Source: a virus. From it: DNA of 48,880 nt. The stretch lies in IMG/VR virus record IMGVR_UViG_3300009155_000083, positions 1 through 48,880 of that record. One strand, given 5' to 3'. The position numbers and the translations under genes are program-made. Position 1 is the first letter of the stretch. Every line of letters begins with the position of its first letter. Shown piece after piece: positions 1-48,880 of the stretch. The notes under the pieces are model-generated. The model worked only from the letters and a program-made list of their open reading frames with translations, did not search any database and was not told the DNA's origin.

Positions 1-142
1 ACTTTTCGATAGTATTACTGAACAAATAGAAGATAAAATAACTGACCTTGCCAAAGCTATGTTCGGTGTTTATCCTTCTCAATATAAAGATAATTACTGT
101 TATGTCGTTTATTCGTCTCCACATATACAAGGAATAAAATGA
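1..142 (+). CDS. C-terminal end of an unidentified protein (cut by window start)
   Basis: The frame beginning at base 2 is open for 46 codons and ends in TGA at 140-142, overlapping the next start as ATGA. That coupling is typical of this genome and argues for a real gene tail. The visible part ends in a polar stretch with several tyrosines (YCYVVYSS) and shows no recognisable motif. Function unknown because the N-terminal part lies outside the window. Confidence 0.6.
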   Translation, partial: LFDSITEQIEDKITDLAKAMFGVYPSQYKDNYCYVVYSSPHIQGIK

Positions 143-390
143 AATCTTTTACAGGAACATTTCTAAAGAAAGACGGAAGTTCAAGAACTATGAGCTTTGT
201 TAAGGTAAGTGACTTGCCAGAAGCGTTCTTTCAAGGTAAGGTAAAGGGGACAGGGAAGCCAAGAACTCTGGCTGAAGGGTCCGAAATGGTTTATGATTTA
301 GATGCTAAGGAATTTCGTATCTTTAATCATAATACGGTCGTCGGTAACATTATTGAAATGGAACTTGACGATGATTTGCTAGTAGGTTAG
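139..390 (+). CDS. small conserved phage protein, unknown function
   Basis: This 83-residue protein begins MKSFTGTFLKKDGSSRTM and ends in a short acidic tail. The 'FTKKDG.xRTM' opening resembles small beta-rich phage proteins that I have seen only annotated as hypothetical. Its start overlaps the upstream stop by four bases (ATGA), so it is probably translationally coupled. No cysteines, membrane segment or catalytic motif are visible. It is the last gene before a 75-base gap holding a promoter-like motif. Confidence 0.6.
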   Translation: MKSFTGTFLKKDGSSRTMSFVKVSDLPEAFFQGKVKGTGKPRTLAEGSEMVYDLDAKEFRIFNHNTVVGNIIEMELDDDLLVG

Positions 391-442
391 AATGATAACA
401 TGGCGGTAAACAAAATTCTTTTAGATACTTTTTGGTTTAACA

Positions 443-450
443 ACTATTTA
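443..450 (+). promoter_or_regulatory. ACTATTTA motif, candidate late promoter
   Basis: ACTATTTA lies 15 bases before the ATG of the HNH gene at 466, with a GGAGA ribosome site between. The same 8-mer recurs just upstream of five other genes in the window. The promoter role is inferred from position and recurrence. Confidence 0.45.
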
Positions 451-465
451 TAGTAGGAGAATAAA

Positions 466-945
466 ATGACTACTAAAATAGAAACTCAAAAAAAATATAG
501 AGATAATAACAGAGAAAAAATAAAAGAAAGAGCAAGAGAACACTATCATAAAAACAAAGAAGCAATCTCACAAACAAGAAAAAATAACAGAAGTTCTGAG
601 AACGAAAGAAGTAAAACCTGGAGAATAAACAATCCAGAAAAAGTTCAAGAAAATAATCTCAAAAAATTTGGTATTTCTCTTGAAGATTATAAGCAACTTT
701 GTGAAAAACAAAATAATAAATGTGCAATTTGTAATACTGATAGAGTTGAATTAAGTAGAAACTTGTGTGTAGACCACGATCATGTTACACTAAAAGTGAG
801 AGGTTTGTTGTGTGATACTTGCAATAGATCGCTTGGATTATTAAAAGATAATATAGAAATATTAAGATCGGCAATTAAGTATCTTGAAAGCAATTTGGCA
901 ACAGGAGAGATTTGTCCTGTTGAACTTACAAACATAAAGGAGTAA
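466..945 (+). CDS. endonuclease VII-like HNH endonuclease, probably a homing-type free-standing gene
   Basis: A 159-residue protein with a very basic Lys/Arg-rich helical N-terminal half (residues 1-65). The C-terminal half has the recombination endonuclease VII pattern: CAIC near 86-89, DHDH at 103-106 preceded by V, then RGLLCDTCN at 112-120. The four cysteines would bind structural zinc and DHDH supplies the metal/catalytic histidine. Free-standing members of this family in phages usually behave as selfish homing endonucleases. The gene sits alone behind its own ACTATTTA motif, right before the gp32-like gene. Two more members occur in the tRNA cluster at 47.8 and 48.6 kb. Confidence 0.85.
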   Translation: MTTKIETQKKYRDNNREKIKERAREHYHKNKEAISQTRKNNRSSENERSKTWRINNPEKVQENNLKKFGISLEDYKQLCEKQNNKCAICNTDRVELSRNLCVDHDHVTLKVRGLLCDTCNRSLGLLKDNIEILRSAIKYLESNLATGEICPVELTNIKE

Positions 946-949
946 TAAA

Positions 950-1741
950 ATGGCTATTGATATGAGTAAAATGAAGAGCAAGCTTGAGAAACTTTCCAAT
1001 AATGGAAAAGAAAACTCTTCAACATCTGTTAAGTGGAAAATGGAGGAAGGACAACATTCAGTCCGTATTGTGCCAACAGAAGATGGAGATCCATTTAAGG
1101 AACTATATTTCCACTACAAAGTTGGAGGCAAAACTGTTTTGTGTCCAAAGCGTAACTTCAACGATGAATGCCCTGTCTGTAACTTCGCTTCACAACTTTG
1201 GAAGGAAGGAACTGCTAATGAAGATAAGTCAAGCCAGAAAATGGCTAAGGAACTCTTCCCCAAGCAACGTTTTATGTCTCCTGTTCTAGTCCGTGGTGAG
1301 GAGGCTAAGGGTGTTCAAGTATGGGAATATGGTAAGCGTGCCTATGAGACGATGATTGGTCTTGTTCTCAATCCAGAATATGGAGACATTACAGATCCAC
1401 AAGATGGTCTTGACCTTGTAATTGATTATTCTAAGCCACCAGCAGGAGCTAAGGATCAATTCCCAGAGACAAAGATTACTCCTCGTCGTAAATCCTCTCC
1501 ACTTTGTTCTCCAGAATACGGTGGTCCAGCAAAGTGTAAAGAAATGCTCGATACTATTCCAGATTTCTCCAAGCTTTATCCTCGTCAAACCACACAAGAA
1601 GTCCAAAAGGTTCTTGATGCCGCACTTGCTACTGATGAAAGTGCAGAGGAAGAGTCGAAAGAGGTAGTTCGCGAAGGTAAAGCCAAGAAAGTAAAAGGCG
1701 CAGAAGCAGTAGATTCCGCATTTGAAGAATTTGCCAGCTAA
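950..1741 (+). CDS. 32: single-stranded DNA-binding protein, T4 gp32-like
   Basis: This 263-residue protein has the three-part plan of gp32: a basic N-terminal region (about 1-30), a zinc-containing core, and a strongly acidic C-terminal tail (about 225-263). Zinc ligands H55, C65, C74 and C77 (H-x9-C-x8-C-x2-C) resemble the gp32 zinc site. It would coat ssDNA at forks and recombination intermediates and recruit partners through its acidic tail. uvsX follows immediately, matching T4-type recombination-dependent replication. The ATG has a clear AAGGAG site, and a strong terminator ends the unit, consistent with high expression. Confidence 0.88.
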   Translation: MAIDMSKMKSKLEKLSNNGKENSSTSVKWKMEEGQHSVRIVPTEDGDPFKELYFHYKVGGKTVLCPKRNFNDECPVCNFASQLWKEGTANEDKSSQKMAKELFPKQRFMSPVLVRGEEAKGVQVWEYGKRAYETMIGLVLNPEYGDITDPQDGLDLVIDYSKPPAGAKDQFPETKITPRRKSSPLCSPEYGGPAKCKEMLDTIPDFSKLYPRQTTQEVQKVLDAALATDESAEEESKEVVREGKAKKVKGAEAVDSAFEEFAS

Positions 1742-1753
1742 TATATACTAACT

Positions 1754-1789
1754 AAGCGGGTATATCTTTCGGGGTATACCCGCTTTTTT
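1754..1789 (+). terminator. intrinsic terminator after gp32-like gene
   Basis: AAGCGGGTATA pairs with the downstream arm TATACCCGCTT across a short loop, followed by a run of T. It lies 12 bases after the gp32 stop codon. Confidence 0.9.
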
Positions 1790-1808
1790 CATAAACAAAG
1801 GAAACAAA

Positions 1809-2939
1809 ATGGCTAGAAAATCTACAACTCAAACAACGACAAATGGTAAGTTATCAATAGCTCAATTAAGAGAATCAATTAATAAAAGAGCAGGGGTAGA
1901 AGTATCTTTTGATCTTCTAGAACAAAACCCCTCCGAAGTAGTTGAATGGATTCCAACAGGATCAGATGTTTTGGATTCAATTATTTGTAGAGGTAAAAAA
2001 GCTGGTATACCTGTTGGACGAATTACAGAATTAGCTGGTGTTGAAGCATCCGGTAAATCTTACTTTGCCGCACAAATAGCAGCTAACGCACAAAAAATGG
2101 GAATGACGGTAGTATATTTTGATTCGGAGTCAGCATTAGATCCTGCCTTTCTTTCAAAAGCAGGTTGTAATGTTGGAGAAATCATTTATACTCAAGCTAT
2201 GAACATAGAGTTTGTTCTTGAAACTATCGAACAACTTCTTGGAGAAGGAGAACATTTCTTATTTATTCTTGACTCATTTGCTTTTACTCCTTCACTTGCC
2301 GATCTTGAAGGAGATTTTAATCCACAATCTTCTATGGCTGTAAAACCAAGAATTATGGCTAAGGGTCTTGCTAAACTTATTCAACCAATCGCAAATAAGA
2401 AAAGTTCATTTCTTGTTCTTAATCAATTAAAACAAAATATCGTAATGGGACCAACTGCTCATGTAGAAATGATGGTAAATCCATACATTACTCCAGGTGG
2501 AAAAGCATTATCTTATTCATATTCTCTTAGAATTTGGCTTACACCTAAGAAAAGCAAAGCAAGTTTTGTTGTGTCTCCAACAGGTTTTCGTATTGGATCA
2601 GAAACCAAATGCGTGTTAAAGAAATCAAGGTTCGGTACAGAAGGAAGAGAATGTTCGCTTAAACTTTTGTGGGGTGGAGAAAAGATTGAAGTATCTGATC
2701 ATGAAGCATGGCTCGATATTCTTTCTAAATCCGACAGAGCTACAAGTGGTGCATGGTGGAAAATTACTCTTCTTGATGGAACTACCAAACAATTTAGATC
2801 AGCAGAATTTTCTAACGAACTTCAAAACCAAGATTTTAGAAATGCTGTTTTAAGTATTGTAGAAGAAGAACTTATTACTAAATTTGATAAACAAACGGGT
2901 AATGCTTCCAACTATTATAATATAGAAACAGAAGATTAA
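1809..2939 (+). CDS. uvsX: RecA-like recombinase, UvsX family
   Basis: A 376-residue RecA-fold strand-exchange ATPase. Walker A is GVEASGKS at 77-84, followed by YFDSESALD at 103-111. A hydrophobic strand ending in LDSFA near 150 is Walker B, and a region starting NQLKQN fits the DNA-binding loop area. The length is close to T4 UvsX (about 390). The domain order (N-terminal helix, ATPase core, C-terminal domain with WWKITLLDG) fits UvsX better than bacterial RecA. It should form filaments on ssDNA loaded with the upstream gp32-like protein. The start has an AAAGGAAAC ribosome site directly behind the terminator. Confidence 0.88.
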   Translation: MARKSTTQTTTNGKLSIAQLRESINKRAGVEVSFDLLEQNPSEVVEWIPTGSDVLDSIICRGKKAGIPVGRITELAGVEASGKSYFAAQIAANAQKMGMTVVYFDSESALDPAFLSKAGCNVGEIIYTQAMNIEFVLETIEQLLGEGEHFLFILDSFAFTPSLADLEGDFNPQSSMAVKPRIMAKGLAKLIQPIANKKSSFLVLNQLKQNIVMGPTAHVEMMVNPYITPGGKALSYSYSLRIWLTPKKSKASFVVSPTGFRIGSETKCVLKKSRFGTEGRECSLKLLWGGEKIEVSDHEAWLDILSKSDRATSGAWWKITLLDGTTKQFRSAEFSNELQNQDFRNAVLSIVEEELITKFDKQTGNASNYYNIETED

Positions 2940-2943
2940 AACA

Positions 2944-2987
2944 AAGGCTCTCTAAGGGTTGACGCTCTTAGGGAGCCTTGTTACTAT
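2944..2987 (+). promoter_or_regulatory. hairpin carrying a sigma70-type promoter
   Basis: Arms 2944-2956 and 2967-2979 form a 13-base-pair stem with one G-U pair. The loop contains TTGACG (2959-2964). Seventeen bases later is TACTAT (2982-2987), so the -35 box lies in the loop and the -10 box just after the stem. No clear T-run follows, so this is not a standard terminator, although it may attenuate uvsX read-through. It drives the unit starting at 3012. Confidence 0.6.
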
Positions 2988-3011
2988 CATGGTGTTGGAG
3001 AGAAGAACATC

Positions 3012-3428
3012 ATGGAGTCGGACCCGAAGTTGTCTAAGAAGAAGCAGCGGTTTATTGACCTTGCCGCACGAATCGCACAGCAGACCGAGTTTAAGGAATA
3101 TAAGCATGGTGCTATTCTAGTTCGTGCTGGAGCCGTTCTAAATACCTCCTGTAACAAGAATAAGTATAAGGCATGGGCTAATCAGTTTCGTAAGAAGCAG
3201 CGTGGTCATGCTACTGTTCATGCAGAGATTGGTGCTATTCTTGGTCTTGACCGTTCTATGACTGAGGGTGCTACCATTTATGTTGTTCGCGTTGGAAAGT
3301 GCGGTGATTTGAAGAATTCTAAGCCTTGTCCTATGTGCGAAGCTGCTATGCAGTATGTGGGTATCAAGAAGGTTGTTTATTCCTCCGAAGATGGTAAGAT
3401 TGAAACCATGAGGATTTATAATGAGTGA
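3012..3428 (+). CDS. deoxycytidylate/cytidine deaminase family protein
   Basis: A 138-residue zinc deaminase. The catalytic signature is intact: H70-A-E72, where His binds zinc and Glu shuttles the proton, and P105-C106-P-M-C109, which gives the remaining zinc ligands. The most likely job is dCMP to dUMP, feeding the ThyX enzyme encoded at 11.6 kb, because phages of this type commonly carry dCMP deaminase. A cytidine or tRNA-type deaminase cannot be excluded from sequence alone. The start follows GGAGAG. Codon use is richer in G and C than most neighbours, with few AGA arginine codons. Confidence 0.75.
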   Translation: MESDPKLSKKKQRFIDLAARIAQQTEFKEYKHGAILVRAGAVLNTSCNKNKYKAWANQFRKKQRGHATVHAEIGAILGLDRSMTEGATIYVVRVGKCGDLKNSKPCPMCEAAMQYVGIKKVVYSSEDGKIETMRIYNE

Positions 3429-3750
3429 GAATAAAATTAGTTATCGTGTTCCTAATCAACCCTATATTGACTACAATAATCCTTGGGAAAGAGCCAAAGA
3501 GGGTTGTTGGATAATTAGAAAGAAGAATGGGACAACTTCTACTCGCCGTCTTACAGAAGAAGAAATGGTAGAAGGATTAGAACAAGTTCATTATGCTATG
3601 GCTGTTAGTTGTGATATAATGATGAACAAGATGTTAGATCTTCAAAATAGTGGTCGCTCTTTATCTATTAGTGATATTGTTATTGAAACTATTGATGCTG
3701 TTGGAAGCGAAATCAAAAGGAGAAAAAATGAATCAAACGTGGGAAACTGA
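3421..3750 (+). CDS. hypothetical phage protein
   Basis: A 109-residue protein whose ATG overlaps the deaminase stop by eight bases, suggesting coupled translation. The sequence has a Trp/Tyr-rich start (about 10-35) and a helical Met-rich middle (AMAVSCDIMMNKM near 60-72), and ends in a basic stretch. No family recognised. Position in the deaminase operon is the only functional hint. Confidence 0.6.
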   Translation: MSENKISYRVPNQPYIDYNNPWERAKEGCWIIRKKNGTTSTRRLTEEEMVEGLEQVHYAMAVSCDIMMNKMLDLQNSGRSLSISDIVIETIDAVGSEIKRRKNESNVGN

Positions 3751-4099
3751 AATTACCAACAAGTATCCAAAGACCTTCGCTCGTCTTTCTTACTTTGAGT
3801 GTTCTGGTGGTTGGAAAGACCTTATTGCTGAAATTGCAGAGGTTAGTGAAAAGTATAATAATACCCAGCAAAATAGCGATTATCACATTACGGCAGCACA
3901 AGTTAAGGAAAAGTTCGGAGGGCTTAGATTTTATATCGATAGCGGCGAGGAATGTTCACAAGAAGTTTATCTGGAAATCTCCAACCTTATTGCCGAAGTA
4001 GAAAATAGGTCTTATAAAACTTGTGAGGTTTGTGGAGAGCCAGCTATTAAAAGGAAAGAAAGGTCTTGGGTCAAAACTCTGTGCGATAAACATGCTTAA
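3728..4099 (+). CDS. small zinc-ribbon phage protein
   Basis: A 123-residue protein starting at ATG 3728 behind AAAAGGAG, inside the end of the previous gene. The N-terminal part has many aromatic residues. A central 'QVKEKFGGLRFYID' element is followed by a C-terminal zinc site, CEVCGEPA ... TLCDKH. I recognise this pattern from conserved hypothetical proteins in other large phages, but no biochemical role is known to me. The open frame extends further upstream, but the ribosome site supports 3728. Confidence 0.65.
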   Translation: MNQTWETEITNKYPKTFARLSYFECSGGWKDLIAEIAEVSEKYNNTQQNSDYHITAAQVKEKFGGLRFYIDSGEECSQEVYLEISNLIAEVENRSYKTCEVCGEPAIKRKERSWVKTLCDKHA

Positions 4100-4313
4100 T
4101 GTGGGTGATTTAGTATGGGTTAATAAGTTTAGTCCATCATTTAGTTCACACCTATTTGCGGATACTCCAATAGGGCAACAAACCTTATTTAGAGAGTATT
4201 CGCTTTTAGGTATTGTTATGCAAATTTATCCAGACATTTATTGCGTTTATATTACCGAAACCCAAAGTTACAAATATTTATATAAGGAGGATGTTATTAA
4301 ATGCCGAGATTAA
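4092..4313 (+). CDS. small protein with SH3-like 'VGDLV' start
   Basis: A 73-residue protein read from ATG 4092, overlapping the upstream stop by eight bases. It opens MLNVGDLVWV, continues with short beta-strand-like segments, and ends KEDVIKCRD. The V-G-D-L-V opening recurs in several small genes at 43-46 kb and is typical of small SH3/KOW-like barrels. Its end overlaps the next gene by 13 bases. Function unknown. Confidence 0.55.
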   Translation: MLNVGDLVWVNKFSPSFSSHLFADTPIGQQTLFREYSLLGIVMQIYPDIYCVYITETQSYKYLYKEDVIKCRD

Positions 4314-5263
4314 TGATTGTAGATGCTCTTAATATGTTTATTAGAGCTTACATTACAAATCCTACTTTATCTCCAAACGGACAACCAGTTGGAGGCGTAG
4401 TTGGCACGATCAATATTCTTCAAAAGCTTATTAAACAAACTCAACCAGATCAAATTATTATTTGTTGGGATGGTGAGAATGGTTCCAAAAAGCGGAAGAG
4501 TATGAATTCTAATTACAAAGAAGGTCGTAATCCTATTCGTCTTAATCGTGATGTAAGAAATCTAGACGAGAACCAAGAACTTGAGAATAAGATTTGGCAA
4601 CAAACAAGGTTAGCTGAGTATTTTAACAATCTACCAATCATTCAATTTATGTATCCAAACATCGAAGCAGATGATTTAATTTCTTATGTTGCTACTCATT
4701 CTCATTATAGAGATTGGCAGAAAGTAATTGTATCCTCAGACAAAGATTTTATACAACTTGTTAATGATAAAACAATTCTATTTAGACCAATTCAAGAGCA
4801 AATTTTAACTACCAAGAAGATACTAACAGAATTTGGTGTTCATCCAAATAACTTTGCTTTGGCTAGGGCTGTTGCTGGTGATACATCCGACAACCTTAAA
4901 GGAGTTGGAGGAGTAGGAATGAAAACACTTTCCAAACGTGTTCCGCTTCTTCAACTAAGTGAATTCTGCACGATAGATAAACTTGTTGAGTATTGCTCTA
5001 ACCAAGATCAAAAGATTAAATGCTTTACCTCAATCGCATCAAACCGTGAGGCGATTAGCGACAACTATCGCATCATGCAGTTAGCTTCTCCTCAAGTTTC
5101 ATATCAAGTTAAAAGTCATATGAATGAAACGTTAGATACTTTTGAACCATTATTAAATCAATTAGAATATAAAAAAATGTCTATTCAAGATGGTTTTGGA
5201 ACTGTAGATCATTCACTACTTATGACAACTATGAAGAGATTTGTCGCAAATGGAACTATATAA
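4301..5263 (+). CDS. rnh: 5'-3' exonuclease / RNase H, FEN-1 family (T4 rnh-like)
   Basis: A 320-residue flap nuclease. The expected acidic metal ligands are visible: D8 in MIVDAL, D57 in CWDGEN, IEADD at 121-125, SSDKDF at 145-150, and GDTSDN at 193-198, followed by the helix-hairpin-helix-like GVGGVG. In T4 this enzyme removes RNA primers from lagging-strand fragments and works with gp32. A perfect AAGGAGG site lies before the ATG. The length matches T4 RNase H (about 305). Placement with uvsX and the helicase supports a replication role. Confidence 0.85.
   Translation: MPRLMIVDALNMFIRAYITNPTLSPNGQPVGGVVGTINILQKLIKQTQPDQIIICWDGENGSKKRKSMNSNYKEGRNPIRLNRDVRNLDENQELENKIWQQTRLAEYFNNLPIIQFMYPNIEADDLISYVATHSHYRDWQKVIVSSDKDFIQLVNDKTILFRPIQEQILTTKKILTEFGVHPNNFALARAVAGDTSDNLKGVGGVGMKTLSKRVPLLQLSEFCTIDKLVEYCSNQDQKIKCFTSIASNREAISDNYRIMQLASPQVSYQVKSHMNETLDTFEPLLNQLEYKKMSIQDGFGTVDHSLLMTTMKRFVANGTI
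5255..5262 (+). promoter_or_regulatory. ACTATATA, possible variant of the ACTATTTA motif
   Basis: This 8-mer differs by one base from the recurrent ACTATTTA motif and ends four bases before the ATG at 5267. That gene is of the same packaged class as those behind the perfect motif and has no clear ribosome site. It is much weaker evidence than the exact copies. Confidence 0.25.
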
Positions 5264-5266
5264 TGT

Positions 5267-6568
5267 ATGAACCAAAAATTAATATTAGAGAACTGGCGTA
5301 AATTTCTTAAAGAAGAAGTTGATGAAATTACAAAGTTACAACAACAAACTTCACAAGAAATGACAAGTAATACAACAACCAAACCACAACCAACTGAAGA
5401 AGAAAAAACAGAGGCTACTAAAGAAACTATTATAGGCTCTGTTGAACATTCTTTATTTAATGCTGTTGCTACTGCTAAGAAAAATGGAATTAGTCCATCA
5501 CAAATTAAAGTTGATTTACAAAAATCTTTAAACGATTTAGTTAAAGAAGAACAAACACAATATAAACCAGAAGAAGGTTCTACAAAAGGTGTTTATAATG
5601 CAGAAGTAACTGGTGGTATTCATACTTATGAAGACCTAAACAAAGTAATTAAAAACGCAATTGATAGTAAGAAATGGGATGTTTTAAAAAAAGTTGGTAT
5701 TGATATAGGGAGTGCTGGTCTAAAAACTGCATATGATTTGTTTAAATATATTGGTAAACTACCAGATGATAAAAAAACAGGAACATTCTTAGATAAAATT
5801 AATATTGATGATAATTTTTCTGCTATTGTTGATGATAAAATAGAGAATCAATTTCTAAATGAATTAGCAAAAGCTTTTGCTACTAAAACTGGTCCTTTAC
5901 CAAATGATTTTAATATCAATAAAGAGTTGCAAACTTATATATCGAATAAATATAATAAAAGAACAGTTGCAACATTACAAGAAGCAAAGAAAAAAAAGAA
6001 AAGTGGTGATCGTTGCACAAGAATAGCAAAACGTAAATATGATGTTTGGCCCTCTGCTTATGCTTCTGGAGCCGTTGTAAAGTGTCGTCAAGGAAAGATT
6101 TGGAAAGGCGTAAGCGAAAATGCCTCCAATCAAGAAATTGACGACGCTTTATTATTAGAAGAAATAGAAGTAGTAGAAGAAGAATGGTCAGAGAAGTATA
6201 AGCGTTCTATTGATTGTAAAAATCCAAAAGGTTTCTCACAAAAAGCTCACTGTCAAGGTAAGAAGAAGAATGAAGATATTGACCTTGGAGAAGTGGAAAT
6301 TTTAGAAGAAGCAAAAAAAAAAGCTTATAAACCAAACTTCTCAAAAGAAAAAGAACAAGGTCTTCACGGATGGTTTGCAAGAAATGATGGAAAAGGTTGG
6401 GTAAATTGTAGAACTGGTGGTCCTTGTGGAAGAGATAGTGCTGATAAAGGTGGCAAATACCCAGCTTGCAGACCAACAAAAGCACAGTGTAAATCTGCTG
6501 GTAAAGGACCATTAAGAAAAAAGAAATCTTCTTCTCCAATATCGTGGACAAAAAAGAAAAAGGACTAA
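5267..6568 (+). CDS. modular Lys/Cys-rich probable capsid-internal protein with capsid-targeting-like N-terminus
   Basis: A 433-residue mosaic. The N-terminus LILENWRKFLKEE resembles the T4 capsid-targeting propeptide, with a potential (L/I)-x-E cleavage point after FLKE. Residues 50-230 are helical and featureless. Three small basic Cys modules follow: about 247-285 (DRCTRIAKRKYDVW, then a Cys and IWKG), about 308-335 (SIDCKNPKGFSQKAHC), and about 350-425 (HGWFARNDGKGWVNC, GGPCG, PACRPTKAQC). The first and third are directly preceded by LQE-AK and LEE-AK, so processing could release separate basic peptides. Similar modules occur in uncharacterised marine phage proteins. No enzymatic motif is seen; role in DNA condensation or injection is inferred. 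Confidence 0.65.
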   Translation: MNQKLILENWRKFLKEEVDEITKLQQQTSQEMTSNTTTKPQPTEEEKTEATKETIIGSVEHSLFNAVATAKKNGISPSQIKVDLQKSLNDLVKEEQTQYKPEEGSTKGVYNAEVTGGIHTYEDLNKVIKNAIDSKKWDVLKKVGIDIGSAGLKTAYDLFKYIGKLPDDKKTGTFLDKINIDDNFSAIVDDKIENQFLNELAKAFATKTGPLPNDFNINKELQTYISNKYNKRTVATLQEAKKKKKSGDRCTRIAKRKYDVWPSAYASGAVVKCRQGKIWKGVSENASNQEIDDALLLEEIEVVEEEWSEKYKRSIDCKNPKGFSQKAHCQGKKKNEDIDLGEVEILEEAKKKAYKPNFSKEKEQGLHGWFARNDGKGWVNCRTGGPCGRDSADKGGKYPACRPTKAQCKSAGKGPLRKKKSSSPISWTKKKKD

Positions 6569-6575
6569 TTATAAT

Positions 6576-6983
6576 ATGACTAAATTTTCATCATTTAAAG
6601 ATTTTCAAGTATTAACTGAAAATTTTAAGAATTTTATTGAAACCGAAGAAACTGAGTATGACGATGCTCATTTAGATGATGGAACACTTGTTTGTGGCGG
6701 TTGTCTTCAAGAGTTGTTAGAGAATGATAGAGCCGTTATCCAAGAGGCTAAGTATCAAGGTAAAACAGTCACGCTTAATAAGCCCATGAAAGGTGATGTT
6801 AAGAAATCAAAAGTTTACGTAAAGAATGAGAAAGGTAATGTTGTAAAAGTTAATTTTGGTGATAAAAACATGAAAATTAAAAAGAGCATTCCAGCAAGAC
6901 GTAAATCATTTAGAGCAAGACATAACTGTGAGAATCCCGGTCCAAAGACCAAAGCTCGTTATTGGTCTTGTAAAGCTTGGTAG
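6576..6983 (+). CDS. small basic probable capsid-internal protein
   Basis: A 135-residue protein. An amphipathic N-terminus ending FKNFIETEE looks like a capsid-targeting propeptide. An acidic CGGC segment lies near 48-51. After VIQE-AK at about 67-71 the protein becomes strongly basic (KGKTVTLNKPMKGDVKK) and ends in an RRKSFRARHNC...YWSCKAW motif. This basic C-terminal module is widespread in large phages as a conserved hypothetical. The boundary has the same (L/I)-x-E-A-K form as those in the upstream gene, suggesting common processing. An AAGGA ribosome site precedes it. Confidence 0.62.
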   Translation: MTKFSSFKDFQVLTENFKNFIETEETEYDDAHLDDGTLVCGGCLQELLENDRAVIQEAKYQGKTVTLNKPMKGDVKKSKVYVKNEKGNVVKVNFGDKNMKIKKSIPARRKSFRARHNCENPGPKTKARYWSCKAW

Positions 6984-7012
6984 TTGACTTTCTACCCTAG
7001 CCGTATTACTCT
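6984..7012 (+). promoter_or_regulatory. sigma70-type promoter before helicase operon
   Basis: TTGACT (6984-6989), a 17-base spacer, and TACTCT (7007-7012). The -35 box lies in the loop of a small hairpin, GGTAG/CTACC (6979-6983 and 6992-6996). The AAGGTG ribosome site and ATG 7034 follow. Confidence 0.6.
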
Positions 7013-7033
7013 ATAACTTCCAAAAGGTGTCTT

Positions 7034-8416
7034 ATGACAACAACAGAAAAGAGCGATTTTAGTCGTTTTGGCCGCGCTTTTCAAGAAAATCTGGTTCAAC
7101 TGATTTTGCTTGATCGGCCTTTTAGTGATCAGATCCGTGAAGTATTTTCAACAGAATTTCTTGAACTTAAATATCTACAAGCTTTTGTAAATATTATCTT
7201 TAACTATAAAGATAAATACAAGATTCATCCTACCTTTGATATTATGACTACGCTTATTCGCACAGGTCTTGATGATCAAAACGAGACAGTGCAAAAGCAA
7301 GTTCGTGATTACTTTGCCCGTATTCACGATAAAGAACCAGACGGTGCTGATTTCGTTAAGGAAACCTCACTTGATTTCTGTAAAAAGCAGAAGCTAAAGG
7401 AAGCTATGTTGAAGTCCGTTAAACTTCTTCAAACTGCTTCTTTTGATGAAATTTCTAAAACTATTAACGAAGCTCTAAAACTTGGCACTACCTCCGATTT
7501 TGGTTACGATTATCTTGTTGACTTTGAGAAAAGATTTCAACTTAAATCTCGTAATCCTCTATCGATGGGGTGGGCTGAGATTGATGAAATCTGTAAGGGT
7601 GGTCTTGGCTCTGGTGAGCTTGGAGTTGTAATTGCTCCTACAGGTGCTGGTAAATCTATGGTTCTTGTACATCTTGGAACAGAAGCTATTCGTGCTGGCA
7701 AAACCGTAGTTCACTATACCCTAGAGCTTGCTGATTCTGTTGTAGCTTCACGTTATGATAGCTGCCTTACAGGTATTGAATTGAAGAATCTGTTTTCATT
7801 TAAGGAGCAGATTTTCCAATCGGTTCAAGAGCTTGCTGGAAAGCTGATTGTTAAGGAATATCCTACTAAATCTGCTTCTACAAATACTCTAAAACTTCAT
7901 CTTGAAAAGCTAAAAATTAAGGGTATTAAACCAGATATGATCATCGTTGACTATGGTGATCTTCTTCGTCCTATTTCTAATCAAAAGGAGAAGAGACAGG
8001 AACTTGAAACTATTTATGAAGAGCTACGAGGATTAGCCCAAGAGAATACTTGCCCTGTTTGGACCGCATCACAAACAAATCGTTCTGGTCTAAACGCAGA
8101 AGTTATTACTATGGAAAGCATTAGCGAAGCATTTAATAAGTGTTTCGTAGCAGATTTTATTTTCTCTGTGTCACGAACTGTTGAAGATAAAACTACTAAC
8201 TCTGGTCGTATCTTTGTAGCTAAAAACCGTAACGGTCCAGATGGGCTTGTCTATCCAATTTTCATGGATACTTCTAATGTCAAGATTAAAGTATTACCCT
8301 CGACAGGAGAGACACCATCGGATATAATGGTTAAAAGTTCAAAAGAGCAAGAAGATAACTTGAAGAAGAAGTATTCTAAATATAAGAAAAAGAAAACGGA
8401 GAACGAAGATGTATAG
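7034..8416 (+). CDS. 41: replicative DNA helicase, DnaB/gp41 family
   Basis: A 460-residue hexameric helicase. The N-terminal helical domain spans about 1-150. The RecA-like domain follows, with Walker A APTGAGKS at 201-208, Walker B MIIVDYGDLL near 298-307, and the motif WTASQTNRSG with a sensor Gln. It then has a basic, low-complexity tail (KKKYSKYKKKK). The length matches T4 gp41 (475). It would unwind the fork 5'-3' with the DnaE-type polymerase encoded downstream. No primase (gp61) or loader (gp59) is evident in the window. It starts a promoter-driven operon with nrdJ, overlapping it by eight bases. Confidence 0.88.
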   Translation: MTTTEKSDFSRFGRAFQENLVQLILLDRPFSDQIREVFSTEFLELKYLQAFVNIIFNYKDKYKIHPTFDIMTTLIRTGLDDQNETVQKQVRDYFARIHDKEPDGADFVKETSLDFCKKQKLKEAMLKSVKLLQTASFDEISKTINEALKLGTTSDFGYDYLVDFEKRFQLKSRNPLSMGWAEIDEICKGGLGSGELGVVIAPTGAGKSMVLVHLGTEAIRAGKTVVHYTLELADSVVASRYDSCLTGIELKNLFSFKEQIFQSVQELAGKLIVKEYPTKSASTNTLKLHLEKLKIKGIKPDMIIVDYGDLLRPISNQKEKRQELETIYEELRGLAQENTCPVWTASQTNRSGLNAEVITMESISEAFNKCFVADFIFSVSRTVEDKTTNSGRIFVAKNRNGPDGLVYPIFMDTSNVKIKVLPSTGETPSDIMVKSSKEQEDNLKKKYSKYKKKKTENEDV

Positions 8417-10814
8417 TAAGGAAGAAGTTAATTCTAATAGCGTTACTTATTTTAAGGGTGACGAATTAGCAGGTAACGTATTTACAACAAAATACGCTCT
8501 AAAGACAAAAGATGGTAAGTATTTGGAGTCAGATCCAGATCAAATGCACCAACGTATAGCCAAAGAATTTGCTCGTATTGAAGCAAAGTTTGGTGGTGAG
8601 ACAGCATTAGATTACGATACAATTTATAATGATATTAAAAACTTTGGTTATATCGTTCCACAAGGTTCTCCTATGTATGGAATTGGTAATAACGAAACAG
8701 TAGCATCACTATCAAATTGTGTTGTAGTTGCTTCACCAGAAGATAATGTTTCATCAATTATGGATTCTGGTAAGTATCTTGCTAATTTGTTTAAACGTCG
8801 TTGTGGTGTTGGAGTAGATATTACCAACCTACGCCCAGAAGGTATGACTGTAAATAATTCAGCAGGTACTACAACAGGTGCTTGGTCGTTTGCTGACTTC
8901 TATTCATATGTTTGTCGTATGATTGGTCAAAATGGTCGTCGTGGTGCTCTTATGATTTCAATTGATGTAAGACACCCAGACGTATTTAAATTCGTTAAGA
9001 TGAAGCATGACTTAACAAAGGTAACAGGTGCAAATGTCTCAATTAGAATCTCAGACGACTTTATGGAAGCTGTGGAGCAAGATCAAGATTTTGTTCTTAG
9101 ATTTCCTGTTGATTCCAGCGTTCCTACTTACACTCAAACTATTAGAGCCAGAGAGTTATGGAAGGATATTGTTGATTCCGCGACGAAAACAGCAGAACCC
9201 GGACTCTTGATGTGGGGAAATATTGAGAAATTCCTACCAGCAGAGAGTTATAAAGATTATGGATTCAAAACACTTACAACCAATCCTTGTGGTGAAATTC
9301 CTCTTTCTGCTTATGACTCCTGCCGTCTTATCTCAATAAACCTCAAATCATTTGTAGTAAATTCATTTGATGATAATGCTTACTTTGATTTCGATAAGTT
9401 CCAAACAGTTTCTAAACGTGCTATGCGCCTTTCCGACGATTTGGTCCAACTTGAAATTGAGAAGCTTACAGGTATTCTAAATGCTTGTGACACTCCAGAC
9501 GAAAAAGAACTTTGGACTAATCTTTTAAGAGCTTGTGCAGATGGTCGTAGAACAGGACTTGGAACACACGGTCTTGCTGATGCTTTGGCTTGTTTGCGTC
9601 TTCCATATGATTCTGCCGATGGTCTTGTTATGATTGATAAAATCTATCGAACCCTTAAAGAATGTGCTTACGGAGAATCAGTTTGGCTTGCTAAAGAGCG
9701 TGGAGCTTTCCCTGTATTTGATTGGGAACTTGAAAAAGATAATGAATTCATTAAATCTCTTCCAACTTCACTTCAAAATGCTATCAAGACATTTGGACGT
9801 AGAAATATTAGCATCCTAACAAATGCTCCAACTGGCTCTGTTTCAATTATGTCTCAAACTTCATCTGGTCTTGAACCTGTATTCCGTAATTTCTATATTC
9901 GCCGTCGTAAACTTTCTCATAATGAGCAAGATCAAGTAGCAGCTTTCGTAGATGTTATGGGCGATAAATGGACTGAATATAAAGTTTACCACCAAAATGT
10001 TCAAGATTATTTAAAGCGTTTTGAAACAGATGAAGTTCCTTCCTTCTTTACTGAATCGGACAAAATTGATTGGAAGCGTCGTGTTGAAATTCAAGGTGTA
10101 ATTCAAAAGCATATTGATCATTCAATTTCTTCCACAATCAATCTTCCAAAAGGCACAGATCCAGAGGTAGTTTCGGAGCTTTATCGCCTTGGATGGAAAC
10201 TTGGACTTAAAGGAATTACTGTTTATGTTGATGGTTCTCGCGATGGTGTTTTGATTACAGAAACAAAGAAAGAGGATTTCCCACAGCATAATGCTCCAAA
10301 ACGTCCTCAAACACTTGAAACTGATATTCATAATGTCACGGTAAAAGGTGAGAAGTGGACTATTCTTGTTGGACTAATGAACGACAAGCCTTATGAAATT
10401 CTTGGAGGAGCAAATAAAATTGTAGATCTTCCAAAGAATGCAAAGAAAGGACAACTTCTAAAAGTTTCAACTGGTAAAAATCAAGCTCGTTACGATTTGG
10501 TAGTTGATGATTTAACTATTAAAGATGTATCCAAGGTCTTTGATAATCCAAATCATTCAGCATTTACCCGTTTGCTTTCTCTTTCACTTCGTCATGGTGC
10601 TCCAATCAATTATGTTGTAGAACAAATGCAGAAAGAGCAAGATGCTGATATGTTCTCATTTGCTCGTTCAATCGCAAGAGTTCTAAAACACTACGTTCCA
10701 GACGGTACAAAAGCTACAGGAACCAAAACTTGTGGAGATTGTGGATCAACTAACTTGATTTACCAAGATGGATGTGTTACTTGTGCTGACTGTGGAAATT
10801 CAAAGTGCGGCTGA
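8409..10814 (+). CDS. nrdJ: class II (adenosylcobalamin-dependent) ribonucleotide reductase
   Basis: An 801-residue single-subunit reductase converting ribonucleotides to deoxyribonucleotides. Family landmarks are PQGSPMYGIGN and LSNCVVV (Cys near 104), the active-site loop TNPCGEIPLS near 291-300, and the TNAPTGSVSIMSQTSSGLEP phosphate loop. Next come STINLPKGT with GLKGITVYVDGSRDGVL, a TSCPD-type domain (about 645-760), and a C-terminal zinc ribbon (CGDCGS ... CVTCADCGNSKC). The lack of a partner NrdB-like gene nearby fits class II. The enzyme needs B12 cofactor from the host. The gene is translationally coupled to the helicase. Confidence 0.9.
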   Translation: MYSKEEVNSNSVTYFKGDELAGNVFTTKYALKTKDGKYLESDPDQMHQRIAKEFARIEAKFGGETALDYDTIYNDIKNFGYIVPQGSPMYGIGNNETVASLSNCVVVASPEDNVSSIMDSGKYLANLFKRRCGVGVDITNLRPEGMTVNNSAGTTTGAWSFADFYSYVCRMIGQNGRRGALMISIDVRHPDVFKFVKMKHDLTKVTGANVSIRISDDFMEAVEQDQDFVLRFPVDSSVPTYTQTIRARELWKDIVDSATKTAEPGLLMWGNIEKFLPAESYKDYGFKTLTTNPCGEIPLSAYDSCRLISINLKSFVVNSFDDNAYFDFDKFQTVSKRAMRLSDDLVQLEIEKLTGILNACDTPDEKELWTNLLRACADGRRTGLGTHGLADALACLRLPYDSADGLVMIDKIYRTLKECAYGESVWLAKERGAFPVFDWELEKDNEFIKSLPTSLQNAIKTFGRRNISILTNAPTGSVSIMSQTSSGLEPVFRNFYIRRRKLSHNEQDQVAAFVDVMGDKWTEYKVYHQNVQDYLKRFETDEVPSFFTESDKIDWKRRVEIQGVIQKHIDHSISSTINLPKGTDPEVVSELYRLGWKLGLKGITVYVDGSRDGVLITETKKEDFPQHNAPKRPQTLETDIHNVTVKGEKWTILVGLMNDKPYEILGGANKIVDLPKNAKKGQLLKVSTGKNQARYDLVVDDLTIKDVSKVFDNPNHSAFTRLLSLSLRHGAPINYVVEQMQKEQDADMFSFARSIARVLKHYVPDGTKATGTKTCGDCGSTNLIYQDGCVTCADCGNSKCG

Positions 10815-10823
10815 TCTAAAAGC

Positions 10824-10872
10824 TTGACGATAGCCTCCATATTGGTTATTTTAATAGTAATCAATATGGAGG
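10824..10872 (+). promoter_or_regulatory. promoter plus ribosome-site-occluding hairpin
   Basis: TTGACG (10824-10829), a 17-base spacer and a weak TATTTT (10847-10852). A perfect 11-base inverted repeat pairs CCTCCATATTG (10834-10844) with CAATATGGAGG (10862-10872). The 3' arm contains the GGAGG ribosome site of the gene at 10879. The arm contents are directly visible. Control of translation by melting of the hairpin is inference. Confidence 0.6.
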
Positions 10873-10878
10873 TTATTT

Positions 10879-11106
10879 ATGTCTACAAAATGTAATCATT
10901 TGGTCCCAATTTATGAACAAAACAAAAAATGTGTAAGTTCAGATCCAAATAGTAGAATTCACTATTGGATTCCAACGGGACGTATTGAAGCAAAAATTAA
11001 CAATACAATACAAGTTGATTTTATTTGTAAGTATTGTGAAAAAAGAGCTACATCTTTTTTAAATAACGAAGAATACGAATTAAACAAAAGGTTATTAGGT
11101 GCTTAA
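10879..11106 (+). CDS. small CxxC protein of unknown function
   Basis: A 75-residue protein with CNHL near the start, a mid-protein Cys and CKYCEK near 50-55, so possibly a zinc-binding fold. The GGAGG ribosome site is buried in an 11-base-pair hairpin, which suggests controlled translation. Its stop overlaps the next start (TAATG). No family recognised. Confidence 0.6.
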   Translation: MSTKCNHLVPIYEQNKKCVSSDPNSRIHYWIPTGRIEAKINNTIQVDFICKYCEKRATSFLNNEEYELNKRLLGA

Positions 11107-11381
11107 TGTATTATCTATCCCCACGAAACAACTACTTGCTAATAGAACCCCTAGAGGTTATAGAAGAGAAACCCCAACAAGCTTTCCTTCTTCCAACTGA
11201 TTATAAAGAGAAGCAAAGCCCATATAAAGTAATGCGGGTTATTGAAGATGCTAATGATAAATACGGACCAGAAAGTTTAATTTTGGTTCCTTCGCATTTG
11301 ATTGAGGAAGTTGAAATAGAAAGCGAAAAGCACTACCTCATACCACAGAACTATGTTATTGCTACCGTCACCAAGGAGTAG
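11106..11381 (+). CDS. possible GroES/gp31-like co-chaperonin
   Basis: A 91-residue, beta-rich protein. It opens YYLSPRNNYLLIEPLEVIEE, like the 'P..D.VLV.P' first strand of GroES. A loop region follows (QQAFLLPTDYKEKQSP) where the mobile loop would be, and the protein ends in LIPQNYVIATV. The size fits GroES (about 95-100) and T4 gp31 (111). The phage encodes its own GroEL at 28.6 kb, which makes a dedicated co-chaperonin plausible. Similarity is limited, so this remains a proposal. Confidence 0.45.
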   Translation: MYYLSPRNNYLLIEPLEVIEEKPQQAFLLPTDYKEKQSPYKVMRVIEDANDKYGPESLILVPSHLIEEVEIESEKHYLIPQNYVIATVTKE

Positions 11382-11383
11382 GA

Positions 11384-11647
11384 ATGTCACAAGAAGTCGT
11401 AATGTCAAGAGAAGATAATATCGCAAGTTATATCCGTCAGCTTGCTGCTATTGAAGAGTGTATTACTCCATTTAAGGAACAAGCAAAAGACCTTCGTAAA
11501 GATTATGTAGAGAAGGGCTGGCTTAGCAAGGACGATATTAAGAGCGCAGTAAAAGCTTATCGTCTTTCCAAATCAAAGATTAATATGGACCAACTTGTAG
11601 AAAGCCACAATACACTTGTAAGCAAGAATCTTATTAGCGAGGAATAG
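11384..11647 (+). CDS. small helical protein, possibly GapR/DUF2312-like
   Basis: An 87-residue, highly charged, mainly helical protein: a coiled-coil-like helix near 8-45 (YIRQLAAIEECITPFKEQ), then GWLSKDDIKSAVKAYRLSKSK. The helix plus 'DIKSAVKAYR' pattern recalls GapR-type DNA-binding proteins that sense overtwisted DNA, but the match is by eye and weak. It has a strong AAGGAG site and lies directly before thyX. Confidence 0.45.
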   Translation: MSQEVVMSREDNIASYIRQLAAIEECITPFKEQAKDLRKDYVEKGWLSKDDIKSAVKAYRLSKSKINMDQLVESHNTLVSKNLISEE

Positions 11648-12364
11648 ATGAAATCGATTGAGATTTATGGTGATGGAATTGGTAAGGTTGAACTTGTAGA
11701 AAGTATGGGTTCAGATCTTACTGTTGTTAATTCAGCGCGTGTAAGTTTTGGGAAGCACAAAGAAGAGCTAGATGATAAGGATGAAAAACTTATTGATTAT
11801 CTTATTCGCCATAAACATACTTCTGTATTGGAACACTGTCTTGTAACTTTTAGATTTAAAGTTCCTCTGTATGTTCGTTCTCAACATCACAGGCATCGCA
11901 CTTGGTCTTATAATGAGATATCAAGGCGATATACTGAAGAAAACTTACAATTCTACGAGCCAGAGCAGTTTAGAACACAGCATAAATCAAATCGACAAGC
12001 CAGCAATACTGAAAGCCTAATTAATCCTTGGGTAGAAGAACCAGATCAGTGGATTCAAGGACGTAGGGTTAGTGACGCATTTAAGGACCATCACGAAGAT
12101 AGCGTAAAACTATACAATAAATTGATGGAACTTGGTGTTTGTCGTGAGCAAGCAAGAGGTGTTCTTCCACAAAATCTCTATACTGAATACTATGGAACAG
12201 TAAATCTTGGTAATCTACTTAAATTTATTGATCTTAGAACGCATGAAGGCGCACAATATGAAATTCAAGTTGTAGCTCAAGCTTGTTTGGAAATTGTAAG
12301 TGATTTATATCCAAAGACAGTAGCAGCTTATCGTCGTATTCTTGATGAAAAAAGAAATACATAA
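11648..12364 (+). CDS. thyX: flavin-dependent thymidylate synthase
   Basis: A 238-residue ThyX that makes dTMP from dUMP using FAD, NADPH and methylene-tetrahydrofolate. The family signature RHRTWSYNEISRRY occupies 82-95, with S87 the substrate-interacting serine. HTSVLEHCLVTFRFKVP precedes it, and a second conserved region REQARGVLPQNLYTEYY lies near 165-185. The length is typical. Together with the deaminase, dUTPase and thymidine kinase in this window it completes a dTTP supply route. The ATG directly follows the upstream stop. Confidence 0.92.
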   Translation: MKSIEIYGDGIGKVELVESMGSDLTVVNSARVSFGKHKEELDDKDEKLIDYLIRHKHTSVLEHCLVTFRFKVPLYVRSQHHRHRTWSYNEISRRYTEENLQFYEPEQFRTQHKSNRQASNTESLINPWVEEPDQWIQGRRVSDAFKDHHEDSVKLYNKLMELGVCREQARGVLPQNLYTEYYGTVNLGNLLKFIDLRTHEGAQYEIQVVAQACLEIVSDLYPKTVAAYRRILDEKRNT

Positions 12365-13262
12365 ATACGATAAAATAGTAATAGGTTCAACCCTTGAAGG
12401 TTTGCTTTATGCTTATCTTCATGGGTTGCCTTTGTTTTATTCGGTTGCTAAAGTTCCAACAGAATTTGAAGCTTTAGAAGTTGATGATAATTTTTGGGGT
12501 GCATTAGACCATGAAAATATACCAAGAACGATTAAAACAAGCGAAGGCGAATTAACTATAGGCTCCAGCAAGTTAGAAGTGTGGAACAAATTATTCTTTT
12601 CATTATCTATGTCTGGTTTATTACCATGCACAAATATACAGACCTTAAGAATAGATGATGAACTTGTTAAAATAACTACACAGAACAATAGATTAATAAA
12701 GTTACAACCAAAAGAAATCTTGTTGTTTGATGATGAAGGCGTAGAAGGTTTAACAAGAGCCTATAAAATGAATAAAAAGCTTATTGTATACGATTGGATG
12801 ATATTTCATTTTCTTATGATTAACTTTGATTTTACTATGGTTCAAACAGAATGGGATTATGGTAATAAATTATGGTTTTTACAAGCTGGTGGAAATCGTC
12901 CCGCTGATGGTTGTTTAATATCATATGTAAGTGGTCAAACAGAATTACAAAATGACTTGACTGATTACATTTTACGGTTTACATTAAAAAGTATCTTTAC
13001 TAAATACAACATGAAGGGACAAAATAATGGTTATCGTCCTAATGGTGTTAAAAACTATAGACCAATTAAATATGAGTTTATAGATAGACAAGTCGTTAAA
13101 GAAAAGCCACATTTATATCATGATTGGGATAATGTTAAATCCATGACCCATCTAACAATCAAAGATATTTTTGAAGAGAAAAAAACAACTAACTATGTGA
13201 TGTATAAAACATGCTCGAAATTGACACAGAAAACAGGACAAATAAAGGGAGTTTTCATCTAG
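12345..13262 (+). CDS. conserved phage protein with Rossmann-like N-terminus, unknown function
   Basis: A 305-residue protein overlapping the thyX end by 20 bases. It opens KIVIGSTLEGLLYAYLHGLP, a strand-loop-helix resembling the dinucleotide-binding start of flavoproteins such as UDP-galactopyranose mutase, but the classic GxGxxG is not intact. Aromatic, beta-rich segments follow (WDYGNKLWFLQAGGNRPADG). I recognise it only as a conserved hypothetical next to the 13211 gene. The end overlaps that gene by 52 bases, an unusually long overlap supporting joint translation. Confidence 0.6.
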   Translation: MKKEIHKYDKIVIGSTLEGLLYAYLHGLPLFYSVAKVPTEFEALEVDDNFWGALDHENIPRTIKTSEGELTIGSSKLEVWNKLFFSLSMSGLLPCTNIQTLRIDDELVKITTQNNRLIKLQPKEILLFDDEGVEGLTRAYKMNKKLIVYDWMIFHFLMINFDFTMVQTEWDYGNKLWFLQAGGNRPADGCLISYVSGQTELQNDLTDYILRFTLKSIFTKYNMKGQNNGYRPNGVKNYRPIKYEFIDRQVVKEKPHLYHDWDNVKSMTHLTIKDIFEEKKTTNYVMYKTCSKLTQKTGQIKGVFI

Positions 13263-14089
13263 CAGGTATTGTTCCTGTTTCTGGTGAAGCCTTAGATTTT
13301 AAAATGCCTTGGCACGATAGTATGATGCCTATTGGACCAAACTATACTATGGTAGAAAGAGCCATACTAGAATGTGCTTGGGCTGGATGCGAAACTATTT
13401 GGGTTGTTTGTTATCCAGATGTTATGCCCCTATTGAAACATAAGATAGGCAACTTTGTATATGAACCAGTTAATTCTTTTTATACAGGTTTCAATCCAGC
13501 AATAGGCGTTGTTAACTCGTTTGAAAGAGTGCCTATATTTTATGTATCGGTTATGTCTAAGCATATGGGTAAAAGAGATAGTTTAGGCTTTTCCGCCTTA
13601 CAAGGAGCTTACCACGCCTTTTATATTGGTTGGGTAATGTCTCGATGGTATATTCCTCATATGTATTATGTTGCTTTCCCATACGGTGTTTATCATCCAA
13701 AGCAATTAAAATATCACAGGAAAGATATTTCTGTAATTGATAAAAACTATTTAGTTACTTCTCCAGACGGTAAAACTGTGATGGATGGAGAATATTTAGG
13801 ATTTACATTTTCCAGAGATCAATTTAAACAATTTAGAAACAGAATAAAGAATAAAATACCAGGACCAGATCCTCGCCTGTATGGTCTTGACGATATTTTT
13901 GTAAGTGATATCATTAAGGAATACGAAGCGATACCAGCAAAAAGTTACCATAATGTAGGAAGCTGGAATGGGTATCGTGATTATATGGGATCAGATCAAA
14001 GTAAATACTATACTGCTGATGTTATAAAGAAATATTTCAAAGATTTTAAACACACTATAATTGGAGAACAAAACGATGGGAATGTATGA
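13211..14089 (+). CDS. conserved phage protein resembling a nucleotidyltransferase (GT-A-like fold)
   Basis: A 292-residue protein. The N-terminal region HLAGIVPVSGEALDF ... DSMMPIGPNYTMVERAI ... GCETIWVVC follows the layout of sugar-nucleotide/NTP transferases: a strand with a phosphate-binding loop, a 'P...ERA' helix, then 'A..GC..I.VVC'. A classic GxGTR loop is absent, so activity is uncertain. The rest is rich in Tyr and Trp. It is strongly linked to the preceding gene. A role in sugar or base modification is possible but unproven. Confidence 0.6.
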   Translation: MLEIDTENRTNKGSFHLAGIVPVSGEALDFKMPWHDSMMPIGPNYTMVERAILECAWAGCETIWVVCYPDVMPLLKHKIGNFVYEPVNSFYTGFNPAIGVVNSFERVPIFYVSVMSKHMGKRDSLGFSALQGAYHAFYIGWVMSRWYIPHMYYVAFPYGVYHPKQLKYHRKDISVIDKNYLVTSPDGKTVMDGEYLGFTFSRDQFKQFRNRIKNKIPGPDPRLYGLDDIFVSDIIKEYEAIPAKSYHNVGSWNGYRDYMGSDQSKYYTADVIKKYFKDFKHTIIGEQNDGNV

Positions 14090-14528
14090 TACTGTTGAGA
14101 TTGTTGAAAATATTGAGAATGGTCCTCTTGTTGGAGAATACCAAACTAAATCTCTTGATAATGCGCTATACACTTATTATCTAAAGGATCGTAGGCTTAT
14201 TCACAGAGTATATAAGTATGAAACTGTCCCAGAAGACGAACGAACCCATCCTGTTTTTGGGATACTTCGTAGTGTATATGTAGGTGATGAAGATGCAAAT
14301 TATCATGGATGGATTACCATTTATGGTGTTGATGAAGTTTGGAAGCTTAAATTTACTGATGGAGAACTTATGAATACTGAATTTGTTGAAGCATACCCAA
14401 GAGATCCAGATACTTCAACTAACGGATCTTTGGGAGAGAATAGCCAAGATCAAGAAATTGAAGAGGTTGCCTATTGGGTAGGCGACGGTTATGTAACGGA
14501 AGACGATAACGACAACTACGAGGGGTAA
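14076..14528 (+). CDS. conserved hypothetical phage protein (MGMYDTV family)
   Basis: A 150-residue protein starting MGMYDTVEIVEN at ATG 14076 behind TTGGAGA. The M-G-M-[YF]-D opening is common to a widespread family of uncharacterised phage proteins. The middle is beta-rich with conserved aromatic residues, and the tail is very acidic (EEVAYWVGDGYVTEDDNDN). It overlaps the upstream gene by 14 bases and precedes dnaE by one base. Confidence 0.65.
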   Translation: MGMYDTVEIVENIENGPLVGEYQTKSLDNALYTYYLKDRRLIHRVYKYETVPEDERTHPVFGILRSVYVGDEDANYHGWITIYGVDEVWKLKFTDGELMNTEFVEAYPRDPDTSTNGSLGENSQDQEIEEVAYWVGDGYVTEDDNDNYEG

Positions 14529-14529
14529 A

Positions 14530-17500
14530 ATGAGTAACATTCCATTTGTCGGGCTTCACGCCCATTCAGTAGCAGGTTCAATTTTTGATGCTATGTCTTT
14601 TCCACCCGACCACATGGAATTTGCTCATTCCAACGGTATGGATGCACTTGCCCTAACAGATCACGGAAACATGAATGGTCTTTCTTGGCAAGTTCTCCAT
14701 GCTAAAAAGATGAAGAAGGAAGGTAAGAATTTCAAGCCTATCTTTGGCGTTGAAGCTTACTTTATTCCTTCTATTACCGATTGGCGGGTAGAATACGAAA
14801 AGAACAAGCTTGAGAAGAAAGCAGCAACAGACGATGAATCTGTTTCTGGTGCTACTGTTGAAGATGAAAATGCTTCAAAGAAGGAAATTAAGTCACTTCT
14901 TAATCGTCGTCGTCACCTTGTTCTTTTGGCTCAAAACCAACAGGGTCTTAATAATATCTTCAAGCTTGTTTCGGAGAGTTATAAGACAGAAAACTATTAT
15001 CGTTATCCTCGTATGGATTTCGATATGCTGGAGAAGTATAATGAGGGTGTAATTGCGCTCTCTGCTTGCCTTGGTGGCGTTTATGCTGGTTGTTATTGGG
15101 AGAATAAGGACAAGGGTGAGCAAGCTATCCTTGATTCTTTCCGTAATACAACTAAGCGTATGAATTCGATCTTTGGTGATCGTTGGTATGGTGAGTTACA
15201 GTGGAATAATGTACCAGAGCAACATATTCTAAATAAGTATATTATCAAAATGCAAGAAGAGTTTGGTATTGGGCTTGTTTCTACTTGTGATAGCCATTAC
15301 CCAAATCCTAATGCTTGGAAGGACCGTGAGCTTTATAAGCGTCTTGGTTGGTTAGGAAAAGGTAAACCAGAGTGGGCTGAGGGTAATTCCGAGCTTCCCG
15401 CTGGTGTTGATGAAATTGGTTACGAGCTTTATCCAAAGAACGGCGACCAAATGTTTGAGGCTTTCCAAAAGTATTCTAAGGAATGTAATACCCATTATCA
15501 GCAAAGCCTAGTTCTTGAAAGTATTACAAACAGTTATAAGATTGCACATGAACGTATTGAAAACTTCATGCCCGATACAACTGTTCGCCTTCCAGAATTT
15601 GTTGTTCCTGCTGGGTTTACTGCTGGTGAAGCACTTAAGGAATATTCTATTGAAGGTCTTCGTAAACTAAATCTTATGAAGCCAAATTATATCAAGCAAC
15701 TTGAACAGGAACTTGAGGTTATCGAAGGTCGTGGTTTTAGTAAGTATTTTCTTACTATGAAAGCGATTAGCGATAAAGCACAAGGAATTCAATTAGTTGG
15801 TCCCGGTCGTGGTTCTGCTGCTGGTTCGCTTGTTTCTTATGCTCTTGGAATTACACAAGTAGATCCAATTAAGCATGGGCTTCTATTTGAGCGATTTATG
15901 ACGAAGAACCAAGAAGGTTTCCCAGATATCGATTATGACGTTGCTGATCCTATGGTGCTTAAGGATATGCTAATTAAGGAGTGGGGCGATACTACTGTAG
16001 TTCCAATTTCTAACTGGAATACTCTTCAGCTTAAGTCACTTGTTAAGGATATCAGCAAGTTCTACGATATTTCATTCAAGGAAGTAAATGATGTAACATC
16101 TAAAATGATGGCCGAAGCTACACCTTTGGCGAAGAAGGAGCATGGTATTAAATCTGGTGTTTATACGCCTACATTTGAGGAAGTAAAAAAGCATTCATCT
16201 ACACTACAAGAATTCCTAAAGAAGTATCCTCATATTGCGGAGCACATCAACGCTCTTTATGGACAAGTTCGTTCTTGTTCTCGTCATGCTGGTGGTGTTG
16301 TAGTTGGAGAAAACCTTGATCAATATATGCCACTCATTAACTCCGATGGTGTTCGTCAAACTCCTTGGTCAGAGGGTCAAAACGTCCGTCATTTGGAGCC
16401 TATGGGTTTTATTAAATTTGATATTCTTGGTATTGCTTCTTTGCGAATGATTGAAGGTGCTATTCGCCATATTCTAAAGCGTCATAAGGGCATCAAAAAT
16501 CCAACTTTTGATGATGTAAAGGCTTTCTACAACGAAAACCTACACCCAGATGTTATGAATATGAACGATAGCAAGGTATATAAGAATGTATTTGATAAAG
16601 GTAACTTTGCTGGTGTCTTTCAATTTACAGAACGTCCTGTTCAAGAGTTCGCAAAGAAAGTAAAGCCACGCAATATTATCGATCTGTCAGCAATTACTTC
16701 TATTTATCGTCCCGGTCCTCTTGGAGCAGACGTAGATAAAGATTATATTAAGGCAGTTGAAGAACCAGAAAGCATCAAATATATCCATCCAATCGCAAAA
16801 GAAGTTACAAAACAAACTCATGGCTTTTTGATCTTCCAAGAGCAAATTGCTATTCTGGCTCACAAACTTGGCAAAGATGTTGACCTTGATGAAGGAAACA
16901 AACTTCGTAAACTTCTAACCAAGAAAGGAACAGGTAAAGGATTTGAAGAAAAGGACAAAATTCATGATAAGTTTATCGAAGGTTGTGTTGAAAAAGGTGT
17001 TGCCAAGCTTGAGGCACAGAGAATGTGGGAAACCTTTGAATATTTTTCAGGCTACGGTTTCAATAAATCTCACGCCGTTTGCTATTCGATCCTGTCATTT
17101 CAGTGTGCTTGGCTACTGACTTATTATAAAGCAGAATGGTTTGCTGCTTTCTTGGATAAAGAAGATGCGAAGAACAAAGAATATGCTATCAATCTTGCTA
17201 AATCTATGGGTTTCAAAATTGAAAAACTAAACATCAATACTTCTGGATTGGTGTGGGAAATTGGTGATGATGGAAATACTCTAATTCAACCACTTTCTTC
17301 AATTAAAGGACTTGGCGATGTAGCTATTCAACAAATCTTTAATAATCGTCCATTCAAGACAGTAGAAGAATTCCTTTTTAACGAGAATATTACATACAGT
17401 AAACTAAACAAAAAAGCTATTGACGTTCTTGTTCGTTCTGGAGCTATGGATACTCTTGTCGATGAAAGATTTACAGGAGCTAAACACTTCTGGTCAGCAG

Positions 17501-17943
17501 TAGCAGTTGACCGTCCTCGTAAACTGAAGAATCTAATCGAGAATATTGAGCTTTATAAACCAGAAGGAGAGTTCAGCCAAGAAGAAAAGATCCAGTATTT
17601 AACAGAGCTTACAGGTGTTTACCCAGTAAATCTTGTTGTTCCTGTTGAAATTATGAATAGGCTTGATGAAAAGTTTGTCCCACCTCTTTCGGAGTATGAT
17701 GAAGAATTAGGACTTGCTTGGTTTATTGTTCGCGAGATCGTAAAGAAGAAAACCGCAACAGGCAAAGATTATTGGGTTCTAAATGGTATTGATTCTACTA
17801 ATACAGAAACTCAAGTTAAATGCTGGGGAGTAAAAGAAAAAGATGTTGTGTTTCTAAATCGTCCTTATATGATTAAACCAAATCACGATGAATGGGGATT
17901 TAGTATTAATAATGTAGCAAAACAACTTAGATTGTTGGCGTAA
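14530..17943 (+). CDS. dnaE: DNA polymerase III alpha subunit (C-family replicative polymerase)
   Basis: A full-length 1137-residue C-family polymerase. The PHP domain spans about 1-260 with LHAHS, LTDHGNMNG, GVEAYF, LSACLGG and TCDSHY. The palm starts with GPGRGSAAGS near 425 and PDIDYD near 465, giving two catalytic aspartates. The third lies in FDILGIASLRM near 630. Fingers and helix-hairpin-helix regions follow, and an OB-like domain ends the protein (about 1050-1137). The PHP metal ligands look intact, unlike E. coli DnaE, so built-in proofreading is possible. No T4-type gp43 is visible. A strong terminator follows. No intein or frameshift is apparent. Confidence 0.93.
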   Translation: MSNIPFVGLHAHSVAGSIFDAMSFPPDHMEFAHSNGMDALALTDHGNMNGLSWQVLHAKKMKKEGKNFKPIFGVEAYFIPSITDWRVEYEKNKLEKKAATDDESVSGATVEDENASKKEIKSLLNRRRHLVLLAQNQQGLNNIFKLVSESYKTENYYRYPRMDFDMLEKYNEGVIALSACLGGVYAGCYWENKDKGEQAILDSFRNTTKRMNSIFGDRWYGELQWNNVPEQHILNKYIIKMQEEFGIGLVSTCDSHYPNPNAWKDRELYKRLGWLGKGKPEWAEGNSELPAGVDEIGYELYPKNGDQMFEAFQKYSKECNTHYQQSLVLESITNSYKIAHERIENFMPDTTVRLPEFVVPAGFTAGEALKEYSIEGLRKLNLMKPNYIKQLEQELEVIEGRGFSKYFLTMKAISDKAQGIQLVGPGRGSAAGSLVSYALGITQVDPIKHGLLFERFMTKNQEGFPDIDYDVADPMVLKDMLIKEWGDTTVVPISNWNTLQLKSLVKDISKFYDISFKEVNDVTSKMMAEATPLAKKEHGIKSGVYTPTFEEVKKHSSTLQEFLKKYPHIAEHINALYGQVRSCSRHAGGVVVGENLDQYMPLINSDGVRQTPWSEGQNVRHLEPMGFIKFDILGIASLRMIEGAIRHILKRHKGIKNPTFDDVKAFYNENLHPDVMNMNDSKVYKNVFDKGNFAGVFQFTERPVQEFAKKVKPRNIIDLSAITSIYRPGPLGADVDKDYIKAVEEPESIKYIHPIAKEVTKQTHGFLIFQEQIAILAHKLGKDVDLDEGNKLRKLLTKKGTGKGFEEKDKIHDKFIEGCVEKGVAKLEAQRMWETFEYFSGYGFNKSHAVCYSILSFQCAWLLTYYKAEWFAAFLDKEDAKNKEYAINLAKSMGFKIEKLNINTSGLVWEIGDDGNTLIQPLSSIKGLGDVAIQQIFNNRPFKTVEEFLFNENITYSKLNKKAIDVLVRSGAMDTLVDERFTGAKHFWSAVAVDRPRKLKNLIENIELYKPEGEFSQEEKIQYLTELTGVYPVNLVVPVEIMNRLDEKFVPPLSEYDEELGLAWFIVREIVKKKTATGKDYWVLNGIDSTNTETQVKCWGVKEKDVVFLNRPYMIKPNHDEWGFSINNVAKQLRLLA

Positions 17944-17947
17944 AAGT

Positions 17948-17987
17948 ATGGTTCCTTACTATTTAGTTGGTAAGGAACCATTTTTTT
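17948..17987 (+). terminator. strong intrinsic terminator after dnaE
   Basis: A perfect 12-base-pair stem, ATGGTTCCTTAC (17948-17959) with GTAAGGAACCAT (17970-17981), a 10-base loop and then seven T (17981-17987). The 3' arm also carries TAAGGA, the only ribosome-site-like sequence before the ATG at 17991. Confidence 0.9.
17958..17965 (+). promoter_or_regulatory. ACTATTTA motif inside terminator loop
   Basis: ACTATTTA occupies the end of the 5' arm and the loop of the dnaE terminator. The ATG of the packaged-type gene at 17991 follows 25 bases later. One compact element could therefore stop early transcripts and start late ones. Confidence 0.45.
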
Positions 17988-17990
17988 ATT

Positions 17991-18611
17991 ATGAGAATAA
18001 CAGAAGCAAAAATTAGACAAGTTATTAGAGAAGAAATAAAAAATACTTTAAGTGAAGCTGGAAATTTTGTATATTATCCAGAAGAGGAATTACAAAGTGA
18101 TGAATTTGCTGATCGTTATAAACCAAAACCAGATCCAACATTAATTAAGAAAAGTTTTTTTCCAAGCGAAGATAAAGAAGCATTAGCTACATTTAAAGTT
18201 AAAGATATTCTTAATATTTTTGCTACGCCAAAAAGTGATGCTGCCGTCGATAAGTTGAAACCATTAAGTGTTTTCATATTTAACTTTAAAAATTATGCAA
18301 ATCAGTTAACTCCAGATCAAAGACAATTATTATTTAAAGAAGATGCTAAAATAATTAAAAAAGGCTCTGGTAATATGTATAGATATTATCTTGTAGTCCC
18401 ACATTTGACCGAAGAAGGGTTTAAAGAAACTGTAATAGGTGGCGAAACAGAATTATCGATGTTTGAAGATATAAGTGGTATAAAAGTCAACAAACCAATA
18501 GTATCCAAACCATTTAAACCAGCACCTTTTAAGGCTGGAGTGCCTGTTGGGTTACAGGGTCTTAAAGAAGCAATAAGAAGAATTATTTTAAAAGAGTTAA
18601 GAAAGCGTTGA
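17991..18611 (+). CDS. probable packaged protein with capsid-targeting-like N-terminus
   Basis: A 206-residue protein read from ATG 17991. The N-terminus MRITEAKIRQVIREEIKNT runs into LSEAG and is an amphipathic helix ending in (L/I)-x-E-A, as expected for a prohead-protease propeptide. The middle has alternating strands and helices with no known motif (VKDILNIFATPKSD, YRYYLVVPHLTEEGF). The C-terminus LKEAIRRIILKELRKR is a basic helix like the ends of the three giant proteins at 33-42 kb. An ACTATTTA motif lies upstream. Confidence 0.6.
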   Translation: MRITEAKIRQVIREEIKNTLSEAGNFVYYPEEELQSDEFADRYKPKPDPTLIKKSFFPSEDKEALATFKVKDILNIFATPKSDAAVDKLKPLSVFIFNFKNYANQLTPDQRQLLFKEDAKIIKKGSGNMYRYYLVVPHLTEEGFKETVIGGETELSMFEDISGIKVNKPIVSKPFKPAPFKAGVPVGLQGLKEAIRRIILKELRKR

Positions 18612-18648
18612 CTTCCCAGCCCTCCTTGGATAATCTGTCCTTGGAGGG
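18608..18648 (+). promoter_or_regulatory. sigma70-type promoter with hairpin over ribosome site of uvdE
   Basis: TTGACT (18608-18613), a 17-base spacer and TAATCT (18631-18636). CCCTCC (18620-18625) can pair with GGAGGG (18643-18648), with an inner GGA/TCC pairing. The 3' arm is the ribosome site for the TTG start at 18655. A transcript starting near 18643 would lack the 5' arm, so the fold matters mainly for read-through transcripts. Confidence 0.6.
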
Positions 18649-18654
18649 TTTCTC

Positions 18655-19587
18655 TTGTCTACCAATCTTGGCTTCGCTTGCATCGTTCATCAGTTTTCCG
18701 AACTCCCTGCAAAGTCCCGTATTACTACCAACCGCACTATGATTCGCAAGACCTTTGACGAGCGTGGTATCAACTATGCTGCTCAGCTTGCTTACCAAAA
18801 TGTTTGTGACCTCTATACCATCCTTGTTTGGAATACTGCCAACAATATCAAGTTTTATCGTATGTCCTCCGATATGTTCCCTTGGGCTTCCGAGTATGGT
18901 ATTTACAACCTTCCTAATATTGAGCAGATTGCTGCTATGCTTCGTAAGTGTGGTGATTATGCTACTTCTGTTGGTCAGCGTCTTACTTTTCATCCCGGTC
19001 CTTTCAACAAGCTCACCTCTTCTAACCCTTCTGTGACCACCAATACCATCAAGGATCTTACTATCCACGCCGATATTCTTGACCTTATGGGCCTTTCTCG
19101 CACGCATTACAACAAGATCAATATTCATGTTGGTGCAACTTACAAGGACAAGCCTATGGCTGTTGCTCAGTTCCTTAACAATTGGGATCTTGTTCCCGAT
19201 AATGTCAAGTGCCGCTTTACTCTGGAGAACGATGATAAGCCCTCTCTCTATACTGTTGAAGAACTTTATAACCTCATTTACAAGCACACCAATATTCCAA
19301 TTGTTTATGACGAACATCACCATTCACTTAATAATGGTGGTATGTCTTCTGCTGATGCGCTTGCTATTGCCGTTACTACTTGGGGTAATGTAAAGCCTGT
19401 TGTCCACTATTCACAATCGCGAGCAGTAGAACAGAATATCAAGTGTCCCGCGCAAGCTCACTCCGATAGTTATTGGTCTACTATGGACACACACGGTCAC
19501 GATGTAGACATTATGCTTGAAGCCAAGTTCAAGGAAGTTGCACTATTTAAGTATCGCGAGCTTCTTGCTGCTAAGCTTGCTGCGTAA
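18655..19587 (+). CDS. uvdE: UV damage endonuclease (UvdE/UVDE family)
   Basis: A 310-residue TIM-barrel repair nuclease that nicks DNA 5' of UV photoproducts and other lesions. Family landmarks are the opening LGFACI, FYRMSSDMFPW, LTFHPGPF, an ILDLMG helix, NIHVGATYKDK, FTLENDDKPSLY and PIVYDEHHHSLN, supplying the metal-binding His, Glu and Asp. The start is TTG 18655, six bases after GGAGGG. This keeps the family's conserved LGFA start, whereas the next ATG would delete it. Base composition is visibly richer in C and G than the flanking genes, suggesting separate acquisition. Confidence 0.88.
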   Translation: MSTNLGFACIVHQFSELPAKSRITTNRTMIRKTFDERGINYAAQLAYQNVCDLYTILVWNTANNIKFYRMSSDMFPWASEYGIYNLPNIEQIAAMLRKCGDYATSVGQRLTFHPGPFNKLTSSNPSVTTNTIKDLTIHADILDLMGLSRTHYNKINIHVGATYKDKPMAVAQFLNNWDLVPDNVKCRFTLENDDKPSLYTVEELYNLIYKHTNIPIVYDEHHHSLNNGGMSSADALAIAVTTWGNVKPVVHYSQSRAVEQNIKCPAQAHSDSYWSTMDTHGHDVDIMLEAKFKEVALFKYRELLAAKLAA

Positions 19588-19610
19588 CTACTTATTCTTG
19601 GAGATAAATT

Positions 19611-20486
19611 ATGCTTACTTTACTTTTATTTTTAGCTTGTGGTAGTGATTATGAGGTTAATAAAAAACCAAATCCAGAACCAGAACCAATTGATACTTCA
19701 ATCGATAGTGCTATTATTGATAGTGGATTAGATACTTCTATTGATACGAGTGAAGATACAAGTGAACCATTAGGTCAACCTATTGCTGTTTGTTCCGTAG
19801 ATCCTATTGAAATTGATGCTATTTATGGGTCAGCAGATTGGGTTGGTAATTCTTCTTATGATAGTGCTGGTTATGCTATTACAAATTGGGATTGGACCCT
19901 AATTTCTGCTCCTGCTGGTAATGCTATCGGTATGCCCGCTGGAACTGCTAATAGACGCTTGTTTACACCAGAGTTAGCAGGAGAATATACAGGTCAATTA
20001 ATCGTTACAAACTCAATAGGGCAAGTGTCTGAGCCTTGTTCTGCTACCTTAACTGCAAAAGCTGGTGATGGTCTTTGGATTGAATTGTTCTGGACCAATT
20101 CTGGTGATGATATGGATTTACATTTATTACGCCCATCTGGTGTTCTAACAGATTTTTCGTCCGATTGTTATTATGCAAATTGCACAGGCGGATTAGAATG
20201 GGGTTCTGCTGGTTCACTAGATAACCCTATTTTGGATCTTGATGATATTTCTGGAACAGGACCAGAAAACACTAATATTGACTCTCCTTATGCTGGTGTA
20301 TATACTGTATATGTTCATGATTATCCAGGTTCAGCATATTATGGTAGAAACGATATTACTGTAAATGTTTATGTAGGTGGTCTTTTGGAGTGGACAGATA
20401 CATCTAATCTTGATAATGAAGGATGGTATGAACCAATCTGCGAAATTAATTGGAGAGGTTCGGCTACGGTTGTCACAGGAATTTAA
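19611..20486 (+). CDS. putative lipoprotein with PKD-like and C-terminal beta domains
   Basis: A 291-residue protein. MLTLLLFLAC is a very short signal segment with a lipobox (FLAC, Cys 10) and no basic N-region. A Pro/Glu then Asp/Ser/Thr linker follows (DTSIDTSEDTSE, about 30-52), then a PKD/Ig-like domain (about 55-150). The C-terminal beta domain (about 155-290) contains DDMDLHLLRPSG, CYYANC and YTVYVHDY. This looks like a bacterial surface lipoprotein rather than a virion part. It may act at the infected cell surface, for example in superinfection exclusion, which is inference. A GGAG site precedes it. Confidence 0.65.
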   Translation: MLTLLLFLACGSDYEVNKKPNPEPEPIDTSIDSAIIDSGLDTSIDTSEDTSEPLGQPIAVCSVDPIEIDAIYGSADWVGNSSYDSAGYAITNWDWTLISAPAGNAIGMPAGTANRRLFTPELAGEYTGQLIVTNSIGQVSEPCSATLTAKAGDGLWIELFWTNSGDDMDLHLLRPSGVLTDFSSDCYYANCTGGLEWGSAGSLDNPILDLDDISGTGPENTNIDSPYAGVYTVYVHDYPGSAYYGRNDITVNVYVGGLLEWTDTSNLDNEGWYEPICEINWRGSATVVTGI

Positions 20487-20794
20487 TGAGTACCAAAGTA
20501 AGTTTAAATTATGGTAAGCAACATCATCTTTACCAAGAAGTATTTGATGATAAGCATGTATATTTAAAAGTTGATGGATATGATTTTGAAGTATCCAAAG
20601 ATAATGCTATGATCCAAATCCCAATTGAGTTATGGGAAAAGTTAGTAGCAGAATGGCCCGAATCTAAAAAGCGATGGATAGAAGATAATTCACATGAAGA
20701 TTTTAGTGATATATCTTGGTTAGAGTTTGGGTCCAACACTACGTCAACTGATGAAACAACTATTTTTGAGAGGAAAAATGAGCCTAAATCTTAG
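20486..20794 (+). CDS. hypothetical phage protein
   Basis: A 102-residue acidic protein starting at ATG 20486, overlapping the lipoprotein stop by one base (TAATG). A central IPIELWEKLVAEWPESKKRW helix is its main feature. It overlaps dut by 17 bases. No family recognised. Confidence 0.55.
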   Translation: MSTKVSLNYGKQHHLYQEVFDDKHVYLKVDGYDFEVSKDNAMIQIPIELWEKLVAEWPESKKRWIEDNSHEDFSDISWLEFGSNTTSTDETTIFERKNEPKS

Positions 20795-21203
20795 AGTTAT
20801 TAAAATGAATGGATTTGTTAATCTACAGCAAAGAGCAGATGGTAATGCTGGATTTGATTTGTATGCTACCGAAGAAGGTTCTATTGCTCCAAACGAGAGA
20901 ATGATGGTCCCTGTTGGTATTTGCACTTCGTTCAGCCCAGAGTATTACATGCGTGTTGCTCCTCGTTCTGGATTAGCAGTAAAGAGTGGTATTAATGTTC
21001 TTGCTGGCGTTATTGATTCTAGTTATAGAGGAGAATGGAAGGTTATTCTTCACAATACAAGCACTAATTATTTCCATTTTGAGATTGGAGATAGAATTGC
21101 ACAAGCTATTCCAGAGAAGATTAGCACCGAAGAGTTTACATTTGTAGAGAGGTTAAATGACACTGAACGTGGAGCGGGTGGATTCGGTAGCACAGGAACC
21201 TAA
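20778..21203 (+). CDS. dut: dUTPase (trimeric dUTP diphosphatase)
   Basis: A 141-residue enzyme hydrolysing dUTP to dUMP. All five trimeric-dUTPase motifs are visible: AGFDLYA (I), APRSGLAVKSGI (II), GVIDSSYRGEW with the catalytic Asp (III), GDRIAQAI (IV), and ERGAGGFGSTG (V). ATG 20778 follows GAGAGGAAAA. It lowers uracil in DNA and supplies dUMP to ThyX. It opens the overlapped nucleotide operon running to about 25 kb. Confidence 0.93.
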   Translation: MSLNLRVIKMNGFVNLQQRADGNAGFDLYATEEGSIAPNERMMVPVGICTSFSPEYYMRVAPRSGLAVKSGINVLAGVIDSSYRGEWKVILHNTSTNYFHFEIGDRIAQAIPEKISTEEFTFVERLNDTERGAGGFGSTGT

Positions 21204-21414
21204 ATATGGTGAGTTAGTAAGATACCGTTTATATGAGAACCAAGCTGCTCTCGTATACGGTATCTTTATTCGTAAACTATTTGAAACAAGACCTTCAAGC
21301 GAAGAAATGATTGAAGAAACACTTGAAATGCATGAAATATATTGTTTTGAAAGTGGTTATTACGAAAAAGTATTTGCTTTTGAACTTGATGGATTAGGAG
21401 AACTAAATGAATAA
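21157..21414 (+). CDS. small hypothetical protein in nucleotide operon
   Basis: An 85-residue protein in a second frame overlapping the dUTPase end by 47 bases. GTG 21178, behind GGAG, is an alternative start that would shorten the overlap. The sequence is acidic and helical (SSEEMIEETLEMHEIYCFESGYY) with no recognised motif. A long hairpin (21220-21265) falls inside it. It overlaps the methyltransferase by eight bases. Confidence 0.55.
   Translation: MTLNVERVDSVAQEPKYGELVRYRLYENQAALVYGIFIRKLFETRPSSEEMIEETLEMHEIYCFESGYYEKVFAFELDGLGELNE
21220..21265 (+). other. long imperfect hairpin just after dut
   Basis: AGATACCGT (21220-21228) pairs with ACGGTATCT (21257-21265). After a two-base bulge, ATATGAG (21231-21237) pairs with CTCGTAT (21250-21256) with one G-U. 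This gives a 16-pair stem with a 12-base loop, 17 bases after the dut stop and inside the next frame. No T-run follows, so it is not a standard terminator. It could be an mRNA processing or stability element. Confidence 0.5.
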
Positions 21415-21880
21415 AGTTGTATGGTCTGCCGATAAAGACGAGTGGGCTACAAGTCAAGATTTTTATGATGGACTAAATGCTAAATATAACTTTACATTAG
21501 ATCCGTGTGCAGATTCTACAAATGCGAAATGCTCCAAGTTCTATACTATGAACGATGATGGACTTTCTAAGGATTGGGGAGGAGAAACAGTATTTTGTAA
21601 TCCTCCTTATTCAAAAGCCAAGGAATGGATGCACAAAGCTTATGAGGAAGGTAAAAAACCAAATACAAGAATCGTAATGCTAGTAGCTGCCAGAACAGAT
21701 ACTAAGTTCTTCCATGATTATTGTATGAAAGCTAATGAAATCCTTTTTGTAAAGGGAAGGCTTAAGTTTGGAGGCTCTAAGAATTCAGCACCATTTCCAT
21801 CTATGGTTGTTGTATTTGACTCTTCACGATTTGGTCTTATGTTTGGACAGATGGATACCAAAGGAAAGGTAATTAGATGA
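21407..21880 (+). CDS. dam: phage-type DNA N6-adenine methyltransferase (Dam family)
   Basis: A 157-residue methyltransferase of the short phage Dam family. The order is WSADKDEWATSQDFYDGL, then LDPCADSTNAKC (about 31-42), and VFCNPPYSKAKEW with catalytic N-P-P-Y at 65-68. KGRLKFGGS and PFPSMVVVF follow, typical of the family. It would methylate adenine in phage DNA, protecting against restriction or marking replication. It lies next to a purA/purZ homologue: if adenine were replaced by 2-aminoadenine its substrate would differ, which argues mildly for ordinary adenine. ATG overlaps upstream by eight bases and the stop overlaps purA (ATGA). Confidence 0.85.
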   Translation: MNKVVWSADKDEWATSQDFYDGLNAKYNFTLDPCADSTNAKCSKFYTMNDDGLSKDWGGETVFCNPPYSKAKEWMHKAYEEGKKPNTRIVMLVAARTDTKFFHDYCMKANEILFVKGRLKFGGSKNSAPFPSMVVVFDSSRFGLMFGQMDTKGKVIR

Positions 21881-22914
21881 AATCAGTTAAAAATGTTGAT
21901 ATTGTTTATGGAGCTTCATGGGGTGATGAAGGAAAAGGTAAGATTACTCACGTTTTAGCTTCCAAGAAAACACACACTCGCAAGAACTATTACAACTTTG
22001 TTTGTCGTTGGAATGGTGGCTCAAACGCTGGTCATACTATTTATCATAATGGAAAGAAATTTGCTACTCACATCGTTCCGTCTGGTGTTTTTTATGGTAT
22101 TACATCAGTTATCGGTCCTAATTGTGTTGTAAATATCGATGGATTTTATAAAGAAATAGAAGAGCTAAAAGCTGGTGGAATCAATACTTCACTTGTTAAA
22201 GTTCATCCCTTAGCACATATTGTTACAAACGAACATATTGCTGAGGACAAGGCTACGTTAGGACACCTTGGAACAACTTCACAAGGTATTGCACCAGCAT
22301 ATCGAGACAAAGCCGCCAGAAAGGGTTTACTTGCCAAAGACAGCACAATAGATAAAAGTTATATCTTAACTGAAAAACTATATGGTAATATCTTATGCGA
22401 AGGGGCACAAGGATACCATCTTGACATAAATTATGGAAATTATCCATTTGTAACTTCAAGTGAATGTTTGCCATACGGAGCTTGTTCATTAGGATTTGCA
22501 CCACAAAGGATCAAAAGTATATATGCTTGTGCTAAGATTTATGACACAAGATCTGGTGAAGATCCTTTGTTTCCTGCTACTTTACTTGAAGATCAAACCT
22601 TAAAATTTATTGGTGATTTAGGACAAGAATATGGAGTTACCACAGGACGTAGACGTAAAGTAAATTGGCTTAATCTTGATAAGTTAATTGAAGCAGTTGA
22701 AGTAGGTGGTGCTACTGATTTAATCGTTAATAAATGTGATATTTTACAGAAAGTTGGGGTATATCGTTTATTCCACAACTCTAATCTTGTAGAATTTGAA
22801 AGCCTTGAACAAATGAAAGAATATATACAAATTTACTTATTTAAATCAAGCACTCTACTTAAAAGAGTGTTATTTAGTGGTAATCCAGAACTAATAGAAG
22901 GGTTTAATCCATGA
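21877..22914 (+). CDS. short adenylosuccinate synthetase homologue (PurA/PurZ family)
   Basis: A 345-residue protein, much shorter than bacterial PurA (about 430) and near the size of archaeal PurA and phage PurZ. Landmarks are WGDEGKGK (15-22), GGSNAGHT with catalytic His 53, HIVPSG, LGTTSQGIAPAYRDKAAR, CEGAQGYHLDINYG, PFVTSSE and GVTTGRRRK. PurA joins IMP and aspartate using GTP. Phage PurZ acts on dGMP towards 2-aminoadenine. The Asp of WGDEGKGK (D17) is retained. In characterised PurZ this Asp is, as I recall, replaced, so this may be a PurA or an intermediate form. Stop and start overlaps place it in a tight operon. Confidence 0.85.
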   Translation: MKSVKNVDIVYGASWGDEGKGKITHVLASKKTHTRKNYYNFVCRWNGGSNAGHTIYHNGKKFATHIVPSGVFYGITSVIGPNCVVNIDGFYKEIEELKAGGINTSLVKVHPLAHIVTNEHIAEDKATLGHLGTTSQGIAPAYRDKAARKGLLAKDSTIDKSYILTEKLYGNILCEGAQGYHLDINYGNYPFVTSSECLPYGACSLGFAPQRIKSIYACAKIYDTRSGEDPLFPATLLEDQTLKFIGDLGQEYGVTTGRRRKVNWLNLDKLIEAVEVGGATDLIVNKCDILQKVGVYRLFHNSNLVEFESLEQMKEYIQIYLFKSSTLLKRVLFSGNPELIEGFNP

Positions 22915-23168
22915 GTTCAGCAGCAAGAAAGATTAAAAAGCAAAATCAACTTATCCAAGAAAAAGTTATGTTATTTGATGCCCTACCAAAAGAGTGTAAT
23001 GGCTGTCAAGAAGCCTATGATAAACTTAATAAGCAACAAGCAACTACTTGGTCTGTAATGGTGTTTAATGAAAGTAAAACAGTTAGGTTATTCTGCCCCG
23101 AATGTTATAAAAATGTTCAAGCTTGGGCAGAAGATTTGGTTAAGGAGACGGAAAATGAGCAACTATGA
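22911..23168 (+). CDS. small zinc-binding phage protein
   Basis: An 85-residue protein with a basic helical start (SSAARKIKKQNQ), then CNGCQ near 30-33 and FCPECY near 61-66. These give a four-cysteine site likely to bind zinc. A Trp/Val segment lies between. It is conserved in large phages as far as I recall, but has no known function. The ATG overlaps the purA-like stop (ATGA). Confidence 0.65.
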   Translation: MSSAARKIKKQNQLIQEKVMLFDALPKECNGCQEAYDKLNKQQATTWSVMVFNESKTVRLFCPECYKNVQAWAEDLVKETENEQL

Positions 23169-23400
23169 TTACAGAGGTACGCCAGAAATGGTAGATCATC
23201 CAAAACATTATAACGCTGGCACTATTGAAGCTATTGCTCTAATCGAAGATCAAGGCTTAGGTGAAGCTTTTTGTGCTGGTAATGTTATCAAATACATTAT
23301 GCGGTATAAACTTAAAGGAACTCCTCTTGAAGATCTTAAAAAAGTAAAATGGTATACAGAAAGGTTAATTAGCTACTATGAAAATAATAATAAAAAATAA
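23155..23400 (+). CDS. DUF3310 (SaV-like) phage protein
   Basis: An 81-residue protein with the DUF3310 pattern: MVDHPKHYN, then IEAIALIEDQ, AFCAGNVIKYIMRYKLKGT, and LKKVKWYTERLI. Such proteins are very common in phages, often labelled nucleotide kinase without experimental basis. The start is ATG 23155 behind AAGGAG. It sits in the nucleotide operon between a zinc protein and thioredoxin. Confidence 0.8.
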   Translation: MSNYDYRGTPEMVDHPKHYNAGTIEAIALIEDQGLGEAFCAGNVIKYIMRYKLKGTPLEDLKKVKWYTERLISYYENNNKK

Positions 23401-23749
23401 TACTCTTGTTAAAGAATTGGCATTTGAAGATTTTGATGAAATAACAAAATCAAACAAACCATATGTAATTAAATTTACAAATCCTACTTGTCACCTTTGT
23501 AAAGCTTTAGATCCAATCTTTAATAAAATAGCAGAAGAGTATAGCGATAAATTTAAGTTTGGAAATATAAATTCTAGAACAGAAAGAAAGTTATTTAAAT
23601 TATTTGGTATCGACGGAGTTCCAGAAATTTTCATTATTGATGGTGACGATTTATACCATGTTGTATATCCAGACGAGAATCCAGATCCAAAGTCGGGATA
23701 TTCAAGAGATTATATTATTGAACATTTAGAAGGGTATTTGAATGAGTAA
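23378..23749 (+). CDS. thioredoxin-like protein
   Basis: A 123-residue thioredoxin fold. Redox motif CHLC lies at 38-41 after YVIKFTNPT, and the cis-proline motif is GVPEIFII near 85-92. It probably supplies electrons to the class II ribonucleotide reductase or acts as a disulfide reductase. It overlaps the DUF3310 gene by 23 bases. A second small CxxC redox protein is encoded at 31.3 kb. Confidence 0.8.
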   Translation: MKIIIKNNTLVKELAFEDFDEITKSNKPYVIKFTNPTCHLCKALDPIFNKIAEEYSDKFKFGNINSRTERKLFKLFGIDGVPEIFIIDGDDLYHVVYPDENPDPKSGYSRDYIIEHLEGYLNE

Positions 23750-23933
23750 TTTTGATAGAATTGAAATGAGAGAAGAAATGCTTTATTTCTTAAAGAAAGC
23801 ATGGGTTAAATATCCACATTTAAGGATCATGCAGCTTCTTGGTAATGGATTTCCAGCAGGGGACAATTACTATGTTGACGACCAAGCAGTATTAGATTAT
23901 CTTGTAAAGGTTGCGAACGAAGTGGAGGATTAA
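23742..23933 (+). CDS. small hypothetical protein
   Basis: A 63-residue protein, helical at both ends, with LRIMQLLGNGFPAGDNYYVDD in the middle. It resembles small phage proteins of unknown role. It overlaps both neighbours by a few bases (start in the thioredoxin end, stop touching the guaB-like start), which supports translation. Confidence 0.6.
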   Translation: MSNFDRIEMREEMLYFLKKAWVKYPHLRIMQLLGNGFPAGDNYYVDDQAVLDYLVKVANEVED

Positions 23934-24964
23934 TGTTCCGTGAAGCCCTAACTTATGATGATGTATTGATGGTTCCTCAATATAGCGATATTCAAAGTCG
24001 TAAAGAAGTAAATATTGGGAATTGGTTGGATGAAGAAAGAGGTTTATGGTTTAATCTTCCTGTTATTTCTTCTCCTATGGATACAGTCACAGAAGACCAA
24101 ATGGCTATTCTAATTGGTAAAATGGGTGGTCTTGGAATTGTTCATAGATATAATACTATCCAAAGACAGTGTGAAATTGCCAATATTGTTACTGAAGAGA
24201 TTGGGTCTAAATTTGGTTGTGCTATTGGAATTACAGGAGATTACCTTGAAAGAGCAGAAGCCTTAGTTAAAGAAGGAGTTAAAATTCTTTGCTTAGATGT
24301 TGCTCATGGTGACCATATTTTAATGAAGAGATCCCTAATTACTCTTAGGGAGAAGTTAGGCGATGGACCACACCTCATGGCAGGAAACGTTGCAACGCTT
24401 GATGGATTTAACAATCTCGCTTCTTGGGGTGCTAATTCAATTCGTGTCGGTATTGGTGGTGGTAGCATTTGTTCTACTCGTATTCAAACTGGTCACGGGG
24501 TTCCTTCTTTGGATTCTGTTATAGATTGTGCGAGGACTCCTTATAATGTTGCGGTTATTGCGGACGGTGGTATTAGAAACTCTGGTGATATGGTTAAAGC
24601 TCTTGGCGTGGGTGCTGATTTCTGTATGCTGGGTTCTGTTCTCGCTGGAAGCTCTAAAACTCCAGGTGAAATGTATCTTAACGCAAGCACAGGAGAAGCT
24701 TCAAAAACTTATCGTGGTATGGCTTCAAAAGACGCACAAATGGATTGGAGAGGTAAAACATCTTCTCTTGAAGGAATCTCCACAATTATTCAATACAAGG
24801 GGGAAACAAATGCTATTATTGAGCAGGTTGAAAATGGTATTCGCTCTGGTTTTTCTTACTCTGGAGCACGAACTATTAATGAACTATGGTCTAAAGCTCG
24901 TTTTATTAGACAAACCTCCTCTGGCGCGAGAGAAAGTGACACTCATATTCTAAAGAAAAATTGA
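23933..24964 (+). CDS. IMP dehydrogenase / GMP reductase family enzyme
   Basis: A 343-residue TIM barrel. It opens ALTYDDVLMVPQYSDI and has SSPMDTVTE, GGLGIVHRY, CLDVAHGD, MAGNVAT, and the catalytic loop GGGSICSTR with Cys near 180. VIADGGIRNSGD and AGSSKTPGE follow. It lacks the CBS domains of typical IMP dehydrogenase, and the length matches GMP reductase (about 345). The flap after YRGMAS is short, also closer to GMP reductase (GMP to IMP). IMP dehydrogenase activity cannot be excluded. Its placement with a PurA-like enzyme suggests a purine interconversion route. Confidence 0.88.
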   Translation: MFREALTYDDVLMVPQYSDIQSRKEVNIGNWLDEERGLWFNLPVISSPMDTVTEDQMAILIGKMGGLGIVHRYNTIQRQCEIANIVTEEIGSKFGCAIGITGDYLERAEALVKEGVKILCLDVAHGDHILMKRSLITLREKLGDGPHLMAGNVATLDGFNNLASWGANSIRVGIGGGSICSTRIQTGHGVPSLDSVIDCARTPYNVAVIADGGIRNSGDMVKALGVGADFCMLGSVLAGSSKTPGEMYLNASTGEASKTYRGMASKDAQMDWRGKTSSLEGISTIIQYKGETNAIIEQVENGIRSGFSYSGARTINELWSKARFIRQTSSGARESDTHILKKN

Positions 24965-25308
24965 TGGAACAAACTAAGCGACCAAGAACAGAAGTAGATA
25001 AATCAATATTTAAATTGATTCTTTTCTATGAAAGAATAGAAAATTCTGTTGAATTAATTGTTCGTCTTAAAAATGATGGCTTTAACGGTGCTAAGTTTTT
25101 TCGTAGCGTTGTTGAAGCTTATTTATCACATGACCCTAAATTTATGGAATGGTTTAATACAAAACGCAAAACTCCTAAAAATAGAATTAAAAAAGTTCAA
25201 AAATTAGTAGAAGATGGTAGAAGATTAGAAAGTGAATACTATTTATCTAACGAAGAAGTTGAAAATATTTTTGATATTATAGAAAATATTGAGGATATTG
25301 AATACTAA
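24964..25308 (+). CDS. hypothetical charged helical protein
   Basis: A 114-residue protein starting at ATG 24964, overlapping the previous stop by one base. It is rich in Lys, Arg and Glu, with helices (FKLILFYERIENSVELIVRL, then FFRSVVEAYL) and an acidic end. No family recognised. It is the last gene of the operon before the ACTATTTA motif at 25332. Confidence 0.6.
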   Translation: MEQTKRPRTEVDKSIFKLILFYERIENSVELIVRLKNDGFNGAKFFRSVVEAYLSHDPKFMEWFNTKRKTPKNRIKKVQKLVEDGRRLESEYYLSNEEVENIFDIIENIEDIEY

Positions 25309-25331
25309 AACGGTATTTTTGTAATTTAGAT

Positions 25332-25339
25332 ACTATTTA
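25332..25339 (+). promoter_or_regulatory. ACTATTTA motif, candidate late promoter
   Basis: ACTATTTA lies in the 53-base gap before the scaffold-like gene, 22 bases ahead of ATG 25362. A TTAGGAGC ribosome site lies between. Confidence 0.5.
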
Positions 25340-25361
25340 ATTTTGTTAGGAGCAAAACAAC

Positions 25362-26006
25362 ATGAGCAGAAAGCCTTTATTATCCGAGAGTCAAGTAGCA
25401 AAGTGGATGAAACTTGCTAATATTGATAAGAATGCAACAAAGAATTTTCTTAATGAATCTAAATCAAATAAAAAAGTATTGAAAGAAAACTATAGTATGA
25501 ATAATCCTATGGGTGCCCGTGAAGACGAAGATATGGGCATGGAAGATGATATGGGAATGGGCGAAGAAGATGGTGGAATGGATATTGGCGATGGATCTAT
25601 GGGCGAAGAGCCTTCCGTCGTTGGTGATGAAGAAATGGATATGGATATGGAAGCTGGAGGCGACGAAGGCGAAGTAGAATTTGATTCAGTTGAAGATTTA
25701 CAAAAAGTATTGGTAAATGGTCTTGAAAGTGAAAGTGGCAGACAAGCATTAAAAAATGCAATAATGGATGCCCTAGAAGAATTAGGTCTTGCCGATGAAA
25801 TGGGTGGCGAAGAGCCCGAAATGGATATGGAAGAACCAGCAGAAGAAGAGGACAGCATGGAGGGAGGCGATGAAGGGGGTGATGAACCTGCCGAACCCGC
25901 TGAAGACGAGGAACAACTCGCAGAAGGTTTAGAAAACCTTGAAATCCTCACAGATAATGAAATAATTAACGAAGTATTGAAAAGAGTTATTCGCAGATTA
26001 GTTTGA
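25362..26006 (+). CDS. acidic scaffold-like / prohead core-like protein
   Basis: A 214-residue protein. The N-terminal helix SESQVAKWMKLANIDKN ends in FLNES, a capsid-targeting-like (L/I)-x-E site, and VLKEN gives a second. The middle is a low-complexity Met/Asp/Glu/Gly region (about 48-110 and 145-190). The end, LTDNEIINEVLKRVIRRLV, is a basic amphipathic helix like the C-termini of other proteins here. Acidic cores with a basic end are typical of head scaffolding or core proteins. The ClpP-like protease is encoded 0.5 kb downstream. No direct homology was identified. Confidence 0.6.
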   Translation: MSRKPLLSESQVAKWMKLANIDKNATKNFLNESKSNKKVLKENYSMNNPMGAREDEDMGMEDDMGMGEEDGGMDIGDGSMGEEPSVVGDEEMDMDMEAGGDEGEVEFDSVEDLQKVLVNGLESESGRQALKNAIMDALEELGLADEMGGEEPEMDMEEPAEEEDSMEGGDEGGDEPAEPAEDEEQLAEGLENLEILTDNEIINEVLKRVIRRLV

Positions 26007-26033
26007 TAATGTCTCCTAGATAAATAATAAAGG

Positions 26034-26062
26034 TTGCTCTTTTGGCTACGCAGGATTATAAT
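26034..26062 (+). promoter_or_regulatory. sigma70-type promoter overlapping a terminator
   Basis: TTGCTC (26034-26039), a 17-base spacer and a perfect TATAAT (26057-26062). The -10 box fills the loop of the terminator at 26046-26081, so a polymerase starting here initiates within or just after the stem. It would drive the unit from 26095. Confidence 0.5.
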
Positions 26063-26081
26063 GATCCTGCGTAGTTTTTTT
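26046..26081 (+). terminator. intrinsic terminator after scaffold-like gene
   Basis: A perfect 11-base-pair stem, CTACGCAGGAT (26046-26056) with ATCCTGCGTAG (26064-26074), a 7-base loop TATAATG and seven T. Confidence 0.9.
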
Positions 26082-26094
26082 ATTTGGAGTATTA

Positions 26095-26475
26095 ATGTAT
26101 CTCTCATGGTTTTTGTTCTTTGTGGCAGGTATTATATTCTCAAAGATATTCTCTACTATTTTGGATATTGGCGTTGTAACTCAGTTTTCAAGATTAATGT
26201 CAGATCGTATTTTAATTCCCTTGATTATGATAGCACAGGAGGTAGAATACCTACGTCAGTTGAAGATGGAAGTTCTTAAAGAAAAAGGTCTTGATGAAGA
26301 ACAAATAAAGTTTCAACTATCTTTGTTTGACAAATGGTTTACAAGTTGGAAAGAATCGGTTATTATATCGTTCATAAGCTCAGCCCCTCAACCACTAAAG
26401 AAAGACCTTCCATTTTATGATTGGGCTTCTGCTACCAGATATGTAGAAAAGTTAATTAAACAAAAAAGAATCTAG
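26095..26475 (+). CDS. small membrane-anchored phage protein
   Basis: A 126-residue protein with one hydrophobic N-terminal segment (about 2-26, LSWFLFFVAGIIFSKIF). A second moderately hydrophobic stretch lies near 38-48 and a soluble, charged helical remainder follows (VEYLRQLKMEVLKEKG). Similar one-span proteins occur near head genes of marine T4-like phages, without known role. It has a TTGGAG ribosome site behind the terminator. Confidence 0.6.
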   Translation: MYLSWFLFFVAGIIFSKIFSTILDIGVVTQFSRLMSDRILIPLIMIAQEVEYLRQLKMEVLKEKGLDEEQIKFQLSLFDKWFTSWKESVIISFISSAPQPLKKDLPFYDWASATRYVEKLIKQKRI

Positions 26476-26483
26476 GAGTCAAA

Positions 26484-27176
26484 ATGCTATTCAACAAAGG
26501 CAAGAAAGTTAACGACGATCACGATCACGAAGATGATGAACCAGAGAAAGAGGATACTTCTAAAAAGCCCTCTGCGTTCTCCCTTATCATGCCAGCAGCG
26601 GGAGCAGATAAACCAGATAGCCGCACAATTGGACTATTTGGAGAAGTAGAAGAAGGCAAAATCTCACAAATTATTGGTGCTATGATTGAACTTGCGGAAG
26701 ATGCCGAAGTTGAAAATCCAACCAATCCAGATGATCCAGATAGTGAAGTAGAAATTGTTAATCAACCAATTGAACTTCTACTAAATACTCCAGGTGGTTC
26801 AGCAGATGATATGTTTGCTCTTTACGATATTATGCGAGTAGTTAAGAATAAATGTGATATTGAAACCTTTGGTATTGGTAAAGTAATGTCTGCTGGTGTT
26901 CTTCTTCTTGCAGCGGGAACTAAAGGTAAACGTAAGATTGGTAAGAATTGTCGCGTAATGATTCACTCTGTTATTGGTGGTAATGTTGGACCTCTTCACA
27001 ATCTTGAAAATGAAATGAATGAGATCCGGTATATTCAAACTGCTTATCTCAAAGCCCTAGCAGATGAAACCAATATGACTTATCAGCAACTACGTCGAAT
27101 GATTAATCGTAAAGTAAATGTTTATCTTTCAGCAGAAGAAGCAGTTAAGCTTGGTATTGCTGATATTATTGTTTAA
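26484..27176 (+). CDS. ClpP-like serine protease, possible prohead protease
   Basis: A 230-residue ClpP/crotonase-fold protein. A charged N-terminal extension (about 1-30) precedes the core. The oxyanion and catalytic regions are recognisable: LLLNTPGGSADDM (98-110), GIGKVMSAGV with nucleophile S136, and CRVMIHSVIGG with H161. YLSAEEAVKLGIAD (214-227) matches the last ClpP helix. The third triad residue, normally Asp, is Asn 212, as in some ClpP variants. It also has an acidic insertion near 72-92. Flanked by scaffold-like and packaged-type genes, it may process head proteins, which is inference. TAGGAG precedes the ATG. Confidence 0.78.
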   Translation: MLFNKGKKVNDDHDHEDDEPEKEDTSKKPSAFSLIMPAAGADKPDSRTIGLFGEVEEGKISQIIGAMIELAEDAEVENPTNPDDPDSEVEIVNQPIELLLNTPGGSADDMFALYDIMRVVKNKCDIETFGIGKVMSAGVLLLAAGTKGKRKIGKNCRVMIHSVIGGNVGPLHNLENEMNEIRYIQTAYLKALADETNMTYQQLRRMINRKVNVYLSAEEAVKLGIADIIV

Positions 27177-27177
27177 T

Positions 27178-27185
27178 ACTATTTA
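27178..27185 (+). promoter_or_regulatory. ACTATTTA motif directly before start codon
   Basis: The motif overlaps the clpP-like stop region and ends five bases before ATG 27191. If it is a -10 box the transcript would start at about the ATG (leaderless), or translation may begin at the later ATG 27260 behind AAAGAGAG. Confidence 0.45.
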
Positions 27186-27190
27186 TTAGC

Positions 27191-28576
27191 ATGAAAAACA
27201 ATAATGAATTAGACCAAATTGTAGAAAGCTTTTTAAGCCCCGCTCCTGTAAAAGAGAGTATGGGTCTTAAAGAGCTTTTTGCTCTATTTGAAGAAGTAAT
27301 TAACGAAGCAGCTTATACAGGTCTTTCACAACTTGGTACAGATAAACCACTAAGAGGCACAGAAGAAAAATATAAAACTGACTTCTTTAATTTGATGCAA
27401 GCTGCTTTAGGCCAAAAAATAGTAGGGGCTCCTAACGCTTCCGACGCTATTTTACAAATTATCACACAAATTGATGAATTAAAAAATCAAGAAAACTGGA
27501 AAAATTATAAGTTATCACAATCTATATCAGTTATAACTTTCGTTGAGTCATTATACGAAATGATTTATAATATCCAAGGCGACAATCCAGATGTAGCAGG
27601 TAAAATGTTTGAAAGATTTATAGCATTTGCAACAAAAGGCAGAGTATCGTCGCAAATTGCTTTAACTGATAAAGATTTAGCAACAAAAACAGGTGCTAGT
27701 GGTACATCAATATTCGATTTGATTACTCCAAATAACGAATACGTTTCGGTTAAATTAATAAAAGAGTTTAAAGTAACTGGTTCAATCAATAATTTATATA
27801 AATATTTATTTAATGTTAATGAAGATTATATACCAATAAACAAAGAAGAAATACAGAATAAAAAAACAGACAAAACAATAACTTATTTAGTTACTGTAAA
27901 AGGTCAAGATAGAGAACAATTAACTTTTTATGCTTTTACAATTACTTGTGATAATTTCATAAATGTTATTGGTGATAAAAGAATAGATGCCTATAACAAA
28001 GGTCTTACTTTTGATAAAGATCTTAAAAATTCAGAATCAGAAAAAGATAGGCTTGATAATGATATACAAGAATTAATAAATGCCTTAAGGGGCACCAGAA
28101 CAAATACTCGGGCATACGATGTTTTACAAATTAAAATATCAGAAAAAAGAAAAGAATTAAATGATGTTAATACTCATATAACTAATTTGTATAGAGCCAA
28201 GGGCAAACGCTCTACTTCATTTTCAATTTCTACAGATGAAGCACAACAATACAAAACAAATTTGTGGGGTTCTGTTCTTAAAGTAGAAGCTGGTGAAAGA
28301 GATACTATAGTTCAAAACAGTACAAGCATATTCAACGGTAAAATGAAAGGTCTTATTGAAGAAGCAAGTGCTGTTTATTATAAGGTTTCTAATCTTTTAT
28401 TGAAACTTGAAGATGAAAATGTAAGTTTGGAAGAAAAAATATCAACTGGTAAAGAAGCACACAACTCAATTAAAACACTAGAGGATTACCTCTTATCTGT
28501 TACTAAACAATATAATATAGCCCTAAAAGATAAGAAAGTTCCCGAACAAGATACAACACAAACAAAACTTTTTTAA
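27191..28576 (+). CDS. probable packaged protein, possibly with a restriction-endonuclease-like fold
   Basis: A 461-residue protein. Within the first 45 residues lies MGLKELFALFEEVINEAAYTG, a good capsid-targeting-like helix with an I-N-E-A cleavage point. ATG 27260 would start exactly there. Residues about 138-195 (GKMFERFIAFATKG, then IFDLITPNNEYVSVKLIKEF and GSINNLYKYL) resemble the E...D...xxK layout of PD-(D/E)xK nucleases. The C-terminal third is coiled-coil-like. An endonuclease packaged in the head is an attractive but unproven reading. Confidence 0.55.
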   Translation: MKNNNELDQIVESFLSPAPVKESMGLKELFALFEEVINEAAYTGLSQLGTDKPLRGTEEKYKTDFFNLMQAALGQKIVGAPNASDAILQIITQIDELKNQENWKNYKLSQSISVITFVESLYEMIYNIQGDNPDVAGKMFERFIAFATKGRVSSQIALTDKDLATKTGASGTSIFDLITPNNEYVSVKLIKEFKVTGSINNLYKYLFNVNEDYIPINKEEIQNKKTDKTITYLVTVKGQDREQLTFYAFTITCDNFINVIGDKRIDAYNKGLTFDKDLKNSESEKDRLDNDIQELINALRGTRTNTRAYDVLQIKISEKRKELNDVNTHITNLYRAKGKRSTSFSISTDEAQQYKTNLWGSVLKVEAGERDTIVQNSTSIFNGKMKGLIEEASAVYYKVSNLLLKLEDENVSLEEKISTGKEAHNSIKTLEDYLLSVTKQYNIALKDKKVPEQDTTQTKLF

Positions 28577-28577
28577 C

Positions 28578-28605
28578 TTGACTTTTTCTAAAACGATATT
28601 ATAAT
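28578..28605 (+). promoter_or_regulatory. near-consensus sigma70-type promoter for groEL
   Basis: TTGACT (28578-28583), a 16-base spacer and a perfect TATAAT (28600-28605). A GGAG ribosome site and ATG 28625 follow within 20 bases. It is one of the best matches to the bacterial consensus in the window. Confidence 0.75.
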
Positions 28606-28624
28606 ACCCATATACGGAGTTTTT

Positions 28625-30193
28625 ATGAGCAAAGATTATTGCGATGGTCGCTCTTTAAGTGAAGCGATTTTAAAAGGCGCAAATGTATTAGCAGACAACG
28701 TTTCCTCTACACTAGGACCAAGAGGAAGAAATGTAATTCTTCAAGAGAAAGGCAAAACACCAATCATTACCAAAGACGGTGTAACTGTGGCTTCTTTCGT
28801 TGAGCTTTCAGATCCATTTGAGAACTTGGGAGCACAGGTAATTAAACAAGCTTCTCAACAAACTGCTACTTTAGCTGGTGATGGAACTACTACATCAGTT
28901 GTTCTTTCACGCGCAATTCTTCGTGAAGCACAAAAATACCTAACTGCTGGTGTTTCTCCTACTGAATTAAAGAGAGGAATGGACCTAGCCGTAGATGCTT
29001 TGGTTACTAGGATTGAGGAGATAGCACAACCAATTTCGTCAGAGGAAGAAATCGAACATATTGCTTCAATTTCTGCTAACAACGATAGAACAATTGGTAA
29101 ATTAATTGCTACTGCTGTTGACAAGGTAGGTAAAGATGGTTCAATCACAATCGAAGAAGCTCGTTCGGTCGATACTTCTCTTGACGTTGTTGAAGGTTTT
29201 CGTTTTGATTCGGGATTCCTCGCCTCAGCGTTCATCAACGACGAGAGACGAGGGGTAGTAAAATATGAAGATCCTTATATACTTGTAACAGATCATAAAT
29301 TTGACTCTGTTCAAGATATGTTGCCTGTTCTTGAATTAATCGCAAGAGAAGGTAAACCATTTGTAATTGTAGCAGATGAAATTGAAGGTCAAGCTCTTGC
29401 TGCTCTTATTATGAACGCTATGAGAGGCACCATGAAAGTTGCAGCCGTTAAAGCTCCTCGTTATGGTGAAGAGCGTAAAAACATTCTTAAAGACCTTGCT
29501 ATTTCAGTAGGAGCAACTTTTGTTTCTCTTGAAAATAGTATGAAGATTGGTGATGTAAAACTAAAAGATTTTGGTCGTTCTAAGAAAATTGAAATTGCTA
29601 AAAACCTTACCACTATTGTAGGTGGAAAAGGTGATATGGAACAAGTTGACCAAAGAATTGAAACAATTAAAGCTGAACTTCAACAAACTGAATCAATTTA
29701 CGAGTGTGAACGTCTACAAGAAAGAATTACTCGTCTTGCTTCTGGTATCGCAATTATTCGTGTAGGTGCTCCAACTGAAATCGAAATGATAGAGAAGAAG
29801 CACCGTATTGAAGATGCCCTAGAAGCCGTCCGTAGTGCCCAACAGGAGGGTATCGTTGCTGGAGGTGGCGTAGCCCTCATTAGAGCAGCAGAAGGGATTG
29901 TAGACCCAACAGGGAACGAGGAACAGGCACTTGGTTTCAAGATCATAATGAAGGCTATTGAAGAACCTGTAAGACAAATGGCTCTAAATTCTGGAGAGTC
30001 ACCAGATATTATTGTAAGCATGGTTAAGACAGAACATACCAATTATGGTTATGATTTTTTAGGTCGTAAAATGATTGATATGGTCAAGAGCGGTATTATT
30101 GACCCAGCAAAAGTTACAAGATGTGCCCTTCAAAATGCAGCTTCTGCGGCAGGAACTTTGATTACGACTAATTATGCTATTGTTCAAAATTAG
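28625..30193 (+). CDS. groEL: GroEL-type chaperonin
   Basis: A 522-residue type I chaperonin subunit. Visible landmarks are LGPRGRNVILQEK, TKDGVTVASFVEL with the ATP-hydrolysis Asp, and AGDGTTTSVVL (nucleotide site). FDSGFLASAFIN, KAPRYGEERKNILKDLA and AGGGVALIRA follow. It is shorter than bacterial GroEL (about 548) and lacks the Gly-Gly-Met tail. It would form a double ring to fold phage head proteins, perhaps with the GroES-like protein at 11.1 kb. It has its own strong promoter and an ACTATTTA motif directly after the stop. Confidence 0.95.
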   Translation: MSKDYCDGRSLSEAILKGANVLADNVSSTLGPRGRNVILQEKGKTPIITKDGVTVASFVELSDPFENLGAQVIKQASQQTATLAGDGTTTSVVLSRAILREAQKYLTAGVSPTELKRGMDLAVDALVTRIEEIAQPISSEEEIEHIASISANNDRTIGKLIATAVDKVGKDGSITIEEARSVDTSLDVVEGFRFDSGFLASAFINDERRGVVKYEDPYILVTDHKFDSVQDMLPVLELIAREGKPFVIVADEIEGQALAALIMNAMRGTMKVAAVKAPRYGEERKNILKDLAISVGATFVSLENSMKIGDVKLKDFGRSKKIEIAKNLTTIVGGKGDMEQVDQRIETIKAELQQTESIYECERLQERITRLASGIAIIRVGAPTEIEMIEKKHRIEDALEAVRSAQQEGIVAGGGVALIRAAEGIVDPTGNEEQALGFKIIMKAIEEPVRQMALNSGESPDIIVSMVKTEHTNYGYDFLGRKMIDMVKSGIIDPAKVTRCALQNAASAAGTLITTNYAIVQN

Positions 30194-30194
30194 A

Positions 30195-30202
30195 ACTATT
30201 TA
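30195..30202 (+). promoter_or_regulatory. ACTATTTA motif, candidate late promoter
   Basis: The motif starts one base after the groEL stop and is followed by a small hairpin (TTAGC/GCTAA). The GGAGG site and ATG 30241 come next. Confidence 0.5.
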
Positions 30203-30240
30203 TAGTTAGCCTATTGTGCTAATCTTGGAGGGTGTTGTTT

Positions 30241-30531
30241 ATGGCTACTGGCACAGAGCTTAATGAGCTAAAGGAAGCCATAACGGCACTTGATAAAAAG
30301 GTCGATAGAATGATGAGTTCTATCGAAAACCTTAAAGAAAAACAAGATGATGTAGCCAAAGATATAACCAAAATAAAAGAAGCAGTATATCACCCAGACG
30401 ATGGTATTTACGCTCGTCTAAAAGTAATAGAAACTTGGAAAGAAAACCAAACAAAAGCAACTTGGATTGCTGTTACAGCGATCATAGGTCTTGCTATTAA
30501 ACAATTGTGGGATATACTTACACTACATTAG
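30241..30531 (+). CDS. coiled-coil protein with C-terminal membrane segment
   Basis: A 96-residue protein. A long coiled coil (about 6-50, KKVDRMMSSIENLKEKQDD) is followed by an ARLKVIETWKEN linker and a C-terminal hydrophobic segment (WIAVTAIIGLAIKQLW). This layout resembles XhlA/holin-accessory proteins or tail-anchored phage proteins. ATG 30241 is chosen because GGAGG lies just upstream. Function not certain. Confidence 0.6.
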   Translation: MATGTELNELKEAITALDKKVDRMMSSIENLKEKQDDVAKDITKIKEAVYHPDDGIYARLKVIETWKENQTKATWIAVTAIIGLAIKQLWDILTLH

Positions 30532-30540
30532 AGGTGTTTG

Positions 30541-30831
30541 TTGAAAGTAAAAATTTCTTATACAGTAGATTTTGATGAAGTTCCTAATCAAGTTTGTAGG
30601 ATTTTATCATATGAACAGTTATCAATTCTAAACAGAGAATATAACGATATAATTGAGAACATCAGCGAGAAGAATACTCAAAAAGCTTTAACTCAAATAC
30701 ATGACTTTAGAGTTAAATTAGCAAAGATTGATCAGACGCTAGACAACGCACAATCGATACTTGACGGCTACATGAGAGCGCAGTATACTGAGGGTGTGAC
30801 CGAGAATGATAATGAATCACAACAAGTATGA
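30541..30831 (+). CDS. conserved hypothetical protein with TTG start
   Basis: A 96-residue protein. The start is TTG 30541, six bases after GAGG, since no ATG is available in frame. It opens MKVKISYTVDFDEVP, a beta strand pair seen in uncharacterised phage proteins, then becomes a long helix (about 25-80). Coding ends within the next gene (26-base overlap). Confidence 0.6.
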   Translation: MKVKISYTVDFDEVPNQVCRILSYEQLSILNREYNDIIENISEKNTQKALTQIHDFRVKLAKIDQTLDNAQSILDGYMRAQYTEGVTENDNESQQV

Positions 30832-31039
30832 AGTAGGACAACCGATTACGGTCCTAGCTTCATGCGATTTGTTTTATCCATCAATTAAAAATCCTAATAA
30901 GCTTAAAAAGACACAAGAACCGATATTAGGATGGTTTGTTGAAAGTAAAGATACAACAGTAACTATTCTAACGACAGATGATGGATCTTATTGGGAAACA
31001 GAGTTAGATAGTATTAGACATTACATGGAGACAAAATGA
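30806..31039 (+). CDS. small hypothetical protein
   Basis: A 77-residue protein starting ATGATAATG within the end of the previous gene. It contains beta-strand-like segments (YEVGQPITVLASC, TVTILTTDDGSYW) suggesting a small barrel. It overlaps the next gene by four bases (ATGA). No clear ribosome site is visible, so translation is probably coupled. Confidence 0.55.
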   Translation: MIMNHNKYEVGQPITVLASCDLFYPSIKNPNKLKKTQEPILGWFVESKDTTVTILTTDDGSYWETELDSIRHYMETK

Positions 31040-31314
31040 TTGCCCTTACAGAAGTTTCACAGACAAGCACAGGAGAATATACAGTTAGGTCCGTATATGT
31101 TAACCCTAGTCAAGTTGTAATGATTCGTGAAGATAGCAGGTATTCCTCTCTTGTTAGAGAAGGTAAACTTTCCTCATTAGGTTTTAATCCTGGTGTTGAG
31201 TTTACTCGCATTACAATTAGGGGAGGCACAAGCAACTACGATATTACGGTTGCTGGTTCTGCTCCAACAATTTATGAGAAGATGAACTATTCCAAATCTC
31301 TTCTTAAAGGTTAA
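31036..31314 (+). CDS. conserved hypothetical protein
   Basis: A 92-residue beta-rich protein (MIALTEVSQTSTGEYTVRSV, VNPSQVVMIRED) ending in a short helix. The 'V(N)P..V..I.E' pattern is common in small phage proteins and FlbD-like folds. Coupled to the upstream gene by ATGA. Function unknown. Confidence 0.6.
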   Translation: MIALTEVSQTSTGEYTVRSVYVNPSQVVMIREDSRYSSLVREGKLSSLGFNPGVEFTRITIRGGTSNYDITVAGSAPTIYEKMNYSKSLLKG

Positions 31315-31317
31315 ACC

Positions 31318-31581
31318 ATGCACATAGCTTATTATCATATTCACGCTCTTGGAGATTGTGAATATTGCCTTGATGCACTTAAACTTCTTCAAGATAATGG
31401 TTATCAATATGTTTTAACTCTTTATGATAAATCGCCAGAAGCTTTGAATTTCATTAAATATACTATGGACCATCCAACGGTTCCAATTATTTATGAGTAT
31501 CGAAAAGATAAAAGTATTAGGAAAATTGGTGGTTATACAGAGTTGAAGAAAGAGCTTGACAGCCTCCACGAACAGGAATAG
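31318..31581 (+). CDS. glutaredoxin-like protein
   Basis: An 87-residue thioredoxin-fold protein. The redox motif CEYC is at 14-17, preceded by a strand (IAYYHIHALGD), and the cis-Pro motif TVPIIYEY lies near 55-62. It could reduce ribonucleotide reductase or other disulfides. It ends just before the TTGACA promoter for the next unit; the -35 box lies inside its last codons. Confidence 0.7.
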   Translation: MHIAYYHIHALGDCEYCLDALKLLQDNGYQYVLTLYDKSPEALNFIKYTMDHPTVPIIYEYRKDKSIRKIGGYTELKKELDSLHEQE

Positions 31582-31584
31582 AAT
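31556..31584 (+). promoter_or_regulatory. strong sigma70-type promoter
   Basis: TTGACA (31556-31561), a 17-base spacer and TAGAAT (31579-31584). A TAGGAG ribosome site and ATG 31608 follow. Confidence 0.7.
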
Positions 31585-31607
31585 ACTAAACAAAGGTAGG
31601 AGATAGC

Positions 31608-32213
31608 ATGGGTCGCCCAAAGGGTTCTAAGAACAAGCCTAAGAATGTTGAAGTTGAGGTTGAAACTAAGCAAGAAGAGGTTAAGGTAGTGGCAAGCGAA
31701 GAACCAAAGAAGGAACGCAAGCCAAGGATCACCAAGAGGGTTAAGGATGAAGAAGACGACGAGATTACTGTCGTTGACCAAGGAGCACTTGAAGCCCGTA
31801 AGAATCTTGATGATAGAACTCTTAATCCATACGCAACAACTACTATAGAGCAATTTGAGTGTGAGTTTATGCCTCTTACAGAGCGACTTACACCAATTGA
31901 CGAGAAGAGTGAGATTAAGAGTGGAAGATATTCCAGCTCTTATTATCCGATCAAGAATTGTAATATGAGCGTTTGGCCTGTTCTTGCTTATATCAAGGCA
32001 GATGTTGACGTTCTAAGGACAAAGGGTTATACTGATAAGGTAATCTACGCTGGTTGTATTAACTTCCTCTCCTCACAAACCAGCGGCAAGAAGCGTAAGT
32101 ATGGTAATCTTTTTCCATTCAGCTTTGCTTTTAAGGAAGATAAGATTATTGCTACTTTTATTACAGACGACCGAAAGAATAAGAACTTTTGGGGAGAAGG
32201 ACTTGGAGTATAA
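31608..32213 (+). CDS. hypothetical protein with AT-hook-like basic N-terminus
   Basis: A 201-residue protein. It opens MGRPKGSKNKPKN, an AT-hook-like Gly-Arg-Pro element that may contact the DNA minor groove. A long charged Lys/Glu region follows (to about 65), then a folded C-terminal domain (about 80-201) with CNMSVWPVLAYIKADVD and YGNLFPFSFAFKEDK. It has its own strong promoter. No family recognised. DNA binding is inferred only from the N-terminus. Confidence 0.6.
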   Translation: MGRPKGSKNKPKNVEVEVETKQEEVKVVASEEPKKERKPRITKRVKDEEDDEITVVDQGALEARKNLDDRTLNPYATTTIEQFECEFMPLTERLTPIDEKSEIKSGRYSSSYYPIKNCNMSVWPVLAYIKADVDVLRTKGYTDKVIYAGCINFLSSQTSGKKRKYGNLFPFSFAFKEDKIIATFITDDRKNKNFWGEGLGV

Positions 32214-32214
32214 A

Positions 32215-32604
32215 ATGAAATGTGTTAAAGAGATGATTAAAAAGCCTTGGGGCTACGAGCAGATTATCCAAAAGAATGATCAATATGTTCTTAAACAAAT
32301 TCATATTGAACCGGGAAAACGTTTATCTCTCCAATACCATGAGCATAAGACAGAAACTATTTTCTGTATGTCCGATGAAGCAATCGTGTGGACAAAGCGA
32401 TCCGCCGATGATACAGAAGTAAAGAAGGTAACGCTGAAGTATGGAGAAGCTTTTCATATTGAGCCTCAACAGATTCATCGTTTTGCAGCAGGGTTTAAAG
32501 CTGTTGACCTTCTAGAAGTATCTACACCACAACTTGATGATGTAGTTCGCCTTGAAGATGATTATAATCGTATTGAAGTATCTACCACAACAACACAGGA
32601 GTAA
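32215..32604 (+). CDS. cupin protein, phosphomannose isomerase/WxcM-like
   Basis: A 129-residue cupin. KPWGYEQIIQ opens the fold, and PGKRLSLQYHEHKTETIFCM gives the metal-binding His-x-His...Glu of cupin motif 1. Motif 2 is AFHIEPQQIHRF. Such cupins occur as the isomerase domain of type II phosphomannose isomerases and in sugar modification. ATG 32215 follows GGAG at the end of the previous gene. The substrate is unknown; sugar metabolism is the likeliest role. Confidence 0.75.
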   Translation: MKCVKEMIKKPWGYEQIIQKNDQYVLKQIHIEPGKRLSLQYHEHKTETIFCMSDEAIVWTKRSADDTEVKKVTLKYGEAFHIEPQQIHRFAAGFKAVDLLEVSTPQLDDVVRLEDDYNRIEVSTTTTQE

Positions 32605-32607
32605 TTA

Positions 32608-32895
32608 ATGACTTTCGCACGCACCGCTATTGAGACAACTGATATCGAGAATAATATTGATGTAGACGTTAATCGCTCTTATTCTAGCTTTGGGATTCGT
32701 ATTGTTCGTAATGCCGTAAGCAAGCGTAAGCTCTCTAATCGTGTTTCAGTTACTATTCCCGATGGACGTAGTGAGAGCACCTTTCATCTTACTATTCGTG
32801 AGGCAAATGCTCTTCGTAAGTTTTTGAATGAAAACCTTGATGAAGGTGTTGAAGGTTCTACTATGGTGTCTATGACTATGCGTGAGGCAAGCTGA
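32608..32895 (+). CDS. hypothetical protein
   Basis: A 95-residue protein, beta-rich start (SYSSFGIRIVRN, VSVTIPDGRSESTFHLTI) and a helix REANALRKFLNEN. It may form a small sandwich or ribbon-helix fold. It follows the cupin by three bases with a CAGGAG site. No family recognised. Confidence 0.6.
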   Translation: MTFARTAIETTDIENNIDVDVNRSYSSFGIRIVRNAVSKRKLSNRVSVTIPDGRSESTFHLTIREANALRKFLNENLDEGVEGSTMVSMTMREAS

Positions 32896-32935
32896 AATGA
32901 TTACGCCTACAACTTCACAAGGAGACAATAGTTAT

Positions 32936-33304
32936 ATGAATATCGCACAAGCACTAGATCGTCTTTATACTGACGCTTTTCCTCTTGCTTCTTATCCTCC
33001 CCCAAGGGCTACACTTAATAACGTAGATTTTGTGTATAACGAGAAGAGTGGAACTTATACTGCCACTATTGACGCAGCGGGAGCAGATAAGACAAAGTTT
33101 AATGTCAACATTTCAAATGGACTTCTTACTGTTTCTTATCGTGCTACAGAAGGGTTCCGTTGCCGTTCGTTCACTTACTCATTTACTCTTGGACGTAATG
33201 TAAACGTTGCAGAGTCAGTTGGTGAGTATAAGGACGGGGTTCTAAGGGTTGACGTTCATACTACAACTCAACGTAATGATACTTTCAACGTTCCAATCTT
33301 TTAG
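32936..33304 (+). CDS. small heat-shock protein (Hsp20/alpha-crystallin family)
   Basis: A 122-residue protein. A short helical N-terminus (IAQALDRLYTDAF) precedes an alpha-crystallin-like domain (about 30-120) with YTATIDAAGADKTKFNVNIS, SFTLGRNVNVAESVGEYKDG and VLRVDV. That GVLRV-type ending is the family signature. It would hold unfolded proteins, alongside GroEL. ATG 32936 is preferred because AAGGAG lies 11 bases before it; the frame is open back to 32882. A terminator follows. Confidence 0.75.
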   Translation: MNIAQALDRLYTDAFPLASYPPPRATLNNVDFVYNEKSGTYTATIDAAGADKTKFNVNISNGLLTVSYRATEGFRCRSFTYSFTLGRNVNVAESVGEYKDGVLRVDVHTTTQRNDTFNVPIF

Positions 33305-33321
33305 TTAATATCACAAATAAG

Positions 33322-33352
33322 CCGCCAAGGGTTCTTACTCTTGGCGGTTTTT
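33322..33352 (+). terminator. intrinsic terminator after hsp20
   Basis: An 11-base-pair stem with one G-U pair, CCGCCAAGGGT (33322-33332) with ACTCTTGGCGG (33337-33347), a 4-base loop and a T-run. Confidence 0.9.
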
Positions 33353-33363
33353 GTTGTATTAAA

Positions 33364-33371
33364 ACTATTTA
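33364..33371 (+). promoter_or_regulatory. ACTATTTA motif, candidate late promoter for giant-protein operon
   Basis: The motif lies between the hsp20 terminator and the first giant gene, 20 bases before ATG 33392, with TAAGGA between. It is the only promoter candidate for the roughly 10-kb operon that follows. Confidence 0.55.
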
Positions 33372-33391
33372 CATCGTAAGGAAAACAACAA

Positions 33392-36300
33392 ATGGCCCAA
33401 TATGATAAACTTTGGAATAAATGGTATAGTAATAAAATACTAAATGAAATGGCTCCTAAAATAGCTAATAGAGTTGTAGCTGTTTCAGATCAAATAAAAC
33501 AAAAAGCAGGCTTAGAAGGGCTTAATGATAGCTATACAAGAATGGCTGCTTTTCCAGAGATATTTGGTGATAAATTAAGAATTGTTGGTGAATATTCTAC
33601 TAGCGAACTTAATATAATGTCTAAATACTTAAAAGAACTTGCTAACCTTGCTGATGCATCTTTAGAGGATAAAGAAAGTAAAGGTTTTATAAAAAGACCC
33701 CAAGTTGGTGGTGGTGCATATTTTACTTACGATTTAGCAAAAGTAACACAAACAAGAAGAAGATTACGAGAACAAGGTGGAGGAGAATATGAAGTTTCAG
33801 TTGAATATTATCAACCATTTTTACAATATGAATATACTCAAACCGCTAATGGAGCTTTTAAAAGAGAAACTTATTCGTTACTTAAAGCTTTCAATAAATT
33901 TAAAATGAAAGAAGCAGCAGAATATTGGGATAAAATTCAATCAACAGCTACAAAAGATAAAAATTTTATTACAACCTTAACTACGGATTGGTCGTTACCA
34001 GAAAAAAAAGGTAAATCTTCTGATCAAGATAAAATAATTGTATATTCTCGCGCTCCTATTGACGTTTTAAGAATGTCAGATCACCCAGATATATCCTCCT
34101 GTCACTCTCAAGGTGGTGGCTACTTCAAATGCGCTATTCAAGAAGCAGTTAGAGGTGGTGCTATTGCTTATTCTGTTAAAAAAGATGATTTACAAAAAAT
34201 AATTGATGAAGGTAGATTACAAGATATTGAAATATTTGCCGATCCAGAAAGAGGTATTGAAGGTATCGTTCCAGATGGTAGAGTTAGAATTAGAAGAATG
34301 TTTGATACCGATACAAAAATAGAATATGCTTTACCAGAATTTAAAAAGTATGGTAATCTACCAAATTCTTTTGGAAAATCAGTTTTAAAGTGGGCAGTAG
34401 ATAACCAAAGAAATAAATTTATGGATATTGAAACAAAGGAATTCAAGCTTCCAAAAATAGAAAACGCTATAAAAGTTGGTGGTTCTTATAATGATAATAT
34501 TTCTTTTGAACTTTATAACCAATTAGCGCGAGGGGTTGCTAAATCATTTGGAGAAGAACTAGATAAATTAGATATCGAACATTTTTATATTGAAGATACA
34601 ACCGTTAATGAAGGAGCAGATCTTATTACTGATTGCGAAAGAAAGGCAAGAGAAATTATAAGCGTATCTATGCTTCCAGATGCGGGAAGCCTTATTGGAA
34701 TAAAAGATTATAAAATTTATTGTAAAAAAGATGGTAAAACAGGTTTATACTCAAGTAAAGAAGAATTTTCTGTACGAGGTCAAGGGGGTTTAGGAGAGGA
34801 AGAATATAATGATGAATTTGATAGAATAGAAATAGAATATTCAGTTGTATTAAAATTTAGTTACGTTAAGGCAAAAATTATATCCGAATTAAATAGCGAC
34901 ATAATAAAACAACTAATTGTAAAAACAGAAGAATTATCACCATACGGAAATCTTTATAGAATTTATAAACAATTTGGATTAGAAAAAGCAGAATTTGAGA
35001 TAAGTAATGTTGATGCTTATGGAAATAAATTAGCCAGTTCTTATGGTGGTGGTTACGGTGGTGGTAATACTTATAATAACCAATATAGTTATATTTTTGC
35101 TACTCATGTTGTTGCTTATACGCAAATAGACCAACCTTACGAATTAAATTTAATGTTAAGAAGTGCAGGTTCCTACCAAAATTATAACAATAATTTGTAT
35201 GAGGTTATTGAAGCTGCTGGCGTTGAACTTGGTGTAATGGAAGCACAACCATTTAATACTTTTTTTGCTAAGCGTTTGTTTGCCGATATAAACAAAACAG
35301 ATTTTATGACTTATGTTAGAGGTCAATATGGATCGTATGTAACTTTCCGTTCTCCTTCAAATTTAAACGATAAAATTGATAATAGTCCGATATATTCACC
35401 TCTTAAGCAACCAAGAATAGAATTTCCACATTATACTGATATGGAAGCAGCTCGCGCCGCAGGGGACAGTGTTGCTAATGTCAGATCTGAAATAGGAGAT
35501 TATTTCTATTTTTATAGAATTCCAAGAGAAGCAATTAGAGCAAGTATGCAATTAGCTACTAAGGAAACACACCCTAATCTTAAGTATTATGATATATATG
35601 ATTTAAATCGCGACGAAAAAAATAAATTAAGAGTTTTAATGAGTAATTTAAGATCAACGTGTGAGGAAGTTGCAAGAAATATGTTTAAATTATTTCCAAC
35701 AAAAATAAAAGGACAAATAGAATTATTACCATATATTCACGATGCTGTTATCTCAAGTAAAGAAAATGATGTTTTAGCTGATGCCCAGATTGCATTTAGT
35801 TTAAAGGTATCACTCCCAAGTGGTCTTTATGCTCCAGAACAATTAGAAACATTAAAAACACTTCAAAATTTATACGAAAACTTTGATAAATTTAAGGATT
35901 CTCTTGAAAAAGAACTTATATATCAGCTTCGTAATAGCCCCTATAGAGATGTAAAAGATCTTATGTCTAAATACTATTTGAAAGGTATTGAGGGTGATAG
36001 ACCATTAGCTCAATCTGCTCTTGACCTTAATAATGAAGAAGTAATAAAAGACATAGTTTCAAAAGTTCAAGATAATGTTTTAGAAACAGCAAAGAAAGAA
36101 TGGATAGAATATAATGGAAATTATGAGTCATACAGAAAACCATTCTTTTCTGTTCTCTTGGAAGATAAAAAAACAATAAGGGTTTATTATACTCAGTGTC
36201 ATAGCTTTAAAAAAGTTGTTCCTTGGGATGAAAAAATATTTTATGCTGATTTTCAAATAATAAAACTTAATAATGAAAGTGAATTTTTAAGATTTTATTG

Positions 36301-36661
36301 TATCTCTCCACCAGAATCAAATAAAAGATATGTAGCTTCACAAGCTAGTGTAATAACAGGTAATATGAATAATATAGTTGATAAATTATCTAGTTTTATT
36401 CATATTAAAGGATACCAGGTTGTTCCTACAACACTAGAAGAAGAAAAACATTTATTATCTGGTTATGAAGAACAAATGACGTTTGATATAAAAGCAGAGA
36501 AAGAAGCAGAACAACAAAAACTTATGAATTTACGAGGAACAGTAAGCAACAAACCAGAAACACAAGAAAAAGAACCAGAACAGTTAGGTTTATTTGAACG
36601 TAAGCAGAGAAACAAACTAATTAAAGAGAGATTACTTAATTGGTATAAAAGGAATAAATAA
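33392..36661 (+). CDS. giant packaged-type protein, paralogue A of three
   Basis: A 1089-residue protein of unknown function. The N-terminus LWNKWYSNKILNEM is a capsid-targeting-like helix with an I-L-N-E site. A block near 57-64 (FGDKLRIV) is shared with paralogue B. The core at about 215-310 is shared by all three: SRAPIDVLRMSD, SSCHS, YFKCA, GAIAY, then EIFADPERG and RVRIRRM. The Cys-His-Ser and neighbouring Asp could be catalytic. A Gly/Tyr-rich loop (YGGGYGGG) lies near 555. The C-terminus LIKERLLNWYKRNK is a basic helix. It starts the operon behind terminator and ACTATTTA. Arginine is mostly encoded by AGA. Confidence 0.7.
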   Translation: MAQYDKLWNKWYSNKILNEMAPKIANRVVAVSDQIKQKAGLEGLNDSYTRMAAFPEIFGDKLRIVGEYSTSELNIMSKYLKELANLADASLEDKESKGFIKRPQVGGGAYFTYDLAKVTQTRRRLREQGGGEYEVSVEYYQPFLQYEYTQTANGAFKRETYSLLKAFNKFKMKEAAEYWDKIQSTATKDKNFITTLTTDWSLPEKKGKSSDQDKIIVYSRAPIDVLRMSDHPDISSCHSQGGGYFKCAIQEAVRGGAIAYSVKKDDLQKIIDEGRLQDIEIFADPERGIEGIVPDGRVRIRRMFDTDTKIEYALPEFKKYGNLPNSFGKSVLKWAVDNQRNKFMDIETKEFKLPKIENAIKVGGSYNDNISFELYNQLARGVAKSFGEELDKLDIEHFYIEDTTVNEGADLITDCERKAREIISVSMLPDAGSLIGIKDYKIYCKKDGKTGLYSSKEEFSVRGQGGLGEEEYNDEFDRIEIEYSVVLKFSYVKAKIISELNSDIIKQLIVKTEELSPYGNLYRIYKQFGLEKAEFEISNVDAYGNKLASSYGGGYGGGNTYNNQYSYIFATHVVAYTQIDQPYELNLMLRSAGSYQNYNNNLYEVIEAAGVELGVMEAQPFNTFFAKRLFADINKTDFMTYVRGQYGSYVTFRSPSNLNDKIDNSPIYSPLKQPRIEFPHYTDMEAARAAGDSVANVRSEIGDYFYFYRIPREAIRASMQLATKETHPNLKYYDIYDLNRDEKNKLRVLMSNLRSTCEEVARNMFKLFPTKIKGQIELLPYIHDAVISSKENDVLADAQIAFSLKVSLPSGLYAPEQLETLKTLQNLYENFDKFKDSLEKELIYQLRNSPYRDVKDLMSKYYLKGIEGDRPLAQSALDLNNEEVIKDIVSKVQDNVLETAKKEWIEYNGNYESYRKPFFSVLLEDKKTIRVYYTQCHSFKKVVPWDEKIFYADFQIIKLNNESEFLRFYCISPPESNKRYVASQASVITGNMNNIVDKLSSFIHIKGYQVVPTTLEEEKHLLSGYEEQMTFDIKAEKEAEQQKLMNLRGTVSNKPETQEKEPEQLGLFERKQRNKLIKERLLNWYKRNK

Positions 36662-39348
36662 TGTCTTCTAAAACTACTTATCAGCTTCTATGGGAGGGTT
36701 TTTTAAAAGAAAAACAACTACTAAACGAAATGACACCAAATTTCGTAAACCTTATAGCAAACGCAAGTAGAGTAGCAAAAGAAAGACCAGAGATATTACC
36801 ATTTAAAGATTTGTTTGGTGATAAATTAAGAATTGTTATTCCATTTCAACAAAAAAACGTTGAAAAGATAGCCTTTTTGCTTACAGTTTTTAAAGGAATT
36901 GGTTCTTATGTAGATTATAAAGAAAGTTACACTCCAATTGTTTCACAAGAAAAAAAGATGATAAAGAAACGTCGTCAAGGAGATGGTGAAATTTACGAAG
37001 AAGAACAAATTATAAATCAAATTTTAATTAATAATGGTTATTTAGATAAAAAAGGAACTCAAAAATATAGAACTTTCTCTGTTGTTACTGCTCTTCAAAG
37101 ATTTGTTTCAATTTGCAAACGTTATATCCAAGATTTAAAAACAGACAAAATTCAAAACGAATATTCTAACGCACCACACACTCCAGAATTTAAACAAACT
37201 GCTACCGAACGCACTACTAATTTAATTAATCACATCTCCCCTATGATTGAATGGTGGCAGAAGAATCAAGCAAAAATTATTCAAGATCAAGATGTTCCAA
37301 GATTAGCAGTTGATCGATATACTGACACTCCTTCTAGCTCTTATTTACAATTTGATTCATTTGACGAAGATGAAGGTGTTGGTGAAGTTTCTTCAAGATA
37401 TTCAATTATTCTTTCTCGCGTTCCTATAGATGTTTTAAGAATGTCGGACTTTGCTGATGAAGGGATATCATCCTGTCACTCTACACCCGCTATGTATGGT
37501 AAGAATAATTATTTTAACTGTACCATAGCTGAAGCACAAAACGAAGGTGGTATTGCTTTTGTCGTAGAAACAAAAGATCTAGAACAAATAAATATTAATA
37601 ATGATGAAATATTTAGTGATCCCCAAAGAGGTGTTCCTGGTATAAGACCAGTTGAAAGAGTTCGTTTAAGAACAGTTAAGAATACTTCTACTGGTCAAAC
37701 TTTTGCTGCTACTGAAAATGCTGTATATGGTAGCAGAAGAATTCTTGGTTTTACTGATTATGTTAAAGATTATGTAGCTAAGCAACAAGTTAAAGGTTTG
37801 ATTAGCACAGATGAAGAAGGTAACAAAAAATTAAATTTACCAGATGATATTAGAGAATTAGTAATGCTTGGTGGTGATTATGCAGATTATCCATATGTTT
37901 ACGGTGCATTTGAAAATATGCTTAGTAAGGTAACTGAAATTGCTAGTGTAGAAACAACAGAAGAACAAAAAACTATTATAAGAAATTTGTATAAAATGTC
38001 TTATGCTGGTAAAGCAAGGGACTATTCTCAATATAAAAAGGTTGGATTACAAAACGATTATGACGATGATGATGATGATGATAATGGTGAAGCACAAGAA
38101 GCAGAAATAGCTGAAAATACATTTGATGACGATAAAGGAAGAGCAATAAGGAATTCAAAATTATTTAATTTCTCTTCTTGTAGATTTAATTGGATTTGGG
38201 GAGAACATACGGCCACAGTAGAATTTTATGCTTACTTCCAAATTTCAATTCCAAAAGATCAAATAGCAGATAATTTCTTTGATGGTGAAGGTGGAAATAA
38301 AACCTTAAACGATAAAGAATTGGTTAAAGCAATTGTAGAAGTGCTTAGCGAAGATGATGAAAAAGGTTCAATTAATTATAATTACCCAGACGTTCCACTA
38401 GTCGAAGATGAATGTTACGCTGAAGTCGGTGATAAATCTGTAAGAGTAAAAATCTATTATGCTGATACTGAATTAGATTATACTGAATTTGATTCAAGAG
38501 TAACTGATATGTTAAGATTTGAAAGATCTATTGGCGATTTTGAAGATCTAGAGGAAGATTTTATATCTGTCCTTAGAATTAGCAGTATTCTAAAGCCAAG
38601 AGATACACTTGAAGCAACACCAAAAGAAATGGTTATGAGTTTCGATAATTGGGTTGAAGATAAATCTAGAAATTTTGAAAAAGTTAATAATTTCTATTAT
38701 TTTAAACCAGAGAAATCACAATTTACTGATGAAAACTTAAGAGGTTGGCGTTTAGCAACATTTCCAATTGATAAATGGGCGGGCAAATTAGAGTATTTTA
38801 ATATCCCTCATTTAAGAGATAGGTTAGGTGAAGCAATCTCACAATATATTTATTCACACGAAATCAAATCAATTATGAGAAATGCTTCTACTCAAGTTGG
38901 TATGTTTCAAGATATTGAACCACAAGTAGAATCACAACCACATCGTAGAACATCAATATTTAACAGAAACAACTTTAATATTGAAATTAAATATATACCT
39001 ATCACAAGTGGAGGACCATTAGGTTCTTTTACAGGTGAAACAATTAGTAGTCCAACAGATAAATTTATTATAGTTGCTATTCCAAGAATTAAATTTGATA
39101 GAAAAATTGATTCTGCCGAAGACATAAAAGAGCTAATAAACTATATGTATAGAATGGAAGAAAATCCAGAAGCATTTGTAGATTTGTTACATGAGGGTTT
39201 CCAACAAGCAATCAAACAATCCCCCAGCTTTCAAGAGATTTTAAATTCACTACAAAATGATACTACACAAAAGTTGACTGAAAGTAGAAAAAGAGTTATT
39301 AAAGAAAGATTAAAGAATTGGTATAGAGCTAATAAAGGAATGAATTAA
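36661..39348 (+). CDS. giant packaged-type protein, paralogue B of three
   Basis: An 895-residue protein. The N-terminus LLWEGFLKEKQLLNEM has two capsid-targeting-like (L/I)-x-E sites, then FGDKLRIVIPF. The shared core (about 250-355) reads SRVPIDVLRMSD, SSCHS, YFNCT, GGIAF, EIFSDPQRG and RVRLRT. An aspartate run (DYDDDDDDD) lies near 460. The end RKRVIKERLKNWYRANK matches paralogue A. It overlaps A by one base (TAATG). A 24-base stretch starting 36814 is identical to 33563 in A, showing recent common origin or gene conversion. Function unknown. Confidence 0.7.
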   Translation: MSSKTTYQLLWEGFLKEKQLLNEMTPNFVNLIANASRVAKERPEILPFKDLFGDKLRIVIPFQQKNVEKIAFLLTVFKGIGSYVDYKESYTPIVSQEKKMIKKRRQGDGEIYEEEQIINQILINNGYLDKKGTQKYRTFSVVTALQRFVSICKRYIQDLKTDKIQNEYSNAPHTPEFKQTATERTTNLINHISPMIEWWQKNQAKIIQDQDVPRLAVDRYTDTPSSSYLQFDSFDEDEGVGEVSSRYSIILSRVPIDVLRMSDFADEGISSCHSTPAMYGKNNYFNCTIAEAQNEGGIAFVVETKDLEQININNDEIFSDPQRGVPGIRPVERVRLRTVKNTSTGQTFAATENAVYGSRRILGFTDYVKDYVAKQQVKGLISTDEEGNKKLNLPDDIRELVMLGGDYADYPYVYGAFENMLSKVTEIASVETTEEQKTIIRNLYKMSYAGKARDYSQYKKVGLQNDYDDDDDDDNGEAQEAEIAENTFDDDKGRAIRNSKLFNFSSCRFNWIWGEHTATVEFYAYFQISIPKDQIADNFFDGEGGNKTLNDKELVKAIVEVLSEDDEKGSINYNYPDVPLVEDECYAEVGDKSVRVKIYYADTELDYTEFDSRVTDMLRFERSIGDFEDLEEDFISVLRISSILKPRDTLEATPKEMVMSFDNWVEDKSRNFEKVNNFYYFKPEKSQFTDENLRGWRLATFPIDKWAGKLEYFNIPHLRDRLGEAISQYIYSHEIKSIMRNASTQVGMFQDIEPQVESQPHRRTSIFNRNNFNIEIKYIPITSGGPLGSFTGETISSPTDKFIIVAIPRIKFDRKIDSAEDIKELINYMYRMEENPEAFVDLLHEGFQQAIKQSPSFQEILNSLQNDTTQKLTESRKRVIKERLKNWYRANKGMN

Positions 39349-42179
39349 TGTCGAAGAACACATCACATTATAACTGGAATCTTTGGTCTAGCAAGAACAA
39401 AAAGTTAACAGAAAGAAAGAAAGTTTTGTTAAAAGAAATAGAAGATGAATATTTAAATATGATTATGCCCGCTATTCTTGCTGCTGGTGAGGGTAGAAAC
39501 CAAAACTTTGCTCCTTATTTCGGTAATCAAAACAGAATTGTAATTCCTTACGATGAATCAAAACTTAATTATATTGTAACATTAGCAGCAATATGCTACA
39601 AATACGTTGATAAAGCAATAAGTTATCAAATAGATGCTTATAGAAAAACTGATGTTTACAAACAAGATCAAAAACAAGTAGATACTATATTATTAAACTT
39701 ATGGGATACTGATTCTGCCGAATATTATAGACAGAGAAATTTATTTGGTAACAGATATCCAGAGCTACAATCACTCAATCTTAACATTTCAAAAAAAGAA
39801 ACTATACAAACAGGTGTTGGTGCTGGTGGAATTGGAACAGTAGAAAGAAAAGTAATTATATACGAACCTGTCCTTGAATATAAGATTACTAAACCTATCT
39901 TACTTACAAGTGAGAAATACTCAGATCAAAATAGGCAAAGTGTTACTAATGTTGTTTCTACATTTGGAGAAATTCTTAGGAAGAACGGTGAGAAAGAGTT
40001 ATTTGATGAATGGAATGGAGCTAAAGGTTTAAAATCATTTAGAGAAATGATCTGTCAAGACGCTGAAGTAGTCCAAAGTGCTAAAGAAATATTTGATAAA
40101 ACAAACAGTGTTCTTTTAGCCAAGGATATAGGAAGCTTAAAGTATATATTAAAAGGAGTTATGGAAGCAAAAGAAAGTGAATATTCTATTGTTATTTCAA
40201 GAGCACCTATCGATGTATTAAGAATGGCCGATTTTAGAGGTATGGGTTCTTGTCACTCTCCTCCTAGTCGTGGTGGTGAAGGAGGATCATATTTTTATTG
40301 TGCTCTTGCCGAATCTAGAAACCAAGGAGCAATTGCTTATCTTGTTAGAACAGAAGAATTAGAAAAAGTAAATCTTAAAGGTGAAGAAATATTTCTAGAT
40401 TATGATAGAGGGATTAGTGGTATAGAACCAACATCAAGATTAAGAATTAGAAGAGTAATAGATGAAGATCGTGGTGTAGATTATATGGTCCCAGAAGAAA
40501 AAGTTTATGGTGTTCAAAAATCATTCTTTTATGATTCAGTATCAAAATGGGCGATGAAACAACAAAAAGATTTGTTCGTTGATGGAGATGATGTTTATGT
40601 TCCAGAAAAAAGGGATTTAAGTTATAAAGGTGGTTCTTATAGTGATTCTGGAGAAGGTGGACTAGCAGAAGAGTTAAGAAAAATAATTGAATATTCTATT
40701 AAAATCAATAAAGGCGATGAAGCAGTAATAAATTATAAGGGTCAAGTTAATCAAATTTCACGTTTAGCTCACAGTGGTGAAGAAGATGAAGATGAAGTAT
40801 CTAACCAGTGTGGAGAAGCTGAAGCGCATGTAGAATATTGGGAAGATGAATTTAGATCAGTAGGATATGTTACTACCTATTATGATGTTGATTGTAACGG
40901 AAGAGCATTAGACGAAATAAAGGTATCTTACAACTTTGCTCCAGAAATTACAGATGAATTTGAATATAATAATAAGACATATAAGTTTTCCGAAAAAAAA
41001 CTAATGGAACAAGTTGGTAGTGGCTATTTCGGTAGTAATTCTGGTCTTAATTACCAATTTAATCTTAAACTTTCTAAATATTTAGAATCTATACCCAAAT
41101 TTAAAGATATATATTCTAACTATAATCTTAAATCAGATCTCCAATTTTATAGAGATTCTGTTACGTTTGACATAACAATAAGTAATAATTTCCCAACAAC
41201 ACAAGAAGTAACCTATTTTAATCAAAAATTCAAAGAAGCTTTTTCTTATTATGAACTTTATGAATTCTATGATGTTTGTATTGAATTCTTAGAAGAACAT
41301 AAATTTTATGAAGATTCTGCCTTTGATAAAGCAAACAAAGTATCAATACAAACATTTGCCGAAGATCTATTCAAAACAAGAAACCATTTTAGATGGAATG
41401 AAAGTGATAGCGAAGAAGGAAAAAATGATACTTTCTCTCTTATAGAAGATCCAGAAGGTAAAACAGCAGATTTAAGTCCAGAAAATAATCCAATTGTAGG
41501 TATAATCCCATATGTTTATGAAAAGCGTTGGGCAATTAATGATGCTTTTGCTGATAAAACCACACCTTTTCAAAGACAGTTTAGATATAGAGTATTACAA
41601 ACACTAAAAGATGGAATCTCATATGATCAACAACCACTTAAATTTATGCAGTCACAACCTTATACAACTAGTGAAAGAGAAAATACAGGTAGGACTCCAT
41701 CAGCAAAACTACCAGATTGGGATAATATAAGATCCTATTTATTTATTGATGAAGACATAAATTTTTTAACACCAAAAGATAAAACTGTAAAAGTAAGAGT
41801 TTACTTTGATATTACACTTGACCAACAAATGAGCGAAAATGAATTGATTGGTGCTATGAACTATATGGATATTTATGGCTCCGAGAAATACGATGAACTA
41901 ATGAAAATTCTAACAGACGCATTTAAAGAAACTTGGAAAGAGATAGGAGATACAATTATAGACAAAGATACTCAAAGATATCATGCTAAAATGGACACAC
42001 CAGAACCTTCAAGTGCTAACGACTATAAACCATTAGAATCTGGTGTTAAAACAGGTAAGCTTCCTTTGTATACTATGGATTCTGTCCAACAACCCGAAAA
42101 TAAAAATGAGTCAAAGCAAGGAAAGAAACTAGTTATTAATGAAAGATTCAAACGTTTATTAAGGAACATTAAGAAATGA
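39348..42179 (+). CDS. giant packaged-type protein, paralogue C of three
   Basis: A 943-residue protein. The N-terminus has WNLWSSKNKKLTERKK followed by LLKEIEDEY, a propeptide-like site. FGNQNRIVIPYDE corresponds to FGDKLRIV in A and B. The shared core (about 282-390) reads SRAPIDVLRMAD, GSCHS, YFYCA, GAIAY, EIFLDYDRG and RLRIRR. The end is VINERFKRLLRNIKK, a basic helix like A and B. It is more diverged than A and B are from each other. It overlaps B by one base and the HAD gene by four. Function unknown. Confidence 0.7.
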   Translation: MSKNTSHYNWNLWSSKNKKLTERKKVLLKEIEDEYLNMIMPAILAAGEGRNQNFAPYFGNQNRIVIPYDESKLNYIVTLAAICYKYVDKAISYQIDAYRKTDVYKQDQKQVDTILLNLWDTDSAEYYRQRNLFGNRYPELQSLNLNISKKETIQTGVGAGGIGTVERKVIIYEPVLEYKITKPILLTSEKYSDQNRQSVTNVVSTFGEILRKNGEKELFDEWNGAKGLKSFREMICQDAEVVQSAKEIFDKTNSVLLAKDIGSLKYILKGVMEAKESEYSIVISRAPIDVLRMADFRGMGSCHSPPSRGGEGGSYFYCALAESRNQGAIAYLVRTEELEKVNLKGEEIFLDYDRGISGIEPTSRLRIRRVIDEDRGVDYMVPEEKVYGVQKSFFYDSVSKWAMKQQKDLFVDGDDVYVPEKRDLSYKGGSYSDSGEGGLAEELRKIIEYSIKINKGDEAVINYKGQVNQISRLAHSGEEDEDEVSNQCGEAEAHVEYWEDEFRSVGYVTTYYDVDCNGRALDEIKVSYNFAPEITDEFEYNNKTYKFSEKKLMEQVGSGYFGSNSGLNYQFNLKLSKYLESIPKFKDIYSNYNLKSDLQFYRDSVTFDITISNNFPTTQEVTYFNQKFKEAFSYYELYEFYDVCIEFLEEHKFYEDSAFDKANKVSIQTFAEDLFKTRNHFRWNESDSEEGKNDTFSLIEDPEGKTADLSPENNPIVGIIPYVYEKRWAINDAFADKTTPFQRQFRYRVLQTLKDGISYDQQPLKFMQSQPYTTSERENTGRTPSAKLPDWDNIRSYLFIDEDINFLTPKDKTVKVRVYFDITLDQQMSENELIGAMNYMDIYGSEKYDELMKILTDAFKETWKEIGDTIIDKDTQRYHAKMDTPEPSSANDYKPLESGVKTGKLPLYTMDSVQQPENKNESKQGKKLVINERFKRLLRNIKK

Positions 42180-43042
42180 TAATGGAAGGTATTTTAAATA
42201 GCTGGAAGGGGTTTCTTAACGAAAAGATAACCGAACAAGGAAAAGTTAAATTAAGTTATTATTCTTTCGATTGGGATGATAACTTAATTGAAATGCCTAC
42301 CAAAATTATATTTAAAGATGTTAAAAATGGTGGTGTAAAAGAAGTTGACACACATGATTTTGCTGAGATAAGATCAAAACTACCAGAGTTAGGACTTGAA
42401 TACTTACCTAATGATGCTTCTTTTACAAACTTTAGAGATAATGACGAAGCAAACGAAAATTTTATACATGATGCTGTAAGTGCTCCAACTGCTAAAGCAT
42501 GGCCCGCATTTGTTAGAGCTATAAATTCTGCTTCCTTCTTTGCTATTATCACTGCCAGAGGACATAGTAAAAACACCCTTAAACAAGGTGTTAGAGCAGT
42601 TATAGAAGCAGAGAAAGAAGGTATAAGTAAACAAAAATTATTAGATAGTATTAGAACTTATTATAAATTAACTAACATTAAACTTCCTACTGAAGACGAT
42701 GAAATGTTAATAACCCTTTATCTATCTAAATGTCAATTCAGCCCTGTAAGTCACCCTTCTATTGCTGGAACAGGTGGTAATTCAGCAGGTAGTCCAGAAC
42801 AGTTAAAAGTGTCAGAGTTTAATAAATTTAAAACGAAGATGCAAAAATTATCTAGTAAACTTAGAGAAAGAAACAAAAAACTATCCTTAAATGATAAAGG
42901 CTTCCTTGAATCGGAGGAATTTGAAATTGGTTTCTCCGATGATGATATTAAAAATGTTAAACATATGTCACAAGCTACAAAGAAAGCAAAAACCGTTTCA
43001 GTATTCCAAACTGATAAAGGTGGAGTTATAAAGGTTAAATAA
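42176..43042 (+). CDS. HAD-like hydrolase with capsid-targeting-like N-terminus
   Basis: A 288-residue protein. ILNSWKGFLNEK resembles the T4 propeptide with an L-N-E site at 14-16. HAD motif I is FDWDDNL (31-37), where D32 would be the nucleophile. Motif II is FAIITARGHS near 121-130, and GFSDDDIKNV near 262-271 fits motif IV. This suggests a phosphatase, perhaps acting on DNA ends or nucleotides, packaged in the head. The middle (about 185-225) has a Gly/Ser linker. It is the last gene of the giant operon, overlapping C by ATGA. Confidence 0.65.
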   Translation: MIMEGILNSWKGFLNEKITEQGKVKLSYYSFDWDDNLIEMPTKIIFKDVKNGGVKEVDTHDFAEIRSKLPELGLEYLPNDASFTNFRDNDEANENFIHDAVSAPTAKAWPAFVRAINSASFFAIITARGHSKNTLKQGVRAVIEAEKEGISKQKLLDSIRTYYKLTNIKLPTEDDEMLITLYLSKCQFSPVSHPSIAGTGGNSAGSPEQLKVSEFNKFKTKMQKLSSKLRERNKKLSLNDKGFLESEEFEIGFSDDDIKNVKHMSQATKKAKTVSVFQTDKGGVIKVK

Positions 43043-43245
43043 TGGATAAGGATAAGCAAATCCAATTACTTCAAAATAAAATAAAGTTGTTAGAGGATTT
43101 GCTTACTGAATCAAATGAAGAAAACAAGTTACTTTGGGATTATTTGGACGAGGTAAGAGAAAACGAAAAAGCTCTTATGAAAGAAATTCAAATAGCAGTA
43201 GATCATTATGTAGTAACTAAAATGAAACCTGTTGGGGACGCATAA
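43042..43245 (+). CDS. small coiled-coil protein
   Basis: A 67-residue, nearly all-helical protein with heptad leucines (IQLLQNKIKLLEDLL ... LLWDYLDEV). It is likely a dimeric coiled coil. Start overlaps the HAD stop by one base. Function unknown. Confidence 0.6.
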   Translation: MDKDKQIQLLQNKIKLLEDLLTESNEENKLLWDYLDEVRENEKALMKEIQIAVDHYVVTKMKPVGDA

Positions 43246-43284
43246 CAACCCTGTCTAACCTTGCCTAAGTTATTAACAATATGC

Positions 43285-43343
43285 TTTTAGCCAATTCTAA
43301 AAACTAATTACTATCCTATGGGGGCAGTATGAATTGGCTAAAA
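43285..43343 (+). promoter_or_regulatory. hairpin whose 3' arm contains the start codon
   Basis: TTTTAGCCAATTC (43285-43297) pairs perfectly with GAATTGGCTAAAA (43331-43343). The TTG start of the next gene (43334) lies inside the 3' arm, and the GGGGG ribosome site lies in the 33-base loop. The gap 43246-43333 contains nothing else I can identify. Confidence 0.6.
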
Positions 43344-43663
43344 ATAGAAAGAAAGGGATACAAGTAGGTGATCCTGTAAGATTAAAAATCAGTAGGTCGA
43401 ATAGACCATCACATAGAACAGAAAAGCCACAAGAATTAGGTTTAGGAACTGTTGTTGAAAAAATAACAGGACTTTTTTTATACCCTCATGAAAAGAATGT
43501 TATTTTTGAATATGATAGTGAATTAGATCCTAATTATATTAGTTACAAGGACTCTAAAAATAAAGAAACCGAACAAACTTCAATTTGTAAAGTTTATTGG
43601 TTTGGAATAGAAAAAGAGAAATGGGAATACGAAAAAGATTTAGAGGTCTTGACGGATAACTAA
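43334..43663 (+). CDS. small SH3-like 'VGDPV' protein with TTG start
   Basis: A 109-residue basic protein. It starts TTG 43334, ten bases after a GGGGG site. The nearby ATG 43329 is in another frame that stops quickly. It opens MAKNRKKGIQVGDPVRLKIS and continues with short strands (GLGTVVEKITG, KNVIFEYDS, CKVYWFGIE), suggesting a small beta barrel. The start is occluded by a 13-base-pair hairpin. Function unknown. Confidence 0.55.
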   Translation: MAKNRKKGIQVGDPVRLKISRSNRPSHRTEKPQELGLGTVVEKITGLFLYPHEKNVIFEYDSELDPNYISYKDSKNKETEQTSICKVYWFGIEKEKWEYEKDLEVLTDN

Positions 43664-43682
43664 GAGAGGTTAAAGTGTTGGT

Positions 43683-43847
43683 ATGGAAGCGAGCACAAGA
43701 AATACTCATAAAGGTTCAGCTCGTCGTGAACACTTTGAAAGGGGCGGCACTCCGTCTATGTGGCGTGGAAGTGCGAAGACCTTTACAGATAAGCGAAAGC
43801 AAGATAGTAGAGACAAGTGTAGAAAGCGAGACAACCATGACGTTTAG
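43683..43847 (+). CDS. short Arg/Lys-rich protein
   Basis: A 54-residue frame starting ATG 43683, 13 bases after GAGAGG. The protein is very basic (NTHKGSARREHFERGGTPSM, WRGSAKTFTDKRKQ) and resembles small phage proteins I recall with 'HKGSARR.HFE.GG' cores. A longer frame over the same bases (from GTG 43675) gives implausible sequence until the MTFRTGT start at 43837. This frame is therefore preferred. It may bind nucleic acid. Confidence 0.5.
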   Translation: MEASTRNTHKGSARREHFERGGTPSMWRGSAKTFTDKRKQDSRDKCRKRDNHDV

Positions 43848-44082
43848 AACAGGAACCCTTGTTAGAACTATCGGTAATTGGGAAGGCTGGATTACTCTTG
43901 GAGTTGCTTATAGCTATGATGATTGGCTAGAAGCTTCAAAAGAGCATGACAACGAACACAATAGACGTTATGTATATGTTAAAGCAATCGCAGGTAGATT
44001 AGCTAAAGAACATCCCCAAGAGTTAGAAGTGCTAGGTGGTTATTATCCACAAAATCTTGAAATCATTTCCACAACGGAGTAA
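43837..44082 (+). CDS. small hypothetical protein
   Basis: An 81-residue protein starting ATG 43837 and overlapping the previous gene by 11 bases. It opens MTFRTGTLVRTIGNWEGWIT, beta-rich like the SH3-type proteins nearby, then has a charged helix (LEASKEHDNEHNRR). No family recognised. Confidence 0.5.
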   Translation: MTFRTGTLVRTIGNWEGWITLGVAYSYDDWLEASKEHDNEHNRRYVYVKAIAGRLAKEHPQELEVLGGYYPQNLEIISTTE

Positions 44083-44084
44083 AC

Positions 44085-44213
44085 ATGGAAAAGAAGGCAG
44101 CGCGTGGTCCTTATGTAGATGGAGCTTTTATTCCTCCACAAGAAGAGCCAATCGTCGTTAAACGTGTTAATAGTATTAAGCGTCCTGTAAATGAGAGCAA
44201 GGACAAGAAGTAA
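44085..44213 (+). CDS. very small basic protein
   Basis: A 42-residue frame starting two bases after the previous stop, with CGGAGT as ribosome site. The sequence opens MEKKAARGPYVDGAFIPPQE and is Pro/Lys-rich. It fills an otherwise empty gap and has a proper start, so translation is likely. Function unknown. Confidence 0.5.
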   Translation: MEKKAARGPYVDGAFIPPQEEPIVVKRVNSIKRPVNESKDKK

Positions 44214-44219
44214 AACCTA

Positions 44220-44294
44220 GAGGGCACTATGGAAAGGCAAAAGTGGATCGAGAGTTATACAGAAGAAAAGAAATATACTTTCCATAGTGCTCTC
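44220..44294 (+). promoter_or_regulatory. 17-base-pair hairpin burying ribosome site and start codon
   Basis: Bases 44220-44236 (GAGGGCACTATGGAAAG) pair with 44278-44294 over a 41-base loop, with one G-U pair and no mismatch. The 5' arm holds both the GAGGG ribosome site and ATG 44229. The 3' arm is inside the coding region. Translation would require the stem to open. Confidence 0.7.
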
Positions 44295-44693
44295 GTTTTT
44301 CTAAAGTCAACGAAGAAATATGTAGATAGCAATTTACCTGTCTATAAAATTATTAATAAGTATCTTTCTCGCTATACTAAATTTATTGAAGATGTTAATT
44401 CACAAACAATCCCAACAGAGGGAGAATACAATAGAGTAGTTAATAATCGTCATTTCAAAAAGTTCTTCGCCAAGAGACAAAATAGTTTTAATGTTGGAGA
44501 TCTTGTTTATGTAAGATCCCATTATGGAAAAGGATTTGAAAAGATTGCTTTGATAACATCAGTTAAATATTTTCCAAACGCATGGGCTTATTCTGTAAGA
44601 CATACAAGTAGCGGAGAAATATCAACAGTTCCTTGGTTTGATGTTTTAAAAGTAGATGGAAGAAACCTTGACAGGAAGAGCATCTATGATTAA
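44229..44693 (+). CDS. small protein with C-terminal SH3-like 'VGDLV' domain
   Basis: A 154-residue protein. The N-terminal half is helical and basic (about 1-85). The C-terminal half starts FNVGDLVYVRSHYGKGF and has strands IALITSVKYF and WAYSVRHT, like the other 'VGD' barrels here. The start is locked in a 17-base-pair hairpin. A promoter overlaps its end at 44668. Confidence 0.6.
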   Translation: MERQKWIESYTEEKKYTFHSALVFLKSTKKYVDSNLPVYKIINKYLSRYTKFIEDVNSQTIPTEGEYNRVVNNRHFKKFFAKRQNSFNVGDLVYVRSHYGKGFEKIALITSVKYFPNAWAYSVRHTSSGEISTVPWFDVLKVDGRNLDRKSIYD

Positions 44694-44696
44694 GAT
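44668..44696 (+). promoter_or_regulatory. strong sigma70-type promoter
   Basis: A perfect TTGACA (44668-44673), a 17-base spacer and TAAGAT (44691-44696), giving a start near 44703. It points into the small membrane gene and the structured stretch before thymidine kinase. Confidence 0.65.
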
Positions 44697-44775
44697 TATA
44701 GATATAGCATTTAAGGTTTTGTTTATCCTAACAGGTATTACACTTGGTATGATATTACATGGACTCTCTAATTAA
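44686..44775 (+). CDS. 29-residue single-span membrane peptide
   Basis: A short frame opening MIKIIDIAFKVLFILT and continuing GITLGMILHG, with one hydrophobic segment. ATG 44686 overlaps the upstream stop by eight bases and has AGGA nine bases before it. The promoter at 44668-44696 would start inside this gene, so it must be read from upstream transcripts. Function unknown. Confidence 0.45.
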   Translation: MIKIIDIAFKVLFILTGITLGMILHGLSN

Positions 44776-44777
44776 TG

Positions 44778-44992
44778 ATTGGGTAAGTGTAAACAAAACA
44801 ATATTGGGTTTAGGTTGTATTCTACTATCAACCTTGTTACCCCTAAACACTAGGTTTATTTCATAGGAGATTTCTTTTTGATCTCTGTTTGACAGTTATA
44901 AACTGAAATTGTTTGTGTGGTGGGCAGTAACGGAAATTAAAATGTAGATAGCCCGAATGTAGCGAAAATACATTCACACTTACCCAATTTTT
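44778..44992 (+). ncRNA. candidate structured RNA upstream of thymidine kinase
   Basis: The 231-base gap 44776-45006 lacks a coding frame. ATTGGGTAAGTGT (44778-44790) pairs perfectly with ACACTTACCCAAT (44976-44988), which is followed by T's. Inside are further helices: GTTTA with TAAAC plus GGTTG with CAACC (44808-44848), GGAGAT/ATCTCT (44866-44886), CAGTT/AACTG (44893-44905), GGGC/GCCC (44922-44925 and 44951-44954), and GAATGTA/TACATTC (44955-44975). The last three helices abut each other. A strong promoter lies about 80 bases upstream. It may be a stand-alone RNA or a long tk leader. Confidence 0.55.
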
Positions 44993-45006
44993 AATTTGAG
45001 GTTTAT

Positions 45007-45531
45007 ATGTTAGAAGTTATTTGCGGTGGAATGTTCGCTGGTAAATCCGAGCTTCTTATCCAAAGATTAAATCGTGCTGGATATGCAAAAAAGAATATAG
45101 TTGCTTTCAAGCCAGCAATAGATAATAGATACTCAGTAACCGAAATTGCTTCTCATTCGGGACATACATATAAATCAATAGCAGTTAAATGGGCCTCCGA
45201 TATTCCCGATTATATTACAAATGATATTGATGTAATTGGAATTGATGAAGCACAATTCTTTGATGATTATATAATTGAACTTGTGCAGATGTTATCCAGC
45301 AAAGTTGATATTTATGTAGCAGGATTAGATTTAGATTCTGCTGGAAAGCCATTTGGTAGTATGCCTCACTTGCTTGCTATTGCCGATAAGGTTACTAAGG
45401 TATCTGCCGTATGCATGAAATGTGGTGCTGATGCTACACGCTCACAGAGGCTTGTTAGTAATAGTGAGCAAGTTCTAGTTGGAGCGAAAGATAGCTATGA
45501 AGCAAGATGCCGAAAGTGTTGGACACCCTAA
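45007..45531 (+). CDS. tdk: thymidine kinase (type II)
   Basis: A 174-residue thymidine kinase phosphorylating thymidine to dTMP. P-loop GGMFAGKSE is at 7-15, Walker B-like VIGIDEAQFF with catalytic Glu near 75-84, and the lasso/zinc region near 135-172 (CMKCGADAT ... RCRKCW). It is slightly shorter than E. coli Tdk (205). It salvages thymidine alongside ThyX. The start follows GAGG after the structured leader. Confidence 0.9.
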   Translation: MLEVICGGMFAGKSELLIQRLNRAGYAKKNIVAFKPAIDNRYSVTEIASHSGHTYKSIAVKWASDIPDYITNDIDVIGIDEAQFFDDYIIELVQMLSSKVDIYVAGLDLDSAGKPFGSMPHLLAIADKVTKVSAVCMKCGADATRSQRLVSNSEQVLVGAKDSYEARCRKCWTP

Positions 45532-45745
45532 ATATTATCTTGGACAAATCGTTGTAGCAGACCTTTCACTTGATAAGGTTGTTGGTTATGTTATTGAAAT
45601 CCAAGAAGATAACTTTGGAAACTTTAATGGATGGTATAAAATATATGATCTTTATGCTGGAAAATTTCCTCCACAATTTGAAGCAAAAGAGGATTGGATA
45701 GAAACTTATGAAGAATTTTCAGATCGGAGACATTCTAAAATATAA
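45497..45745 (+). CDS. small protein of the SH3-like cluster
   Basis: An 82-residue protein starting ATG 45497 inside the tdk end (35-base overlap), with GGAG 12 bases upstream. It has the pattern YYLGQIVVADLSLDK ... GYVIEIQED ... GWYKIYDLY, like neighbouring small barrels. It overlaps the next gene by 38 bases. Function unknown. Confidence 0.5.
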   Translation: MKQDAESVGHPKYYLGQIVVADLSLDKVVGYVIEIQEDNFGNFNGWYKIYDLYAGKFPPQFEAKEDWIETYEEFSDRRHSKI

Positions 45746-45923
45746 TAAGGGAGAGTATATTATTAATTACTTTCTTGTTGTTGATAGAGAAGAAATTAAA
45801 TCTAATCTTCATCATGCTGGATATCTTGTCGAGTATAAGATAAAGAACATGGAAACAGATGGAATTAATACTCTACAAAGTGATAGTCAAATCATAAAAA
45901 GTTTTGTGAGGCAAAATGACTGA
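45708..45923 (+). CDS. small 'IGDIL' SH3-like protein
   Basis: A 71-residue protein opening MKNFQIGDILKYNKGEYIIN, with strand-like YFLVVD and YLVEYKI. It belongs to the run of small proteins beginning with G-D-[IL]. It overlaps both neighbours. Function unknown. Confidence 0.5.
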   Translation: MKNFQIGDILKYNKGEYIINYFLVVDREEIKSNLHHAGYLVEYKIKNMETDGINTLQSDSQIIKSFVRQND

Positions 45924-46125
45924 TCAATTTAAAGTTGGCGATATTATTCATTTGAAGGACAATCCAAAACTTCATGCTTACATTACAGAAATCCAACCTG
46001 TTATGAGAGGAGGGGTTGCTGGATATGATAAGAGGTATTACGTTAAGTTCCATGATGGTCCTTATGCCGATCATCCACAATTAGTAGTTTATTATTATCA
46101 AAACGAAATATTCAAGGTGGAATAA
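45916..46125 (+). CDS. small 'VGDII' SH3-like protein
   Basis: A 69-residue protein opening MTDQFKVGDIIHLKDNPKL, then YITEIQPV and YYVKFHDG, ending NEIFKVE. GTGAGG is the ribosome site. The strand order strongly resembles the protein encoded at 46418. Function unknown. Confidence 0.55.
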   Translation: MTDQFKVGDIIHLKDNPKLHAYITEIQPVMRGGVAGYDKRYYVKFHDGPYADHPQLVVYYYQNEIFKVE

Positions 46126-46418
46126 TGCGTTGGAGATATGGAATAATTAAAAATACATTTGTCCGTGGAAATAAAGAATGGACAAATTATTATATAGGCG
46201 AGGTTTATTACGGAGATAATCCAAATAAACCTTCCATGTGCTCAGACGAAGGATATTTCCCTGTGTTTGAGGAAGATGATAAAGATCCAAAGAGAATCAA
46301 AGAAGAGATCAAGAAAGAACTTTTAAGAATGTTGAAAGATATAGAGGATAATGATATCATAGATTCAAGAGGTCCGTTTGAAGATGGACTTCTAACAAAG
46401 AAACTTATTGGTGTCTAA
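46125..46418 (+). CDS. small hypothetical protein
   Basis: A 97-residue protein with a Trp/Tyr-rich first half (YGIIKNTFVRGNKEW, YYIGEVYYGD) and a charged helical second half (RIKEEIKKELLRMLKDIED). Overlaps both neighbours by one base (TAATG). Function unknown. Confidence 0.55.
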   Translation: MRWRYGIIKNTFVRGNKEWTNYYIGEVYYGDNPNKPSMCSDEGYFPVFEEDDKDPKRIKEEIKKELLRMLKDIEDNDIIDSRGPFEDGLLTKKLIGV

Positions 46419-46594
46419 TGTTTAAACTTGGCGAGATTGTTGTAATCAAAAACGAAGATCCAACAAATTATGGTTATATTGCTGAGATTAAATCTAAAAC
46501 AAAGTATCCTTGGAACGTTAAAGTTGTTTTCTTTGATGATGAAGAGTGGGGCAACTATGCTGACTACAATTTGATAAAGGTTTCAAATGAATAA
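46418..46594 (+). CDS. very small 'LGEIV' SH3-like protein
   Basis: A 58-residue frame opening MFKLGEIVVIKNEDP, then YGYIAEIKSK, NVKVVFFDD and YNLIKVSNE. It is close in layout to the protein at 45916 (G-D/E-I, Y-I-x-E-I, V-K-x-F). It starts at TAATG and overlaps the next gene by eight bases. Confidence 0.55.
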   Translation: MFKLGEIVVIKNEDPTNYGYIAEIKSKTKYPWNVKVVFFDDEEWGNYADYNLIKVSNE

Positions 46595-46787
46595 ATGGAA
46601 GAAGCGATACAAAAAGTTAAGAAAGAGATATCTTAAACTTTATCAAGGTTCTCTACTATATTGTAAGAAATGTGGATGGAACACAATTATTCCTTATGAA
46701 GATACAATTTGTTTGAATTGTAATTATTGGGAAGATAAGATGAAACAGAAAGACCTTGATAACCAAGAAGGAAAAAATGAAAGTTAA
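46587..46787 (+). CDS. small basic zinc-ribbon protein
   Basis: A 66-residue protein. A strongly basic helix (WKKRYKKLRKRYLKLYQG) precedes a four-cysteine zinc ribbon, CKKCGWN and CLNCNYW. It probably binds nucleic acid. ATG overlaps the upstream gene by eight bases. Confidence 0.6.
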   Translation: MNKWKKRYKKLRKRYLKLYQGSLLYCKKCGWNTIIPYEDTICLNCNYWEDKMKQKDLDNQEGKNES

Positions 46788-46992
46788 AGCAACTCTATAT
46801 ATTCAAAAGATAATTTGGATTGAACATCAAATAGAAGTAGAAGCATATAATAAAGATGAAATTAGTAATGTAATTGAAAATGCTTTTGTTGATTGGTCCG
46901 ATAGACAAGAAGATAATGATGATCCATCAGTATCTTATGAACTTGATGATTATGGATGGGAAGACCTTGACGAGAATTCCAGCGAAGGTTAA
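46777..46992 (+). CDS. small acidic protein
   Basis: A 71-residue protein starting ATG 46777 behind AAGGAA. It has a beta start (VKATLYIQKIIWIEHQIEV) and a very acidic second half (DRQEDNDDPSVSYELDDYG). The pattern resembles small phage proteins of unknown role. Confidence 0.55.
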   Translation: MKVKATLYIQKIIWIEHQIEVEAYNKDEISNVIENAFVDWSDRQEDNDDPSVSYELDDYGWEDLDENSSEG

Positions 46993-47015
46993 GATAGAAA
47001 CATGAAGGAGAGAAG

Positions 47016-47105
47016 ATGCTGATCCTAATGATGATCTCTTGTCTTATCCAAGATCGTTATATAAATCACGATACAACAGAATTTGAGGATACCGCGACTG
47101 AATAA
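47016..47105 (+). CDS. 29-residue possible mini-lipoprotein
   Basis: A short frame behind a strong AAGGAGAG site. It opens MLILMMISCLIQ, a short hydrophobic run ending in Cys like a lipobox, followed by a polar tail. The good ribosome site argues for translation. Membrane attachment through Cys 9 is inferred. Confidence 0.4.
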   Translation: MLILMMISCLIQDRYINHDTTEFEDTATE

Positions 47106-47123
47106 AGAAAGTTGAAGAAGCCC

Positions 47124-47152
47124 TTGACGAGAGACAACGAAGAGGGTACATT
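47124..47152 (+). promoter_or_regulatory. promoter of the tRNA cluster
   Basis: TTGACG (47124-47129), a 17-base spacer and TACATT (47147-47152), giving a start near 47159, 32 bases before the first tRNA. Confidence 0.6.
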
Positions 47153-47165
47153 AGAGAAGGAAGCA

Positions 47166-47184
47166 GAGAGGTTCAAGCCCTCTC
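47166..47184 (+). other. T-arm-like hairpin before the first tRNA
   Basis: GAGAGG and CCTCTC form a 6-base-pair stem around the loop TTCAAGC, which has the length and sequence of a tRNA T-loop. No acceptor, D or anticodon arms are found around it, so it is a tRNA remnant or a structural leader. Confidence 0.45.
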
Positions 47185-47190
47185 GTTAAT

Positions 47191-47267
47191 GTGGGGATAG
47201 CTCAACCGGATAGAGCAACAGGTTTCTACCCTGTAGGTTGAAGGTTCAAGTCCTTCTCTCCACGCCA
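47191..47267 (+). tRNA. tRNA-Arg (anticodon TCT)
   Basis: Complete cloverleaf: acceptor GTGGGGA with TCTCCAC, anticodon stem ACAGG/CCTGT with loop TTTCTAC, T-arm GAAGG/CCTTC, encoded CCA. Reads AGA, the main Arg codon of the late genes here. Confidence 0.95.
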
Positions 47268-47334
47268 CTTTAACAATATGCTATACCGATTATGATGCTT
47301 TTAAAAGCTCGTTTAAACCAACTGTAAACATTAT

Positions 47335-47411
47335 CCACCTTTAGCTCAGTTGGTCAGAGCAATAAGCTTATATCTTATCGGTCCCCCGTTCAAGTCGGGG
47401 AAGGTGGACCA
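47335..47411 (+). tRNA. tRNA-Ile (anticodon TAT)
   Basis: Acceptor CCACCTT with AAGGTGG, anticodon stem ATAAG/CTTAT with loop CTTATAT, T-arm CCCCG/CGGGG, encoded CCA. Reads ATA, used often in the giant late genes. An unmodified TAT anticodon is rare in bacteria, where ATA is usually read by lysidine-modified CAT. If the CAT-type convention held it would misassign, but here the DNA anticodon is TAT. Confidence 0.92.
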
Positions 47412-47463
47412 ATTCAATAATTGTGAGATAATCAATTTGACACGCTGGAAAGACAGTGATTTT

Positions 47464-47548
47464 GGCCTCTTGGTGGAACGGTATACACAACTGACTTAAA
47501 ATCAGTCGCCCTTCGGGCTTGCGAGTTCAAATCTCGCAGAGGCCACCA
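47464..47548 (+). tRNA. tRNA-Leu (anticodon TAA)
   Basis: Acceptor GGCCTCT with AGAGGCC, anticodon stem ACTGA/TCAGT with loop CTTAAAA, long variable arm (GCCCTTCGGGC), T-arm GCGAG/CTCGC, encoded CCA. Reads TTA. Confidence 0.95.
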
Positions 47549-47554
47549 CTTTTT

Positions 47555-47639
47555 GGGAAGATGGTGTAATGGTAGCCACGAAGCACTCAAAATGCTTTGC
47601 TCTACGAGCGTAAGGGTTCAAATCCCTTTCTTCCCACCA
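47555..47639 (+). tRNA. tRNA-Leu (anticodon CAA)
   Basis: Acceptor GGGAAGA with TCTTCCC, anticodon stem AAGCA/TGCTT with loop CTCAAAA, long variable arm, T-arm AAGGG/CCCTT, encoded CCA. Reads TTG. Confidence 0.93.
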
Positions 47640-47645
47640 CATTTA

Positions 47646-47735
47646 GGAAACGTGACCGAGAGGTTTATGGTGTCGGTCTTGAAAACCGAAGAGGTCTAAA
47701 AGCCTCCGTGAGTTCAAATCTCACCGTTTCCGCCA
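47646..47735 (+). tRNA. tRNA-Ser (anticodon TGA)
   Basis: Acceptor GGAAACG with CGTTTCC, anticodon stem TCGGT/ACCGA with loop CTTGAAA, long variable arm (GAGGTCTAAAAGCCTC), T-arm GTGAG/CTCAC, discriminator G, encoded CCA. Reads TCA. Confidence 0.95.
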
Positions 47736-47740
47736 TTTTA

Positions 47741-47816
47741 GGGATGGTAGCTCAGTTGGTAGAGCGAGGGCCTTTTAAGCCCAAGGTCGTGGGATCGTGC
47801 CCCACCCGTCCCACCA
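47741..47816 (+). tRNA. tRNA-Lys (anticodon TTT) with unusual T-loop
   Basis: Acceptor GGGATGG with CCGTCCC, anticodon loop CTTTTAA, T-stem GTGGG/CCCAC, encoded CCA. The T-loop is ATCGTGC: position 54 is A and 58 is T, the reverse of the nearly universal T54-A58. The anticodon stem AGGGC/GCCCA has an A-A mismatch at its outer pair. Confidence 0.85.
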
Positions 47817-47831
47817 CTTTAAGTTAATATA

Positions 47832-48293
47832 ATGTCAAGACAAACTGATTACACAAATATTCCTACACATAATGTAATTTGCTCAGTATGTAATAAAGAA
47901 AAAGATTATAAATCATTTACATACTATAAAACTAGATTTACATCAGACGGGTTACGTTTGAGGGTCAATACAAATTGTAAAGATTGTCAGCGTAGTTTAG
48001 CTAATGATTTAAATAATGTTAAGAAGATTGCTCCTAATCGTCCTCAAACTTGTGATTGTTGTGGTAAAACCCCACCTAACAACAGAAATTGGCAATTAGA
48101 TCACGATCATAAAGCAGGTAAGTTTGCTGGATGGTTATGTAAGGATTGTAATGTAGGACTAGGAAAGTTAGGAGATACTGCTAGTTCAGTTACTAAATCT
48201 TGGATATATACTATGTCTACGAGATCTGATGTAACAAAAGAATTAATTGAAGAAGCTCAGATATTTCTTGACAAACTAAAAGAAACATATTAA
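47832..48293 (+). CDS. endonuclease VII-like HNH endonuclease within the tRNA cluster
   Basis: A 153-residue protein. An N-terminal four-cysteine site (CSVC at 17-20 and CKDC at 49-52) is followed by the endonuclease VII core: CDCCG near 74-78, LDHDHKAGKFAGWLCKDCN (89-107) and LGKLGD. The core matches the genes at 466 and 48559. It is likely a free-standing homing endonuclease that inserted between tRNA genes and shares the tRNA promoter. A true Holliday-junction resolvase role is less likely given three copies. The start lacks a strong ribosome site. Confidence 0.85.
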   Translation: MSRQTDYTNIPTHNVICSVCNKEKDYKSFTYYKTRFTSDGLRLRVNTNCKDCQRSLANDLNNVKKIAPNRPQTCDCCGKTPPNNRNWQLDHDHKAGKFAGWLCKDCNVGLGKLGDTASSVTKSWIYTMSTRSDVTKELIEEAQIFLDKLKETY

Positions 48294-48304
48294 CTTTATC
48301 TTTT

Positions 48305-48380
48305 GCCTGTATAGCTCAGTTGGTAGAGCACTATCTTTGTAAGCTAGTGGTCACCCGTTCAAATCGGGTTACAGGCTCCA
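48305..48380 (+). tRNA. tRNA-Thr (anticodon TGT)
   Basis: Acceptor GCCTGTA with TACAGGC, anticodon loop TTTGTAA, T-arm ACCCG/CGGGT, encoded CCA. The anticodon stem CTATC/GCTAG has one T-C mismatch. Reads ACA. Confidence 0.92.
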
Positions 48381-48385
48381 CATAT

Positions 48386-48460
48386 GGTCGCATGGTCTAG
48401 GGGTCATGACGCTAGCCTTTCACGCTGGAAATCGGGGTTCAACTCCCCGTGCGACTACCA
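48386..48460 (+). tRNA. tRNA-Glu (anticodon TTC)
   Basis: Acceptor GGTCGCA with TGCGACT (first pair G-T), anticodon stem CTAGC/GCTGG with loop CTTTCAC, T-arm CGGGG/CCCCG, encoded CCA. Reads GAA. Confidence 0.92.
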
Positions 48461-48467
48461 ATTTTAT

Positions 48468-48544
48468 TCCCGCTTAGCTCAGTTGGTTAGAGCATTTGAC
48501 TGTTAATCAAAGGGTCGCTAGTTCAAATCTAGCAGCGGGAGCCA
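48468..48544 (+). tRNA. tRNA-Asn (anticodon GTT)
   Basis: Acceptor TCCCGCT with AGCGGGA, anticodon stem TTTGA/TCAAA with loop CTGTTAA, T-arm GCTAG/CTAGC, discriminator G, encoded CCA. Reads AAC and AAT. Confidence 0.95.
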
Positions 48545-48558
48545 TTTAAAGGTTTAAT

Positions 48559-48880
48559 ATGTCACAAATTAGAATATGCTCAAAATGTTCTAAAGAATTT
48601 CCTTTAACGTATGAATTCTTTGGAAAAAATGTTTCATCTAACACACCTGGAAAAAATAAGCAGTATTTTAGACCAGAATGTAAAGAATGTAATAAGAAGC
48701 GTAATCAAGGTCAAAAAGAAGCCTACAAATTAGCTGGTAAACCTAAACGCCCAGCAATAGGTACTCCTTGTGATTTATGCAATAGAACAGATATGAAGCT
48801 GGTTTTCGATCATGATCATAAAACTTTAGAACATAGAGGATGGTTGTGTGAAAATTGTAATCAAGGTCTAGGAAGATTAG
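48559..48880 (+). CDS. endonuclease VII-like HNH endonuclease (C-terminus outside window)
   Basis: 107 codons are visible, open to the window end. An N-terminal CSKC...CKEC site is followed by CDLCN, VFDHDHKTLEHRGWLCENCN and QGLGRL, the same endonuclease VII core as the genes at 466 and 47832. It follows tRNA-Asn by 14 bases. The short GGTTT leader gives no strong ribosome site. It is probably a second homing-type insertion in the tRNA array. Confidence 0.8.
   Translation, partial: MSQIRICSKCSKEFPLTYEFFGKNVSSNTPGKNKQYFRPECKECNKKRNQGQKEAYKLAGKPKRPAIGTPCDLCNRTDMKLVFDHDHKTLEHRGWLCENCNQGLGRL

Follow-up and report, generated by a model that had tools for sequence, protein, structure and literature searches.

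The question raised by this locus is what three very large, adjacent proteins of related sequence do for a phage. The window, i.e. the whole stretch of 48,880 bases that was analysed, is a piece of a T4-type phage encoding a UvsX-like recombinase, a DnaB-like helicase, a DNA polymerase, GroEL and a ClpP-like protease. An earlier note, made from the letters of this DNA, had placed three tandem giant open reading frames at positions 33392-42179, and both these coordinates and the lengths of 1089, 895 and 943 aa were confirmed. The three (A, B, and C), together with an open reading frame for a 288-aa protein, form one co-directional, overlapping cluster, which is preceded on its 5' side by a hairpin and the octamer ACTATTTA, in agreement with the note's description of an operon behind one element. 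The features of this region are:

33322..33347 (T run to 33352), + strand: hairpin CCGCCAAG...CTTGGCGG followed by a T run; same layout in the related phages L004, L009 and L010
33364..33371, + strand: ACTATTTA, just after the hairpin and T run and just upstream of the ATG of A
33392..36661, + strand: paralogue A, 1089 aa; ortholog in L004
36661..39348, + strand: paralogue B, 895 aa
39348..42179, + strand: paralogue C, 943 aa
42176..43042, + strand: 288-aa protein with the N-terminal LNSWKGFLNE; overlaps the stop codon of C; syntenic in L004, L009 and L010

The 288-aa protein had been labelled a HAD protein; that label is based upon the HAD-like motifs FDWDDNL, TARGH and GFSDDD, read by eye only, and it received no support from any library scanned. 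Immediately 5' of the trio (26484-33304) are the genes for the ClpP-like protease, GroEL and a small heat-shock protein. Elsewhere, the window contains nine tRNA genes (47191-48544) and a homologue of the PurZ-like 2-aminoadenylosuccinate synthetase (21877-22914; phrog_1211, 5.6e-69), and the DNA of this phage may thus contain 2-aminoadenine.

All three proteins carry a domain, referred to here as D1, that contains the FGDKLRIV-type blocks, followed by a shared core. The similarity is real and far beyond chance by blastp (A-B: 1.8e-26, 27.5% over 418 residues; A-C: 9e-34, 44% over 160 residues; B-C: 3e-36, 28% over 522 residues), but the core comprises about 170 residues (A 213-378, B 245-410, C 277-442) rather than the 100 that had been claimed. 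The N-terminal blocks pointed out earlier are located in D1 and form part of the A-B match, and the 24-base stretch reported as identical between A and B was found at 33563 and 36814, where it encodes FGDKLRIV, i.e. a conserved motif in identical codons. Basic C-terminal helices are likewise present in A, B, and C, with the C-termini of A and B matching by blastp. Within the three genes, the following parts were delimited:

33392..33448, + strand: N-terminal peptide of A, MAQYDKLWNKWYSNKILNE, a candidate targeting peptide or propeptide; L-N-E site before the folded helix, residues 1-20 of low pLDDT, helix from 22
33533..33991, + strand: D1 of A, residues ~48-200, alpha/beta in the model, with FGDKLRIV; within the homology to the distant branch
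34019..34546, + strand: core of A, residues ~210-385, SRAPIDVLRM...SCHS...YFKC, predicted GNAT-like topology; SCHS at 34097-34108
36599..36658, + strand: C-terminal basic helix of A, RKQRNKLIKERLLNWYKRNK, common to the C-terminus of B (blastp)
36661..36729, + strand: N-terminal peptide of B, ending LLNE
37393..37890, + strand: core of B
39286..39345, + strand: C-terminal basic helix of B, RKRVIKERLKNWYRANKGMN
39348..39437, + strand: N-terminal peptide of C, ending LLKE
40176..40673, + strand: core of C
42123..42176, + strand: C-terminal basic helix of C, KKLVINERFKRLLRNIKK

Scans of A, B, C and their relatives against Pfam, PHROGs and NCBIfam yielded, for the core, nothing but weak hits to unrelated families, and neither the core, nor D1 plus core, nor the distant branch described below gave a match in profile searches of the PDB; the statement that no characterised family is known is borne out by these searches. 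Relatives were sought with a profile built from six cores, which was run over the IMG/VR viral contigs and identified 73 loci in a single scan, corresponding to 58 non-redundant cores on contigs of up to 619 kb. The closest relative genome, a 184-kb IMG/VR contig (G001), contains orthologs of A, B, and C and of the 288-aa protein in unchanged order, L009 carries the trio, and L010 carries B and C. In a tree based upon the cores, the orthologs of B (98/95) and those of C (98/93) formed separate supported clades, indicating that the B/C duplication predates the divergence of these phages. Nine loci have a nucleotidyltransferase gene of the phrog_36119 type, either close to the core gene or as a fusion with it; the fusion is an 1820-aa protein (L030:4797-10256, on a 619-kb phage contig) with a nucleotidyltransferase domain, D1 and the core, and further stretches of it that by eye look like ART and GNAT domains were not confirmed on checking. 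In L063-L077, a long insertion splits the core between its SCHS half and its EIFxD half. A genome scan with the near-branch profile found one contig in a Desulfobacterales MAG, which is probably viral. A tblastn search of A against cultured phages gave no match, and cultured-phage relatives surfaced only with a profile and with a relative's core as queries.

These more distant relatives belong to jumbo phages, and their D1 and core are homologous to those of the near branch (hhalign probability 99.1, E 1.5e-18, 191 columns). The motif SxHPYDxxGMSTxRxWxSCM or close variants of it are present in Atu_ph07 (AUZ95153.1) and in two uncultured jumbo phages; in Pseudomonas phage Lu11 such genes form a tandem of three, Lu11_0207 to Lu11_0209 (hypothetical proteins), and Erwinia and Dickeya jumbo phages have homologues at one or two places each. 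The distant profile matched 154 stretches in a single scan, and its genome scan gave no match. In the distant-branch loci L139-L218, D1 and the core are constant and the C-termini are diverse, including DUF4116-like and GTW..G-type repeats. The label 'putative exonuclease SbcD' carried by the homologue of Erwinia pEa_SNUABM_5 was rejected, as the homologues in related phages are unnamed and no support for a nuclease was found here.

The 58 near-branch cores have a set of invariant residues, namely R, P, D, R, M, C, H, C, E, F, D, R, R, Y and G. Of the 'EIF-D-RG' element described previously, E, F, D and R (56/58) are conserved in the relatives, but the G is not. The Cys and His of SCHS are both among the invariant residues; as the patterns used to find the loci included P[IV]DVLRM and YFxC and left out C-H, this conservation is no artefact of locus finding. 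In the distant branch the Cys is kept, the residue that follows it is Met in 89 of 101 proteins and elsewhere also V, L or K, and the second Cys (of YFxC) is absent. Hence, the Cys is a near-universal residue of the superfamily, whereas the His and the second Cys are limited to the near branch.

The sequences flanking these genes and their N-termini bear upon where the proteins act. The hairpin and T run at 33322 likely terminate the upstream transcript, and the order hairpin, ACTA[T/A]TTA, ribosome-binding site is also found ahead of the locus in the three relatives L004, L009 and L010. The octamer ACTATTTA occurs 11 times on the + strand of the window (at 443, 8009, 13746, 17958, 19542, 22036, 25238, 25332, 27178, 30195 and 33364) and not at all on the - strand (2.6 expected), and in G001 it occurs 32 times on the + and seven times on the - strand (11.7 expected). 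In the latter genome it is found no more than 65 bases upstream of 24 genes, several of them in the capsid region, and it precedes tail-region genes as well; the element before the trio there is ACTAATTA. This strand-biased octamer is probably the late promoter element of this phage group, and its copy at 33364 likely serves the trio operon. It also precedes, in several cases, the genes of a G001 cluster (72363-76744; L128, L129) whose products share the N-terminus MK-LLENWKxFLxE and are candidates for further internal head proteins.

The N-termini, which had been called propeptide-like, do resemble the propeptides involved in capsid targeting and prohead protease cleavage. Of 54 near-branch proteins, 50 have an [LIVM]xE[IVML] motif among their first 50 residues, compared with 16% of random stretches from the same proteins, and in the model of A the residues L17-N18-E19 lie between the low-confidence N-terminus and the first folded helix. 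Of the distant-branch proteins, 38 of 73 start with a T4-like ...LxEA peptide (e.g. MKIKQITEALKPSQYR), and the Lu11, Erwinia and Dickeya members lack an LxE site. Genes for the gp21-family protease (PF03420) and for the gp23-family capsid protein (PF07068) were each detected in 11 of 12 core-bearing genomes, G001 having the protease; none of the gp21 type was identified in the window, which is a 49-kb fragment. The internal proteins of T4 have a conserved targeting sequence and are otherwise diverse binders (PMC3012670), and in giant phages, homologous proteases cleave the ejection proteins behind a Glu (PMC5694885). Based upon the L-x-E site, the gp21 and gp23 genes and the late-promoter-like element, we consider it probable that A, B, and C are packaged head proteins. 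Against this, the core genes are surrounded not by head genes but by genes for chaperones, proteases and replication, and the LxE motif could have been kept by common descent for another reason.

A structure prediction of the core sharpens what the earlier note called an unknown function. An AlphaFold2 model of residues 1-403 of A, based upon a 47-sequence alignment (pLDDT 83.6, pTM 0.77), shows the elements b1 (214-219), a1 (222-226), a2 (243-254), b2 (256-263), b3 (296-305), b4 (310-321), a3 (327-343), b5 (359-362) and a4 (371-385). This order, b1-a1-a2-b2-b3-b4-a3-b5-a4, which was assigned by DSSP in the predicted models of A 1-403 and of the core of a different relative (L033; pTM 0.56), is the GNAT topology. 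In VIA-align comparisons of the core region, all of the matches listed were GNAT-type folds, including HAT1, SSAT, RimI, AAC, AtaT and TacT, with best Z-scores of 4.6 (A) and 5.5 (L033); at structural Z-scores below 8, chance arrangements are common. Foldseek alone gave no significant match in the PDB, profile searches of the PDB found no GNAT chain, and no GNAT model was among the Pfam families listed for 47 members (E up to 10). Additionally, the acetyl-CoA loop [QR]xxGx[GA] between b4 and a3 is present in only seven of the 58 sequences. With Z-scores below 8 throughout and 51 of the 58 sequences lacking the loop motif, we refer to the core as GNAT-like and do not file it as GNAT, although it may function in the manner of one; a GNAT-type fold is, judged from these models, its probable architecture. 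Matches in BFVD were other phage proteins, including a Dickeya phage homologue, and the C-terminal domain of L033 weakly resembles YbjN/secretion-chaperone-like folds (2plg, ExsC, YbjN, AmyR; Z 4.6-5.7).

Computation establishes the family with its conservation and synteny, the motif at the N-termini, the relatives' protease and capsid genes and the predicted order of the fold, whereas the packaging, cleavage, injection, catalysis and target of A, B, and C are inferred. The three would be internal head proteins that a T4-type phage expresses late, built from D1, the GNAT-like core, whose beta1-alpha1-alpha2 region (SRxPxDVLRMSD...SCHS) is conserved to an unusual degree, and C-terminal domains that vary and have a terminal basic helix. 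A short targeting peptide would be cut after L-x-E, probably by a gp21-type prohead protease of the phage, and the proteins, packaged in the head, would be carried into the host along with the DNA and there act on a host target by group transfer, in a role like that of T4 Alt or phage Rac. Injected phage proteins of large size that carry GNAT, ART and NTase domains are known, and Alt is an injected modifier of the host RNA polymerase (PMC5512222, PMC7824862). The role comparable to Alt that had been suggested is kept as the best reading of these sequences. Packaging and fold are moderately supported; the explanation as a whole, in which packaged, processed and injected GNAT-like head proteins act on the host, is put forward tentatively, its chances being somewhat short of even, and that the modelled core is an active transferase is possible but doubtful.

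The alternative that survives best is that these are non-catalytic internal head proteins (core proteins, DNA-condensing proteins, or inhibitors of host nucleases like T4 IPI), the GNAT-derived fold being a scaffold or binding module and the basic C-terminal helices binding scaffold or DNA. The rarity of the acetyl-CoA loop motif, the basic helix common to the paralogues, and the diversity of the T4 internal proteins, which share only their targeting sequence (PMC3012670), agree with it; however, the invariance of R, D, R, C, E, D, R and R in 58 proteins is more active-site-like than binding-surface-like, and we regard this alternative as rather unlikely. The proteins might also remain unpackaged in the cytoplasm and act late, with the ClpP, GroEL and small heat-shock set, in quality control or takeover, since phage GroEL and/or ClpP genes come just before the core gene in some 20 diverse loci; but many family members are located away from these genes, and a virion role is suggested by the LxE site near the N-terminus and by the late-type promoter, which makes this quite unlikely. 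Lastly, the Cys-His enzyme suggested by the earlier note, taken here as a cysteine protease or transferase, is very improbable despite the invariance of both residues in the near branch and of the Cys beyond it, as Met replaces the His in most distant homologues, a papain-like fold is absent among the structural matches listed, and a Cys and His adjacent in sequence have the wrong geometry for papain-like enzymes.

The finding is real and larger than the earlier note could see: the superfamily is widespread in large phages and its core highly conserved, yet it has no functional annotation. If packaged and active, it would represent a common enzyme of the first minute of host takeover, comparable to Alt, and its invariant core residues make a direct mutational test possible. 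A more speculative and unlikely proposal is that it constitutes a new, phage-only class of virion-delivered transferases, which large T4-type and jumbo phages maintain in tandem sets and in which a GNAT-derived fold has a different donor or a different catalytic centre, built on the conserved SRxPxD..RMS..SC motif.

Compared with known systems, A, B, and C share with T4 Alt and IPI-III an N-terminal peptide with an L-x-E site, a late-type promoter and the presence of several paralogues, and the genomes of their relatives have T4-type protease and capsid genes. They are much larger than the T4 internal proteins, and no ADP-ribosyltransferase similarity as in Alt was found in them, an R-S-E ART domain having no Pfam, PHROG or PDB match in searches that divergent ARTs could escape. 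GNAT-fold acyltransferases are similar in topology order and in all of the structural matches listed, the PExRxYG where b4 turns into a3 in the core is reminiscent of the P..R..G of GNATs, and phage Rac is likened by role; the core differs from them in having no sequence-profile match, in the loop missing from most members, and in its conserved b1-a1-a2 region with SCHS and inserted EIFxDxxR segment. Polyvalent proteins (Iyer et al. 2017, PMC5512222), which are defined by at least two disparate catalytic domains per polypeptide, are similarly very large and multi-domain, with a constant N-terminal part and variable C-termini; A, B, and C have no second recognised catalytic domain, whereas L030 joins an NTase to the core. 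The closest likeness in cultured phages is with the homologues from Lu11, Atu_ph07, Erwinia and Dickeya, which differ in their motif, in the missing second Cys and in their C-termini, but whose D1 and core are homologous to those of A, B, and C and which in Lu11 also occur as three in tandem.
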